From Gracilaria domingensis (lineage: Eukaryota; Rhodophyta; Florideophyceae; Gracilariales; Gracilariaceae), in contig VCMS01000020.1 in assembly GCA_022539475.1 (NCBI GenBank), positions 1 to 64,000 of the forward strand: a stretch of 64,000 nt of DNA. The letters are read 5' to 3'. Below, piece after piece: positions 1-64,000 of the stretch (positions within the stretch are counted from its first letter, which is position 1; every line of letters begins with the position of its first letter). The notes under the pieces were generated by a model. That model saw nothing but the letters and a program-made list of their open reading frames with translations. It ran no database searches and was not told where the DNA came from. The position numbers were made by a program, and so were the translations under genes.

Positions 1-1257
1 AGCCGACGGACCCCGCTCTACACAAAGCTGTTGTCGTACCGTATATCGGTTGAGGATGTTTACTTCGATTCGCTCTTCGCGAGGGAAACCGGTTAAATGA
101 ATGACTACATTCGAAGGTTTGAATGTTACCCTTGAAAAAACAAGCGAAGTCTCGGGGGACAGAATCCTACCTTGTCTTGGATTCCTTGCCAGTTTTCGTC
201 CAGGAGGCCGATATTAACTCGGTATGAGTGAAGCACAGCATATGTTGGACTGCCGTACTTCCTAACAGGGACTGCGGAAGATCAGTAAATCAGTTCGAGG
301 AAACTCGAGAAGCCTCGGAAGAGAGTCACGTGTTTGCCGAAGCCGTGAAAAACTACCTTTCTCAGGTCGTACGCGACTTCCAACGCACTTACAGCGGCTA
401 CTCTGCTGTTCGCGACACTAGACAGAAGAGTGGAGAATCTGAAACGGTTATTCAACGCGGACTGACAAAGCGTTCACCGATGTGGTAATGTTATTCCGCA
501 CAGGAGCGGTTCTGTACCATGTTTGTTATGGTTTGACCCCACCATGCGGTCGTTGGTCGCTCCCGACGCGAGAAACGCCGAATGACGTACCTAGAGTTGG
601 TAATACCCCAGGCGGAAGGAGAGACGTATCGACCCGCAACCCGGGCAGCGGCCGCTCGAAAGCGCTTACTCGTCGGAGAGTTCTCACCATCGATGTCGGT
701 TTTGCGACCGTGAAACACGCTTGTCGTGGACGCTGATAACGTCCAGTCATCGGAAGTACCCATCTTACGGATTCCTACGACCTGCCGTCAAACCTACGAT
801 TCCGAGCACGGAAGAAGACCCCGCATTGTATGCCAAGGTGTCCGGGTGCCTGCAGCCCCGCTGCTTACGCTAACAATCCGTCGCGTCTGAACCGTCCAGG
901 GGAAGGACACAGCACCACAAACGTCGAGGGACAATCGCCCTCGCGACAAACCGGGCTCGGTTCATATGTACAGTGCTACCTTCCAAGGTCACGTATCGAC
1001 GCAGTGCGTATTTCCGCCCGTCGCACAGCCGAAAAATATTGCGTATTACGACGCCCTCACGCCCGAGGAAAAGGAATCTGTTCCACGAAAGGAATATGAT
1101 AAGGCCAGAGCTGAACTTGGATTACCGGTTCCGGTCTATGCTCAGCCCTCCGTTCCGGCACAGGCACCTTCGAACCAGGTTCAAGGCGAAGTACCCACGC
1201 ATGGGGTTCAGTTAGGCCCCCGAAGGGAGTTCACGCACCGAATTCGGTGAGCCCCGT
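1..1257 (+). pseudogene. gag remnant of retrotransposon copy A
   Basis: This stretch aligns by eye with the second half of gag in copy B (about 31120-32360): shared wording includes the region around 220-300 and the 3' end just before the frame-change site. The zinc-knuckle region of copy B (C-x2-C-x4-H-x4-C) has a counterpart near 970-1005, but an extra base breaks its frame. No long sense ORF survives. The gag protein would form the particle that packages the element RNA. Several small indels separate the recognisable blocks. Confidence 0.6.
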
Positions 1258-1260
1258 TCA

Positions 1261-1296
1261 GAAAAACTGACTTCGGGAGTTTCCCCTACGGAGGGG
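1261..1296 (+). promoter_or_regulatory. gag-pol frame-change signal, copy A
   Basis: GAAAAAC is followed at once by TGA (1268-1270), which would end gag. A small hairpin (CCCCT at 1283-1287, AGGGG at 1292-1296) follows 15 bases after the heptamer. Copy B has the same heptamer, an immediate stop and a hairpin at the same distance, and there pol is open in the -1 frame. This is inferred to be a -1 ribosomal frameshift site. Here downstream pol is already broken, so the site is a fossil. Confidence 0.5.
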
Positions 1297-1387
1297 CGCT
1301 TCCGAGCCGAAGTTAAAGGCGCCCGAGGCGTCACAGCTTCGCTCCCCAGCTGTTAGAATCCTTTCAAGGATAGCGGCTAAAACTGAC

Positions 1388-2580
1388 GTGAGCTCAGAAC
1401 ACCTTTCGGTTCTACGTCGTCCGTGGATACGGTCCCGTAATCTCCGTATTCCGGAAAGAGTTCTTGTGATGGCCAAGAGAAACTACAAAGTTTATGCCGA
1501 TCTTGGCTTGTCTAACCAGTTCATGGTTCGACAGTTGTCTGTGTTGGATACAGGAGCTGCACCGAACCTGATTCACCTTGAGTTGGTGCCACCCGCGCTA
1601 CGGGATGAAATTCGTCATGGTCCAGGTTTGGATATCGCGGATGCCAACAATAACCCGTTGCGTACTCTTGGTACATACCTCTCATGGTACGATTAGGAAC
1701 CTGTATGGTTAAAGTGGATTTCATGGTTTGCAAAAGCATTGCCGCACCGGTGATACTCGTTGTGACTTTTGTGATCGTTTTGTTGAAGCGATTCGACCTC
1801 GAGCTCGAGTTGTTACCATGGATGATGGTTCCGAAATACCGATTGTAAGGAAACCGCTAAAGAGAGCTACACGCAAGCGCGTCCCGCTCCTGCTGCACAG
1901 GAAGTTCCAACCGTCGACCCGGTATCATCTAAGCTCCATGTGGCTCATGCCATCGCAATCCCTGCGCATCCCAAGTTTGGGTCACCATAACTACTAAGCA
2001 GTCTGGCCTACGTGTGGTACAACCATTGCATCATTGTATGATCAGAAGCAACTCGCTTTGGCGAACGGAGTAATCTCGGTGGAACCCGACAAACCATTCA
2101 GAGTTTTGGTCGCCAACTTTGGCACAACCCGACAGTGGTTAGCTAAAAACCAAATCCTTGGTACCACTCTCCCACACCCTGCTGCTATCGTACCGACGAA
2201 GATACCCGTTGCGGATGTTCTCGGTATACCGATGCTAAGGAGGGGGAGGGATCAGCGGAAACCCGCTTTTACCGCATCGGTTACCCCGCGAGCGAAGTTA
2301 CCGAATCGCTGCACCCACCGAGGGTAAAGCGTTGCCACCAGGAACGGAAGATACAGACCCTGTCAAGGAACTGGAACAGTTGAATTTTGATCATGTACCT
2401 GAATCTCATAGAGGTAAGCTAAGAGAAATGTTGAGGGAGTTCACACCCATGTGGGATGGATCCCTCGGGACAATTGGAATCACGGAACACCGTATTGACC
2501 TACTTCCAGTACTAGCCCCATTTCCCAACACCCATACCGGGCTGGTCCCAAAGCTAGGAAGAAGAGCAATCTCAGGTTGA
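1388..2580 (+). pseudogene. pol 5' part with aspartic protease, copy A
   Basis: The segment from about 1468 reads as the retroviral-type protease found in copy B, with the catalytic DTGA motif near 1550 (LSVLDTGAAPNL). It then runs through a linker that matches copy B to the start of reverse transcriptase (for example HVPESH near 2390 and PMWDGSL near 2447). The frame changes several times (ORFs 1388-1696, 1728-1997, 2034-2327, 2332-2580). The protease would process the Gag-Pol polyprotein. It cannot be made from this copy. Confidence 0.7.
2236..2248 (+). repeat. Internal polypurine tract identical to the one before the 3' LTR
   Basis: TAAGGAGGGGGAG occurs here, at 5357-5369 and at 8933-8945, identical over 13 bases. 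In copy B the matching place at about 33343 codes for Pro-Lys-Glu-Glu and is also purine-rich. It could be a coding repeat or a central polypurine tract used as a second plus-strand primer. Confidence 0.45.
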
Positions 2581-2619
2581 GAAGATGTTACGCGCTGGCG
2601 TCATAGAGCGGCTCAATCC

Positions 2620-3790
2620 GCTTGGGCCTCACCCGTGGTGCTAGTTCCAAAAGCGGACGGATCGTGGCGATTCTGTATTGATTACCGTCGTCTAAATTCG
2701 TCACCGTCAAAGACGTTTATCCCATACCCAGGATGGACGAATACATTGACTCGCTTGGAGTGCTACAGTGTTCACCGCCTTGGATGCCAATTGGGGATAC
2801 TGGCAAGTTCCGATCCGTGAAAAGGATAAGGACAAAACTGCTTTGTGTGCCACCAAGGTTGTACCGGTTTAAGCGAATGCCGTTCGGATTAACCAACGCA
2901 CCGGCTACGTTTCAACGTGCTATCGATATCCTCTTGGCTCGATTCAAGTGGAAGACCTGCTTGGTGTATCTTGACGATATCATCGTGTTCTCCGATAACC
3001 TTGATGACCACTTAACACACGTCCGGGACGTCATGAGAGTCCTCAGGGACGCGGGCATTACGCTGAAACTCAAAAAGTGCGAGTTCTTCACAGATTCTGT
3101 CAAATACCTAGGGCATATCATTCGACCTGGACAGCTCTCAGTTGACGCAGTTCGCGTGAAGTCGCTGAAGGAAGCGAAACACCCTACGACACAAACGGAA
3201 CTCCGCAGTTTTCTGGGTCTTTGTAATGTATATCGGCGTTTTGTCCCGAACTTCGCAGATATTGCGACCCCCCTTAACCACCTTTTGAGAAAAGGTCAAC
3301 CAGTTCAACTGGAACCCCTAGGCGACGCGGAAGCGTCTGCTTTTTCGGCATTAATTGACGCAGTAACGTCACCGCCAATCTTGGCTTTGCCTAAGCTAGG
3401 ACTTCCATTCGAAGTAGACACTGACGCCCAGTGCACACCAGGTTGGTTGCGCCCTGTTTCAGGTCACGGAAGACGGCGTGAGACATCCAATTGGATACTG
3501 TCGCGATCCTTGAACGTACACGAACGTAACTACTCAGTTTCGGAGAAAGAGTGCTTAGCCGTTGTATGGGCTCTAACTACACTGAGACCATATCTTATGG
3601 GCAACCATTTTACGGTACATACGGACCACTCATCTCTCCGATGGCTCATGGAAATCTCGGAACCATCAGGACGCTTGATGCGTTGGCGCTTGAGGTTATC
3701 GGAGTTCGATTTCACAGTTACGTACAAAAAAGGAACGTTGAATCTGCAGGCAGATGCACTCTCCCGCTTGGGACAGATGCAGAAGCGGCA
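2620..3790 (+). pseudogene. Reverse transcriptase and RNase H domains, copy A
   Basis: Reverse transcriptase motifs in order: FCIDYRRLN (about 2670), FGLTNAPATFQRAID (about 2884) and the catalytic YLDDI (about 2967). RNase H follows: the DTDA-type first Asp near 3418, ERNYSVSEKECLAVVWAL near 3521, TDHSSLRWL near 3622 and LQADALSR near 3743. Frames shift between 2700 and 2860 and again near 3430-3550. The longest block is 2733-3911. The domains resemble copy B closely, but copy B stops inside RNase H. Confidence 0.85.
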
Positions 3791-5705
3791 CCAGTTGACG
3801 ATCTGGACATACCATGCTTTATGGTGGAAGAACAAGCAGGTTGGGTCGAATCTTTGTCGGATGACATCTGTGACGACATCCTGCTCACTTCTGAGAAGTT
3901 GGATCCCTTGACCGGATCTTTTGTACCCATCACTCCCGAGGAGATGATCCGAGAACAGCAAACGGATGAGTTTTGTACGCGAATTCGCGCTCGTCTCAAT
4001 GGAGGAGATCGTATACCTTTTCAGGTTAACGATCAGGGGTACCTGGTTAGGTTGGTCGAAGCGTATACCCAAATTGTGGTCCCATACTCGCTGCAAAACC
4101 GTGTGTTGGTAATGACACACTATGTGAAGGTAGGAGCCCACCCAGGAGGTCGAAAACTATACTTGACCCTGCGTAGGGATTTTTACTGGCCGTCAATGGC
4201 ATTGGACTGCTACGCAGTACGACGCTCTTGCACCGAGTGCGCTAAGAATAACGTGAAACTTCGTAAGTACTCGAAGAAGTTAACGCTGTTCCCAGCACGG
4301 TCTCCTTTGGAGTTTATCGCTATCGATATCTTAGGTGAATTGATCAGAACCGCAAGAGGTAATCGATACCTTCTGGTTATCACCGATCGTTCTCTAAGTT
4401 GGTACGGACAGTCCCGCTGAAACGGATTACGGCCACCGTGGTTGCACAAGCTTTTGTCACCCACTGGGTCTTTGTGTACGGTCCACCGGTTCATCTATTA
4501 TCAGATAACGGTTCACAGTTCACGTCGAAGTTTTTCCAGGACGTCTGTCGGATCTCGAGTGTCAAGAATCTATTTACGACCACCTACCACCCCCAAACAA
4601 ATGGTCAGGTAGAACGATTTAACCGTACCATGCTGAATGCATTAAGATCTTATGTGGCAGATCATCCTAAGGATTGGGATTTGTATACGGACGCTATTAC
4701 GTATGCGTACAACACCCAAGTCCACCGGGTAACGAAGCTAGCACCTTTTGAGTTGGTATTGTCAAGAGTACCGCCACCGGTTGCAATCGAGGCTCAAGAA
4801 ACGCTTTCTACGTACCCGTCTGTTGGGTTATACAGGAACGCTTGGAAGGATTGGTTAACCAAATGGTACCGGTCGCTCGCACAGCGATGGATAAGGCGCA
4901 GGCCGCTTATAAGCGCAACTTCGATGCGAAGGTTAAGACCCCATTACCAAAGGTCAAACCAGACGATATGGTATTTCTCCGCAAAGAATACTATAATCCG
5001 GAGAAGGAACGCCGCCACAAGCTCTCGCCTATCGCGGAAGGACCCTACAAGGTTATTTCCGTCACGGACGATACCGTAGTATTGGATATCAATAATCTCC
5101 ACGAACGGATATCGTTAGACCGTGTCGCGCTGGCACCACCACCCTACGTTCACGTTAACACCCAACTGGGTGAAGCTACAGGGGACGAACAGGTCGTATC
5201 TTCGCGCCCTGCGACTCTCCGCCCTGATCGCGGCTTATCGGATCTACCAAAGTCAGAATCACCCACGCGGGTAGCACAACCCGTTGCGGGAGACGAAGAG
5301 GAAAACTCAACTAGAGTTGACCCCCCACCGGACGTCGTGGCTCCCGTGCCACCGCCTAAGGAGGGGGAGGAAAGTACGGAACCCGTTACACCGGCGTCGC
5401 ACGGTCACACTGTGTCGCAAGGTACCGCCACCAATCTCGCGGTCTCTACCGATAGCGTTGTGGTGCGCCGAGGCGCTGTACCTCGTGGTGATACTCCGTC
5501 GAGTTCGTTGAGCAATGCGCTGGAAACGACACGACCCACCCAAGGGGTACACACCGCTGTGGATAATGTAAGCCCGTCGGGAACACCACAACTGAGTGAG
5601 GTCACCACCCGCAGAGCGGAGAAGACAGTATCTGTAGACCCGGGCTTTCCGGAGAACGCAGAACCGCAAGCGGTAGACCAGCTCAATGTTATCGACCGGT
5701 GTTAA
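3791..5705 (+). pseudogene. Integrase and long C-terminal tail, copy A
   Basis: An H2C2 zinc-binding region lies at about 4120-4245 (THYVKVGAHPG ... SCTECAKNN). The DDE core follows: first Asp in AIDILGEL (about 4320), second in SDNGSQFTSKF (about 4504), Glu in NGQVERFNR (about 4610). The GPY/F module (IAEGPYKVISV, about 5030) is typical of chromoviruses. The tail from 5150 to 5705 is Pro/Thr/Val-rich and of unknown role. At least two frameshifts (near 4400 and 4850-5080) break the protein. Confidence 0.8.
5357..5369 (+). repeat. Second internal copy of the polypurine tract
   Basis: Same 13 bases as 2236-2248 and 8933-8945. It lies in the tail downstream of the integrase GPY module, where it reads as Pro-Lys-Glu-Gly-Glu. 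Confidence 0.4.
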
Positions 5706-6287
5706 CCACGCCGTGGTATGAGGAAACGAGAAGTCGTACTTACCCGCGTATTATTTGGGAAAACAACCTTGGAAAGGTGAAGTACGAAGTACGAGTTTGG
5801 AAACCGTCGATGGTGCACCCACGCCGCGTGGCAGAGGACTCATGACACACCCAAGTGGAGAGTAACACGTTGTGTGACGTGGTGACGTATGGAAAGCACC
5901 GCCGACGCGGGGAACTGCTGACAGTAAGTCGCGTGCGCGAGCACCACACGTGCACGGTGCACGATGTACGGTCGCCAACCGTAGGCGAACGGACACCTGT
6001 TAGGGTAACTCGTGGCTCACACGTGCCACCGCCTGGCCAACCAGAAGGCCGCGATATGCACCGTGATTGGTCAATCCGCCTCCATGGCGCACGAGCGAGA
6101 CCCTGCCCGTTCTCCGTCGCACGGACGATCCTTCTGGATAGCAAGAGGGAGCTCAGAATCCCGAAGCTACCGTTGGACGGTCGGAAGCTCAACCAAAACG
6201 AGCCGAAGCTCGTCAGACTCAAGAAGGAGAGTATTTCAAGAAGAACCTTTCAGGTTGAAGATTGGACGCTCCTGGAGTAAGTTGTAG

Positions 6288-6641
6288 TTGTCGCGCAGCG
6301 AGGAACTCCTAGTGAGTCGTGACTGGTTAAGTCCAAGAGGAACCCCTCTAGAGGTTAGCCGGCCACCACCTCGCCACCCTCGAAGGTACGGAACCACAAT
6401 GGGTGAAGGAGAGCAGTCAAACACCGAGGTGTACCCGCAGGAATACGTGATCGAACGTATCGTACGTCATGTTGTAGACCCCGATGGGACGGTACTGTAC
6501 CAAGTGCGATGGTATGGCTACTCCGCCGAGGAGGACACCATGGAGCCGGTCGAGCACCTACCTAGGTCGAAGATCGTTTCATACCACCGTCGCACTCGGT
6601 CAGCCTTGCCGTCCAACCTGGACCAAGCCCAGGTGGGATAA
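6288..6641 (+). pseudogene. C-terminal chromodomain of retrotransposon copy A
   Basis: From about 6436 the frame reads YVIERIVRHVVDPDGTVLYQ, then VRWYGYSAEEDTMEPVEHLP: aromatic cage positions Tyr, Trp and Tyr, as in chromodomains. In chromoviruses the domain binds modified histone tails and steers integration into heterochromatin. It lies 600 bp beyond the integrase tail ORF and is in another frame, so it is detached in this copy. A weaker relative is at 57657-58049. Confidence 0.75.
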
Positions 6642-7010
6642 GAACCGTTCCCGGTGAGGAGCTTTCAACTATACCGCGATGCGGAAGACTCAGAATGGAG
6701 AGTTGACCCCTTCTGTGTGGGGATGAAGGAAGGAAGAAGACCAATGAAGCGGTGAAGACTTAACTAGAGGAAGTGAGAAGAAAGAAAGAAGAGCATACCG
6801 AAATGCCGGTTGTACCGATTTAAAACGGTTAGAGTAGAAGAAGCACCAAAGAAGTGAAGTACACTTGAACACAGTGTGAGTGAAGAAGTAATCGAAGATC
6901 GATCAAGTTCGTGGAGAACAGGCAAAAGGGTGAAGGGAAAGTTACCACTAGATGGTTTTACTGTTTCTATCTTATACTAAGGACCAAGTCCTCCAGCCCT
7001 GCTGGTCATC

Positions 7011-8903
7011 TTACACCCCCGATGAGGGACCGGCACCGCCGCTACCGGAGGGACCCTGCGAAGGGTGCGGAACGGCGTAAGCCAGTATCCCTGCCATAGT
7101 GGTGAGATGATCGGGCACGATAATTCCAGCGTTCTGGAGACTGGCGCGCAACATCGCGATGTTCGCCGGAGAATCTCCCGGAGCGACCGGAGCTGTCGGG
7201 GCCGGAAGGACCGAAGGAACGGTAGCCGCTACAGGGGCCGGACCCGCCACCGGAACACTCGCTTGAGTCGGAACATTCCAACCCACAGGAGCCTGGGGTA
7301 CCCCGCCGCTGGCGTGCAACACCTGATTCGCCGCCGGTAGGTCGTTCACCAACTCCTGGTCCATCTCGACGAGTGCTCCCGCCGCCTCTCCACCGGTATC
7401 CATGTTCGGATCATCCAGATCTACTGGGGCGACCCAGTTGTCACTGAACATGAACCCAACGGGGTGACTGTCTGGAATCGACCGTGGCTGGTTCGCTGCC
7501 CACTCGGCATACGCGCTAGTCGTCATCGTACCCTCCCATGGGTCGTAATACACGAAATCTCCTGCGGTGGGATGTCTCCTACCGGGTGAGCAGTCGTAGT
7601 GACGACGAGGACCTTTCCCACGCTGCGAACGGGGCACCGTTTCCCAATCGACTCCATCGATAACATCCAAGATGTAATGGATCTCATCCACGTTCTCTTC
7701 GGACCCCAAGGGAGTGTGCAAATCCAGCGAGCGGATAATGTTGCGAAGCATCGGCGGAATATACCAAACACGGTAGTTGTCGTAAGCCTCCCAGAGGAGA
7801 AACGCTGCTACGCGTGCCGCCCACTCGCCGGCTACCAGACCCCACCATCCTGAACGCGGATCGCTGATCAATCGGGAGCCGATGTAACTCAAGCACGGAG
7901 GCAGTTCTGCAAAACACCCTTTGGGTACCTCCACATCACGCCACCGATCTGGTAGAGGAGGGAACCGTCCAACAAAGGCCTGCGGTCTGTACCTCTCGGT
8001 CTCGATATTCGGGTACGGAATCAGATACCCATGACGGGAACGAGCTTTCCGCTCAAACCGAATGCGGTTGACGAACCCACCCTGGGAAGCGTTCTTGCGA
8101 AGATAACGGAACTCCGCTCGGAGTATGGGCCGATTCCAGCACAACATCAACCTCGATGTGGTCGGGCCATCGCCAGCGTACCGCGCATGGTCGAACGTCG
8201 CCAAGTTGTCTCCATATCGGACTTCACCGAAAGTACGGTAGAACGGAGTATCGAACCCATATGACGGTGGAACCAGGTGCTCGAGGTGCACTCGACTGAG
8301 TCTCTTGTACGCCAACTTCGCGTGTTCCGCGCGCGCGGTGTTCAGATTCTCACCCTCGCGGGTATCGTACCGGAGGAGCATCGGGTCGATCGCTATACGA
8401 ACTTTCCATTCTGGGGATTGCACTACCGCTAACGGCAGACCGCCCGGTAGGAAGCCGTTTTCGGCATACGACTCCAGGAGAGTGTTGTCATCGTTAACAG
8501 CTACCGGATGAAACCACGGTGCACGGCTGAACGCAAACCCATCACGGAGTGGATCGCGTACTGCGAGAGATTCCTTCGATATCCAACCAGCTTGGTTCGC
8601 CATCAGCGGCATCGCTTGCGCTGAATTCCATAACGGAACGTTCACCGGGACCATCGGTTGAGACTGAGGCAGTGGAGCCGTCGCAGAACCCGGCTGAGGG
8701 TAGTTCGACGCGCTCGCCTGACCCGTCGGGTGATGAGGAAACTGATTCGGGTTCATCGGAATGACAGATGATGTACTGTGATCGAGTTCGGATACTTGAA
8801 TACTCTGTTCGCTTGAGTGTGTATCGCGCTTGCGAGGTATAGAAACCGAGGAGTTGGTACCGCTCATGATTGTGACGTATTTACGTACTTGCGTTTCGCA
8901 CAA
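7011..8903 (-). CDS. Long antisense ORF inside the retrotransposon, unknown function
   Basis: An uninterrupted 630-codon ORF runs against the element between the chromodomain and the polypurine tract. A second Met 12 codons in (8867) could be the start. The protein has a Ser/Pro/Gln-rich N-terminus (1-120), a compact middle rich in Trp, Tyr, Arg and Phe (about 130-450), and a Pro/Ala/Val-rich C-terminus ending in a Gly/Ser tail. I recognise no family, signal peptide or membrane segment. It is notable that this ORF is intact while gag and pol around it are full of indels. Some plant Ty3/gypsy elements carry antisense ORFs in the same place. Homology to those is not claimed. Confidence 0.6.
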   Translation of the reverse strand: MCETQVRKYVTIMSGTNSSVSIPRKRDTHSSEQSIQVSELDHSTSSVIPMNPNQFPHHPTGQASASNYPQPGSATAPLPQSQPMVPVNVPLWNSAQAMPLMANQAGWISKESLAVRDPLRDGFAFSRAPWFHPVAVNDDNTLLESYAENGFLPGGLPLAVVQSPEWKVRIAIDPMLLRYDTREGENLNTARAEHAKLAYKRLSRVHLEHLVPPSYGFDTPFYRTFGEVRYGDNLATFDHARYAGDGPTTSRLMLCWNRPILRAEFRYLRKNASQGGFVNRIRFERKARSRHGYLIPYPNIETERYRPQAFVGRFPPLPDRWRDVEVPKGCFAELPPCLSYIGSRLISDPRSGWWGLVAGEWAARVAAFLLWEAYDNYRVWYIPPMLRNIIRSLDLHTPLGSEENVDEIHYILDVIDGVDWETVPRSQRGKGPRRHYDCSPGRRHPTAGDFVYYDPWEGTMTTSAYAEWAANQPRSIPDSHPVGFMFSDNWVAPVDLDDPNMDTGGEAAGALVEMDQELVNDLPAANQVLHASGGVPQAPVGWNVPTQASVPVAGPAPVAATVPSVLPAPTAPVAPGDSPANIAMLRASLQNAGIIVPDHLTTMAGILAYAVPHPSQGPSGSGGAGPSSGV

Positions 8904-8932
8904 AACTTCAGCCTCGAAGTCGTCCTCGGCTC

Positions 8933-8945
8933 TAAGGAGGGGGAG
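8933..8945 (+). other. Polypurine tract before putative 3' LTR
   Basis: TAAGGAGGGGGAG, followed by A and then TG at 8947. This position, just downstream of the last ORF and upstream of repeat-like noncoding DNA, fits the plus-strand priming tract of an LTR element. Confidence 0.5.
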
Positions 8946-8946
8946 A

Positions 8947-10020
8947 TGTAGAGCAACGCATTTTGCGTGGTTATCAGGATGATGCGCCTCATATACTCAG
9001 GGGAGTGATACGAGGATGCACTCGAAGAGTTATGAGTTGGACCCAATTTTGGCGGTTACTTTTGGAATGGCTTTCCCACAGTTACCTGTAATCAGGGTTG
9101 CCATTGCTGGCCAATACCGCTAGGTGGACGCGTGTACTACACCACCGTGTGTGTGCATATTACGGGACAATAGGTAGTGCACCTGAGGTGCCTGACACTG
9201 GGCTAGCCACGTGTACGGACCCCTGCGGGTGTGCACCACGTGTACATAGTTAGTTTAGACCTACTTAGGTGAGCTCGACCTCGTCGTCGCGAGCACCTTT
9301 GTAAAGTCAACCCGAGCACTTCTAAGTGAACTCTTTGTCGAGTAGCGCTCTCCCGAGTGGACTCTACACAAGTGAGGCTCTGGCGCCAACCGCCTACGTG
9401 GGTTGTCACTCTCGCGAGTATAGCCACGTCTGGTTACGGTGGTCCTACCCTCTCGGTACCTTTGAGGAACATCTGTCGTTGATGTCGGGACCTGAGGGTC
9501 GTACCGAGGAGGTATAGGACTACATTACGAAGTGATCCGACTCTGTATAGAGTTTTGCCGTGTTTACGGAAACCCGTGCATTACCGTTGGAGGATCTCGC
9601 CCCGCTCCGGGCACAGTGCCGAGGAGGCCCTACCCGTCGCGTGTGGGTGTTGTTTGGTTGTTGTTTTCTGTTGCTTTCCTCTCGGGACTACACTGTCGTT
9701 GGTCGTGTTTCATCGTTGCCGATACCACCCCATCTCTGGAGTCCAGACGACGTATCACCCGAGTATAGCAGATCGGCTACCGAGTACGGTGGACAGAGGC
9801 TCTGTCCTGTTGCCCTCACGAGAGCGACCGAAGTCTGGTGGTTTCACTCTTCGAGTTGCCCCACACGTTGTCACATCAAGGCCAGGTCATCGTTCATCAG
9901 CGATATTCATCCGTGGTCGATCCGACGAGGTATAAAGAAGTCGCCGTCGAACCCTCCCGTAAGAATCGTTCTCTGCCACTCGCGTCACAGCCGCTCCTCT
10001 AAATCTTGTTGTCTACTGCA
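8947..10020 (+). repeat. Putative 3' LTR of copy A
   Basis: It starts with TG right after the polypurine tract. TATAAAG at 9931-9937 could be the U3 promoter. In copy B a comparable TATAA at 29596 lies about 90 bp before a CTGATTGCA end. By analogy the copy A LTR may end at CTACTGCA near 10020. No second LTR copy is in the window to align, so both limits are guesses. Confidence 0.3.
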
Positions 10021-11110
10021 TCAGTCCCATTCAGCTACACATCCGATACGTATCAGTAAGTCTCAAACGATAACGCACATCCGTAACCCGCTTCTCGCCG
10101 CGATAAGCAGAATCTTCAACGCTGTCGTGCTTGTGCGATCAAGGTTCCAGAGCCAGCGTCTCACCTGAGACACTTCTACCCTGCCACGAGCGCGTCGTAT
10201 GCTCGTGCTGCAGTACACGGAAGATACCTGTGCTGTCGCGGTGCTGGTAAGCGCAACAGCATCGCTGCGGTATCCTGATACACTAACTCTCATCCTACGT
10301 CGTGGCGTCGGTAGATGTGGTTCACTACAGAAGCCGTCGCCATCGTGCGACCCTTAGGAGGAAGAAACAATACTAATCTATTAGAGCACAAGTCTCTCTT
10401 TTTCATGGTCCATTTGACACATTTCTATCATATAGCCTCATTACATTATATTTATCCACTCTACTCGACTTCTTTATCTTCTCGCCTATCGTTTGGTATC
10501 CCTCTTCTGTTCTTGTGCTCGTGCTTTGTTGTTTGGCTTCTGCCGCACTCTATCTACGTAAGCTTATATTTGGCTAGTGCTACTTCGTCCGATTGGACTG
10601 GTACTCTACGAGAGCAAACTTTATTTTTATCGTTTTTGCCCCCTTTGGCTGTAACCGCCGGCGCCATCACAAAAATGGCGTTTTCACTTACAAAACCACG
10701 TAGGTGGCTGTTTATACTGTAAGCTTTACAGCCAGCAGGAGGCGCGTCGGGCTGCCAGTCTATCACGCAGTTCCCACTCGCCAAGTGTACACGAACGGAA
10801 CGTAGTAAGCATCCTGTCTACATGTACACGTACGAGTCGTACGGTACGACGTCCACGACGCAACGCTGTACAGCGGCGACGAGAGGTGTCACGTGCGTTC
10901 TGGGTCGGTGCGTGACGCGCCGTAACTTTGATCGCTTGATCCACCGCCGCCCGCCCGCGGCGCTTGCTGCTGCTCCTGCGCAAACTGCTCCTGTGCAACC
11001 TTCACCACACCGGCCCATTCTACGTGCGCTATTTCCTCCCCTTCCGCCATCCCCCCAAACGCCCGCGGTGTCGTCGAGCGAAGCGTTCTATTCGTCTGTA
11101 ATCGCGCCTT
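10021..11110. other. Intergenic DNA upstream of NOP58
   Basis: I see no supported gene. The part 10380-10700 is AT-richer with pyrimidine tracts. The part 10810-11100 is GC-rich with many CG, TACG and ACGT words and probably holds the NOP58 promoter. No clear TATA box stands at a useful distance. Confidence 0.4.
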
Positions 11111-12799
11111 ATGTTGGTCTTGTTCGAGACGCCTGCGGGCCACGCACTTTTCAAACTGCTTGATGATGCCGTTGTGCGCGACGCTACGCAGACCGATCTT
11201 GAATCTGAGTCCACCATAAAGAGACTTGTCAAGCTCAAAGCATTCAACCAATTCTCTGATACCACTGCCGCGTTTTCGGCAGCTACAGCCATCCTGGAAG
11301 GGAAGCCAACCAAGGACTTGAGAAAGTTTTTGAAGAAGACTGTCTCGGATGGCGAGCAAATCGCCGTGGGAGACGCCAAGTTGGGCGCCGCTATCAAGGA
11401 AAAGACCGGTCTGAAATGCCTGTTTTCGCAGGGTGTCAGCGATCTCATGAGGGGTATCCGCGCCAACTTGGACTCGTTGTTGCAGGATGAGCAACACGCC
11501 GCCGTCGCTGAGCAGAAACGGAGTGCTATGGTTCTGGGACTTGCACATTCGCTGAGTCGGTATAAATTAAAATTCTCGCCCGACAAAGTCGATACCATGA
11601 TTGTTCAGGCTATCAATTTGCTCGACGAACTGGACAAGGAGATTAATATTTACGCCATGAGATTACGCGAGTGGTATGGATGGCACTTTCCGGAAATGGC
11701 CAAAATCATCATTGAGAACGGCTCTTATGCCAAGGCCGTGCAGAAGATGGGGGTGCGATCTGAGGCGGCTAGTTGTGACTTTAGTGATATTATCAGTGAA
11801 GACGTTGAGGAAGAACTCAAACGCGCTGCTCAGATATCAATGGGCACTGAGATTAGTGATGAGGATGTTGTCAATATTCGAGCTCTTTGTGATCAAGTCA
11901 TTTCTCTCACACAATACCGTAGCACGCTGTACGAGTATCTCAAGAATCGAATGACTGCAATAGCTCCCAATCTCACCGCTATGGTTGGCGAACTGGTTGG
12001 CGCAAGACTCATTGCGCACGCCGGATCGCTACTGAGCCTGGCAAAATACCCAGCATCAACGGTGCAAATTCTGGGGGCGGAGAAGGCGTTGTTCAGAGCG
12101 CTGAAAACAAAGCATGCTACGCCCAAATACGGACTCATATACCATGCTTCTATTGTGGGGCAGGCGGCTCCAAAGCACAAGGGAAAGATTTCCAGATCGC
12201 TTGCTGCAAAATGTGCGCTTGCGATCCGTGTTGATGCGCTTGGAGAGGCTGGTGATGATTCTACTATAGGAGAACAGGGCCGGCAGGCGATTGAGGCTCG
12301 GCTGTTCCAGTTGGAAGGAAAGAGTGAATTTGCTGTTTCGAAGCTCGGCTTTGGCAAGAAGCAGAGCGTGTATCGGGCTGGCGAGGGGGCTGGAAAGATG
12401 CTGGGAGGCATTGGTGATGCTGTGATGGTTGACGAAGATGCTCCTAGCGAACAGGTAAATGATGTGAAAATGGACAAGGATGAGAGGGAGGTGGACGTTG
12501 AGGAGGATGGTGGTCACGCGGAGGAACGGAGGAAGTCGGACAAGAAGAAGAAGAAGAAGAAGAAGAAGGAAAAAGATAGTAGTGAGAACGGGGCGGTAGC
12601 GGAGGAAGCGGAGGATGACGAGGAGGAGGTGGATAAATCGGCGAAGAAGAAAAAGAAAAAGGATAAAGAGAAATCGAGCAAATCGAGCGAGAAGAAGGAG
12701 AAGAAGAAGAGGAAGCGGGAGTCGGAGGCGGCGGAGGACGTGGATGGGTCAGAGAAGAAGAAGAGAAAGAAGAAGAAGAAGAAGGGCGTAGACTCATAG
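11111..12799 (+). CDS. NOP58: Nucleolar protein Nop58 (box C/D snoRNP core)
   Basis: Nop58 binds box C/D snoRNAs with Nop56, fibrillarin and Snu13/15.5K in the nucleolus, for 2'-O-methylation and processing of rRNA. The start MLVLFETPAGHALFKLLDD is the usual Nop58 N-terminus, which fixes the ATG. Domains in order: NOP5-type N-terminus (1-65), coiled-coil NOSIC region (about 155-210), and the Nop RNP-binding domain with GARLIAHAGSL and IYHASIVGQAAPKHKGKISR (about 295-375). A long Lys/Glu/Asp tail (about 440-562) with runs of Lys follows, as in yeast and plant Nop58. Length 562 aa is normal. There are no introns. It converges with SmD2, 145 bp apart. Confidence 0.95.
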   Translation: MLVLFETPAGHALFKLLDDAVVRDATQTDLESESTIKRLVKLKAFNQFSDTTAAFSAATAILEGKPTKDLRKFLKKTVSDGEQIAVGDAKLGAAIKEKTGLKCLFSQGVSDLMRGIRANLDSLLQDEQHAAVAEQKRSAMVLGLAHSLSRYKLKFSPDKVDTMIVQAINLLDELDKEINIYAMRLREWYGWHFPEMAKIIIENGSYAKAVQKMGVRSEAASCDFSDIISEDVEEELKRAAQISMGTEISDEDVVNIRALCDQVISLTQYRSTLYEYLKNRMTAIAPNLTAMVGELVGARLIAHAGSLLSLAKYPASTVQILGAEKALFRALKTKHATPKYGLIYHASIVGQAAPKHKGKISRSLAAKCALAIRVDALGEAGDDSTIGEQGRQAIEARLFQLEGKSEFAVSKLGFGKKQSVYRAGEGAGKMLGGIGDAVMVDEDAPSEQVNDVKMDKDEREVDVEEDGGHAEERRKSDKKKKKKKKKEKDSSENGAVAEEAEDDEEEVDKSAKKKKKKDKEKSSKSSEKKEKKKRKRESEAAEDVDGSEKKKRKKKKKKGVDS

Positions 12800-12944
12800 T
12801 GTGACGCAGAGCTTAGTTTTCGGCTTGTAAATGTTTGAAATGCGCAAATGAAACGAGCGCGTGAAACGGGCGGTGATGGGTGTTGTGTTTTTAAAAGGCG
12901 TTGCTTGTGTGTTTTTTGTTTTTGCCATGACAAAAAGCGCGTGC

Positions 12945-13493
12945 TCACTTGGGGTTGAGCAGGACGAGGATGACCGAGTCTCCTCGCAGAAACATTTTGG
13001 ATATGGTGCGAGTCTTTTCGGTTCGCTGCGTCTTGGCGCCCTTTGCGCACTTTGCATACTCGTACCAGATCTCGGTGACGTTGGTGAGCACCTGCGGTGC
13101 GGAGGGATTTGACATTGGGCATGTTAGAGACACGACGCGGCGGTTTGGCGCAAAAGAATGCACGTGGCACGTACCATGTTGCAATGTCGATCAAAGGCCT
13201 TCACTTTTGCCAGCAGCTTCTTGTTGTTGCGCACGTTTATGAGCACCATGGTGTCGTTGACGACGGCGTGCTTGAGGACGGAGAGCGGCCCGACGTCGAA
13301 GTCATCTTGCTTGGCGGTGTCGACGACGCCCAGGGGGGCGTCCGCGTTGCTGAAGCCGGACCGCGACTCCTTGTCCAGCTTTGCCTGCTCTCTCTTTCTG
13401 GCGTGTTGGGCGGGTTAGATACTTTTGTGTGTTGCGCGCTGCGGTTGATGGCGCGGAGCAGAACTGGGGTGCTTACCTCTTGCCGGTCACCAT
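12945..13493 (-). CDS. SNRPD2: Small nuclear ribonucleoprotein Sm D2, three exons
   Basis: Sm D2 is one of seven proteins of the Sm ring on spliceosomal U snRNAs. Exons on the minus strand: 13477-13493, 13175-13397, 12945-13091. Introns are 79 and 83 nt, with donors GTAAGC and GTACGT and acceptors CAG. The spliced frame gives 128 aa. Sm1 includes [20 protein letters not shown] and [19 protein letters not shown]. Sm2 includes [16 protein letters not shown]. These match Sm D2 rather than other Sm proteins. The second intron falls right after the CNM residues, and the first exon encodes only five and two-thirds codons. No single open frame covers it. Confidence 0.95.
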
Positions 13494-13708
13494 TGCTGTG
13501 GCTGAATCAACTTTTGCTGATGAATGAATGAAAGAAAGAAGCGTTGGGGACGGGCGGTGGGTGCCGCACGAGTGCGGATGGAGCTGGGGAGAGGCGGAGC
13601 GCCGGGCGCAAAACGGATCAAAAAAAACAACAACTCTGGAGAGCTACAGTACACTAGCATCAGGCGTCGACCAGGTGGCTGATAGCGACAGCCAACGTAT
13701 CTACTACT

Positions 13709-14225
13709 GGGAGCATCCTGAAACACCAAACGCACAAAATCGCATTGTGTGCGTTTGTGTATTTGCAAGGCATAAGCCTTTCTGAAACCACAAAAACGTA
13801 AACCTCCAACGCAAATAACGAGTCATTTGAAGAGTTCTTTTCAGTCATTTATTCAAAACGCATTCCTCTCGTACCTAGTGCACTAGGCCTGAGGGGTGCT
13901 TGCGGTTCAACACACAAGTGTTTTGTTTGGTTCAGGATGGAGACGGTGAGCGTCCTCCATCTTGAACGCAACGCGCAGCGAGAAAAACGCGTAACAAGGT
14001 GAAGGCGCCGAAACGAAAACGCGCAGCGAAAGCAGCCCACTCGTATTCATTTTGGAAGAGCACGCGCTCAGAAATTGCGTGTTTGTGACGGGAGCAAAAC
14101 TCGGTCAGCGAGGCGAGCACGCTGACCGAGTTCTGCTCAAACGCAAGCGCAAAGTCACGCTGTGCGATCAAATCGTGACTTTGCGCGTCGACCAAATTGC
14201 GTTTTTGCGGTTTCAGGATGCTCCC
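13709..14225. mobile_element. MITE-like element with 16-bp perfect terminal inverted repeats
   Basis: GGGAGCATCCTGAAAC at 13709-13724 and its exact reverse complement at 14210-14225 bound 517 bp. ACT lies directly outside both ends (13706-13708, 14226-14228), consistent with a 3-bp target duplication. The next inner bases are also partly inverted (ACCAAACGCACA-like against CGCAAAAACGCA-like). Inside are strong hairpins: 13727-13754, 14092-14109 with 14121-14138 (18 bp, one mismatch) and 14147-14159 with 14174-14186 (13 bp perfect). It has no transposase, so it is non-autonomous. The superfamily is not assigned. A 3-bp duplication would fit PIF/Harbinger or CMC. Confidence 0.6.
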
Positions 14226-14621
14226 ACTGTACCTTCGGTAGTAGTATCTACAAGCAGAGCGTAGACGCGAGCCACGCGCTCACTCGCCGCCAACGCGCCT
14301 CGCCGGACGCATGTCGTTGCGCACGATGGTCGTCACGCGCTTGGCGTGAATGGCGCACATGTTGCAGTCCTCCGTCAGCGACGTCACCAACGCCTCGGAC
14401 GCCTCCTGTGCACTGCACACTGCGGATGCACTCAGTATATACAGTAGCAAATTGGTATCCAGGCAGCCGCCGCGAATCGCGCGATCGCCAGTCGTGTGTG
14501 ATCGCCAATCGCACCCCGCCCCCGCCCGCGCCCCCTACCCGCCCCCAGCGCGCTCCCCTCCCCCGCCACCCCCTAACCCGCGCGCGCGCGGCGGCGGCGG
14601 CGGCGGCGCGAGGCGGCGACG

Positions 14622-16154
14622 ATGAGCGCGTGGGCGCTGGGCGCGGCGGCGGCGGCGTGGGCGCTGAGCATCGCGGCGCTCAAGCTGGTGGACGCGCGGC
14701 TGGACGGCGCGCTGCGCGCGTTTCTGGCCGCGCGCCGCGTCACGCTCAAGCTGTTCCTGCTGCGCGTGCAGACGGAGCGCGTGCCGCCGCGCCTGGCCGC
14801 GCTGGCGCGCCGCGCGCGCCGCCCGCTGCGCCGCTTCTACGCGGCGGGCGCGCTCGTGGTGGCGCTGCTCGCGCCGCTGCTGTGCGCCGCGCTGCTGCTC
14901 AACGCCGCCGCGTCGCTGCGCGCGCTCGGCGGCGCCGGCGGCGCCGGCGGCGCCGGCGGCGCCGGCGCCGGCGGCGGCAGCGCGCGCGCGGCGGTGGCGG
15001 GCAACGGCACTGCTGCGGGCGGCGCGCGCGCGGCTGCGCCGCCGCTGCCGCCGCTGGAGCCGCCGCGGCGCGCCGACGCGGCGCTGCTGCTGGTGGCGCT
15101 GCTCGCGTCGGTGGCGGCGCACGAGCTGGGGCACCTGCTGTGCGCGCTGGTGTACGACGTGCCGGTGCTGGGCGTGGGCGCGTTCGTGGCGTTTGTGTTC
15201 CCGGGCGCGTTCGTGCGGCTGTCGGACCTGGCGCGCCAGCCGCCGCGCCGCCAGCTGCACGTGCTGTGCGCCGGCGTGTGGCACAACCTGGTGCTGCTGC
15301 TGCTGTCGCTGCTGCTGGCCGCGCTCGTGCCGCCGCTGTCGCGCCCGCTGTACGCGCGCCGCGCCGGCGCGCTGCTGGTGACCGCGCTGCCGCCGCGCTC
15401 GCCGCTGCGCGGCGCGCTGGCGCCGGGCGACCTGCTCACCGCCGTGGGCGACACGCGCATGTCGCACGGGCTGCGCTCGTTCGAGCGCGCGCTGGCGCGC
15501 GCGCACGGCCCGCCGCCGCCGGCCTTCTGCGTGCCCGCGCGGCTGCTGCGCCGCGCCGACGCGGCGTGCTGCCGCGGCGCGCCGTGGCGGCGCGGCCGCG
15601 CGCCGCGCCGCTGCTTCGCCACGCGCGCGCGCGAGCTGTGCCTGGACGCGCTGCGCGCCGCGTCGCGCCCGCTGTGCGGCGCGCGCGCGCGCTGCGCGCC
15701 CGGCGCGCGCTGCGCCGCGCCGCGGCTGCGCGGCGACGAGCGGCTGATCGTGCTGCGCGTGTCGCGCGCGGCGGGCGGCGCCGCGCGGCTGCTGTTCGAC
15801 GGCAGCGCGGCGCAGCTGCGCCGCGCCGTCGCGCTGTCCGAGTACGTGCCGCGCGGCCGGCGCTGGCTGGGCGCCGCCGCGCTGCGGCTGCTGGCGCGCG
15901 CCGACGCGCCCGCGGCGGCCGCGCGCCTGCTGCGGCTGGTGGCCGCGCTGTGCGCGCTGCTGGCCGCGTCCAACATGGCGCCCGCGCTGTTCCTGGACGG
16001 GCAGCTGGCGCTGCGCGTGCTGCTGCCGCTGCTGGCGAGGCGCTTTGCGTGGAAGCCGCGCGTGCGCCAGCGCGTGGAGAACGCCATTGTTTACGGCGCG
16101 ACCGTCGTGCTGGCCGCCAACGTGCTGCTGTCGTGGCACGCCATCGCCACGTGA
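14622..16154 (+). CDS. MBTPS2: Site-2 protease (intramembrane zinc metalloprotease, M50)
   Basis: S2P cleaves membrane-bound transcription factors within the membrane after site-1 cleavage. The zinc-binding HELGH is at residues 167-171. The second signature NMAPALFLDGQ (451-461) gives the third zinc ligand, Asp459, and matches the NPDG-like S2P motif. Between them are hydrophobic helices, a PDZ-like region (about 240-300) and a Cys-rich luminal segment (about 305-370), as in eukaryotic S2P. Length 510 aa is normal. Codon use is extreme: nearly every third base is G or C, and long GCG/GCC/CGC runs also leave the other frames open. The start Met follows a GC-rich leader. Confidence 0.9.
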   Translation: MSAWALGAAAAAWALSIAALKLVDARLDGALRAFLAARRVTLKLFLLRVQTERVPPRLAALARRARRPLRRFYAAGALVVALLAPLLCAALLLNAAASLRALGGAGGAGGAGGAGAGGGSARAAVAGNGTAAGGARAAAPPLPPLEPPRRADAALLLVALLASVAAHELGHLLCALVYDVPVLGVGAFVAFVFPGAFVRLSDLARQPPRRQLHVLCAGVWHNLVLLLLSLLLAALVPPLSRPLYARRAGALLVTALPPRSPLRGALAPGDLLTAVGDTRMSHGLRSFERALARAHGPPPPAFCVPARLLRRADAACCRGAPWRRGRAPRRCFATRARELCLDALRAASRPLCGARARCAPGARCAAPRLRGDERLIVLRVSRAAGGAARLLFDGSAAQLRRAVALSEYVPRGRRWLGAAALRLLARADAPAAAARLLRLVAALCALLAASNMAPALFLDGQLALRVLLPLLARRFAWKPRVRQRVENAIVYGATVVLAANVLLSWHAIAT

Positions 16155-16224
16155 GATGCCCCCTCTCTTCTCCCTCTCCCTTCTCCCTCTCTCTTCTCCC
16201 TCCCTCTCCCTCCCTCCCCCTCTC

Positions 16225-16737
16225 TCAGATGTACGCGCCGCCGCCGCTGCTGGACTGCACAAACGCGGTGAACAGCGACAGGCCCGCAATGAGCGCCACC
16301 CAGAAGCGCCAGTCGCCGAACAGCTCGCGCCGGCTCGGCACCGCGCCCCGCAGCCGCGACACGCTGCGCTGCAGGTTGCGCTGCGCGCGCTGCTGCGAGC
16401 TCAGCGGCTGCCGCCCCTCGGGCGCGTGCGAGCGCATGCCGGACTCCTTGAACGACGTCCACTCGGCGTTCCAGTCCACCGCCGACTGCGGCATGTCGTG
16501 CGGCTCGCCGTCGTCGTCGCGCCGCTCCGGCCGCTCCGGCGGCGGCGGCGGCGCCGCCTGCGCGCGCGGCGCCGCGTGGCGCCAGCGCCGCGCGCCGCGC
16601 GCCGCGCGCGCCGCGCCGCGCAGCCGCGGCCGCAGCGACAGCGGCGGCGCGGCGGTGAAGGCCGGCGTGGAGTGGCGCATCGTTCGCTGCTTGCCGCGCG
16701 GCGCCTCGGCGCGGAGCAGCCGGCGCGCGTGCGCCAA
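16225..16737 (-). CDS. Small tail-anchored or transit-peptide membrane protein, unknown
   Basis: This 170-aa ORF converges with S2P, 70 bp apart. The first 70 residues are Arg/Ala/Pro-rich with few acidic residues, which could be an organelle transit peptide. A polar middle follows (DWNAEWTSFKESGMRSHAPE). One hydrophobic segment lies near the C-terminus (FWVALIAGLSLFTAFV). The contrast between a conserved-looking middle and a low-complexity front suggests a real gene. I do not recognise the family. It shares the extreme GC bias of S2P, so part of the ORF length could be chance. Confidence 0.5.
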   Translation of the reverse strand: MAHARRLLRAEAPRGKQRTMRHSTPAFTAAPPLSLRPRLRGAARAARGARRWRHAAPRAQAAPPPPPERPERRDDDGEPHDMPQSAVDWNAEWTSFKESGMRSHAPEGRQPLSSQQRAQRNLQRSVSRLRGAVPSRRELFGDWRFWVALIAGLSLFTAFVQSSSGGGAYI

Positions 16738-16974
16738 CTTTTTGTACCCTTGTATCCGCGCGCTGTGCGCTGTCGAGCGGTGAGCGGCGAGCGGCGAGCG
16801 GCGAGCGGCGAGCGGCTGCGCTTTCGAGGTGCCAAACGCGCAAGCCGTCGCACGTGGCCATGGCCGCGTACGTGTCGCAGCCGTGCGAGCTCAGCCTCGG
16901 ATCATCCCTGCGACAAGCCCCGTCACGCCGCGGTCTGTACGTCACCTTGAAGAACGATGCTCAAACTCAAATCA

Positions 16975-18800
16975 CACCGCCGTTTCGCATCTCTCTGAGC
17001 CATGCTGCTAAGCACAAACAAACCACAGCCCGACCGTCGTGGAAACGCCTTCGCCGCCATGGCCTCTCTGTTTTTCTCGACGAAGCGTCTGCTCCAGTTG
17101 GTGTGTTTATTGTGAGCCCTGCGCTTGCCGCGTGGGAATGGCCCATGCGTGCGCTTCTCACGTTTGTCTGTCGTTGTGATCGCGCCTTGGAGGGCGAGCG
17201 AACCCCACCATTGCCCATTTCTATCTTTTATCCTTTTTCCACTCGCGACTGCCAAGATCCGACTATCTTCGAAGCTCACAGCAGCCTATTCGATCAACAT
17301 GGTTTTCTCAAGCCTCGTGTTTCCTCTTGTCTGCAACTTGTTTCGCGCTCCCAAGGAGCCATGCAAGTCTTCGAACATCCTCACCGAATATTCTATTAGA
17401 ACAACCCTCGTACGATTCCAAAACGAATGAAAGGGTGCCCTGGATCGGAACAATTTCGAGTAACATGCGAAGATCAGATACTGGGGCGTACTGTTCCCAT
17501 AAACTCAAGTACTCGTCCATGACCATGGAGCTTACATCAAAACAGCAAGTGTCACCTAAAGGAATGTCAATTGCAGCCTCACCCCAATCAAATAGAGCAA
17601 GAGAACCATCCTTACCCTTCAGCACATTCTCAGTTATGTCGCCATGTGTCAATGTCAGTGGACATTTTCCACTGTCATACAACTCTCGTAACAGGTTATA
17701 CAGTGCTGCAGCATGATTTTCAATGCTAGCTAGTCCGTCTTTCGCATCATGCCTAAACTCTTCATGACTGGCAAGCCCCTTCCTCACAGATTCGTCTTCT
17801 AACAGTGCCTTAGCACGACGAATCAGCGATTGAGAAGACTCCACACGTACTCCAACATCTTTCAGAGCTTCAATGTGTTTTATAGACTCTTTCTGAAGCT
17901 TTCCAAGCTCGATTAAAAGCCGAGAAAAGTCTTCAGGTCTACTCTCATCTTCAACTGGCTCCCCTTGGTCATTCATTAGCATCCACTGCTTTTCTTCCTC
18001 AACAACTATTGGTTTTCTCACTAACTGTGGCGCAAAGCTAGCAACAAGATTAGTCACCTTCCCCTCCACACCGTTGCTTGCCTTCAGGTATACTCTTCCC
18101 TTGTTCGTATCAGCTCTCAACACTGCAGATATGTGAGTAATACTAAACTGCTCAAAACTACCTTGTACTTCGTATCCTAGCTTTGCCAGTGCAGCGGTTG
18201 CCTCTTTTGTTGTCGTACTGAACCAACCAGGAAGCTCCCATGGTTTAGGATTATCATCATCGTCACTCTCGTATTCTCTCGCCATGAAAGCAAAAGCCTC
18301 GAAGTCTTTCGTGTCATTTATCCAGCGGCAATTTTCTTCTCCCATGGAAATCATCTGTTTCTTCACTTCTTTGGCCGCCATCCATTCGAATTCTTTCACT
18401 GCAGGATTTACAGGAACCTCTGTGAAGTTTTCGTACGGAGATAAGCAATGAAAAGCGGAGAAAATTGATCTCATATGATCGTTGGGAAAGTCGTTGATGG
18501 TAGAATAAAGCAGCAAAAGTTCATAACGTGTTCCACACATCTCTTCAAACCGCTGGCTAAGGCACTCGCACACTCTTTTTCCATATGATGGTATTTCGGG
18601 ACATTCCAATCTTGGAAAACAAAGCATGCCGTCACTGTTGTGCTGCACGATGACGCTGCTTCTATCCGTATTAGCGATGACCACAACATAAGGGAGCGGT
18701 GGTCGATCTGGCGGGCATATGTGCTTCATCTCCGGGGCACGTACCATTGCAAAAGCTCAGTAGAAGGAAGAGGCTGGAGAATCTCTATGTTGTGATTTAC
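16975..18800. repeat. Segmental duplication, copy 1
   Basis: Homologous to 21045-22920 in the same orientation. It covers the 3' flank, the whole phosphotransferase-like gene and some 5' flank. The 3' flank is conserved on both strands without a clear ORF; the words from 17105 to 17340 match 21225-21430 closely. The central coding part (about 17420-18240) is almost identical between copies, and the ends are more diverged. Confidence 0.85.
17308..18747 (-). CDS. Aminoglycoside-phosphotransferase-fold kinase-like protein, copy 1
   Basis: The C-terminal half has the APH/choline-kinase-like fold signatures: a beta-3 Lys in RVYLKAS (about 220), the catalytic loop HGDITEN (368-374) and the metal-binding DWGE (Asp387). 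A run AAIDIPLGD follows, as in APH proteins. The substrate is unknown; the family phosphorylates small molecules such as sugars, choline or homoserine, and drug resistance should not be read from the name. The N-terminal 180 residues (VVVIANTDRSSVIVQHNSDG, then CFPRLECPEIP) look like another domain, possibly Nudix-like, without a clear Nudix box. Intact at 479 aa, no intron. Confidence 0.7.
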   Translation of the reverse strand: MVRAPEMKHICPPDRPPLPYVVVIANTDRSSVIVQHNSDGMLCFPRLECPEIPSYGKRVCECLSQRFEEMCGTRYELLLLYSTINDFPNDHMRSIFSAFHCLSPYENFTEVPVNPAVKEFEWMAAKEVKKQMISMGEENCRWINDTKDFEAFAFMAREYESDDDDNPKPWELPGWFSTTTKEATAALAKLGYEVQGSFEQFSITHISAVLRADTNKGRVYLKASNGVEGKVTNLVASFAPQLVRKPIVVEEEKQWMLMNDQGEPVEDESRPEDFSRLLIELGKLQKESIKHIEALKDVGVRVESSQSLIRRAKALLEDESVRKGLASHEEFRHDAKDGLASIENHAAALYNLLRELYDSGKCPLTLTHGDITENVLKGKDGSLALFDWGEAAIDIPLGDTCCFDVSSMVMDEYLSLWEQYAPVSDLRMLLEIVPIQGTLSFVLESYEGCSNRIFGEDVRRLAWLLGSAKQVADKRKHEA

Positions 18801-19189
18801 AACAAACCCTTGGCGGCGAATGTGTACTTATGTATTGTGCGCTTCGGGAGTCTCGAATCCGGTTTCGGAGAAGACGTCGACGAACGGCGGCGGAACGAAA
18901 TACTGTCAGTACTACTGACACCTTAGCCTTCAACACGAAAGTTAGCTTCAGGATGGCCTTCTGGCCGAAGCCGCCGGTACTGCACCTTATGTACCAACCC
19001 TGCCAACGGTATCCATACCTTTGGTACCGTCAAAGGTAGCCTTACCTTTTGATGTACCGTGTAGTCTACAGCAATAAAAGAGAACTCGTTTTTGGGAAGT
19101 TCTCCATGATGGATATCCTGTCAAATTGCATTCGACGTCCGAGGGCGAGAGAACCCAAACGCACGAGTCGATGAAACAAGAAGCAAGAC

Positions 19190-19850
19190 ATCCACGGTAT
19201 CCTTAAACTATCGTTTGAAACATTGGATGAAGTGGTTGGTGAAGATCTTTCTCAGTTTGATTGCCATGGGCATTTGTGGACTGCATATTTTTCTGGCTCA
19301 CAAACGGACATTTGTTATCCAATAATCGCTGCCAACTACGTGCGAAACAGTCTCGTGCGAATTGGAATGGTATCAATATGGTAAGCAAGTACACATGCGC
19401 ACATGCCGGAGAAAAGAATGAAGACGACAGACACTTCAACACAGATAGCAATTGTGCTTATGATGTTCTTGAAGGTGAGAGTTCGACGAACAGCAAGATG
19501 TCTTGTACGTAGATAGAGATCGCCTTGAATGGGTCAGGAAGTTTGCGGCGAAGTTGAATCTTAAGTCAATGGAATCTAATATGTACATGATGATGTTATT
19601 CCTATCGGGCTAATTGATAACATAGATCCAAAGGACGTGCTGTGGAACTATTTGTTGTCTACTACCAAGGGCATAAGTCTCTCGGATGGTAGGAAGAAAA
19701 GTTCTTGGTTTGAAGGAAACTCGACTTTTGAGGAAAAAACGTTCAACGAGGAGATTGCTGAGACGCACAGATTTGTCCGAATAAAAGTCTTCAGACTTGG
19801 GCGATGGTATCCATACGTTTTGGTAATCATATCATTGAGAGAATGACTCG
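19190..19850 (+). pseudogene. Broken gene remnants of unknown family
   Basis: Three plus-strand stretches have protein-like composition but different frames: 19202-19381 (LSQFDCHGHLWTAYFSGSQT), 19497-19611 (YVDRDRLEWVRKFAAKLNL) and 19590-19846 (IGLIDNIDPKDVLWNYLLST). The first ends at GTAAGC, a possible donor, so introns could explain part of it. A frame change inside ATGATGATGTTATTCC near 19590 suggests decay. I do not recognise the family. No start or stop can be fixed. Confidence 0.35.
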
Positions 19851-20179
19851 GCCATAGCTTCGTGGTCTATTGGAAAGAATCTCATTTGATCAATGAGATG
19901 ATAGACAAGTGTCTATGAGGTTTAAGAGCCCTCAAGGGCCGTTCTATCATTTGACAAAGAGCGACGTTAGTGATGAATGTTGAGAAGCGTGGAATTTACG
20001 GCGGCCAGACTACGAATTCCGACTATTAACTGTGATACAATGGTGTGCGGATATAGTGGCCTTGTATTTCCTCGTCATTTGTACTCATGTGTAGCAATTC
20101 TTATAATAGAATTACCCTTGAATCGGTGCACTATAAGGCACGAAGTTGCAACTTGCAACTACTTCGCACCAGCAAGAGC
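19851..20179. other. Intergenic, nothing recognised
   Basis: No ORF or repeat that I can support; it separates the broken gene from the tandem duplication. Confidence 0.3.
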
Positions 20180-20418
20180 GCCTCTCTCTCTCATTTATGG
20201 GCGCCCTAGCTTAACTAGAACTAGCTGCGGAGCGCTTCTGAAAGAACCGCTCTCTCACTAAAAAGGCCAACACTTTTTCGGGCCACTTCAGATTTCTCTC
20301 TCTCTCTCTAATACGGGCGCAGTAGTCTAATTCCTACATACTGCAGAGCGTTTCTGTTGAAAGAAACGCTATTTCACTAAAAAACCCACCACTCTATCGG
20401 GCCATCTTCAGATTTCGT
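20180..20418. repeat. Tandem duplication of a unit of about 120 bp
   Basis: Unit 1 (about 20180-20295) and unit 2 (about 20296-20418) share, in order, a CT-repeat run, a GGGCGC word, GAGCG then TTCTG, GAAAGAA then CGCT, TCACTAAAAA, CGGGCCA and CTTCAGATTTC. Identity is imperfect, with small indels. Within each unit GAGCG(C/T)TTC pairs with GAA(C/A)CGCT to form a hairpin. Function unknown. Confidence 0.5.
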
Positions 20419-20485
20419 TAACGGACAAACCTCTACGCTCGCTCAGAGGAGGCAGGCTGAGTCGCCTTGAGAGTGTTCGCACACC

Positions 20486-20779
20486 TTAACAAGTAGTGAT
20501 CCACGGAGCAAGAGCGTCAACCCGTTGGGCTGACGCTCTCCGACGTGCCATTTGCTGCCGGTATGCACGTGGTGTTTCGCAGACAGAAACCGGATGGTGT
20601 GATCCGTCATCCGTGACCGCAGCAAGTTTCCACTCAATGTTGCCCTCGGTCGATATCCGGGATATGTATTCCTCATCCCGAATTCTGCCATTGGCTTTTA
20701 GACGATAGTGTGGAAATGCAGTGCCCTTGTAATCCCTCCCTCGTCTGGTATCCATCACGCTCAAAGCTGCAACGTGCAA
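20486..20779 (-). CDS. Small hypothetical ORF
   Basis: A 97-codon ORF, basic at the front (MDTRRGRDYKGTAFPHYRLK from residue 9) and mixed later. It has no family that I know. It overlaps a hairpin (AGAGCGTCA near 20511 pairs with TGACGCTCT near 20530). It may be an exon or a transposon fragment. Confidence 0.2.
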   Translation of the reverse strand: MHVAALSVMDTRRGRDYKGTAFPHYRLKANGRIRDEEYISRISTEGNIEWKLAAVTDDGSHHPVSVCETPRAYRQQMARRRASAQRVDALAPWITTC

Positions 20780-21044
20780 CTACTACGGACCGGCGCTCAC
20801 TTGGTGCGTTGACTCAACACGCATTTGACTGGTTCTTGGCACTGCGGGGTCTGCTGCACTTTTCTGGTCGACACGACGCCCCACAACATGATGAACATTT
20901 GTTTGCTCGCATGCTCCACACTCCACCTCTTCAGCTCGAATTATCTGCAACTCTATCATCCGCACAATCCCATGGTTTAGCCGAGGCTGCAAACCCTTAT
21001 CTTTCCCATTGCAGAGATCGAATCTTCTGCCAAGACACTGCCGT

Positions 21045-22920
21045 TTCGCATCTTTCTGAGCCATGCTGGTAAATAAAAACAAACGATAGCCCGACCGTTG
21101 TGGAAACGCCTTCGCTGCCATGGTCTCTCTGTTTTTCTGGACGAAATATCTTTTCGCCTCGCTAACCACTGCTCATAAGTGATGGAACACGCTATGGAAA
21201 CTGCTACAGTTCGTTTCTTTACTACGAGCTCTGCGCTTGTCGCGAAGGAATGGCCCGTGCGTGAGCTTCTCACGTTCGTCTGTCGTTATCACTGCGCCTT
21301 GGAGGGCAAGCAAACTCCACCATTGCTCATTTCTATCTTTTATCCTTTTTCCACTCGCCACTGCCGATATCCGACTATCTTCGATACTCACAGCAGCCTA
21401 TTCGATCAACATGGTCTTCTCAAGCGTGGTGTTTCCCCTTGTGTGCAACCTGTATCGCTCTCGAAAGGAGCGAAGCAAGTCTTCTAACACCTTCGTCGGA
21501 CATTCTACAAAAACGAAGCTCATAATCTTGCAAAACGAATGAAAGGGAGCCCTGGATCGGAACAATTTCAAGTAACATGCGAAGATCAGATACTGGGGCG
21601 TACTGTTCCCATAAACTCAAGTACTCGTCCATGACCATGGAGCTTACATCAAAACAGCAAGTGTCACCTAAAGGAATGTCAATTGCAGCCTCACCCCAAT
21701 CAAATAGAGCAAGAGAACCATCCTTACCCTTCAGCACATTCTCAGTTATGTCGCCATGTGTCAATGTCAGTGGACATTTTCCACTGTCATATAACTCTCG
21801 TAACAGGTTGTACAGTGCTGTAGCGTGATTTTCAATGCTAGCTAGTCCGTCTTTCGCATCATGCCTAAACTCTTCATGATTGGCAAGCTCCTTCCTCACA
21901 GATTCGTCTTCTAACAGTACTTTAGCACGACGAATCAGCGATTGAGAAGACTCCACACGTACTCCAACATCTTTCAGAGCTTCAATGTGCTGTAAAGACT
22001 CTATCTGAAGCTTTCCAAGCTCGATTAAAAGCCGAGAAAAGTCTTCAGGTCTACTCTCATCTTCAACTGGCTCCCCTTGGTCATTCATTAGCATCCACTG
22101 CTTTTCTTCCTCAACAACTATTGGTTTTCTCACTAACTGTGGCGCAAAGCTAGCAACAAGATTAGTCACCTTCCCCTCCACACCGTTACTTGCCTTCAGG
22201 TATACTCTTCCCTTGTTCGTATCAGCTCTCAACACTGCAGCTATGTGAGTAATACTAAACTGCTCAAAACTACCTTGTACTTCGTATCCTAGCTTTGCCA
22301 GTGCAGCAGTTGCCTCTTTTGTTGTCGTACTAAACCAATCAGGAAGTTCCCATGGTCTAGGATTATCATTATCTTCACTCTCGTATTCTCTTGTCATGAA
22401 AACAAAAGCCTCGAAGTCATTTGTGTCATCAATCCAGCGGCAATTTTCTTCTCCCATGGAAATCATCTGTTTCTTCACTTCTTTGGCTCCCATCCATTCG
22501 AACTCTTTCACTGCAGGATCTACAGGAACCTCTGTTAAGTTTTTGTTCGGAGCTAAGCAAAGAAAAGCAGAGTAAATTGGTCTTATATACGTGTTGGCAA
22601 CGTCGTTGATCGTGGAATAAAGAAGTAAAAGTTCGTAACGTGTTCTGCACACCTCTTCAAGCCGCTCGCTAATGCACTCGCACACCCGTTTTCCAAAGAA
22701 TGGTACTTCGGGGCATTCCAATCTTGGGAAACAAAGCGCGCCGTCACTGTTGTGCTGCACGATGAAGCTACTTCTATCCGTATTAGCTATCACGACAATA
22801 TACGGAAGCGGTTCTCGATCTGATGGGCAGACGTGGTCCATCTGAGAAGCAGTTATCATTGAAAAAGCTCTGAGTGCGAATAGTATCTCGCAAAAGATGG
22901 GAGAATCTCGTTCTTGTTAT
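21045..22920. repeat. Segmental duplication, copy 2
   Basis: Direct repeat of 16975-18800, starting in the CCGTTTCGCATCT word at both places and continuing past the start codon into a shared AAAAGCTC-type 5' flank. The spacer between the copies is about 2.2 kb. Confidence 0.85.
21420..22859 (-). CDS. Aminoglycoside-phosphotransferase-fold kinase-like protein, copy 2
   Basis: Paralogue of 17308-18747, same length (479 aa), same motifs HGDITEN and DWGE, all intact. Residues from about 170 to 440 differ at only a handful of places. The first 170 and last 40 residues differ often (for example C-terminal QDYELRFCRMSDEGVRR here against ESYEGCSNRIFGEDVRR). Both copies look functional by sequence, so the diverged ends may give different substrates or regulation, or reflect gene conversion of the centre. 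Confidence 0.7.
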   Translation of the reverse strand: MITASQMDHVCPSDREPLPYIVVIANTDRSSFIVQHNSDGALCFPRLECPEVPFFGKRVCECISERLEEVCRTRYELLLLYSTINDVANTYIRPIYSAFLCLAPNKNLTEVPVDPAVKEFEWMGAKEVKKQMISMGEENCRWIDDTNDFEAFVFMTREYESEDNDNPRPWELPDWFSTTTKEATAALAKLGYEVQGSFEQFSITHIAAVLRADTNKGRVYLKASNGVEGKVTNLVASFAPQLVRKPIVVEEEKQWMLMNDQGEPVEDESRPEDFSRLLIELGKLQIESLQHIEALKDVGVRVESSQSLIRRAKVLLEDESVRKELANHEEFRHDAKDGLASIENHATALYNLLRELYDSGKCPLTLTHGDITENVLKGKDGSLALFDWGEAAIDIPLGDTCCFDVSSMVMDEYLSLWEQYAPVSDLRMLLEIVPIQGSLSFVLQDYELRFCRMSDEGVRRLASLLSRAIQVAHKGKHHA

Positions 22921-23545
22921 CCTTATACCAGGGGTACTTCGCGGCGGGTGTGCGAGTATTCTGGTACCGCGCAGAACTCAAGATCGTCATGAAATGGGAA
23001 GTAGAGGTTGTCGGTGACCAGCAAACACGTTTACGTGTCCACGAACGTTACCTTTGAAGTTTGAACAGTGTGCAAGCCGTCCGGGATTGCTGCACATCCT
23101 GCTGCAGGATGTGCAGCAATCCCGGACGGCTTGATTCAGGATTCCTGCATGGTCAACGAACTAACGCGTGATCTACCTTCCGTGAAACAAACGTCTCTCT
23201 CTCGGAAAGTAATATTCTTGACTGTTAGTACCACATGGATCGAAGCTTTATGGCAATGTAGGGAACTAATGAGTAACTGAAAAGCTGACCGAAACGAAGC
23301 GGTTTTCTGACAAAAAATGTTGTATATGGTGGTAGACGGTGATAAAAGCATATACTCACGAAATACAGCTAGGTTCGTGCAAACATTTAACTTTTGCTGT
23401 TGGCCAAGTCATCCGAAGCTAATATGCATCTAGTGACATCCACAAGCGACGTTAACAAAATGAATGCCAACACAAACTCAAAGATAGCTCAAGTGCTATA
23501 CTTAAATGATACAAGTTAACTGTTCACGTTAGGTGCGTGAGCAAA
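22921..23545. other. Intergenic with one strong palindrome
   Basis: Apart from the hairpin at 23073-23133 I see nothing certain here. It lies upstream of the phosphotransferase-like copy 2 and downstream of the zinc-finger gene. Confidence 0.4.
23073..23133. repeat. Perfect 28-bp inverted repeat with 5-base loop
   Basis: Arms 23073-23100 and 23106-23133 pair without mismatch around GCTGC. The arm begins CAAGCCGTCCGGG. It could be a transcription terminator, a small-RNA hairpin or a fold-back insertion. The base composition is GC-richer than the flanks. Confidence 0.8.
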
Positions 23546-23995
23546 CTACGCACTTGAATGATTCCATGTGACATGCTTCTTCAGCCCGTTTTCAGAATTA
23601 AAAGTACTTGTGCATTGCGTACATTTATAGATACCTTCTTGATTCTTTGGTCCTCCTTTATGCTTAGCGTTGCGATGTTTAACGAACGAACCTGGATGAG
23701 AAAAAAAATCTAATCTTGTAAGTTACCAAAAGAAATGAAATGAATGAAGCAAAAGTATGGATCCAATATATCACTAAACGACTTCAAGCCATGCGCAGCA
23801 CATCTCTAGATGAAACTTACTGGATGTAGTGAATGTTCTGTGAAAAATCAATAAACAAACACGAAACGTCAAGAGTTAGCGTCTTTCGAGCAAATAAAAA
23901 GTTATGAAGATTTCCTACCTTCCGCAGCCCGGAGCAAGACACGGTATTTCTTCCTTAGCTGTACCAGATTTAGAACTAGAACCTTGCGTGGCCAT
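23546..23995 (-). CDS. Two-finger C2H2 zinc-finger protein, three coding exons
   Basis: Exons on the minus strand: 23919-23995, 23821-23837 (a 17-nt microexon) and 23546-23691, joined by introns of 81 and 129 nt (donors GTAGGA and GTAAGT, acceptors CAG). The spliced frame gives 79 aa. Finger 1 is C-x4-C-x12-H-x4-H, starting CLAPGCG and ending KHRNAKH, and is assembled across all three exons. Finger 2 is YKCTQC-x12-H-x4-H, ending HVTWNH. The correct spacing only appears after splicing, which supports the model. A CAACAG acceptor at 24008-24013 suggests a further 5'UTR intron. Likely a nucleic-acid-binding protein; target unknown. Confidence 0.75.
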
Positions 23996-24013
23996 AGCAG
24001 GTTCCTCTGTTGA

Positions 24014-25314
24014 GAAAAAGATATAATGATTGTCAAGATACTCAAACGAAACAGTTTGAATAAATGAAAGCGATCGACGTTGTGCTCAAAAGAAAACCAA
24101 GAACGTCAATGGAAACAAGAGGAAGAAACCAAGCTTGGGTTTGATGGAATCCGAACGACCAGATCGTTCCTTCTAAAGCGGTTTAAATAAACAGTATTGT
24201 GCCCCTAAAAGCGCTCACGGCTTTCGCTTGTGCTTTGCCGGCAAACGGCTATCTGAATTCCCATGAACGTGCAAAACCCTGCTTCAGTGTCTTTAATTCA
24301 AGTTTGGTGAAGCTTGTGGTCATAGACACTTCTTATTAGAACCGACAACCCGTCCATAAAGGCTGCTGAGCATGTTTTTGGCTTTGATTCAGGCCGTGTA
24401 AACGAGATTGCACGTGTATTCACATATATCGGCCAATGTTTGACGACCTCTCTGAGATCTCGTGGAAGAATCTTCTATCAGAAAACTGAAAACGTCATTT
24501 TTGTCAGCGCTGTGACCGCTGTGACCGCGATAAAAGCTGTCGTCCTCGCCGGCGTGGGTGTCATTAGAACCCTACGTGTAGCAGTTCTACTGCAAACCCC
24601 TCGCAGTTTCACCGAAACTCAGGAAGGTTCAATTCGATTCTTCGATAAATCTCCTCTTTGGTACACAATTTCAGATCTGTGTGCAACAGGTCAGAGCAGG
24701 AATGAAGGGTTTTCTAAAAAGACTACTCTCGTATAAAACAAAGCATGCGAAGTGGCTCAAGACCAGCCCAACATGACCATCTCTAACAAAGACAAGAACG
24801 CATAAATATCAAACCCCTAGGTTTCATAAAAACACGCAAAAACACAAAAAGCAAAACACAAAACTTGGGTTTCACTGATCCCATCCAATATCTTGCTCGG
24901 TTTGCGGAGCGCGATCATTGTCCTGAAAAGTAATACGGTTCAATCCTTGCATACTTATTATTGCTTTCATAGCGCAATCACGAGCATTACGTGCTGCAGC
25001 CCGCGACCGCGCGTTAACAGATTTTTCCGCAGATGAGCAAACAATGTTTTACAGCATAAAGCTAGCTCCAACTAACTACGATAATCAGCAGCAGATGTTA
25101 TGCAGCGATTCTCTTGACGTAATAAACAGCGCTTGAAGGACTAAATCGGCTGTCGGATGTCAATCATGTTTTGGTGAGACACGCACGTTTCGTAATTCAT
25201 CGACTTCACTCTCATCAACCAACGAAGAAAAATTAGTTAAGTATGAATAAACCAAATCCAACAAGGTAAGTTCGTCGACTCGCTGTGTGTTCTCAATAAA
25301 CACCAATTGTTCGA
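24014..25314. other. Intergenic, one weak ORF
   Basis: An ORF of 98 codons at 24440-24736 (+) has an Ala/Val-rich stretch (FVSAVTAVTAIKAVVLAGVG) but no known family and no other support. The rest has no feature I can name. The 5' leader of the zinc-finger gene probably lies at 24014-24200. Confidence 0.3.
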
Positions 25315-25606
25315 TTACAGAAACACATGGTAACTCTTTTTTTCATGATTCCGTTTATCTGTCAGACAGAAACTATTTCTTCTATTTGCGTACACCGCCG
25401 ACTCTAAGAGAGCAATTTTGATAGCTTCAGCGATGTTAAACACATTCAAAACATGCCACGTTCTAAATAAACGATTTATCTCTCTCTGGACGTATGAAAT
25501 ACACGAACGGAAAACAACAGCATCGAGTGGCTGCAAGACATGACTCGTATGCGAGGTAAATGCTACGAAAATGATCTTTTTTTTCTTCATCAATTGCAGT
25601 GTTCTA

Positions 25607-25813
25607 CAGTCCGCGAAGTACTCATAAGACACCCCCACAGCTTGCTTGTGTAGCGCTCTATCGGCGGATTGTCTAAGCTAAAAGCGGGTGAAATGGCGTG
25701 TTTTTACAGGTAGAAAGCAACGAACCACATATAAAGCGCATCAATAAAGCCAGCGCGCAGCAATGAGCAATAAAGTAACGTGAAATTTATATACGCCAGC
25801 GAAATTTTATACT
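25607..25813. repeat. Left long terminal inverted repeat of the Tc1/mariner element
   Basis: The outer block (from CAGTCCGCGAAGTACTCATA) and the inner block (GCGAAATTTTATACTG) share a GCGAA-T-ATA core, so they may be two transposase-binding direct repeats. The DNA between them is only weakly similar to the right repeat. Confidence 0.7.
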
Positions 25814-25846
25814 GCCAGCCGCACAATTTGTGCGCTGTACGTCCAA

Positions 25847-26845
25847 TTAATAACCCGTTGCCGCTCCTTTGCGGTCAATTACCTTCAGCAACCTCTTGGG
25901 AATAGATTGATACAGCTTTTGAACATAATCAACTTCTATCTCGTACCAAGCAGTCCCTATTGCGTCCATCAGCTCTTCCTCAGTATTAAACTGACGAAAA
26001 CCTTCATAAACCTTGCGAGCCATCAGACCCCAGACATTCTCTATAATTTTTAGGTCAGGACTTTCAGCTGGCCAGTCCAAATACCTGATATTATGCTCGC
26101 TTAGAAACTTTTTAGTACAGTTTGCGGTGTGCACTGAGGTTCCATCGTGTTAAAATGTCCATGTTTCTCTCAATGTTTCAGCGGCAAAAGGCAGTAAATC
26201 ATCACGAAGGAGCTTGCAGTACTTCACTGCATTCAAATTGCCATCGATAACACAGAGTTCTGGTGCACCATAGTAGGAAATGAGTCCCCACAACATCACG
26301 GAACCACCACCATTTTGGCGTTTAGAAAAGTAGTGCGGCTCTGTGCAAAGATCATGTCAGTAGGATGTGTTACCATCCGGACCATCAAAGTTGAAATTTT
26401 TCTCATCACCGAATATAACCTTCTTTTAGTCAGGTGCCACTCAATCCAAGTGCTTCTTGGCGAATTCCACGCTTCCAATTTTGTGACGAAGGCGCATCAT
26501 TGGTCTAGTGATCATTTTTTTATACTTCAGATGGGGATCGTCGTGAAGTATTTGCTGAACACGTCGTACTGTAATTGGTAGTTCGCACTCCTTCTGGATG
26601 GTAGAGGCTGATTTGTTTTCAAGTGTTGCGGCTCTGACGATAGCTCGAGACGTTGTAGCCGATACTTTTTTGTTTCTGGGCTTAAAAGAGTTCTGTTGGG
26701 CGGGGTGGGGTCGTCGTAGAAAGTTGCGTACGACGCAGCGAGAGCGTTCAAGTGTTCCTGCTATTTCGCTGATGGATATGTGCTGAGCATGAAGGGCTAC
26801 AATGTGACCCTTTTCGTAGTCTGTCAGTGCTGAGCCTCGCGGCAT
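25847..26845 (-). pseudogene. Tc1-like DD34E transposase with four in-frame stops
   Basis: One frame runs from MPRGSALTDYEKG to the end without indels. A paired helix-turn-helix region covers about 1-110. Catalytic residues: Asp in FGDEKNFN, Asp in HDGTSVHT, and Glu in SPDLKIIENVWG exactly 34 residues later (DD34E, Tc1 branch). Stops: TGA at 26441, TAA at 26426, TGA at 26357 and TAA at 26150. Family comparison suggests Trp at the first three and Gln at the last. The enzyme would catalyse cut-and-paste transposition. This copy cannot. Confidence 0.85.
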
Positions 26846-26968
26846 ATTTGTTCTCTGTTGATAAAGAAGTTGGTATTCACTGATAGAGGAAAGCTAGTAG
26901 AGTCTGTGCTACTGTTTTGAGCTTGAATACTGCTCGTTATGGCGCGCAATTTGAGTTTTAATGCATGC

Positions 26969-27176
26969 GTATATATAAAAGTTCGCTGTCTTATGTAAAT
27001 TGCACTTCTTCTTTATTGCGTAAGTTCTATTCCTAAGGGAGTTGACGCGCCCGGCGGCCACGTAATTGAAGCACGTCTATGGCTTTACAGACACTGCTGC
27101 TCGTGTCGCTGTAAGACCAACGCATGCGCCTGTGTGCGCTAAGCTCTGCAGTGTCTTATGAAAACTTCGTGGACTG
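26969..27176. repeat. Right long terminal inverted repeat of the Tc1/mariner element
   Basis: The reverse complement starts CAGTCCACGAAGTTTTCATA and its inner block ends CAGCGAACTTTTATATA. About 24 of the outer 27 bases match the left end. Confidence 0.7.
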
Positions 27177-27921
27177 TATACTTAATATTTTCCGCCTACT
27201 CATCCAAGAGAACTAGCAAATACTTTCCTTTTCGACAAAGATGCTCAGTTCCTTTGACAAATTGCGAAGCATAATCAAAGCAGATGAATTGATCTACTCA
27301 AAAACACTCTCTCTGATAAAGGTATCACGGCAGCAGAAAGTCATTCAATGTCTGCAATTTGCCACTCACAAAACGTTAATGCGCTTTTGGGCCCCAAACG
27401 ACAATCACAGACTTCCACGCGTTTCTATTTGCTGAAAAAGCACGCACTACAGTAACACGGTCCCAAGATTCTTAGGTTTGCACATTTTTCTTAATAAGCA
27501 CGGAATGTTTACTACCAATCCCCTTTCGTAGACTGCGACTGAGAAATTTGAAGATCGATGCATCCGACTGGTTAATGTTGAATACCGGACGCGGGTCGAC
27601 AACATGGTAGCGGTCAATCAGGCTTCCCAAACGAGCAAAATGCCTCCCGATCTTCTGAGGAGTTAGCTCTGTTCTGTTGCTTTCGTCAGTACGAACAGGC
27701 AAATATTGCAGTTCGTGCCTCTTGATGGAGCTTTCTAGCCTTTCGATTGTCAGGCGGTTATTCCGGAAGCCTATGCGAAGCGGGTGTTCAAAACTGAGAG
27801 ATGCAATGTAGGCTTGGACGAGATTGCAAATTCCAACTTTAGTCAGCGACGTGTTGTTGCTCACAAAGTACTGTGCAGAGTGTACAATTTGAGCTTCTTC
27901 TTGCTTGGTAAGGGCCGTCAC

Positions 27922-29400
27922 TCGTCCGTTTTCGCCGTAATTCAGAGTGATTTTGTGGTAGTTTTCAAGGTTTTGGTCCGATAATATACTCTTCCAAGCC
28001 CCACATGCCTCACTGCCCCGGTCTTAACAGAGCGTATTCAGAACTGTTGAACTTTGTCTGCAAATCTCGAAAGCTTGTGTGAAGGTCGAAGCGCTCCAAC
28101 ACAGCTTGCTAAAGCTGGTCATGAACGTCTGCAACGGTAATGAAGTCAGATATATGAGTGCTTTGGAGTATATTTGAGTGTTTAGTAAGATCCCCTAGTT
28201 CTTGCTTTTGCCAACGTTTGTTCAAGAACGTTTGACACAACTTCGGCTTTTATGATCGCTTTTGGACGTCACATATTCATCTTTTCGTTTTTTCCTTATG
28301 CCTTTTTCCATCTGGAGGTGGTACGAATAACAGAGCACAGAAGCGATTCAGAAAAGATCGAAATTTTACGTTCGTCACGGAGAGATTGTATTCGCTAAAG
28401 AGAACATTGTCATGTGATGAAGAAGTTCTATTACAAACAAACATTTATTGTAAAACCAGTAGCAAACCCTCACGACGAGACGTTGAGAGTTGAGCAGGGA
28501 AGTGCGACTCTCATGTGAGTGCAGCAGCCTCAAAAGAGAAACGGAACGACAGAGTGAGGAAAGTAAAAAGAAAGAAAGAGAGGTATAAGAAAGTGAGGCG
28601 TACCGCCGCGGTATTCCATATACAGGGTCAAAAACAAACAAAAAACGCGAAAAACTCCTAGAACTCGGTTTTGCCGGGAGGCAGGGTGAGTAGCTGAGTC
28701 GTGACAACGAAGAGTCCTTCCGATAAAGAGTTGTGTACCGCCGAAGGCGAGAGAGGCTAGAACCGAGATCCTCGAAGTAGAATCACCCTGGTTGGGGAGC
28801 TTTACTGGTGCGACGGCGACGATGCTGTCGCATTAAGTAGTGTCCTCACTAAAATTAATAAATAATATTAACTAAACATCCCACTAATTGTGGCAAACGC
28901 CTAAGTGTAGGGGCCAACCTCCCATGAGCTCCCCCGTGTTCCACGTGTCCGAACTATCTCGATGGCAACCACTAGTTACTACTAGTTTTATACTGGTGTG
29001 TACCATGCGAACTCCCGAACGAGAATTATGACTAAGCTTAGCGAAAATCCTCATGGATGAGGGTTGCACTACAAAGCCTTGTAGAGCAAACCCGATTCTG
29101 AGGGTGTTTGACTAAGAAGCTCTTCATACATGAGCGGTACACCCGTGTACGTGACACTTGACATTATGAGGTGCATCCCCTTTGGGAGCCTTCAACCGTT
29201 GGTTGATTTAATCTTAATTAGCACCCATAGAAGGGCGTGGATGTGCCAAGGGCCCTGGTCGGGCGTGGACACGTGGAAGTGGATGGCTAGTGCACCAGTG
29301 GGGTATTCTGGAGAATATTTTAGTTTCTCTTTATTTTCTGCACCCTGACAGTGGGGTTGCGTACGTGTACCACCCGTACAGATGTGCACTATCGTAATCA
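27922..29400. other. Intergenic and possible retrotransposon debris
   Basis: No supported gene. The part 28540-28620 (AAAGAAAGAAAGAGAGG, then GTACCGCCGCGG) resembles 6770-6830, downstream of the copy A chromodomain, so it may be the worn 3' end of another copy. The 5' LTR of copy B must begin somewhere after this. Its start cannot be fixed. Confidence 0.3.
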
Positions 29401-30257
29401 GTCATCCGACTCTGCACCTGGGGTACTTAGAGGTGCGGAGGCGGCTGAACACCACCTGATGGTAAAGTAATCAAGCCTCTCCTTCGAGAACTGCCACTCG
29501 GATCAGAGGGCACTTGAGACTCATCTTGAGTGTGGGCTCTAGGCGCTACTGCCCTTGCCGGTGTACTAATCCGCCCGGAGGGTCATCTCAAGAGGTATAA
29601 GTACGCGTACTCTCCTTGGAACGCCTAAGGAATCTGTATATACCGTGTGGTATTGACGTCTACTATTTCTATTAATTCCTGATTGCAGGACAGATCTCCG
29701 CCCCAGTATTGGGTTCTTTCTTGGTTCTTTTCGTGTTTTTCCCCGACGTCGGGCCTGTTGCCTGCGTTTGCACGGCCCGCGTCTCCTCTTTGGACGTATC
29801 TCACTTTCCCTTGTTTCTTGGGCTACGCCTCCTTCCGGAGTGTCTGGCTCACCCCTTTTCGGGTAGTCCTCGCTTCTACACCGTTCTTGGCTGGTGATTC
29901 TCCTGGTATGGGACTTTCTGCATACACCTCTGTAGGTTTTTCTCAGTACACTACTGGTCTTACACCCAGGTCCCCGGTGTCAACAGAGGCTCGTCCACCA
30001 AGTTACTATCCCCCAGGGAGCAGGACTTCGGACATCCTGTGCATGTTTCACCCGTCCTGGGTTTGCACCACAAGTGATCTCCCGACCTAGAAGTCTAATC
30101 TCGGGAAGGTCACCTTTTCAGGTTAGTTTAGAAGTGAAATTACGCACCGTGGTGGTTGGAAGGACCCTTATCGGGTAGATCTGACCGCTACTCCGCATCC
30201 TGGAAGTGTTTGGTTGTTTTTGGTAACCTCCCGGTACGTGGGACGCATATCTGCAGA

Positions 30258-32370
30258 ATGCCTCCCCCGTCACGTGGAAACTCTCGCAACAGGTCAGTTC
30301 AAGGGAGTGGAGCAGCACCTCCTGCTGCCCCGCGCTACTGTCGGTCTCTTCCCGAGACGGGAGATAACGATCGCGATCCGAATGGTCGGAATGCACCCTC
30401 AGCCGTTTCCGTACCGCAGGAGCTTTCTAGAGAACCGATACCGGTCATGGAACCTCCTCCTGTGGAGCCTACACCGGTGGTGGAAACGCCCTCACAGGCA
30501 GCCCGCCCCGAAGCGCTGGACTCGGGTGAGTACACCTTATTAGACTCACGATTGAGTGTCATCAACATCTCCCTCGTGGAACTTCTTAAACAACAAACCG
30601 AACTTCGACGTCGTCTTGACGATGCCCCTGTTAGGGATTACTCGGGAGACATTCGACTCCTGCGTAAGGATGTGAACTCTATTTTGGAGTGTCTTGGAGA
30701 ACCCGCTGTGTTCGCAGCGGAGTATGCTGCTTTTATTGAAGAAGCTCGGATGAGCGCCACTCGCTTACAGAGTCGTTTGGAAATTGTAGAGGCTACTATC
30801 CGTATGGATGAGGCTGCGGCCAAAGATGACCCAATCGCCTCAGAATGCTCTGCTCACCGCTCAATGAAGCGCAAATCCCGGAAGTCTAAAAGGGAGGTTC
30901 ACGCATATTCAAACTCGTCAGATTCTGACTCCTCCACCCAATCGTCGGGTACTTCGTCATCTTCTTCATCCTCGTCGGATAGTGAAGGTAGTCACCGACG
31001 TCGGTCTCGAGCAACGCGCTCTAAAGCGACCTTTGTCACCCAGGGGGCTATTGGCTCCCGTGCTAAGGGAAAGAGACACAAGGGACTCAGGGAGTTGAAA
31101 CCTTCGAATCAGTTGTACTGGAAACTGCTTTCATACCGTTATTATCGGTTACAGAACGCCTCATGCGAATGCAATGCCCATGGCACGGAGCGAGTGAAGG
31201 ATTACATCCGCCGAATGCAGATTACTCTACAGAAGAAAGAGTTCAGTGGTGACGACCCAATTATGGTGTTGGATTTCCTTGCACGCTTCGTTCAGGAAGC
31301 GGACATACTCTGTATGAGTGAAGCACCGGCGTATGTGGCCCTCCCATATTTCCTAAAGGGAACGGCCGAAGACCAATTTCACTCCGTGCGGGTATCAGCA
31401 AGAGCCTCTGAAGGCGGCGTCACGTGTTGGCCTGAAGCCGTTCACTACCTATTGAGGTCGTATGCCAGTGGCAATGCGATCTCAGACGCTATTCTGGCCC
31501 TACGGGCGACAAAGCAGAATTTGGGGGGAAACAGAAACGAGTTATTCAACGCGCTTGAACAAAGCGTTTCACCGTTGCGGTAACGTTTATTCCTCAGCTG
31601 AGAGGTGCACAATGTTTGTGGGAGGATTGGACCCCGCCATCCGGGCACTAGTATCCCGTTATCGGGAGCAGAACAGGAAGATCTCCTACTTGGAACTGTT
31701 TCACTACGCCAAGACTGAGGGAGATACTTTCCGAGCGAGACGGAAGCCAACACACAGGCCCACGAAGGCCCTCCTGGCTGAAGGATCTGACTCATCTTTC
31801 TCCCTGTTACAGGATAACCGTCCACCTGTGGATTATGATCAGGTCCAGTTTGCGGCCAATCCTATCTCCGTAGGAACTTCGGGGCTACGCTCAACCACTA
31901 CAGAGGAAACAATGGACACAGACCATGTGGGGTATATGAAGAACTCTAAGGTTCCTGCGCCATCGCTGTCCTATGCCAACAACCACACTCGGTTTGCACG
32001 CCCTGGCTGGCAGGATACACGACCTCAACGACCGGCGGCGTCGTGCCCGCTGGACAGATCGGTGTCGCTGATATGTCACGTGTGTTATCAACACGGACAC
32101 ATCTCACCTCAGTGCTCGTTTCCCTTGAGGGAGATGCCGAAAGTAATCGTACAGTACGAGTCCTTGACCTCGGAAGAACGGGAACGGGTGCTATCTGCCT
32201 CATATGAGGACGCAAAAGCCAAGTACGGACGGCAACCGCAGCCTCAACCTGCAGCAGGCGCACACCCTAATCATGGGTTAAAGGACCCGACACTGGCGAA
32301 GGGGGTTCCTTTGGAGTCCCGAGGTGGGAATGAACCGCAACCGGCGGTCGAGCCTGCCCCGAAAAACTAG
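30258..32370 (+). pseudogene. gag of copy B with one frameshift
   Basis: The probable start is MPPPSRGNSRNR (30258). The front is Pro-rich, a coiled-coil-like middle follows (about 30540-30830), and a Ser/Asp run (about 30918-30990) precedes the capsid-like region. The frame is lost around 31462-31583, where two frames overlap; the second frame carries on with FHRCGNVYSSAERCTMF. The zinc knuckle CHVCYQHGHISPQC (about 32077-32118) has perfect C-x2-C-x4-H-x4-C spacing. Gag ends PKN at TAG 32368. Confidence 0.75.
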
Positions 32371-32397
32371 ATTTAGGAGTCTCCCCTACCGGAGGGG
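32361..32397 (+). promoter_or_regulatory. gag-pol -1 frameshift signal, copy B
   Basis: In the gag frame the end reads CCG AAA AAC TAG. The -1 frame from 32367 is open straight into pol (LDLGVSPTGGAS and on to the protease). A hairpin CCCCT/AGGGG (32383-32397) follows at 15 bases. Copy A keeps the same arrangement at 1261. The heptamer GAAAAAC is not a canonical X-XXY-YYZ site, since G replaces A at the first place, so efficiency is uncertain. Confidence 0.6.
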
Positions 32398-34740
32398 CGT
32401 CTTCTGAGTCGAAGCAGAGGACGTCTGAGGCGTCACCGCTTCGCTCCCCGGCAATTCGAATCCTATCCAGGAGAGTTGCTGATACAGATGCTGACTCGAA
32501 ACTCCTCGGAGTGTTGCATCGACCGTGGATTCGCTCCCGCAATCTGCAAAACCCGGACCGGGTCATGATAATGGCTAAGCGGAATTACAAAGTGTACGCC
32601 GACTTAGGCTTATCAAACCAGTACATGGTACGTCAATTATCCGTCTTGGATACAGGGGCTGTGCCCAATCTGATTCCTACCGCGTTGATACCGCCCGCAC
32701 TTCGGGAACACATTCGCTACGGTCCAAACTTGGATATCGCCGACCCGAATAACCGCCCGATACGCACAGTGGGCTACCTATCTCTCGTGGTGAGACTTGG
32801 AACTTACTTGGTGCAGTTGGATTTCGTTGTCTGCAAGGCACTTGCAGCACCCGTTATTCCGGGTTGTGATTTTTGTGATCGCTTCGTAGAAGCTATACGC
32901 CCCAGGGCCCGAAACGTAGAAATGGTTGATGGCTCGTCGGTTCCGATAGTACGAAAGACATTGCAGAACGCTTCGCGTAAGCGTTTCCCCTTGCCTGTCG
33001 CTCAACAGGCGCCAACACCGAAACCGGTCTTAACGAAACTCAGAATCGCTCAATCCGTTCGGATACCATCGGATTCCCAAGTATGGGTGCCTGTCTCTTC
33101 TAAACAGGTAGGTTTGCACATTGTGCAACCCCTGTCTACTCTCTTTGACGAGAAACAACCTGCGTTTGCTAACGGAATCGTTACTATCAATCCAGATGAA
33201 CCCTTTAAGGTGCTAATCGCCAAATTTGGCCATTCTGACCAATGGCTGGTGAAGAACCAAATTATCGGGTCCGTCTTACCTCACCCTACCGCCATCGTGC
33301 CAACGAAGATACTTGTATCGGAGGTGCTTGGCTTGACTGACCCTAAGGAGGAGGAGGACGCTTCTGCTGCTTCTCATTTGTCGAAGAGAGGTGACTCCAT
33401 GAACCCTGACAATTTATCGGCTGTTACTAACCCGATCCCGTCAGAGGTGAAGGCCACACCACCTGGCTCTGAATTGAGGGATCCTGTTAAGGAGTTGGAA
33501 AACTTGGACTTATCTCATGTCCCAGAATCTCATCAAGAAAAATTGCGCGACATGTTGCGTGAATTCACTCCCATGTGGGATGGCTCCTTGGAGACCATCC
33601 GGATCACGGGACACCGAATTGATCTACTACCGAACACTCGGCCGATTGCACAACACCCTTATAGGGCTGGGCCGAAAGCTCGTGAGGAGGAACAATCTCA
33701 AATCGAGAAAATGCTGTGCGCAGGAGTCATTGATCCCGCTCAGTCGTCATGGGCGTCACCTGTAGTGCTTGTACCTAAACCAGACGGGTCATGGAGGTTC
33801 TGCATCGACTACCGTCGATTGAACACCGTCACGGTGAAGGACGTTTATCCAATTCCACGAATGGATGAATACATTGACTCACTTGGGAGTGCAAAGGTCT
33901 TTACGACCCTGGATGCCAACTGGGGGTACTGGCAAGTTCCCATTAGGGAGGAAGATCGTGATAAGACCGCCTTCGTATACCATCAGGGGCTATACCGCTT
34001 CAAGCGAATGCCCTTTGGGCTAACTAATGCCCCCGCCACATTTCAACCGGCGATAGACATTCTGTTGTCACCCTTCAAGTGGCGCACATGTTTGGTATAT
34101 TTGGACGATATCATAATCTTCTCCAATAACATGGAAGAACATCTCTCCCGTGTCCGGGATGTCATGCGGGTATTGAGTGACGCCCGAATCACGTTGAAAC
34201 TCAAGAAGTGCGAGTTTTTCACCGATTCGGTCAAGTACTTGGGCCACATAATTCGCCCAGGCCAACTCTCGATCGACGAGATGCGCGTCAGGTCCTTGAA
34301 GGAAGCTAAACACCTTACAACTCAAACGGAGTTACGCTCCTTCTTAGGATTGTGCAATGTGTACAGGAGATTTGTTCCGAACTTTGCGGAGACCTCCACG
34401 CCGCTCAACAAACTTCTAACGAAAGGACAACCCATGCAACTGGAACCTTTCGGTGACAAGGAAGCGTCAGCGTTTACGCAGCTCATTGGCGCCGTAACCT
34501 CCCCGCTTATCTTGGCTCTCCCCACCGCTGGGTTACCGTACGAACTAGACACTGATGCCAGTGCAAACCAAGTGCGGTGTGCCTTGTTTCAGACGGATAC
34601 TGAAGGTGTCCGCCACCCAATTGGGTACTGGTCTCGCTCGCTTAATGTGCACGAGCGGAACTATTCAGTCTCTGAAAAAGAGTGCCTCGCCGTAGTATGG
34701 GCATTGTCTACCCTACGCCCCTACTCGTCTGTCTCTTGCA
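32371..34740 (+). pseudogene. pol of copy B: protease, reverse transcriptase, partial RNase H
   Basis: One open frame. The protease has LSVLDTGAVPNL (about 32638). Reverse transcriptase has FCIDYRRLN (about 33798), AFVYHQGLYRFKRMPFGLTN (about 33969) and the catalytic YLDDIIIF (about 34098). RNase H begins with ELDTDAS (about 34540) and contains ERNYSVSEKECLAVVWAL. It then breaks into unrelated DNA and a stop at 34747. Without the rest of RNase H and integrase the copy cannot move on its own. Confidence 0.85.
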
Positions 34741-35157
34741 GATGCTAGTTTTTGGCGAGGGTCGTCCAGAAATTGGCAAGGGTCGTCCAGTAAATTTTTT
34801 GAAAAAATATCGAGATCAATTATTTCAAAATCTGCAGATAATTGCTTGGGTCGTCCAGAATCGCTGTGCAGTAAATACTGGTGGGTTTTCCACTCGTGCT
34901 AGTTCTTTAGTCGAGGGCTACCTGAACTGTATTTCGCGAAGTCTAGGTTCAGTTTCCATTAAGGTGCACATTACACGATACCTTCTGCGGAATGATACCC
35001 TGCAACGCATGGAATACTAGTGCTAGTACAGATGATGCCCATTATGAAATCATACCGTTTTATTCGTATCTATTCTTCTATCGACCGCTTTTGCTAACCA
35101 CTACTTCGCTATATTACATGTACCATTTCCCCATGATGGATCGGATGTAGGCCCAAT
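34741..35157. other. Junction DNA with three GGGTCGTCCAG words
   Basis: GGGTCGTCCAG occurs near 34757, 34782 and 34849, just beyond the truncation of copy B. No gene is supported. The repeats may mark the end of whatever replaced the retrotransposon. Confidence 0.35.
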
Positions 35158-35310
35158 CTGCGGCAGATGCCGCAGAGGGCACCTGCACCAAATTGCTGGA
35201 TCGGTAGAACACATACGCACTCCGAGAGGATGAGGCGCGAAGCGCCTCATCCTCTCCGTTTCTCATGTAGGGAACCATGCCCAGATGCATGGTTCCTTAC
35301 TTGAGGAACC
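35158..35310. repeat. Cluster of three hairpins
   Basis: TCTGCGGC/GCCGCAGA near 35158-35177; a perfect 15-bp stem at 35224-35238 with 35242-35256 and a GAA loop; and a 10-bp stem at 35271-35280 with 35287-35296. The right arm of the last can pair instead with GGAACC at 35305-35310. No gene is near. These may be terminators of adjacent transcripts or a fold-back element. Confidence 0.7.
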
Positions 35311-35619
35311 TGCACCTGCAACTCGTGAGCTACGTCCGCATCAAAAGTCATTTACCTGTATACGCAAGCAGAAAGTATCCATAAGTTAGTCAATGATCCG
35401 TTAGATACATTTGAAATGCGATGGAACGTACCATTGATAAAACAAAACAGAAACGTTGCGCTAGAAAAGTCGAGGGACCTGGTAACTCGCAAACGGAAGA
35501 AGAAGCAGGAAAGGGATCGGTTAGATTACCAGCCCACCATATCATCGTAAACCGCGAAAGGTGTCGAAGCGAGAACTCACAAGCAACGACACCAAGAATA
35601 CCCATGCAGCAAACATACC

Positions 35620-36055
35620 GCAAAATGCGATAAACGAGAGAGCAGCCTATGTCGCAACCAAGTACCAGAATCGACTATCCCGCAAGCCAGTCAACCAAGA
35701 TCGCCAATACACCGAAAGCAGCGCAAGACGCGAGAAGAGAGAAGAGTCTATGAGGCAACCAAGTCAAACCATATCGCCAATGCACCAAAAGTAACGCAAG
35801 ACGCGATAAGAGAGAGACCATCCTATGGCGCAACCTAGTGAACCAAGATTGCCAATGATGAACCTATCGCCCGAGCCAGTCAACCAATATCAACCAATAT
35901 CGCCAATACACCAAAAGCAGCGCAAGACGCGAGAAGAGAGAAGAGTCTATGGCGGAACCAAGATCGCCAACAAACCAAAAGTAGCGCAAGATGCGAGAAG
36001 CTAGAGACGCCTATGGCGCAACAAAGTGAACCAAGATCGGCAATACCGCGTGATA
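35620..36055. repeat. Degenerate tandem repeat, about five units of 64-120 bp
   Basis: Each unit contains, in order, CGCAAGACGCGAGAAGAGAG, CTATGGCGCAACCAAGT, AACCAAGATCGCCAAT and ACACCAAAAGCAG, with gains and losses. Units start near 35625, 35730, 35800, 35920 and 35990. It has no coding frame that persists. Confidence 0.65.
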
Positions 36056-36778
36056 GGTTACACGAGCAGTCAGAGATCGATCTTGAGAGACGAAATGAAA
36101 CTGGTTGCGTACTTACAGTCGTTGTGGACGTCGGAAGAAATACAAAGGACGCACGTCAAATAGTGGTTACCTTCAATCACGTCAATGTTAGTAGCAAGAC
36201 GTAGAACAAGATGGAACATATCGTAAGCAGAACGTAGTTGAACAAATGGAACGAGTTGGAGGCTGAAAACGGGAACCCGGTAACCCAAAGCTTATTTTCT
36301 GCCGTTTACATGTCGAATAGCGCGAAAAAACGTGGTGAGGATGGGTTAGTTTAGAGCAAAGATACATAGAAGAATATGGAAGAGAACCTACGAAAAGACT
36401 GCACGGAATACATCCGTGAGATACGGATGACTCCGTCCTACTTTTTTCCGCCCTCTACTTTAAGGAACCTCCATAAAGTACAGGGAGGAAAAAAGAAGGA
36501 CGGAGGGGAGTATAACGCGAGGATGTGGATGGCACGGATCACGACGGTAAGGGAAGGTCGGACGTCGGAGGCGCGGCGGCGGCGGCGGAGGGAAGAGATT
36601 TATTTTTCTGTGCGAGATTGGACAGGTGTACAGCGTACAACGTTGCGAAACCACAGGTTTATAACCAGTGGTAGATAATACGAGAAGTACACCCTTGTGT
36701 TGAGGTCGACGTGTACCTACGTTCCTTTTTGAACGAAAGCACGTGATTTGAACTCAAAATATATTCTCCGTTCTCAGC
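36056..36778. other. Left flank of the transposase gene
   Basis: No gene is supported. A GGCGG-rich run at 36565-36590 follows a segment with AAGGAGGAAA-type purines. This would hold the left end and promoter of the element if the transposase marks its border. I could not find a terminal inverted repeat matching the right side. Confidence 0.35.
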
Positions 36779-39700
36779 ATGACGTCGATCTTGACTGTCG
36801 CTCGACCTCCTTCTCCCTTCGGACGCCCTTCCCTTGCAGTCTTTGTCGTCGTTTCTCGTTCATTTCTTCTTCCCATGGTCTACTACTGTACACATAAGAA
36901 GCGTGGGTGCCCCTTCGTTACTCGCCGAGGAGTCTTATCCCTTCAACAGCATGTCAACCATTGCCCGTTTCGTCTGAAAGCAGCGCTGGAAGACGACAAT
37001 AGCCGGCCCATTCGGAGAAGCAAGCGTCTCAAGCTTTCCGCACCCGCGCCCGCATCTTCCGAAACGGTCACTGCCCCTTGTCGCCTTCCCGAGCCTCCAG
37101 TGTCCGAGGACATCGTCGACCCCACTCCGTGCGCCCCTCCCATTCCGGACACTTCGCATTGTGTTTCTCCTTCCCCGGCTCCCGCGTCATTAGAGCGAGA
37201 ACACGGAAGCAGTTCCCGCCCAGTGCCTTCTGAGGAGGCCCTCGGTGATTTGCATATGGATTATCTCACGGTTTGTCTGGCTTCAGTAGCTTCCAACCTT
37301 GGTCATCGTGAGGCGGACGAGCTAATTGGGCTACTTCGGGACCCGCGATTCTCGCAAAAGCGATTCAACGAGACCATAACAAGTTCCAAGCGCTGTACAG
37401 AACTGAAGAAGGCCATTTTCGAACGATACGCCTCAAAGGACGGTTTCAATCGCAGAACTGTCTCGCCAGAAGGATGTAAGTTCAGCGCCACCCTCTACAC
37501 GAGAGACCCCGTTCAGACACTTGTGAAACAGCTCCAGTTGGCTAACAACGAAAACACATTCTTCCACCCTATACCTCAGACCCACTCCACGAAAATATCT
37601 CACCCCATGTCCGGCTCTCTCGCAAGAGACGCCACCTCAAAACTTAAGGAAATGGCCATGGGCTCTTTGGATAGTAGAATAGTGTGGTACTCCCAAGAAA
37701 TAAGTTACAGTGAATCTTTCGTAGGTCTTCTGCAGGTATACACCGATAAGTCTTCAACAACTCTAAAGCAAACATCGGTTACCGCCTATCCTCTTCACCT
37801 CATATTTCTCAACTTCTCCGACGAGCTTCGCCGTAAGTGTATCCGTGATGACCTCACAGTAGTGGCATACTTCCCTACCACACTGATCGAGGTTTCCGCA
37901 TCTGAAGCAGACGCAATGCCATTTGTTTCTAGCAAGTCTCTACGCGAGTCCAGGATGCAAATCCTTCAAGAATCTCTTCGTCAAGTCCTGGAGCCCATTC
38001 TAAATCTCACGCAGAAAGGTTTTCAGCTCATCGGCGAAGACAAACTAAGTCGAGTGTGCCATCCTCTGCTTGCAAGTTATTGTGCGGATATTCCTGAGGC
38101 TAAGGACATTCTGTCTATTCTTCATGGCACCAAAACGGAAAGCCCGTGTCATAGATGCAAAGCCCCTCCCTCATCTTTATGCAGTCCTATTCCCACCTCA
38201 TTCAACGGACGTTCTCAAAAGCACACAAAAAGCATCCGAAAGACATACACAGCTATCTTGCAACATGCACAAAAAGACGAGGCGGAAAGACGTCCACGTC
38301 GTGCGAGGGAGAGGAGATCTCAAGCGGATACTCTGATGCGTTCAAATTCCATATCTCTCATTCCTTCGTTCCTCGAAACTTCCGTAAGCCTTGGAATGAT
38401 CCCGGGATTGTCTCCATACAGTCTGTTCTCATTCGAACCATTACACAACTTGCATCTCGGCATCTCAAAGTTGATAAAAACGGCCACAATCGAGAGACTG
38501 CAGTCAGACACCCTGTGCACCACATTAGGAACATCTGCATCGCGTTCATTTCGAACGATACGCACCCAACTCCTCAACCATGCAAACGCAATTCTAGCTG
38601 CCATAGAACGCGATTCTCCTGCCAAAGGTTTACATATCGATTTCTCCACGCAGGAGAAAGGCAAATCTTTGAATGGTATCTTCACGAAAGACGGTCTCCG
38701 TGGAATGCTGGAGGCCAAAAACTACAAAGCACTTGACATGGTCTTTCCCTTCATAGGAGCATTCTTTGACATATGCTGTGGAGAACAGGACGTTGCCCCA
38801 ATCACAACCGTTTTCTCTCAGTACTCGGACTTGCTCTCGACCTTATTCAGATACAATCGTGACCCGTATTGGACTGAAAGCTCTCTCCTGTGTCTTAGTT
38901 CGGAGATTGAAGCCTTCAAGCGTTCCGCAACAAAGATTCTGGCGGATTTTCATCCCTCCAGACTGGGAACTCTGAAGTTTCATCTTCTCGATCATCTCGT
39001 GGACGATATTCGCCGTCTGGGAAGTATCAAGTATTACGACGCAGGCATATACGAACATGCACACCTGCTATTTAAAAGACACTACAAAAAGACGTCCAGA
39101 AGAACAGTAACGGCTGTGGAGGAGACTATTCGCTCCATTGAGCACGGACATGTAGAAAGNNNNNNNNNNNNNNNNNNNNNNNNNNNNNNNNNNNNNNNNN
39201 NNNNNNNNNNNNNNNNNNNNNNNNNNNNNNNNNNNNNNNNNNNNNNNNNNNNNNNNNNNNNNNNNNNNNNNNNNNNNNNNNNNNNNNNNNNNNNNNNNNN
39301 NNNNNNNNNNNNNNNNNNNNNNNNNNNNNNNNNNNNNNNNNNNNNNNNNNNNNNNNNNNNNNNNNNNNNNNNNNNNNNNNNNNNNNNNNNNNNNNNNNNN
39401 NNNNNNNNNNNNNNNNNNNNNNNNNNNNNNNNNNNNNNNNNNNNNNNNNNNNNNNNNNNNNNNNNNNNNNNNNNNNNNNNNNNNNNNNNNNNNNNNNNNN
39501 NNNNNNNNNNNNNNNCGATTCGTTTTCTAAGCACTTAAGCTGGGACGACCCAAATACCCCATCATCCAACGTGTCTTCGCTTCTCCAGCATTTGTCCCAG
39601 TAGAAAGCCAAAGTTTTCCACTGTATTGGTAAGCGAGAAGATTCAGAGACTTGGGTTGCCCAGGTAGTCGCTCTGATTCGAATATCTCTCCTTGATTCTG

Positions 39701-40056
39701 CACTTACCGCACCAGAGGTGGCATTCGTCCGGTATTTCGAGGTTTTACCCCCCGCAACAAACATCGACCACATATTGAAATGCATATCTTTACGGTGGGC
39801 TACAAACGATGAAAAGAACCACACTCTTCCGTTCCCTCGTCATTCCAAAGCGGAGACTATCGTAGAGTTAACTCCTTGGTACGGGATGGTTCCGGCTTCT
39901 GCACTACAGGGAACTGTCCATGTTGTTCGATCAAACTACCCTGCTCCACCTTTTTGTCCTCCACTTCAATGGTTTCAACACCGATTCTACATCAATCGAT
40001 TCTATCATGATTCAGATGAAGGACCAACTGAGCACGTTGATCTTGTACAGCCTTAA
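36779..40056 (+). pseudogene. Plavaka/CACTA-like transposase with assembly gap and one stop
   Basis: The likely start is MVYYCTHKKRGCPF (36875). The N-terminus has a Cys/His finger (C-x6-C, then H-x4-C, to about residue 60), as in fungal Plavaka proteins. The middle has SDELRRKCIRDDLTVVAYFP and a C-x2-C pair (SPCHRCKAPPSSLC) before EPLHNLHLGISKLI. That last motif resembles the D-x-LH-x3-LG motif of Plavaka/TNP2 transposases. The frame enters the gap 39160-39515. Beyond it a frame runs to 40056 (ending EHVDLVQP) with a single TAG at 39601. Family assignment is by motif only, and gap length prevents a frame check. Confidence 0.55.
39160..39515. other. Assembly gap (356 N)
   Basis: A run of N inside the transposase gene. 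Its true length is unknown, so no claim about the reading frame across it is possible. Confidence 1.
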
Positions 40057-40075
40057 ACATTAAGGGCTCCATCCT

Positions 40076-41767
40076 CTACATGTTCACCTTGTGGTGCCTT
40101 TTCTTGTGATCCTGTGTTATTCCGAAATCGTTCATGTCCATTTCCTTGAACTCCATATCCCCTTCCTCGCATTCACCAACGAAGCAATCGCTAATAGACC
40201 CCAATCTTCGGCTCACACTGTCAATAAAAAATTGTTCTTTCACAGTGAGGTAAAGTCTTCCGTTCGACGGCATTCGATATCCAAATGTAGCCTCTCTCAT
40301 GTCATTACCAAGAACCTTAGTCCAATCTTCCGTTGTCGTTCCAAAATTATGAAACTCGCTGGAATTGGTCCTCAAGACATGTTGCCTAACATCCCCCAGA
40401 ACATTCTTTAAACACAGAGGTAGCAGTTCGGCAAACTTCTTTGTAAACAGTTTCTGTCTCTGGCCACCCCTTGACACATCCGTACTTAGAAGGCTCACAA
40501 CCGTCAACACCCAAGCGTCCAAACGTGCGAGCAACAGTATTGTGCCATCTAAAAAGGTGCCCGTATCCTTGTCTTCCACATCATACCCAATAAACTCCTT
40601 CAGCACTTGTACCCCGACACGGTTTCGGAAGAACAAGTCTTGATCTTCCGTCGGCATATCCTCGACATTGTCCGCATTGGAGTACTTTAGACGAACAAAT
40701 GGGGCTTTTCTCCACCATGAAGTGTTCGGTACACCATTTTCGTCAAGACGCAGTATGTTCTCCTGCGCTTCCTTCAACTGCATTGTGAGTTCGTCAGCAT
40801 TCTCTTCTACCAGCTTTGTTCTTCTCCAAATCAGATCGTACCCCAGGAGCAGAAATAGTTTATCCCTCGTATTTCTCTTACGAACGCCCACGACGTCACT
40901 CATGGTCTGCCGCATTCTCTGCCTAAGGCACATATCTGCACAAAGTTCCAGTATACACCTGTCGGTAAGAGATGCTTTTCTAATACCTTCCCAGCTCAAC
41001 TCCTTCAACTCGCTTTCAACCATTTTCTTCAGCAAAGCATCTGGCCCCCCCTCTACCGACGGTGTGAACATGCCAAAACTGCCCAAGAGCTCCACGGGGT
41101 TTTTAGGAACCATGTATGAACCACCTTCCTCCGGCTCAATAAGCCCTTCCCCACTCTCAGTTGCGTCTTCCACCTTCTCGGCACGGTTACCCCAATTTCG
41201 GGTGAGCGACTCACCTTCGAGCCATAGCTCACTTGTTTCTCTCCTTGCCCACGTCAGCATGTTGTGATACACTGCTCGAGCAACCCCTCGAAACTCGTCG
41301 CACACCTCAATTTTATGCTTCTTTCGACCTGTCTGCCCAGGTTCACCAGCACGTGTACTCCTATCTCCCTCCTGTTTCAGTGCCCCTCTTAGCCCTTCAA
41401 TGACTAGATCCTTCTCTTCAAGCCTCTTTTTCAAAGCCGTACTCTGCTCTTGGGCGACCTTCACTAGAATTCCCCGAACCATCAAGTCCTCTTGTAGCGT
41501 CTTAACCTTTTCTTTCAAGCAATTCAGTTCATTTAAAAGATCAGGTCTGTTCATAGAGCTTGAATTCACACCAGTTTGGATATCTTCCGTTATTTCCCTA
41601 GCTTCTTCGGCGACAGGCCCCGGTAATGCCGCAGGATTCGGTGTTATTTCGTTATCGGAACTATCCTCATGTGCCATAGCCTTAGCACGAGAGGCTGCAG
41701 GCGTTCTGTGTCCACCCTTGGCACGGCTCCGAGCTCCAACTCCCGTGTATGTCCTCCTCCATGGCAT
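40076..41767 (-). CDS. Coiled-coil protein of the modification cluster, unknown function
   Basis: A 563-aa intact ORF ending only 20 bp from the convergent transposase frame. The N-terminus is basic and low-complexity (1-60). A coiled coil spans about 70-135 (heptads in LNELNCLKEKVKTLQEDL). The rest (about 150-560) looks globular, with conserved-looking blocks such as LLGYDLIWRRTKLVEENADE and ATFGYRMPSNGRLYLTVKEQ. I know no family. The layout coiled coil plus globular domain suggests a structural or scaffold partner in a complex. Confidence 0.65.
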   Translation of the reverse strand: MPWRRTYTGVGARSRAKGGHRTPAASRAKAMAHEDSSDNEITPNPAALPGPVAEEAREITEDIQTGVNSSSMNRPDLLNELNCLKEKVKTLQEDLMVRGILVKVAQEQSTALKKRLEEKDLVIEGLRGALKQEGDRSTRAGEPGQTGRKKHKIEVCDEFRGVARAVYHNMLTWARRETSELWLEGESLTRNWGNRAEKVEDATESGEGLIEPEEGGSYMVPKNPVELLGSFGMFTPSVEGGPDALLKKMVESELKELSWEGIRKASLTDRCILELCADMCLRQRMRQTMSDVVGVRKRNTRDKLFLLLGYDLIWRRTKLVEENADELTMQLKEAQENILRLDENGVPNTSWWRKAPFVRLKYSNADNVEDMPTEDQDLFFRNRVGVQVLKEFIGYDVEDKDTGTFLDGTILLLARLDAWVLTVVSLLSTDVSRGGQRQKLFTKKFAELLPLCLKNVLGDVRQHVLRTNSSEFHNFGTTTEDWTKVLGNDMREATFGYRMPSNGRLYLTVKEQFFIDSVSRRLGSISDCFVGECEEGDMEFKEMDMNDFGITQDHKKRHHKVNM

Positions 41768-41962
41768 GGTATATCAGATGAATTGGGCCTCGTACGAGCT
41801 GCAACGGCCCCCGTTCTGGAAAGAGGGGAAGGTCGAAAAGTAACTCGTCTATCAGTTGTCTCTCGATTTCTTATTGTTTTCTCCCTTGTCCGGACCCATT
41901 GCGAGGCATGATACGATTCATAGCGGCCCCAGTTCTAGAAGAGAGGGATGGACGTGACGATC

Positions 41963-42445
41963 TTAATATACTAGGCTCTCACGACTTCTCGTCATTGTCC
42001 CTTGTTGTCCAGATCCACTGGGCGGCGTAACCCGCGCCCCAGTAGCTCCGGTCTTCGATATCGGCCGGGGACATGAAGGTTTTGGTGTCATACGAACCTC
42101 TTCGGTTCCAGTTGTCATGCCCTCCTGTCCTGACCCGCTGGGCCGAGTTACCTCATCTTCTTGAGGAGCAGAGACAGATGCACGATTTGCATTATCGGCA
42201 GTTGACGGCACGACATCGTTCGCTGATCCACGAATTCTTGACGCAATCCCGGAAGACGCTCCGCTGCGAGATGGGCGAGAGAGTCCTGTAGAAGGACGCC
42301 CACTGACTCTCTCCTTCGTCGAGGACGACTTCCGTTTAGGAAGTGCGGTGCTTGTAGCCTGATTCGTATCATCCGATGCTCTTCTCTTCTTCTGTCCACT
42401 CTTGTTCCGCTGCGTACTATTTCGCTTTCTCGGCGTTATACCCAT
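41963..42445 (-). CDS. Basic, Ser/Thr-rich low-complexity protein
   Basis: A 160-aa ORF. The first 45 residues are strongly basic with nuclear-localisation-like clusters (RKRNSTQRNKSGQKKRR). Later it has a repeated module: TRPSGSGQEGMTTGTEE and TPPSGSGQQGTMTRSRE. The same repeat continues in DNA beyond the stop, towards 41800, so the protein may once have been longer or be an N-terminal exon of the 40076-41767 gene. No fold can be assigned. Confidence 0.4.
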   Translation of the reverse strand: MGITPRKRNSTQRNKSGQKKRRASDDTNQATSTALPKRKSSSTKERVSGRPSTGLSRPSRSGASSGIASRIRGSANDVVPSTADNANRASVSAPQEDEVTRPSGSGQEGMTTGTEEVRMTPKPSCPRPISKTGATGARVTPPSGSGQQGTMTRSRESLVY

Positions 42446-42690
42446 GTGTGGAGATAAACAGGGTAATGAAACGAAATTGTTGGGGAGGGGGGAGGGGGTG
42501 GGGGGGGTGCATGGTTCAGATATTCCGGGAGACTCCGCAGTTCCTGCTTTTTAGGAATTTGAGGTGCCCAATGGGTCGCAAATATCGCCGTTACAGATGA
42601 AGAGCTCCAGTGTACATGTACAACAACGCGTATTGCAGGCAGCTGCAACACTCACAAGCATATTTACTTTCTATTCGCTACTGAACTCAT

Positions 42691-43452
42691 CTATTGCTCC
42701 AATGTCAGAGCCCAGTCCCAGGCGTACTGCTCTCCGTAGTCGAAATACAACTCTTCGCCCCTCTCAATATCTCTTACTGCTCTACAACGAAGTAGAGCAT
42801 AGTTAGAAAGGTCTGACTTGAACTGTATCACGGACTTCGCTTCCACCACCTGCACATTGGCACTTCGAGTCCTGTTTGACCGGGGCTCCGATAAATCGGG
42901 ATCCCCGGCATGATATCCGGCGTCGTTAATGTAGCCCCCGATACAAAAAGGCGCCGGGACAATGTAGACTTCGCTCTCCTTTCTATCCTGAGCCTGTCCT
43001 GGTCTGTTCCTCAGGTGCAGAAACTCCGTACCAGTCACAGTGACCATCATAGAAAACAACTTGTACCGCACTGGAGTTGCTCCGAGACAGCCACTTCCAT
43101 ACGTTAAGTGTCTTTCCTTCCGGTTCGTCAGATCCGTGTATACCAAAGTTCCATAGAAATGACAGATAGTTTCCCCAGCCAATATCTTATGTTCCGTGAA
43201 CACCCCCATACCAGCACGGGGATGTCGAATCTTAGAAGATGCTATATGTAAGCGATAGCGATTGGCTTCAACAGTCAACAGCATATGCATATCCATAAGA
43301 TTCAGAGCTCCTCGGTACTTCCCTCCCAAAGATCTACAGTACGCTCTCCACACTTGTCGACAAAGTCCCAGTCCTTCCAGTATCTTCCTAGGAACTGAGT
43401 AATATGTCCAGGCATCACTTGGTACTGGGGGTAACCAAATGGAGCCTCCCAT
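42691..43452 (-). CDS. SET-domain protein (putative lysine methyltransferase)
   Basis: SET motifs in order: GMGVFTEHKILAGETICHFY (SAM-binding turn, about residue 80), GGYINDAGY with downstream RSANVQV (in place of the usual NHxCxPN, about 165-195), and RAVRDIERGEELYFDYGEQY (about 220-240), with the GEEL and catalytic Tyr of SET proteins. There is no post-SET Cys cluster. It would methylate a lysine on a histone or other protein. Its start overlaps the 3' end of the methyltransferase ORF by 38 nt in another frame, so it may be the C-terminal half of a fusion read through a frameshift or an unseen intron. Confidence 0.7.
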   Translation of the reverse strand: MGGSIWLPPVPSDAWTYYSVPRKILEGLGLCRQVWRAYCRSLGGKYRGALNLMDMHMLLTVEANRYRLHIASSKIRHPRAGMGVFTEHKILAGETICHFYGTLVYTDLTNRKERHLTYGSGCLGATPVRYKLFSMMVTVTGTEFLHLRNRPGQAQDRKESEVYIVPAPFCIGGYINDAGYHAGDPDLSEPRSNRTRSANVQVVEAKSVIQFKSDLSNYALLRCRAVRDIERGEELYFDYGEQYAWDWALTLEQ

Positions 43453-44344
43453 TCAAGCCGACCTCGGTCCCGATGTGGAACCCGTTCATAGGTCGTTGAA
43501 GCCGCATCCACCACCTCCTGTTCAACCAGGATGTCATTCTTCCCCCCCGAATAACTTCGGCCATAAGAGTCGTTAGATGGTGCTTCGCATGGCTGAAACA
43601 TGGCCTATTCTTCTCGCACCCCAAGAACTTCCTATGCTTTGTCAGCGATAGGCACGCCATACCCGTAGAAAAAGTTCCCGCGAACATGTCCATGACAAGA
43701 TCACCCGGTCTTGTGAAGCGACATATCAACTCCTTCATCAACTCCCTCGACTTCTGCTCCGGTCTTATGTACTGCCCACCTGGTACTGAACTACCTGGCT
43801 CATGTACCTTCCATGTCAACCACTCCCCCGCCCTCGGTTTGGGCACCCGGTCAATTACATTCCTGTTAGCCGGGAAAGTGGAAGGAATGAAATTGTTCTC
43901 CTCAAATGGAGTAAGACTGGCTTCCTCCGATGGTCGCAATCCACGCTTCACCCCATGAACGGCGTACTCCGTTACGGGCTGTATCCCAAACTTCCGTGGA
44001 TTCCCTCCAACATTACTGCGATCCCGGATGAACACCAGTGGATTCGCATCCACTTTAAACGAAGGCATGAGTTCTGGTTTACCTTCGCTTCCAGCTTCAT
44101 CTTTCGTACTCGCCGTTTCCGAAAGTATCCTGTGCCACACATGAAACTGTGCCATGGCACAGAATATAATGAAGTGCCCACCTGACCGAAGCGCGGAACT
44201 TATTAAGTCAGCCGTACGGATCATGTCTTCCTCACTGAAGACATCGTGACCACTATTCCGTTTGTTCCTCTTCCTTCGAGTGTTAAAGGGAGGGTCTGTT
44301 AGGACAAGCTGTGCCTCACCCCATAAAATCTCACTCTGATTCAC
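43415..44344 (-). CDS. DNA N4-cytosine/N6-adenine methyltransferase, beta-class motif order
   Basis: Catalytic motif IV LVLTDPPFNT (about residue 13-22) comes first. The SAM-binding motif I GDLVMDMFAGTFSTGMACLS (about 217-236) comes near the C-terminus and is followed by FLGCEKN. That IV-to-I order with DPPF is the arrangement of prokaryotic and phage beta-class amino-methyltransferases (Pfam N6_N4_Mtase type). It is unlike MT-A70 or DNMT enzymes. The upstream ORF (44331-45089) ends 14 nt into this one, in another frame, with sequence that fits an N-terminal extension (VAYNCDMKDL). It probably modifies amino groups of DNA bases in the nucleus. Cytosine or adenine cannot be decided here. Confidence 0.8.
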   Translation of the reverse strand: MNQSEILWGEAQLVLTDPPFNTRRKRNKRNSGHDVFSEEDMIRTADLISSALRSGGHFIIFCAMAQFHVWHRILSETASTKDEAGSEGKPELMPSFKVDANPLVFIRDRSNVGGNPRKFGIQPVTEYAVHGVKRGLRPSEEASLTPFEENNFIPSTFPANRNVIDRVPKPRAGEWLTWKVHEPGSSVPGGQYIRPEQKSRELMKELICRFTRPGDLVMDMFAGTFSTGMACLSLTKHRKFLGCEKNRPCFSHAKHHLTTLMAEVIRGGRMTSWLNRRWWMRLQRPMNGFHIGTEVGLNGRLHLVTPSTK

Positions 44345-45089
44345 AAACGTTTCGTGTGTGCCTCAGGTCCTTCATGTCACAGTTGTACGCTACAAAGTGT
44401 GACTTTCTCATCCCCTTCCACACCTTGTCCATATTCATTCGAAGGAGACTGGATATCCCCTTCATGGGCGGCTCAATACCAGTCTTTTGGATGTTGTAAC
44501 CAGCAACCCGAGATTCATGCTCCGCAAGATTCACCGGCTTCTCGAACTCGTCGCTATCGGAGCTCACGAGGTTCATATACTCTCGACGAGGTGGGGGTGG
44601 GGCAGACTTGGTCGAAGAAGGTTCGGCATTACCGGAAGTTTTAGGGGTTTTCGTCAGTTCAATATCAGGTTTCGCGTGAATGCCGACATGGAACCCTGCC
44701 GCATGACGCATATCCTGTATCGGTTTCCATAGCAACTCCGAAAACTTCTGAAATCGAGCAGGCAACTCACCGGAGTCAGAGCTAGATACGGTATCCATCC
44801 GTATCTCCGAAAACTCTATCCAGTTCCTCATCTGATCAACCCGTAAGCTATAGAGGCTATCGTGGGTGCATATGGTTTCGAGGTCTGTCAAAAACTCCTT
44901 AGCCAGTATTCGCAGGTTTGTATCGCATTCATCACTCAAGGTCTCCACCGATCCACTAGTACTGCTCTGTGGCACATCCTTTGTGTTGAATCGAGTACTC
45001 TGGCTCGGCGGGGCATAACCAGACTCCCGTGTCTCTAGCGCTGTATACTTCAACGTCTGCATATTCATGTAAATGTATGGTTTCACCAT
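44331..45089 (-). CDS. Upstream ORF, probable N-terminal part of the methyltransferase
   Basis: 252 aa. Ser/Asp/Pro-rich linkers surround a helical part (about 50-130, TNLRILAKEFLTDLETI). Its last residues (MRKSHFVAYNCDMKDLRHTR) look like the strand and turn that come before DPPF in beta-class methyltransferases. The frame ends in GTGAATCAGAGTGAG, where the next ORF starts. It also overlaps the preceding ORF by 7 nt (ATGGTGA). Either these are separate overlapping genes or one long gene whose frames are split by indels. Confidence 0.5.
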   Translation of the reverse strand: MVKPYIYMNMQTLKYTALETRESGYAPPSQSTRFNTKDVPQSSTSGSVETLSDECDTNLRILAKEFLTDLETICTHDSLYSLRVDQMRNWIEFSEIRMDTVSSSDSGELPARFQKFSELLWKPIQDMRHAAGFHVGIHAKPDIELTKTPKTSGNAEPSSTKSAPPPPRREYMNLVSSDSDEFEKPVNLAEHESRVAGYNIQKTGIEPPMKGISSLLRMNMDKVWKGMRKSHFVAYNCDMKDLRHTRNVCESE

Positions 45090-45823
45090 GTGCTGAACGT
45101 TCGTGTATCCAAGATGAGCCGCAAAACAACTCCATGCCCATACGACCTCACTGATACGAATCCCAGTCGATCACAGTTGTCTTTGGAGAACGACGTAAAA
45201 GTGGGTATGTACACAGCTGGTGCATGGTTCACTTTTCGTTTCTTTTTCGGTTGTTTCTTCTTCATCATTCGGATGTTGTCGTTCTCTCCCATTATGTGGC
45301 CGAGGTATGATAAGTATATAACGACCTCAAATGGGTTCACAGCTGTTGGTGGGATGAACACTGTCGTCTTCAGAACCTGCTTTCTCCTGGTCATGAAATA
45401 ACCAACCAGGCATCGCACCGGTAGGTATATACCCATATCCATAGAGAGAAGGAAAAAATCGCGCAGTCTCTGGTCCTCATCCCCGTCCTTCTTGTCAAGA
45501 AGCTTCGTTACAAGATATCGCTGTTCCACAGGTTTGTTATTCACAACACTCTTTCGCAGCTGTTGCAGTGTCAAGTTCTGCAGGTTCTTGGAGTTAGTGG
45601 CCTCCTCAAACATCTTCCTTGCCTCCGGAATATCCTTATAGTTCTCGGCGCAGAACTCTATTAACCCTCTAAACCCCACGTCCCGTGGCCGATCAGGGCC
45701 TCCATCGCTGTTTGCCAAAGCATCGCGAAGAACCAAGAAAAGTCTGACATATGCATGGAACGCCGGAGGCGGAGCACTCATGTCGATAGGATGTATCTCC
45801 TCTCCAACATCGGTGGAATCCAT
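45083..45823 (-). CDS. First ORF of the leftward cluster, unknown function
   Basis: 246 aa, start ATG 13 bp from the inverted promoter arm. Mostly helical, with no signal peptide. A Lys-rich run (MMKKKQPKKKRKVNH, about residue 185-199) contains PKKKRKV, a classical nuclear-localisation sequence. Blocks such as DVGFRGLIEFCAENYKDIPE and DFFLLSMDMGIYLPVRCLVG look globular. I recognise no family. Position suggests it is the first product of the cluster. Confidence 0.55.
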   Translation of the reverse strand: MDSTDVGEEIHPIDMSAPPPAFHAYVRLFLVLRDALANSDGGPDRPRDVGFRGLIEFCAENYKDIPEARKMFEEATNSKNLQNLTLQQLRKSVVNNKPVEQRYLVTKLLDKKDGDEDQRLRDFFLLSMDMGIYLPVRCLVGYFMTRRKQVLKTTVFIPPTAVNPFEVVIYLSYLGHIMGENDNIRMMKKKQPKKKRKVNHAPAVYIPTFTSFSKDNCDRLGFVSVRSYGHGVVLRLILDTRTFSTW

Positions 45824-45835
45824 CGCTTCAGCGCA

Positions 45836-45928
45836 AACAACGGAGGCGAGCCTTTAAATGGCGACTTACGCTGGGCACCCCCGCTTTCGGCAGCTCCTCC
45901 CAGCGCACTGCCAGTCTCGTCCGTGTCC
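45836..45928 (-). promoter_or_regulatory. Left 93-bp inverted promoter arm
   Basis: Reverse complement of 47143-47235 with about two differences. It contains a TTTAAA box (45853) and, on the minus strand, a GTAAGT donor-like word (45865-45870). It lies directly upstream of the leftward cluster, so both clusters start from the same sequence. Confidence 0.8.
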
Positions 45929-45937
45929 GTGTCCGCT

Positions 45938-45979
45938 CGGAGCGATAGCGTCGCGTGTCGGAGCGATAGCGTCGCGTGT
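45938..45979. repeat. Two tandem 21-bp units
   Basis: CGGAGCGATAGCGTCGCGTGT occurs twice head to tail between the left arm and the large palindrome. It is absent on the right side, so it breaks the symmetry. Confidence 0.8.
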
Positions 45980-46096
45980 CGGCCACGTCGCGATTCGGAG
46001 CTATTGCAACGGTCCCGTATTGTGCTAAAAGTCGCGGATCAAGTGGGTGTGAAGCGCTAGTTTTCTCTAGTTTGATATATGTGTACGGCGTGTGCA

Positions 46097-46935
46097 GCGA
46101 AATCACTGCCGGAAGTGCCGGGAGGAGTGTTTTGGGAGGTCTCCGGAAGGCGCCGGAATGTGACCAGAACGTGCCCGCGGGCGGGGGGTCCGGTCGTGTT
46201 AGGGTAGGTACCCTAACACGACCGGACCCCCCCGCCCGCGGGCATAAAATCGCACATTTTTCAAAAAATCGTCCAAAATGTGCCCGCGGGCGGGGGGTCC
46301 AGTCGTGTTAGGGTACCTACCCTAACACGACCGGACCCCCCCGCCCGCGGGCACGTTTTCGACGATTTTTTGGCACCCTCCGGAGACCTCCCAAAACACT
46401 CCTCCCGGCACTTCTTGTACCCACTGCGTCACCTCAGTGAACCATCCCGGAAATTAGGGAGTGTCTGGAGGGTGGAGAAGACGGGATGGTCACCTCAGTG
46501 CACCATCCCGGAAATTAGGGAGTGTCTGGAGGGTTAAGATGACGGGATGGTGCACTAAGGTGACGCAGTGGGTACAGGAAGTGCCGGGAGGAGTGTTTTG
46601 GGAGGTCTCCGGAGGGTGCCAGAATGTGGCCAGAACGTGCCCGCGGGCGGGGGGGTCGGTCGTGTTAGGGTAGTACCCAACACGACCGCCCCGGCACGCG
46701 ATTATGCCGCCGGTCGTGTTAGGTACCCTAACACGACCGACCCCCCCGCCCGCGGGCACGTTTTGGGCGATTTTTTGAAAAATGTGCGATTTTATGCCCG
46801 CGGGCGGGGGGGTCCGGTCGTGTTAGGGTACCTACCCTAACACGACCGACCCCCCCCGCCCGCGGGCATAAAATCGCAACATTCCGGTGCCTTCCCGGGA
46901 CCTCCCAAAACACGCCGCCGCGCAGTGATTTCGCT
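46097..46935. repeat. Nested palindrome array between divergent clusters
   Basis: Four GC-rich palindromes: 46172-46244, 46281-46353, 46638-46758 (with extra DNA in its middle) and 46795-46868. Each has arms from TGCCCGCGGGCGGGG to GTGTTAGGGTA around a 2-base centre, which sets TTAGGGTA against TACCCTAA. Spacers between pairs (46245-46280, 46759-46794) are reverse complements. GGGAGGAGTGTTTTGGGAGG occurs four times in alternating orientation, near 46119, 46387, 46585 and 46900. The ends AGCGAAATCACTG and CAGTGATTTCGCT close the outer arms. Confidence 0.9.
46430..46551. repeat. Two 61-bp tandem units at the centre of the palindrome
   Basis: CACCTCAGTG, ACCATCCCGGAAATTAGGGA, GTGTCTGGAGGG and CGGGATGGT occur in each of 46430-46490 and 46491-46551. 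Each unit begins ACCATCCC and ends GGGATGGT and so can fold. Flanks GTACCCACTGCGTCACC and its complement close the centre. Confidence 0.85.
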
Positions 46936-47142
46936 ACACCCGGCCGCCGGTACGTTGGCGCCGCTGTCCACGTGTATTGGCGGGAGTAGGCTGTACATGG
47001 AAGTGAATGAGTGTACTCTTGACTACTATGCAAAGCATTTGAAGAGCATGATTAGAGAACGCGACCATTGCTCGCGTGAGTCATCATTGCGCGAACTCCA
47101 CGACTCTAAAGCGTACAATCAGCGTGCGAGCGGCCACGGACA

Positions 47143-47235
47143 GGACACGGACGAGACTGGCAGTGCGCTGGGAGGAGCTGCCGAAAGCGGGGGTGCCCAG
47201 CGTAAGTCGCCTTTTAAAGGCTCGCCTCCGTTGTT
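47143..47235 (+). promoter_or_regulatory. Right 93-bp inverted promoter arm
   Basis: Mirror of 45836-45928. TTTTAAA lies near 47213. GTAAGT at 47202 with CAATAG at 47280-47285 could frame a short 5'UTR intron just before the ParB-fold ATG. Confidence 0.8.
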
Positions 47236-47294
47236 GTATCGTCCAGAGCGAGCGTATTGTTGATATACACCTTTCACTGCAATAGCTGTTCAAC

Positions 47295-49319
47295 ATGAAG
47301 CCAACTCGTGTTCGAAAGCGTACGCAAAGCGTGACTCCTCGCACTCGGCGGAGCACTCGATTATTGCAAGGTGGAATGCGGGTTTCTCTGCAGATGGATA
47401 TTGAGGATGAAGGAAAGGTGATAGTCGGGGAAGCGTTGTTGCATGGAATTGGAAGTGTTCTACGCCGCGAGTTGCACGGGAAGCAATTGGACCCAGGTCT
47501 TGTGGTGGTTCATAATATTCTCATCAGTCGAAGCGGTCAGACGTTCTACCCTTACCGGGCGGAGGGCCTGGATCTTCCACAATATATCCAGGATCTCCGG
47601 ACGGCCGCTCCTTGGGATGAGAAAATGATGGAACCGGTGGCAGCCAGCATTCCGGCGTCGAAGCGAGGAACGGTGAGCGCTATGAGTGAGGTGATGACGC
47701 CGACAAGCCGCACGGAGCCAATTCGAAGTTCATCAACACCGAGAGGTAGCGCATCAGTAGCACCTCCGCGGGCAGGTCCGTCGTCTATTACGAAGCGGTC
47801 TATGGAGACGAGAGCATCCCCAGCTACGAAGCGGACAGGTCAAACAAAGTCTACCTCCGCTACGAAGCCCACTGCGTCGAAAAGGGCTTCTCCTGCGATG
47901 AATCAGACCGTCGACACAAGGGGAACTTCTGCGTCGAAACAGACGGTTCAGCAGGGGACGGCTGTGCAAGAGGAGGAAGATGAGATCATGAAAGGTCCCC
48001 TTCCAGACGCGGATGCGCAATCCGCGCAAGGAGCTGGTCCATCTGTACCCCAAACTGCACCAGAAACTGCGGAGCAGCAGGACGATGACGTTGTGCTTCT
48101 GTCCGCAAGAATGGCACGTTCAAGTGTTTCTGGCGAGCGGTCTGGAACACAAGGGACACCTACTCGGAGCAAGACGTACAGACGAATTCGTCAGAAGGTA
48201 CCAAAGGTGAACCTCAATCAGTACCGGATGGTTGTTGTTACTGTTGACATCACTCTGGTGGACACTCCGCCCAATTTACTCCGTGGAGTAAGTAAACGCC
48301 ACGTTGAAGCCCTTGTGAAGAGTATGGAGGAGCGGGGGATATTGCAGTCGATGGGTTCTCCAGTGGTGGCCTTACAAGATGCTACTACGGGAGAGAGGGA
48401 TACTGACAAGGGACGCCTAACGAAGAAGTGCTTCATTGTAGATGGTTTGCATCGTCTGAAAGCTATACAATATTTGGCAGCGACTGGTGCACCGAAGTGG
48501 AAGCGATTAGCCAAGTTTTGGCGTTGCAATCTGCTGATACGAAGAGATGGGAGGCCCATTGGGATGAAGGAATTGTTATGTGTTGCTTCGTACCTCAATG
48601 AGTCGACGAGTACCATGCGAAGGATGATGTTTGCAGACAAGATACACTCTATAGTTAGTGTGGTCGCCATTCTAATTGAAGATGTTGAGGGGGTGACGCC
48701 GGCAGACGTGGATCCTGCAGAAGTGACAGAAGTGTTGAAGGAGAGCCAACTGATTGGGACTGTGCAAGAGCGTCAGTACCTGAGATATGCCAATGTCGCC
48801 CTGCAACTCATGTCTCGTGAGGGAATGCTGGCCCATTTCGAGGATATATGTGAGACTGTGAGTGACATAGGTCTCACACATCTGTCCCATACTCCGCTAT
48901 ATGTTTTGGATGCCGAGGAGTTTTCCTTCATTCTTGATTGTCTTCAGATGTTTCTATTGAAGGGCAAGTCGACGAAGACAAAGCAATGGAAAAGCTTTGA
49001 GGAGGTTCGAGGTTTCTTTTATGATAGAGCAGTGTCTCTGTTCCGCGCGGCTAGAGCAGTGAGGAATGAACTGAACGAGGAAGAGTCCATGGAAGTGTTC
49101 CTGAAACGCGAAGTCAGTCTTTCTGCTCCATCGAATGAAGATGACGTTGAAGACCCAGACAACAACGCAGCTGTGTATCAGTTCCTTTTGGGACAAGTTG
49201 TGAACTTCAACACTTTGCCGCGTGTTCGGAGCAGGACGAACTCAATTAGAACTGCCACGACTTCCGTTCAGAATCGATTGCGGACGATGCTCAAGGTAAT
49301 TCCGCCCCCGCACCAGTGA
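47295..49319 (+). CDS. ParB-fold (ParB/Srx-like) protein with long N-terminal region
   Basis: 674 aa. The N-terminus is basic. Residues about 110-300 are Ser/Thr/Lys-rich with repeated ATKRT/SATKPT/SASKQT segments. From about 304 a ParB-type domain follows: VVVTVDITLVD, then LVKSMEERGILQ, then FIVDGLHRLKAIQYL, equivalent to the GxxRxxA box of ParB. ParB-fold proteins bind DNA, act as CTP-dependent clamps or as nucleases, and often sit beside DNA methyltransferases in phages and mobile elements. The C-terminal 220 residues are helical and unknown. The ORF end overlaps an open frame leading towards the next gene. Confidence 0.65.
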   Translation: MKPTRVRKRTQSVTPRTRRSTRLLQGGMRVSLQMDIEDEGKVIVGEALLHGIGSVLRRELHGKQLDPGLVVVHNILISRSGQTFYPYRAEGLDLPQYIQDLRTAAPWDEKMMEPVAASIPASKRGTVSAMSEVMTPTSRTEPIRSSSTPRGSASVAPPRAGPSSITKRSMETRASPATKRTGQTKSTSATKPTASKRASPAMNQTVDTRGTSASKQTVQQGTAVQEEEDEIMKGPLPDADAQSAQGAGPSVPQTAPETAEQQDDDVVLLSARMARSSVSGERSGTQGTPTRSKTYRRIRQKVPKVNLNQYRMVVVTVDITLVDTPPNLLRGVSKRHVEALVKSMEERGILQSMGSPVVALQDATTGERDTDKGRLTKKCFIVDGLHRLKAIQYLAATGAPKWKRLAKFWRCNLLIRRDGRPIGMKELLCVASYLNESTSTMRRMMFADKIHSIVSVVAILIEDVEGVTPADVDPAEVTEVLKESQLIGTVQERQYLRYANVALQLMSREGMLAHFEDICETVSDIGLTHLSHTPLYVLDAEEFSFILDCLQMFLLKGKSTKTKQWKSFEEVRGFFYDRAVSLFRAARAVRNELNEEESMEVFLKREVSLSAPSNEDDVEDPDNNAAVYQFLLGQVVNFNTLPRVRSRTNSIRTATTSVQNRLRTMLKVIPPPHQ

Positions 49320-49534
49320 AGCAGTCCGTGACAAGAGGAGGACTCCCGCTGCTGCTGCTGCAACATCTGCAGTGAAGAAGGGGAGCCGCGAAGAAGTGCA
49401 CGAGAACGGGCGCAGGTGAGTTATAGGGAAATGAACACGGCCGAAATCGAGGTGCCATAGAAGTTCTGGATAGCTCTGAAGAAGAACAGCGGGCTCCGCC
49501 GAGGAAGAAACGGAGAAAGACTTTCACACAACAG

Positions 49535-51208
49535 ATGAGATCTACTCTGAACAGCATGACACCGGATGACCTGATGTCTCAACTAAATGAACATGTGCTG
49601 AGAGGAAGGTCGATGAAGGTTCAGTTCGTGGCATTGGGAGAGGGAGCGAATGCAGAGAACGCAGGCAGTTCTGCATTTGTGGATGACGATGAGCTTCTTT
49701 CTGTGACAGTTCCACGGGTTGTCACCGTCGAGAAAGATGCTGCGCCAGACGATCAGCAAGAGACAGGTGGGGGGTCATTTGATGACGAGTTACCTACAGC
49801 TCTTCCGGAATCTGAGGAGCACGGACTTGTTCGAGGTGACCCATATGATGGCCCACTGAACCCATCATGGTGCGGGTATGCCAGGCTGAGACCGCAGGAA
49901 TGGCAAGGGAAGAACGTAATTGAGCACAAGGACCCCTGGCTCAGAGTCATTCACTTGCCGAAGGGACATAGGTCGGAGCTGCTAAGTGTCTCGAATCTCA
50001 GAGATGTACACCATCTTGTCTTTTGGCACGCTGCAAGGGCTGAACATCGCCTACGGGCGGAGACATTTGGTATGCAGTATCCTCGTACTCGACCGACAGG
50101 TATGGATGATGAAGAGGTGCTGTGGGTTGCTGCGAAGGAGCATGACGAATTTGGGCAAATGTTCTTCGCCCGAATGCAAGCTGAGCTAAGGCAGAATGGA
50201 TATTGCGTGCTTGATGGCTTTGCGACGGATAATGGTGTCCCTAAATGGGAGGAGTTGGAAGAAGTTCGGGAGTTCGGAGATGTGTCGGGGAAGTTGGTGG
50301 ACTTCTTCGAGAATGAGTATGGAGCGATGCCGGATATACGGAAAGGAGAGGAACAGAAGTCGTTTGTTCAAATAATCAACGATGATGAAGGATGGAAGGA
50401 CGGTAGCGATGGACCATTTGAGGGGAGAGTGATGTCGACACGTTGGGGTACGGTGGAGAAGCCGGAGGATAATGAGGAGCTCAGGTGGGTTGTAAGGTCG
50501 CGTGCTTTACTTGATGTTCGAATGGGTACAATTGCTGCGGCTTTGGGACTATGGGACAATGAAAGGGAAGCTGTGAAGATGTACACTCCGAAAACTGGTG
50601 GTCGATTTCTGGGGACGACGAGAAAGTGCAAGCGCCAGACGCTGCACACCGACTTCAGTGGTCTGGTTACGAAGGAAACAATGAATACTGGCAACCCCGG
50701 ATACTTTGTAATGGCCTCTGGGAAAGAGGGCTTTCCTCTCTGGGTGAGCGCTGGAAGCCATCAACTGGTGGGGATGAACAACCAACAGTTGCGAGTGATG
50801 TCGGAGGTGTATCCAGCGAAGAAGATAATCATCCCACCGTACTCTGTATTCGTGGGCCGTGGTGATGTGACACATGCTGGAGCAAGTGGGAAGGACAAGG
50901 TGGATAGGCCCGAGTCTATGGATTTGCTGGTTAGATACCACATGTACATGGTACCAGAGGGCTACGCACTACCTGATGCTGTTCATCGGGTGCGGGATTT
51001 CCGACCCACGTTTGTCAATGGTGACGAGGAGGAGGAGGCGGAGGATGAACTGTTGTCCGATAAGGAGGGTGGGGCGGTTGACATGGACGAAGACCAAGTG
51101 GTCGTGGAGATTGGTGTGGAAGCGGACGCCGGTAGAACCGAAGTGCTCGAGAGTAGTAGTGATGACGATTTGCCAATAATGAGGCTGCGAGCGCCTCGAA
51201 GTGGATGA
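49535..51208 (+). CDS. 2-oxoglutarate/Fe(II)-dioxygenase-like protein
   Basis: 557 aa from this ATG, but the frame is open back to 49427 and the upstream residues (VLDSSEEEQRAPPRKKRRK) look real, including a nuclear-localisation-like stretch. The core has HTDFSG (His371, Asp373), GSHQLVG, then GRGDVTHAGAS (His447) and RYHMYMVP. The H-x-D...H facial triad and a later Arg fit the 2OG-Fe(II) oxygenase double-stranded beta-helix. The C-terminus is acidic. Such enzymes in mobile elements include TET/JBP base oxidases; whether this one acts on DNA, RNA or protein is open. Spacing 73 residues between Asp and distal His is within the family range. Confidence 0.6.
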   Translation: MRSTLNSMTPDDLMSQLNEHVLRGRSMKVQFVALGEGANAENAGSSAFVDDDELLSVTVPRVVTVEKDAAPDDQQETGGGSFDDELPTALPESEEHGLVRGDPYDGPLNPSWCGYARLRPQEWQGKNVIEHKDPWLRVIHLPKGHRSELLSVSNLRDVHHLVFWHAARAEHRLRAETFGMQYPRTRPTGMDDEEVLWVAAKEHDEFGQMFFARMQAELRQNGYCVLDGFATDNGVPKWEELEEVREFGDVSGKLVDFFENEYGAMPDIRKGEEQKSFVQIINDDEGWKDGSDGPFEGRVMSTRWGTVEKPEDNEELRWVVRSRALLDVRMGTIAAALGLWDNEREAVKMYTPKTGGRFLGTTRKCKRQTLHTDFSGLVTKETMNTGNPGYFVMASGKEGFPLWVSAGSHQLVGMNNQQLRVMSEVYPAKKIIIPPYSVFVGRGDVTHAGASGKDKVDRPESMDLLVRYHMYMVPEGYALPDAVHRVRDFRPTFVNGDEEEEAEDELLSDKEGGAVDMDEDQVVVEIGVEADAGRTEVLESSSDDDLPIMRLRAPRSG

Positions 51209-51520
51209 GAATGAGATGATTAGTAAATTATGTGTGTCTTGCGAGTATTAAGAGTAGTATACTATTACAAGGCTATACATATGAACATAGAAAAGGTGCG
51301 GCAGGCTGGTAATTGAACAAATGTCAAACGTCTTTGGTCCAGTTGCGTCTAATTGCAACATGCCAAATGCTCGGTATCGTTAACATCATTGGTGGCACCA
51401 GTCAATTCGCAATTGAACATGTAGCGTCCTAACATTCTGAAACTGCACTTAAGGTTGCTTTTAAGAGAAGTATAACTGAGAAGTCTATACAGTTCCTGTC
51501 TATGCGGTACTTGTGGCAGT
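51209..51520. other. Right flank of the modification cluster
   Basis: No gene. AT-richer than the cluster, with a probable 3'UTR of the dioxygenase-like gene. No terminal repeat matching 36.0-36.8 kb was found by eye. Confidence 0.3.
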
Positions 51521-52381
51521 ATGGTGACTGTATCAGGAAAAATGGCAGAGGAACAGAGAGACTTGGCGGAAATTTCACCAAATACCTTGTCTAAGTTCAT
51601 ATATGCCAATGGTTACGGTATATTAAGTTCCGTTGATGGAACGTTGAGAAGAGAAGGAGAGTCAATTCCAGAAGAAGTTGTGAAGTGTATGAAGTTCATT
51701 GACGAACGTGTTGGTTTCGGACTTGTCACAGGGGGTGATGTGGGCGACGTGGAGGGGAAAATGGAAGGACTCGGAGACTATAAGTTTGGTGTCTCGGCGA
51801 ATCATGGAGCTTTCCTGCGTTTCTCTGACGAGAGGGAAATTAAGGGTGCATTCAATGATCACACCCTTGACCACACTGTTGACGGACTACTGTTCCTGGC
51901 AAGGGATTTGAATAGGAGGCATGGTATTGTGAATGATGATGACAAGGGGTTCGTGGAGACCAGAAGTGATAGTGGCCTTCCCAATTTCGTGTACAACAAA
52001 CTGTGGCAGTGGAAAGAAGAAGTGGATTCTGCTATTGGGGACCTGTTGCAGAAGATGGATGCGTTTGTTATCTATCCCGGCGATAAAAGTTGCGAAATTG
52101 TGGACAAGCGATACACAAAAGGAAGCGGAGGAGAAAATCTTGTGGATAATGAACCGAGATTTATTGATACGGATGACGTCGTGACGTTCGGAAGTGCTTT
52201 GAGCGACGGGCCTTTGCATGAGGTAGGCGTGTACGGCGTTCACGTCAAAGAAGATTGTATCCCGCGTGGAGTACACAACCTGTTCGAAAGCGTGGAGGAT
52301 GTACATTCGACAATTATGTTGGTGGCTCTGTTGTACGGCTACGAGGAAAAGCAGCACGATAAAAACCACCATGATTCATAA
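51521..52381 (+). CDS. HAD-superfamily protein lacking the catalytic nucleophile
   Basis: The likely start is MAEEQRDLAEI (51542). The fold is that of Cof/sucrose-phosphatase-like HAD hydrolases and aligns end to end with the paralogue at 52498-53380. Motif I reads LSSVDGTL, where the paralogue has ISDVDGTL: the first, nucleophilic Asp is Ser. TGR is TGG, and the motif IV GNASND is GSALSD. So the ORF is whole but three active-site elements are changed. A regulatory or binding role, or early decay, would both fit. Confidence 0.7.
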   Translation: MVTVSGKMAEEQRDLAEISPNTLSKFIYANGYGILSSVDGTLRREGESIPEEVVKCMKFIDERVGFGLVTGGDVGDVEGKMEGLGDYKFGVSANHGAFLRFSDEREIKGAFNDHTLDHTVDGLLFLARDLNRRHGIVNDDDKGFVETRSDSGLPNFVYNKLWQWKEEVDSAIGDLLQKMDAFVIYPGDKSCEIVDKRYTKGSGGENLVDNEPRFIDTDDVVTFGSALSDGPLHEVGVYGVHVKEDCIPRGVHNLFESVEDVHSTIMLVALLYGYEEKQHDKNHHDS

Positions 52382-52497
52382 AAGGGTATTGAGATATATA
52401 CGACACTTTTATTACTGAGATCTCATATCATAGCTAAGTATTAAGGCATCGTAGCACTTGAAACAAATTCCAAGAGCATTTCTAAACCATTGACACT

Positions 52498-53380
52498 TGC
52501 ATTTTCTGTACCCGTACAGTTCTGCCACCCTTCTGATGGTCTCATGCACGTCCTCCACCCCATCAACAAGATATGTTACCGCTGTGGAGGTCGTCTCCCT
52601 TCACATGAACTGCGAGGGTTGCCATTTCATATAGAGGCCATCATTGGAAGCATTCCCGAAAGCAACGATTAAATGTGTGTCGAACTGGGGGTCGTTTTCA
52701 ACCAAGGCTAGCGCCCCACTATTTTTCGTGAAACGAATGTCCCCTATGTCACAGTTTTCATCTTGAGGGTACGCAACCAGGTTCGGAAAGGATGTCAACA
52801 CTTTTGAAATACCGGAGTTAACTTCTGTTTTCCACTTCGACAGTCCATTGTACGTGAAGTTAGGGAGTCCACTGTCTTTTCTAGTGCTCACCACTGCTTG
52901 TTGACGCTCTTCGTGAAGTCCGTGCGATTCATTTAAGGAGAGTGCAAGTCTCTCAAGTTCGGCTGCACATCTTTCGTAACCTTCCCTGTCAAGGTCCTGA
53001 TCAATTTCGGTACCATTGGATAATCTCACCCGTGCGCCTTGGTTTCCAGAGATGCCAAAAGTGTAGCCACCCAGGTGCTCCATGAAACTCTCGGCATCCT
53101 CTATATCTCGCCCAGTAGCAATTCCGAAACCAACGCGTGCGTTGATGTACTTCATGCATTTGACTGTTTCGGCAGGAATGTTCTCCCCAGCTCTTTTCAG
53201 AGTACCGTCAACATCACTAATCACGGCGTAGCCATTTTCGAATATTTCGTTAGCCAGCTGCTGAGGAGTTACTTCTTGGGCTCTAACTTCTGAGTTATAC
53301 ATGTTTTGAAAGCTTTCGAAAGGGTTCGTTTTGCAAATGGGTGTGGGTATACGAATGAGAAGGATGTGATTGATGTTCAC
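52498..53380 (-). pseudogene. HAD-superfamily phosphatase paralogue with frameshifted C-terminus
   Basis: The likely start is MYNSEVRAQEVTP (53302). The catalytic motifs are intact: ISDVDGTL (motif I, both Asp), GFGIATGRDIED, the lid domain with TRKDSGLPNFTYNG, and VAFGNASNDGLY (motif IV). The frame stops at 52601, but coding continues in a second frame (MATLAVHVKGDDLHSG) and a third (VEDVHETIRRVAELYGY, to about 52498), matching the other copy. Two small indels therefore cut off the last 45 or so residues. It converges with the other copy, so the pair is an inverted duplication. Confidence 0.7.
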
Positions 53381-53929
53381 AAGGTGTTTCGTAGTATAAA
53401 AAGAGTCTAAGAACGACCATATACGGGTATTGTAGTACTGTTTTAAAACGTTACTAGGAGGAGAAGTTTTTGCATCGATTTGAAGTAAAGAAAGGATGAT
53501 TTAGTCATAAATTATATGTACGGGTTCAAGTGGGTAAAGAAAACTGTAAATATCTTTAACATGAGCTTAGAAATCAAGAAGAGTAAAACAACCTCCATTA
53601 TGGGTTGAAACCCATAAAAGGTTTACCTTACTTTATACGGGTGCCCCAAGTAATGCAAACGCTTAGTTCTTCAGAAATATCACAATTTTTGTACTTGTTT
53701 CGTTACTAGTATCGTGCACTTTAATGATATGGAATGACCATTTTCTATCTAGCAAAATCTTAGCGAAGTATTAGTGATAAGGGATGTAGGATTTAAAGGG
53801 GCATATTTGAACCACAGAAGGACGAACAATATAAGTAATGTAATAGGAACAGGTCATTTCGATAAAGTAACTTTTATGTCTAACTATCTCTAAAAGGTTC
53901 AGAACACCGAAAAGTCATGTGTTCTAACC
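53381..53929. other. Intergenic, AT-rich
   Basis: No gene supported. It contains GGGTTGAAACCC near 53600, a short inverted repeat, and little else. Confidence 0.3.
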
Positions 53930-54934
53930 TCAAAGCTGGGGGGATAACTTTTCCTTAACAACGTTGACGTAGTTTGTATGAAAAGGAGCGGGGTCACCGC
54001 CTACAATGTTTCTTTCTTGGCGGGAAAAGTCGTAGAAGTACGCGTTCCTAAACTGAAAGTCGGAGAAAGAAGTAGGGAAGCCAACGAGAGTTTTCCCATA
54101 TGCAAGAAGTCGCCCAACGGTCTCTTCCAGGTTGAAAGTAGTACCTGTCTTAAGCGAAACTATCTTCAACAGCTCTTTCATTATTGTGAGCACAACCGTA
54201 CTGCACTCCGTAGCGACTACGTCCATAGGAATGAAACCTCTTGAGGCCCCGACGATGTTGAACGCTGATAGCCACACGAGCTTCTCATAATAGCTTACGA
54301 GAAATGTGTCTTCGTCGACAACCCCGCAAGTGAGACCCATAGACCTAAACCTGTCTGCAACGTTGGAGGCCCACTTTCCTGTTGCGACAGTGAGACCATC
54401 CGGACTTTGAGGAGTGACACCATCCTGCGGAGCTGCGTTTCTTGAGGGGACACCAACGTATAGGACAACTTTTGAACATTTGTCCACACCGAGCTTCGAA
54501 AGCAATGGTATGATGTCTCCATTCTGGAAGAAAACGAGATTCTCTCTGAGCGAATAAGGGCAAGCCTGAATTACGGTCTCCAGGGTGTTCGTTCTTCCAC
54601 AAACTAGTATCGGTACATCAGAAAGATGAGAGGTAGCAGCCATGCTGCAGAATTCGTGTGCGGAAATGACCGTATCTTCTTCGTTCGCCAGCATGGTACC
54701 TATACGCCCCCTTCCAACAATAACGGCCCGAGTCCTTCGGGCGGGAGATGAGGCCTGAGGGACGTCAGAGTATCTGGGACTCGGAGGCGGAGTGGGAGGC
54801 ATGTCGGACTGGGAGTTCATTGCAAGTGTTCGATTGTTTTTGTGTGACGATAAAATGGAAGATGGGGCGGAGAACTGCTGGGGTAAAGAGTGATACTTAA
54901 GTACAAACGGTTGGGAAGCGCAGAACGGGAACAT
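53930..54934 (-). CDS. Ketopantoate reductase-like (ApbA/PanE family) protein
   Basis: The N-terminal Rossmann motif AVIVGRGRIGTML (about 67-79) follows a Pro/Ser-rich leader; Met at 54819 (MNSQSDMPP) is an alternative start. The C-terminal helical domain has YYEKLVWLSAFNIVGASRG, which matches the PanE region with the catalytic Lys and substrate Asn. PanE reduces 2-dehydropantoate to pantoate with NADPH in CoA synthesis. Variants of the family act on other 2-oxo acids, and the middle (about 130-190) is diverged, so the substrate is not certain. Intact, 334 aa, no intron. Confidence 0.65.
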   Translation of the reverse strand: MFPFCASQPFVLKYHSLPQQFSAPSSILSSHKNNRTLAMNSQSDMPPTPPPSPRYSDVPQASSPARRTRAVIVGRGRIGTMLANEEDTVISAHEFCSMAATSHLSDVPILVCGRTNTLETVIQACPYSLRENLVFFQNGDIIPLLSKLGVDKCSKVVLYVGVPSRNAAPQDGVTPQSPDGLTVATGKWASNVADRFRSMGLTCGVVDEDTFLVSYYEKLVWLSAFNIVGASRGFIPMDVVATECSTVVLTIMKELLKIVSLKTGTTFNLEETVGRLLAYGKTLVGFPTSFSDFQFRNAYFYDFSRQERNIVGGDPAPFHTNYVNVVKEKLSPQL

Positions 54935-55215
54935 GGTTCACTTTGTGAAAGTGAGCGAAATGTATGATATGTGATTGTACTGAATGAATGATAGGGCTTG
55001 TATGAGACGACAAGCCACAAAGTGTGATGATGTTTTATGAAAGGTAGGTGGAAGAGTAGAAAGTGTGCAATGAATGAAACTGATTTCGAACCTGAGTTGT
55101 AAAGTAGTTGTAAAGTACGAGTTACGGGGAGCTTGAATACAGGATGAAAGGAGCCATTTTGGCTTCATAAATGACGTGAACGGGTTTATAGCTTCACTTG
55201 GATTGCCATAATTAA

Positions 55216-55535
55216 AAGGATGGAGTTGGATTGCGCCCGAATACGTCTATAAAGGTCGTAGAAGCACTTATGAAGGAAGGAGTTGTAGACATGTTATTGT
55301 TGATGACGGTGGAGCCAGGGTTTGGAGGACAGGCGTTTATGGAGGGTGTTCTTGACAAGGTGCGACATGCAAGGGAGTTGTACCCAAGAATAGGGATACA
55401 GGTGGATGGGGTATTGGACTGAGTACTGTGAAAGCAGTAGTGAAGGCCGGTGCAAACATTTCAGTTGCAGGATCTGCCATCTTTGGCTCGAGTAACCCAG
55501 CTCATGTCATAGCTGGTTTTCGAAAGGTTGGTTAG
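55216..55535 (+). pseudogene. Ribulose-phosphate 3-epimerase fragment with a one-base shift
   Basis: After a TAA the frame reads KDGVGLRPNTS, then the signature LLMTVEPGFGGQAFM and IGIQVDG (about 55405). Then the frame slips: the next frame gives GIGLSTVKAVVKAGANISVA to a stop at 55535, as in the family's VDGGI...AGSAIF end. One base is missing in a G run (GATGGGGTATT). Only the C-terminal half of the enzyme is present, without an N-terminal barrel or start. Either a truncated pseudogene copy or a gene with unseen upstream exons. Confidence 0.7.
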
Positions 55536-55616
55536 AGATAGTAGCATAAATTTATTGTTTATTACATTGTAACCTTTACGTGTTATCACGACTATATTCT
55601 CCGTCTCCATTGGAGA

Positions 55617-55950
55617 TGTATTTCTCTTGTATCACAACCGGGAAAGGATGTGAGAGAACATAAATATATCCCCAGTGGACGCTGAGAGGGAGGATGAACT
55701 ACTCTACGTGCTATCATTGTTACCCATCCGGTGTCGAGTGGTGACATATTCTTTTTTTGTCACAACCCACAAAGGATGTGACGGAAGAAGAACATGCCCC
55801 CAGTCGAGACAGAGGGTGAGCAACTCTAAGTACAATCACTAGTCCCTAGCTTGCCTCCACTGGCAATATCTTCCTGTTTTGCTATAACCATCGAGTGAGG
55901 TTATGGTGGAAGAGAAAAATATCGCCGGTCGAGCGAGGTGGGTGGGGACT
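55617..55950. repeat. Three imperfect tandem units with internal hairpins
   Basis: Units at about 55617-55740, 55743-55862 and 55863-55945. Each has a TATTCTT-like start, a small hairpin (ATCACA...TGTGA, GTCACA...TGTGAC, CTATAACC...GGTTAT), then GAAGA/GAGAA, ATAT/CATG, CCCCAGT(G/C)GA and a GAGG run. The stems differ in sequence but keep pairing. Confidence 0.45.
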
Positions 55951-56167
55951 ATGTGAAGAGGGGACAGAGAGATGGCGCTTAAATAGTGGAAGGTGCGGAG
56001 GTGTACAGTAGATGTTTTGGCGGGAAATGGGATGAGGGAAACAGGGACAATCATGGTGCTGGATATAGCCCGTGTGGTTGGACAGTGGGGGTGGACAGCA
56101 CAGTTTAGCTCGATTGCACTGTATCGCAGCGGAAACTTCGATCCAACTACTACTTCTTTTTCTGAAG

Positions 56168-57097
56168 ATGTCGAACGGATACGTGAAGGATGAGGAGCTG
56201 TTGGCGCTGTTGGAGGGGGAGGAGGTACCGCAGACGCCGTCACCAAAGCGGGAAGAGTACGTGATTACGGCGGCTGGTCGGATGTCGCAGAAGAAGGAAG
56301 TGGCTGATGAAGGAAAGAAGTGTGAGGCGAGGAGAGGAGATGGTGATGAGGTGGAGAAGGGGGTAGAATTGGAGGTGGAGGGGGTCGCAATGGAGAGAAG
56401 GGGTGCGGTGCATCTGAGTCAGTTAGAGGTTGGAGACCAGATAGAGAGTGGGGGCGGAGAGGGTGACAGGGAGATGCGGTTTGTGGGGGAGATGAAGGCG
56501 AGGGTGGGGATGTTGGGGTTGGTGATGAAGGAGCAACTGGACGATGGAATTGTGGAGATTGTAACGGAAATGGGCGGTGTGGTGCTGAGTGGGGGTGGTA
56601 GTGGTGTTTTGGTTGAGGCGATTTCGAGCCTGCGGAATTCGTTGTCGGTATTGGGAGTGGAGATGAGAAATCATGTGTATGGGATAGTGGAGTGTGCGGG
56701 AAGGGAGGTTGGAGAGTTGCGGGAGGAGAATAGGGTTCTGAACGAGAGGTTGGACGTGCTGGAGAAGGAGGTGAAGGAGCTGTGCAAGAGGCAAAGATTG
56801 GTGGAAGAGGAGACGGTGAAACGAAGTGTGGAGGGAAAGACGGAGAAGGGAAGTGTGGGAAGGGTGGCGGTGCAGAAGGGGTCCCCTGTGACACCGAAGA
56901 CAAAGGGTGGTGGGGTTGGGGATGGGAAGAGCCGTCTGAAGAAGAGGCGTAAGGAGATGAAGAAGGTGGTGGAGGAGGTGCCGCGGGAGGGAGTGGGAGC
57001 TCCGGTGGTGACTGGAGTTAGGAGTGCGACGGAGGTAGCGCGGACTGCGAAGGGGATTCTGAGGGGACAGGAGGAGAGAAGGATGGGAGGGATTTGA
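56168..57097 (+). CDS. Glu/Gly/Val-rich coiled-coil protein, unknown
   Basis: Start MSNGYVKDEELLALLEGEEV at 56168 gives 309 aa; the ORF is open upstream to 56072. The first 100 residues are acidic. A helical central part (about 110-180) precedes a strong coiled coil (about 180-225, REENRVLNERLDVLEKEVKE). A basic C-terminus follows (KSRLKKRRKEMKK). The G-rich strand also leaves an opposite-strand Pro/His-rich ORF, which is a shadow. The layout suits a nuclear or cytoskeletal adaptor. No family known. Confidence 0.5.
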   Translation: MSNGYVKDEELLALLEGEEVPQTPSPKREEYVITAAGRMSQKKEVADEGKKCEARRGDGDEVEKGVELEVEGVAMERRGAVHLSQLEVGDQIESGGGEGDREMRFVGEMKARVGMLGLVMKEQLDDGIVEIVTEMGGVVLSGGGSGVLVEAISSLRNSLSVLGVEMRNHVYGIVECAGREVGELREENRVLNERLDVLEKEVKELCKRQRLVEEETVKRSVEGKTEKGSVGRVAVQKGSPVTPKTKGGGVGDGKSRLKKRRKEMKKVVEEVPREGVGAPVVTGVRSATEVARTAKGILRGQEERRMGGI

Positions 57098-57656
57098 AGC
57101 CGTTTTGGGGCGAGGCGGGTATACGAGAAGGGGGAGGGTTGTCCACCTGACTTCTACAAAATGACGTTTGCGGAGACGGAGAGAGAGGATGCGAACGCGT
57201 GATGGGCGAGAAATGGGTAAATAGCGGGGGTGGTGTGGACTGGGAAGAAGTGATGGGATGATTGAGGTGGGATGAGTTGCGATTGGCATTGCAACATGGG
57301 AGAAAATGGAAACGCAAACTAGCACCAGTGAAGTTTTGAGAGAGGGTCGCGGAAAAGATTGAATGGGGTGGTGCGGCGAAGTAGAACCTCTACAAAAACT
57401 AGGGGACCCAAGAACTAAACTGCGCGAAATGGAATTTAATATTCCAAAATTTCTTAATTTTTTGAGTGCCAGCCTCTGCTACCCCCTCGCGCGCCCCAAA
57501 TAGCCCCAAAACTAGCTTAGTTTCCAAAGCGAACAGACTATATTCCACTTTGCAGAACACAAACGCTCGAGACAACTGGGTAAATATTTCGACCCCGACT
57601 TTGGGAAAGTTCGCCACCGGGATGACCTCCGGTCGAACCACTCGAAATTACGAGTT
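57098..57656. other. Intergenic
   Basis: No gene seen. A purine-rich start gives way to AT-rich DNA at 57430-57470 and then to DNA of the retrotransposon fragment. Confidence 0.3.
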
Positions 57657-58049
57657 TTGTCACACCGCATCGCAGGAAGTTTCACGCACAACCGTCAAAT
57701 CACCACAGCAATTAGTCAACAGAGTATGGAAAGACGTTTCCAGACATTGGACCCTTACAGGGACGGATACTGTACGCAACAAGCGATTGCGAAAAGGGAT
57801 CTTCAAGATGAAGTGCACTCACGGCAGATTTGCATGGTTTCCTTGCTAAAGGCTAATGTCAGCCACATCGTGCAACACTCATACAACGTAGATGGTCACA
57901 TACAGTACCGAGTCCGTTGGCACGGTGTTGGTCCTGAATATGATTCGGTTCGGCCAATATGGCACCTCCCACGTTCAATTGTGATGCAATATCACCGTCA
58001 AACGGGTACAGGTATTCCCGCAACGATCACAAACGCCCTCATAGGATAA
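57657..58049 (+). pseudogene. Retrotransposon chromodomain fragment
   Basis: From about 57850 the frame reads VSHIVQHSYNVDGHIQYRVR, then WHGVGPEYDSVRPIWHLPRS and IVMQYHRQTGTGIPATITNA. It aligns with the copy A chromodomain at 6436-6620, including the HLPRS and YHR blocks after the domain. No integrase lies upstream, so this is a detached 3' fragment of a related element. Confidence 0.65.
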
Positions 58050-58710
58050 CTGTACCACCGAAGTGGAATGTGCCCCGCTATGCGGTAGAGAAGAGAAGAA
58101 GTTATATGGGTTGAATTTTTAATGCCATTTCTAACGGAAGTGATTACCATCTGGTGTGGGGTCACATTGTTACTCGGCTTATGCAGTTGGAGCCCGACTC
58201 ACGTCGTGTTTAACCCTTGTCAGCTACCTGGAATAGGTACACGGAAGAGCTCTTCCATGAAAATGGAATAGCTCTTCCATGTACTGGAATAGCTCTTCCA
58301 TAGACTGTTTCATATGCGTTGAAGCGTTTTGTACATCTTAACCAGTTTATCGTTGTTGTAATTGGGCGTAAGCATCCTTCATGTGTACCCAAATCAAGTT
58401 TGTAAATTACGGTAATAGGCAAGCGGCGTATACGAAACCAGAATGCATCCAAAAAAACGTATGGCCAAGCATTTCTGATTCATCCATTGCCAGATAGTTG
58501 ATGGACCAAGGCAACATAGTGAATAGATAGAATGCACACAAAACAGATATAAAAAGTAACAGCTGTCCTCTCACGAAAGTGTTAAAATCAGTACAAATCT
58601 CAGTATACAAACTCAATGTTGTTCATCAAAAGACTTCTCTTTTCAGTATTGCCATCGAAGTTTTCTCTGAACTAAATTGGCCCAGAAGAGGCACCAAACA
58701 GTCTTAATTA
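58050..58710. other. Left end of the piggyBac-like relic
   Basis: It contains three copies of an AGCTCTTCCAT word (58246-58310), twice preceded by GGAAT. The right end at 63103-63175 has similar words in inverted sense. No gene. Confidence 0.4.
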
Positions 58711-61700
58711 TGAATACATGTGTGGAAGTTTCGTACGGCAACTGCAAACATCATGATCCTACCAGTTGTCATGCGCATTCTTGCTTGTACTGCCACAAAC
58801 CAATGCACGCCATTTCCGGAAGAGCGCCAACGGGGGATTAAATGGCTACATTTGCGCCTGGAAAAGAGGTAGAACGATATGGTGACCCTCGAGTCTGCAC
58901 TAAGTGCAATAACAAAGATGAAATACCGCCTGGAAGAGCGCAAACACCAAAACCGTACACTAGTCCTCCAAACTCTGAGCTTGTAAGATTGGACACAAAC
59001 CAAAACCGTACCAGACAAAGCTTGCCATCTGTAGCGAATCCGTCCAAAGTTGTTCGCGTTGACGAGATCGCTCACGCCGAAGATAAAAACGATTATATGG
59101 AAGTGACTGATAAGAGAGGCCAAATTGATATTGCGAATGATGATGAGCAACAAGAGGACTCTACAGACTCAGATTTTACTTGCGGCAGTGATAATGACTG
59201 TCTCATTTCTTCAGATGACGAAAACGGAGGGGCGCAGCCATATGCATGGGTTGATGTTTCTTTACGTTCCAAGGATGTTGGACTAGAAATTGACGATGTA
59301 GAAAACTTTTCTACTGGAATTCTCATTGACGAAACTACTCATATTTTGCGAAAGTTTAGTGAACCTCTGGGTGTAGCTTCTGAGTCTTTGATAAAGTCGC
59401 CGCCATCTCCACGGCGAATATTCGAGATCTTCTTTAATTCCAATGTTCTGAATGCTTTTGCTGAGGCAGGGACATTTGGTCTCCGTCAAACACGTTCCCA
59501 AATGATAGGAAATGGACAAGTCTCTTATACGATGCATGACATTATGCATTATTTCCAAGCTCTAATGATGTGCGGAGTATATGATGCTTCTCCAGCAGAG
59601 ATTTTAGACAGAAACATTCACAAAATCAGGTATGAAACTCAAGAAATTCGATCACGAATATCCTTTCAGAAGTTTAAAGACATTCGGAAGGGCTTAACTA
59701 CTTCCCTTGGAAATGAAAACAAAGCCCAGGAAGGTATCAGCACCCTGCAATGGATAAACAAACGGTTTGATATTCCTGCATCATTGAACGTTTTGGAGCA
59801 AGCTGTAGCATGCGTTTCGAGCGATATATGTCTTCGGCCCGGAACAGGTGTTTTAGGTCTGGACGATGACCAGTTGCGCTTTGCTTCGCGGTACCACAAA
59901 CACCTTCCTCTAAAGCCAGGAGATGGTAAGAAAGTCATGGGTCTCCACGCTACGTCAATGACATCAACTCTAACAGGTCCTACAGCAGCGCTTCACAATT
60001 CTAGTAGAGGCGAAAAAATGCCGGAAGTATTTGCTTCAGTACTGATGCTTTCGATGCGCACAAGTAATCCTCGAATCGCAGCAGAGCTTCTTTCTGGTCA
60101 GCTGTCGCAATTGACAGGGCGTATGCTACCAAAGCTGTGCTGGATGCTATAACCTGGGGCCAAATTCCAATTAAGCTTTATAGCGACTTGCAAGCAATCT
60201 TCGAACCACCCCGTTTCGTTCGGGAAGAACGAAACTAATGAATGGAAGAGCAGTCCTTCTTCTTGCGAAATGCTAGAACTGAAAGTGTTTCAAAGAAGAG
60301 CAAAGACTGGGAAACTCGTATTCGCTCTTCGGTACAGATATATCGGTGATGACAAACAAGCTGTTCTCCTCAAGTACAGTGGCTTGCTGCCCATACATCC
60401 TTTTTCTTTCTCTCTCAAACCAAGAAACAGGATATCTTGGAAGGATGACGTATACAAACGTGCTTTGTCCCCAAATAATGTTCTAGAACATATGGTCAAA
60501 AGCGAAGAAAGCCGATCAGCAATTTCAGCTATTGTGGAGCACGAAATGAACCATTTGAATCTTCTATCAAGCATCTAGACCTCTGATCATACATGGTGGC
60601 TGCTCAGAACGACAGTAATATCCAGTAAAAAGTGCTACACTGCTATCAAATGTGCTCAGGAAAACATCTCTTACCTGTCTGGGATTGAGACAGATATGAA
60701 TTTGAGTCGAAATGAAAATGAAAAGTGGAACGTGCTTGTATCTCTGCAACTGTAGAACAAAGTCTTAGGACTTGGATGGAGAATTGAATTTCTCAGCCCT
60801 CGACGAAATAGAGTCGATGCCGGTCCGCACCGAGGTATGGAGTTCGACCAGCTCAAAGAGGATTTTGAGGATTTCGTACAGCGACAAAAAGTACATCTTC
60901 TTTCGAAGCGACCACGAAAAGAATTATTATCTTTCTCTGATGCCCATAATAATTCCAACGTGAGAAATCGTATGTCACTGGCCAAAAGAATATACGATCA
61001 CTTTGAGACTTTTGATTCTGGAAATCACCAAAACGATGAGCACAACGAATTTCGCTCCCGACAGCACCGATAAAATCCACAACTTCGAATTCTGCAAGTG
61101 CGTGATAAGGCATTGTTTCACAAGCCAAACAGAATGACAGCCGCTCAGGCTGCAGGTTCTTTGAACGAAGAAAACATTCTACGGTCTCTCTGTCATGCGT
61201 GTGGCACTGGAATTGGAGAAGAAGCTTCTCACTCTCCTGAACACTGGGAACAAAATTTGTCTGCCTTGGTCACGCGAGGGCTAGGGCTAGTACAAGCAAA
61301 ATTTGGGCCCAGATTCTTGTCCAGTGTGGATGCCATTGCAGCCATAAAGACCAGGACTGAAAGCGACTTTTAACTAGCAGTTGTGGAATGCGAAACACAC
61401 AAAAGCAGTGCGCTTTTGGAATCTGAGGTTTTGGGTAATTCCTTATTGCCCACCAGATATATCTCAATTCGCATCACTCTTGACGACATTGAGAATTTTC
61501 GTCCGAAGATGCACATCTTGAACACTCAGTACTACCCTCAAGCATTCAAAGCTTTCTGAAATATGTTCCTTTCCCCTCGCATAGAGTCCAATTGGTATAT
61601 CACAAAATGGTTTATGGTTTGTCTAGGGCACTGTATGCTGTTTCGGGCCCAAATGGCCTTCAATATGTCGTCGGTTTGCATATTGAGGATAACAGTCGTA

Positions 61701-63175
61701 TATTGAAAGCGTTACGAACCGTCATATCATCTGTCCTAGAAGCAGAGAGAAACATTTGTTCGACCCGGACTACAGACTTCCAGAATTTGTGGAACAAAAT
61801 TCATACTTTCAAACGAGACAGAGCAGGAAGCTACATGTTTCTCTAGGAGTAACTGCTTTTAATCTAGCAAAACAAACATACGAACCTCTGCCTGAAGCAA
61901 AGTTTATTAGACCCACAGCCGTCAGGTTCTGGAATGAAGTTGGAAAAACGGGTACAGATACGTTTTCTAGGCAGGCCTATGAAAATTTCCCACACCGATT
62001 GAAGACGTTGGGAGGGATTTCCAAAGTCTCGCATAGACAATTTGAAATGCTTCAGGTGAACAGTTTGTACTCATGGAGACTGGTCCATACTATATCTGAC
62101 CTCTGTGGGAAGAAGAATTCTGATCTCAAACAAGTATTATACAATGCGGGCTGTTACAAGTTACGAATACTTATGTCTCAGAATATGAGCATGCGCTCAT
62201 TTGTGAAAGAAGTGCTGGCCGAATATGACTTGCCAAAGGCAAACAGAGGTTTGTAGCATCTGAGAGGTTTGCTTGGACAAAGACCACCTGCAGTTGCCGA
62301 CAACATTTTTCTAGGTCCAACAGAAGAATGGCAACGTCTTTCAGAACCACCTACGAGACAAACTGCTTTAAAATTGTTCAACACTGAAAAAGGGTGGGAG
62401 TTGCGAAGATCAGGGGAGCACAGACACGTCATATTTGAATCAAGTCAAGGACTCGGGGAGAATGGGAAATCTTGCTGGGTTTGTGTTCCGTTTGGTTCTC
62501 TAGAACAGGAAATGAATCCTGAGCAATGTCGTCGACGTCCGAAAACGATTTGTGTAACCTGCTATGGAGCGCAGTTGTGTACATCACGAAGATATGTACG
62601 GAAAGCAGATGGAGCACTACGTTTATCTTCCCAGTCATGCTTTGAATACATTCATTCTTCAAGGCATTTATAACGACAGATTTCAGTGTATGTTCCGAAG
62701 AAGAGAAAAAATGTTCACGAACTCGCAAATAATCGCTCAACTAGAACCGAAACCGCATCTGGAAGAAAACGAAAGTTTTCCGCTGACAAAGAATCAACTA
62801 ATGAGGATGATGATATAAGTTCAAATGCAAAAGTGGTCTAAAGCGGTATTGAATGCGTTTGCGAATACGAAAGCGATATAAGAAATGTTAACGTCTGTTT
62901 TAAAGCTGCGTTGAACAGAACTATAAAGACTTTTAATTGTTCTCAAATGTTCATCGACTTGACTTGAACAACAAACGAATAAATCCAGCATACTTTTGAC
63001 AACATGTACGAAGTAATTTGTTCACAGAAAGTTAATACGGAGAAGAGTACATAATGTTTCATCTGGGGGGGAAGTGGAAGTTTCGCACATGGTAGACACT
63101 GTCTTCCATATGGAATTCTAGCTGTTCCAGCTGGAAAAGGCAGTATTCCATTTGGAAGAGGGATTATTCCAAAAA
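58237..63175 (+). mobile_element. Decayed piggyBac-like DNA transposon
   Basis: Limits are taken from the GGAATAGCTCTTCCAT repeats on the left and TCTTCCAT, ATTCCATTTGGAAGAG and ATTATTCCAA words on the right, which look like inverted subterminal repeats. I could not confirm TTAA target duplications at these points. Coding remnants between 58711 and 62818 are broken into at least six frames. Confidence 0.4.
58711..62818 (+). pseudogene. piggyBac-like transposase remnants
   Basis: A Cys/His-rich start (MNTCVEVSYGNCKHHDPTSC, then CLYCHKPMH) ends at TAA 58839. The long frame 58842-60152 has an acidic part and then a helical part (SYTMHDIMHYFQALMMCGVY). Further blocks: IDRAYATKAVLDAITWGQIP (60112), HACGTGIGEEASHSPEHWEQ (61196), IRPTAVRFWNEVGKTGTDTF (61910) and a Cys-rich end (KSCWVCVPF, TICVTCYGAQLC). 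The Pro-x-x-Val-x-x-(Tyr/Trp)-Asn block followed by a Cys-rich tail resembles piggyBac transposases. The catalytic Asp residues cannot be assigned with confidence, so another DDE family is possible. Confidence 0.4.
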
Positions 63176-64000
63176 ATTGGAGTAGATTACGACGGGTTGC
63201 ACTGCAATTTGGGGCTTTATAACATGTTTCATATAGTACAGAAAGCTCGAAGTGCAGACAATTGTTAGAAATAAAAAGAAGTGGTCGTAAGAGGTCAAGA
63301 AAACACGGAACACATAGAAAGGTTTCAGTGTGCTGGCATAAAGAATTAAAAAGATGTAGTAGAATGATATTGGGCCAAGTTTGCTATTCTATTTCTGTCC
63401 GACAAGGTTTAATCGCGCTTTGCTCGTTTTTGATGTTTTCAACCTGTTAGGTTTTTTGTCCAGCTTGCTGGTTCGCTACAACCGTGGTGGACCACAATCG
63501 CGGTTTGTCCCTAACAGAAGGGTGTGCATTTTCCGTGTACATCGCATGCATCTACCGATTTGATCACCGTTGCGCTTATGCGTCGAGCATGGCTCGTTCT
63601 CCTCCACTTCCCTGTTGAACAGGTTTCGTTTTCGTCAGCGACGGTCTCTACAGGTTTTACGGTCCTGACTGCATGCCCTTTGTGGTGGAGACTCGAATAC
63701 GTGACGCAAATTGCGGAATGGCCCCGATCGTCATCGGTTCTCATGACCTTTGGAAGGGTTCGTCACTATCGTGGCCGAGAATAACTTGTGGTTGAACGAT
63801 TTCTCAGGAGCTTTGTTTGCGCCCGCACTGCGGTCTATGATCTCGTTACCCCGTTTCTACGGGTTCTCTAACTCGTACCAAGAATTCTCGTGAGCTTTAA
63901 CTCGGTACATAACCGGGAAATACACCTCTTGTTTGAAGGTTGTTGTTTAATGCACGACCCATTTTCATGGTGTCGTTGGTTATATCAGCCTTGCTGGTGT
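62819..64000. other. Right flank, nothing recognised
   Basis: 62819-63100 is AT-rich. 63103-63175 has the TTCCA words named for the relic. From 63470 the DNA becomes GC-richer and has the look of repeat DNA, but I could not match it to copy A or B. No gene is supported. Confidence 0.3.

What the first reader, a model, noticed from the sequence alone, without database searches (positions are those of the whole stretch)
36779..51208. Candidate large mobile element carrying a DNA methyltransferase, SET protein, ParB-fold protein and 2OG-oxygenase
Seen: next to a Plavaka/CACTA-like transposase lie a beta-class N4/N6 DNA methyltransferase (DPPF then FAGT), a SET domain, a ParB-fold domain and an H-x-D...H oxygenase-like protein, plus three or four unknown proteins, all radiating from one palindromic core. 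Known: TET/JBP oxidases travel with KDZ transposons in fungi, and ParB-fold and beta-class methyltransferases sit together in phages. Inference: this is one cassette that writes (and maybe oxidises) DNA marks and methylates proteins to protect or silence itself. I know of no described element with this set.
Basis: partly seen in the sequence, partly recalled or inferred. Interest (0 to 1): 0.88.

Follow-up and report, generated by a model that had tools for sequence, protein, structure and literature searches.

The report
Seaweed jumping gene with epigenetic enzymes
A very abundant DNA transposon in the red seaweed Gracilaria domingensis carries its own DNA methyltransferase fused to a histone-methyltransferase-like domain, and a ParB-fold protein fused to a probable oxygenase, so it may mark and control its own chromatin.

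Summary
The host is the red alga Gracilaria domingensis, not a fungus. The element spans 34726-57565 (22.8 kb), not 36779-51208. It has short inverted ends (CGTCTGT..ACAGACG); the genome holds 558 left and 575 right ends, reversed controls 0. Target duplications are 2 bp: 17 of 37 end pairs match against 1/16 expected; 9 of 10 in short copies but only 4 of 17 in long ones.
In intact copies the "separate" proteins are two fusions: a 1,045-aa DNA amino-methyltransferase + SET protein and a 1,305-aa ParB-fold + putative 2OG-oxygenase protein, transcribed apart from a palindromic core; four wrong-orientation controls gave 0. The ParB fold is supported by structure. The oxygenase rests on motifs; its model failed.
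The 5mC-eraser idea is weakened: no C5-methyltransferase gene was found and copies show no CpG decay.
I favour self-marking of the element's chromatin; that step is inference. My literature searches found no description.

The parts
34726..34741 (+). left terminal inverted repeat, CGTCTGTCTCTTGCAG
   Evidence: common left border of eight other copies; 558 genome places of the terminal 28-mer with up to 2 mismatches, reversed control 0
36752..39538 (+). Plavaka-type transposase (stop-to-stop frame). The 150-aa frame 39604-40056 (+) is probably its C-terminus: many other copies have one frame of 1,100 aa. Part of the frame is withheld (N).
   Evidence: PF18759 2.1e-19; 60 scored matches at 98-100% identity, most in a 1,100-aa frame
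40076..41773 (-). unknown 565-aa protein, coiled-coil-like N-terminal part by eye
   Evidence: open frame; no Pfam hit; DNA present in 8 of the 10 other stretches compared
42691..45823 (-). MTase-SET protein: about 460-aa N-terminal part, N4/N6 amino-methyltransferase, SET domain. One 1,045-aa frame in L071 and L072; broken into four frame pieces in the window copy.
   Evidence: 126 scored genome matches of the MTase part
46111..46924 (.). palindromic core between the two divergent genes: four GTCGTGTTAGGGTA / TACCCTAACACGAC pairs (three with a 2-nt, one with a 51-nt spacer) within nested inverted repeats of up to 137 nt; the promoter-side sequences 45850-45928 and 47143-47221 are 99% complementary to each other
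47295..51208 (+). ParB-fold + putative 2OG-oxygenase protein: one 1,305-aa frame in L073 and L074; frame break near 49307 in the window copy
   Evidence: 66 and 74 scored genome matches of the two parts
51476..52381 (+). HAD-type hydrolase, cargo
   Evidence: PF08282 5.1e-5
52601..53500 (-). second HAD-type hydrolase (HAD-IIB/Cof-like), cargo
   Evidence: PF08282 1.2e-11; TIGR00099 7.4e-10, below its curated cut-off
53930..54937 (-). 335-aa protein; looks like a nucleotide-binding reductase by eye only
   Evidence: open frame; no Pfam or NCBIfam hit
56069..57097 (+). 342-aa frame, coiled-coil-like by eye
   Evidence: open frame; no significant Pfam hit
57550..57565 (-). right terminal inverted repeat, TTGCAGAACACAAACG here; ..ACACAGACG in 34 of the 36 other end pairs read
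   Evidence: 575 genome places of a terminal 26-mer with up to 2 mismatches, reversed control 0

Best explanation
Shown: this is one copy of a high-copy DNA transposon family with a Plavaka-type transposase, short inverted ends and 2-bp target duplications, in the red alga Gracilaria domingensis. The full form (about 22.8 kb) carries two fusion proteins, MTase-SET and ParB-2OG, read apart from a palindromic core, plus HAD-hydrolase and unknown genes; shorter forms share the same ends. Inferred mechanism: the ParB-fold protein (in ParB, Noc and KorB the fold is followed by a helix-turn-helix that binds palindromes; recalled) binds the palindromes of the core and loads onto element DNA. The MTase-SET protein then writes an amino-methyl mark on the DNA (6mA more likely than 4mC, because the motif is DPPF/DPPY) and a lysine-methyl mark on nearby nucleosomes in one polypeptide. 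The oxygenase joined to ParB edits or removes one of these marks. Together they set the expression state and copy number of the element, without using 5mC. Confidence: element identity about 0.9; this mechanism about 0.35.
For: Common ends and duplications. Order and orientation: ParB with divergent MTase 28 of 66 ParB rows (29 have any MTase row within 16 kb), ParB with 2OG 22 of 66 (23 with any), Plavaka with convergent MTase 11 of 60 (13 with any); the hit lists are capped, so these are lower bounds; four wrong-orientation controls, for MTase-ParB and ParB-2OG, gave 0; none was run for Plavaka. Intact fusions. A distant protein of another source, P0001, keeps the MTase-SET architecture at 41% identity over 97%; P0005 and P0006 keep ParB-2OG at 35-36% over a third of the length. 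P0002 has SET, a weakly MTase-like region without DPPF (by eye) and an N-terminal DGEHR stretch that looks ParB-like by eye, a hint that the two proteins act together. ParB fold, with a helical region at 446-510 that matches HTH proteins weakly. GTCGTGTTAGGGTA palindromes confined to the core within the window. No C5-MTase gene found, no CpG decay.
Against: No activity, expression or mark was measured. The oxygenase is not confirmed by fold or family. Within-family pN/pS is scattered around 1 (0.36 to 1.8), so most copies seem to decay neutrally. 13 of 17 end pairs of 20 kb or more lack a matching duplication, and the two flanks of the window copy belong to different repeats, so full-length copies may be wrongly phased in the assembly. 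Two of the copies compared, C49 and C28b, stop matching at 51411-51417, just after the 2OG frame. The palindromes may be only promoter or replication structures.
Confidence: 0.45

Rival explanations
1. Anti-silencing by a TET/JBP-like eraser: the oxygenase removes 5mC from the element, as proposed for TET-bearing Plavaka and other transposons of fungi.
For: Plavaka elements with TET/JBP genes exist in Agaricomycetes (PMC12730594; abstract, passages and sections 21 and 26 read). H-x-D, H and R residues are conserved. A review reports cytosine methylation in Gracilaria dura and Gracilariopsis lemaneiformis (PMC9861306, passages read).
Against: No PF00145 match at E up to 0.001 in the genome, while the control rings in 10 of 14 genomes. 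C to T rate at CpG (3.74 per 1000) is not above CA, CC, CT (3.72, 4.93, 3.54); CpG observed/expected in the element is 0.93, against 1.13 to the left and 0.92 to the right of it. No TET/JBP hit in Pfam.
Confidence: 0.12
2. Coupling of transposition to replication: the amino-methyltransferase marks the ends or promoter, and transient hemimethylation gates the transposase, like Dam control of IS10; SET and oxygenase are accessory.
For: beta-class amino-MTase similar to bacterial and phage enzymes; copy number in the hundreds of ends. The IS10 comparison is recalled.
Against: Does not explain the SET fusion or the ParB-oxygenase fusion; recognition site unknown.
Confidence: 0.15
3. Extrachromosomal stage: ParB-fold protein and palindromes form a partition or maintenance system of a circular intermediate, with the methyltransferase protecting it.
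For: ParB/Noc/KorB-like fold; palindromes near the centre.
Against: No ParA-like ATPase among the Pfam hits of the frames scanned; the sites lie at a divergent promoter, which suits an operator better. No circular form was looked for.
Confidence: 0.1
4. The 22.8-kb unit is partly an assembly product: two or more shorter elements with the same ends were merged, so the cassette is real but not one transposition unit.
For: TSD match falls with length: 9 of 10 under 12.5 kb, 4 of 10 at 12.5-19.5 kb, 4 of 17 at 20 kb or more, the window copy being one of the 4. The window copy has flanks of two different repeats. C49 and C28b stop matching after the 2OG frame.
Against: Colinear parts of the same inside recur in nine other contigs. 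Wrong phasing of flanks explains the missing TSDs without changing the inside. C6:458664-480015 (21.35 kb) has a TC duplication and contains the 2OG frame.
Confidence: 0.1

Closest known systems
Plavaka DNA transposons of fungi (CMCT clade), including TET-bearing Plavaka (Kojima 2025, PMC12730594)
   Same: transposase family PF18759; 2-bp TSD; a dioxygenase-like cargo gene
   Different: red-algal host; termini CGTCTGT..ACAGACG instead of TGT..ACA or CATCA..TGATG; carries MTase-SET and ParB fusion; oxygenase gives no TET/JBP hit in Pfam
Bdelloid rotifer N4CMT (Rodriguez 2022, PMC8885841; abstract and section 6 read)
   Same: permuted beta-class N6_N4_Mtase (PF01555) in a eukaryote without Dnmt1/Dnmt3, joined to a chromatin domain
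   Different: host gene that silences transposons, SPPY motif, chromodomain reader; here DPPF/DPPY, a SET writer, and the gene lies on the transposon itself
HarbingerS transposons with a SET domain (title seen in the reference list of PMC12730594 only)
   Same: DNA transposon carrying a SET-domain protein
   Different: Harbinger transposase; no report seen of an amino-MTase fusion
Bacterial ParB/Noc/KorB and phage ParB-methyltransferase modules (phage link recalled, not from a call)
   Same: ParB/Srx fold followed by a helical region; palindromic sites beside the gene
   Different: eukaryotic, joined to a putative oxygenase; CTP binding and DNA binding untested

Membership tests
Plavaka DNA transposon | transposase matching PF18759 above its cut-off | tested here: met
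   70.3 bits against cut-off 26.3
Plavaka DNA transposon | 2-bp (PlavakaA) or 2-3-bp (PlavakaB) target site duplication | tested here: met
   17 of 37 end pairs share the 2 bp outside the TIR, chance 1/16; 9 of 10 for copies under 12.5 kb, but 4 of 17 at 20 kb or more
Plavaka DNA transposon | termini TGT..ACA (A) or CATCA..TGATG (B) | tested here: not met
   termini are CGTCTGT..ACAGACG; TGT/ACA lie 4 bp inside. So a Plavaka-like lineage of its own, not PlavakaA or B as described.
Plavaka DNA transposon | C(2)C and H(3-4)H motifs between second D and last E | tested here: inconclusive
   CHRC at residue 466; HNLH at 565 is H(2)H, another spaced histidine pair stands at 744; catalytic acids not mapped
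TET/JBP dioxygenase | match to TET/JBP or other 2OG family profile | tested here: inconclusive
   no Pfam hit at E up to 10 for the full protein or the three members of the 2OG-region alignment, no meaningful PDB sequence hit; PE-type TET/JBP of fungi were recognised by fold comparison (PMC12730594), and the model here failed
2OG-Fe(II) dioxygenase | H-x-D...H metal triad and basic 2OG residue | tested here: inconclusive
   H290-x-D292, H366, R386 of A5 invariant in 3 of 3 proteins; fold not shown
beta-class amino DNA methyltransferase | PF01555 with catalytic (D/S)PP(Y/F) before the AdoMet motif | tested here: met
   PF01555 at 506-743, DPPF at 511, FAGT at 715; PDB relatives DpnA and CcrM
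SET-domain lysine methyltransferase | PF00856 above cut-off | tested here: met
   32 bits against 22.4; KMT5A and EZH2 chains in the PDB search at E 3e-4 to 3e-3; activity and substrate not tested
ParB/sulfiredoxin fold superfamily | ParB/Srx fold | tested here: met
ParB/sulfiredoxin fold superfamily | CTP binding and parS-like DNA binding | not testable with these tools
   needs biochemistry
Bdelloid N4CMT | SPPY motif and chromodomain | tested here: not met
   DPPF in this element, DPPY in P0001; Pfam shows SET and no chromodomain in either protein
HarbingerS | Harbinger transposase | tested here: not met
   the transposase frame matches Plavaka only

The most novel reading that the evidence does not exclude
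A eukaryotic transposon that carries a complete epigenetic system of its own, independent of 5mC: a ParB-type loader that spreads from parS-like palindromes at its centre, a DNA writer and a histone writer in one protein, and an oxygenase editor fused to the loader. It would be a self-propagating chromatin state encoded by a mobile element, spread over hundreds of copies in a red alga.
Probability: 0.22. Interest if true: 0.93.

Novelty: new variant of a known kind. Interest (0 to 1): 0.76.

Why it matters
Transposons that carry TET/JBP or SET genes are in print (PMC12730594), and C5-methyltransferase-bearing retrotransposons are recalled, so the kind is known. A bacterial-type amino-methyltransferase fused to SET, paired with a ParB-fold/oxygenase fusion, on a transposon of a red alga in which no C5-methyltransferase gene was found, is new in everything I searched. 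It offers a natural case of DNA and histone writing in one protein, a test of 6mA or 4mC as a eukaryotic mark, and a eukaryotic use of the ParB fold. The family may fill about a tenth of the genome (rough: 558 left ends times a mean of 15.0 kb over 47 paired copies).

Tried and rejected
Fungal host: rejected. PF00504 light-harvesting matches occur at 11 places, on contigs such as C2, C11, C22, C61 and C68 that also carry the element, and contig C22 has 1,013,300 bases, the length given for the NCBI Gracilaria domingensis contig of P0004.

CG as target-site duplication: six early pairs looked palindromic around CG; with 37 pairs the duplication is the 2 bp outside CG, so CG belongs to the TIR.

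Empty site of the window copy: the joined-flank query found no listed place that holds both flanks. Three of four relatives of the left flank fetched read CTACTTAATGG (the fourth lacks the search motif); five of five relatives of the right flank read TTCACGCTCGAG. The two flanks are from different repeats, so the CT/CT of the window copy is probably not a true duplication; without it the count is 16 of 36.

Fold of the oxygenase: pLDDT 31, not searched further. The third protein search, with the profile, gave only the two known Gracilaria proteins. No relatives in IMG/VR viral contigs in two scans. Phage tblastn: weak MTase matches only (8 records, 29-44% identity, best 6e-8); for the ParB and 2OG parts only chance-level rows at E 5-9. 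Rfam: none at gathering score. What the 10-14 kb copies contain could not be read.

Literature: ten searches of the open-access library and parts of four papers: PMC12730594 (abstract, passages, sections 21 and 26), PMC8885841 (abstract, section 6), PMC10388701 and PMC9861306 (passages). No listing or text that I saw describes this element; the G. domingensis genome paper (J Phycol 2022) and its repeat annotation were not read.
Full report
Host and setting. The window is G000:C20:1-64000 of a 77.9-Mb assembly in 680 contigs. ParB-2OG matches two NCBI proteins of Gracilaria domingensis at 89 and 92% identity. The contig length given for one of them, P0004, is 1,013,300, equal to that of contig C22 here. 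The published size is 78 Mb (PMC10388701, passages). Eleven PF00504 matches confirm a photosynthetic genome.

Ends. Of ten other stretches compared, seven begin to match at window 34723-34728 and an eighth (C89) has the same left end by motif; the other two start inside the element. The ends read CGTCTGTCTCTTGCAG and ..TTGCAGAACACA(G/A)ACG, which places the element at 34726-57565. Genome counts with up to 2 mismatches are 558 left and 575 right ends; reversed patterns give 0. Of 92 exact left ends on contigs C1-C64 among the first 100 rows listed, 50 have a right end within 45 kb; 3 have another left end in between and were dropped. The 47 left span 6.4-26.7 kb, with clusters at 10.1-10.9 kb (13), 13.0-14.5 kb (9) and 22.2-23.5 kb (8). 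I read 37 end pairs: 32 of these 47 and five from other contigs. 17 of 37 share the 2 bp next to the TIR (p 1.6e-11 at chance 1/16): 9 of 10 below 12.5 kb, 4 of 10 at 12.5-19.5 kb, 4 of 17 at 20 kb or more. I read the fall with length as wrong flank phasing by the assembler, since long near-identical repeats are hard to span; recombination between copies is the alternative. The window copy, counted among the 4, shows CT/CT, yet its flanks belong to different repeats.

Gene order. The hit tables are capped (126 MTase, 66 ParB, 74 2OG, 60 Plavaka rows). Within them, ParB and MTase lie divergent in 28 of 66 ParB rows, ParB and 2OG in tandem in 22 of 66, Plavaka and MTase convergent in 11 of 60, Plavaka with ParB and with 2OG in 6 of 60 each. 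Rows with any such neighbour within 16 kb are 29, 23, 13, 6 and 6, so up to 1, 1 and 2 neighbours do not fit. Four wrong-orientation controls (two for MTase-ParB, two for ParB-2OG) are 0; none was run for Plavaka. By my count of the table, 91 of 126 MTase matches hold no stop and 12 rows have the 1,055-aa stop-to-stop frame, 3 of them with stops inside. Two copies compared, C49 and C28b, stop matching the window at 51411-51417.

Proteins. L071 and L072 hold one frame of 1,045 aa; in L071 PF01555 lies at 506-743 and PF00856 at 873-1032. L073 and L074 hold one frame of 1,305 aa. The window copy has the first in four frame pieces and the second in two. P0001 keeps the MTase-SET architecture at 41% identity; P0002 has SET, a weak and probably inactive MTase-like region, and a ParB-like DGEHR stretch by eye. 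P0005 and P0006 keep ParB-2OG. The DPPF/DPPY motif points to N6-adenine rather than N4-cytosine; PMC8885841 (section 6) assigns SPPY to most bacterial N4C and DPPY to N6A enzymes. The ParB model has mean pLDDT 49, with 174 residues at 70-90; Foldseek and VIA put Noc, ParB, KorB and sulfiredoxin first. The 2OG model failed, so the oxygenase rests on H-x-D, H and R among 108 columns invariant in three distant proteins.

Core. Between the genes lie four GTCGTGTTAGGGTA inverted pairs, three with a 2-nt and one with a 51-nt spacer, within larger inverted repeats; that word occurs nowhere else in the window. The number of arms varies among the stretches read: 0 in C502 and 0-1 in C28a, which do not hold the whole core here, up to 5 per strand in C591. 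This is the obvious candidate for a ParB-type operator, by inference.

5mC. PF00145 has no match in the genome, while the control rings in 10 of 14 genomes. Substitutions among ten copies and the window show no CpG excess: 3.74 per 1000 at CG against 3.72, 4.93 and 3.54 at CA, CC and CT; CpG observed/expected is 0.93 in the element, 1.13 left and 0.92 right of it. This argues against a 5mC eraser. Against my reading: a review cites cytosine methylation in Gracilaria dura and Gracilariopsis lemaneiformis (PMC9861306), and the PF00145 result is one six-frame search of a draft.

Selection. Polarised differences among ten copies and the window give pN/pS from 0.36 (SET) to 1.8 (MTase), on 8-64 synonymous events per frame; the last two frames (53930-54937, 56069-57097) gave no data. 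Copies seem mostly to decay freely. The conserved catalytic residues in P0001 are the argument for long-term function.

Mechanism. See Best explanation. The shown steps are the element, the fusions, the ParB fold and the palindromes; the inferred steps are DNA binding, marks, editing and effect on the element. The nearest conceptual relative is the bdelloid N4CMT system, in which a bacterial amino-MTase is tied to a chromatin reader in a host without Dnmt1 or Dnmt3 (PMC8885841); here the tie is to a histone-type writer and the transposon owns the gene.

Novelty. Transposons with epigenetic genes are a known kind; this combination, host and scale are new in the searches made. I therefore file it as a new variant of a known kind.

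Noticed in passing
window 14001-16000: Stretch of 77% G+C; by eye the reading contains a HELGHLL motif like a site-2-type membrane protease host gene. The tRNA-Arg call at 15765 lies in this stretch and may be false: Rfam reports no tRNA in the window.
   Followed up: partly
window 23073-23133: Perfect 61-base palindrome with arms of 30 and one centre base, beginning CAAGCCGTCCGGGATTGCTGC.
   Followed up: no
P0003, P0004 (NCBI, Gracilaria domingensis): Two copies of the ParB-2OG protein are annotated in NCBI as 'cell-wall-anchored protein SasA' and 'mediator of RNA polymerase II transcription subunit 15-like'; both lack the stretch with the oxygenase motifs (for P0004; P0003 read by eye), probably wrong introns.
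   Followed up: partly
genome G000, end pairs of 10-14 kb: Size clusters of shorter copies with the same ends, many with matching TSDs; their content could not be read.
   Followed up: partly
window 51476-53500: Two HAD-type hydrolase genes in convergent order lie inside the element; role unknown.
   Followed up: no
window 34752-34796 and 35681-36026: Tandem repeats inside the left end (periods 21, 73 and 64), possible transposase binding sites.
   Followed up: no
window 30127-34725 and 57566-58049: The window copy is flanked on the left by LTR-retrotransposon frames (by eye; a 72% relative at 3170-3571) and on the right by a frame with a weak chromodomain hit (0.0011, below cut-off) whose relatives lie elsewhere in the genome.
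   Followed up: partly
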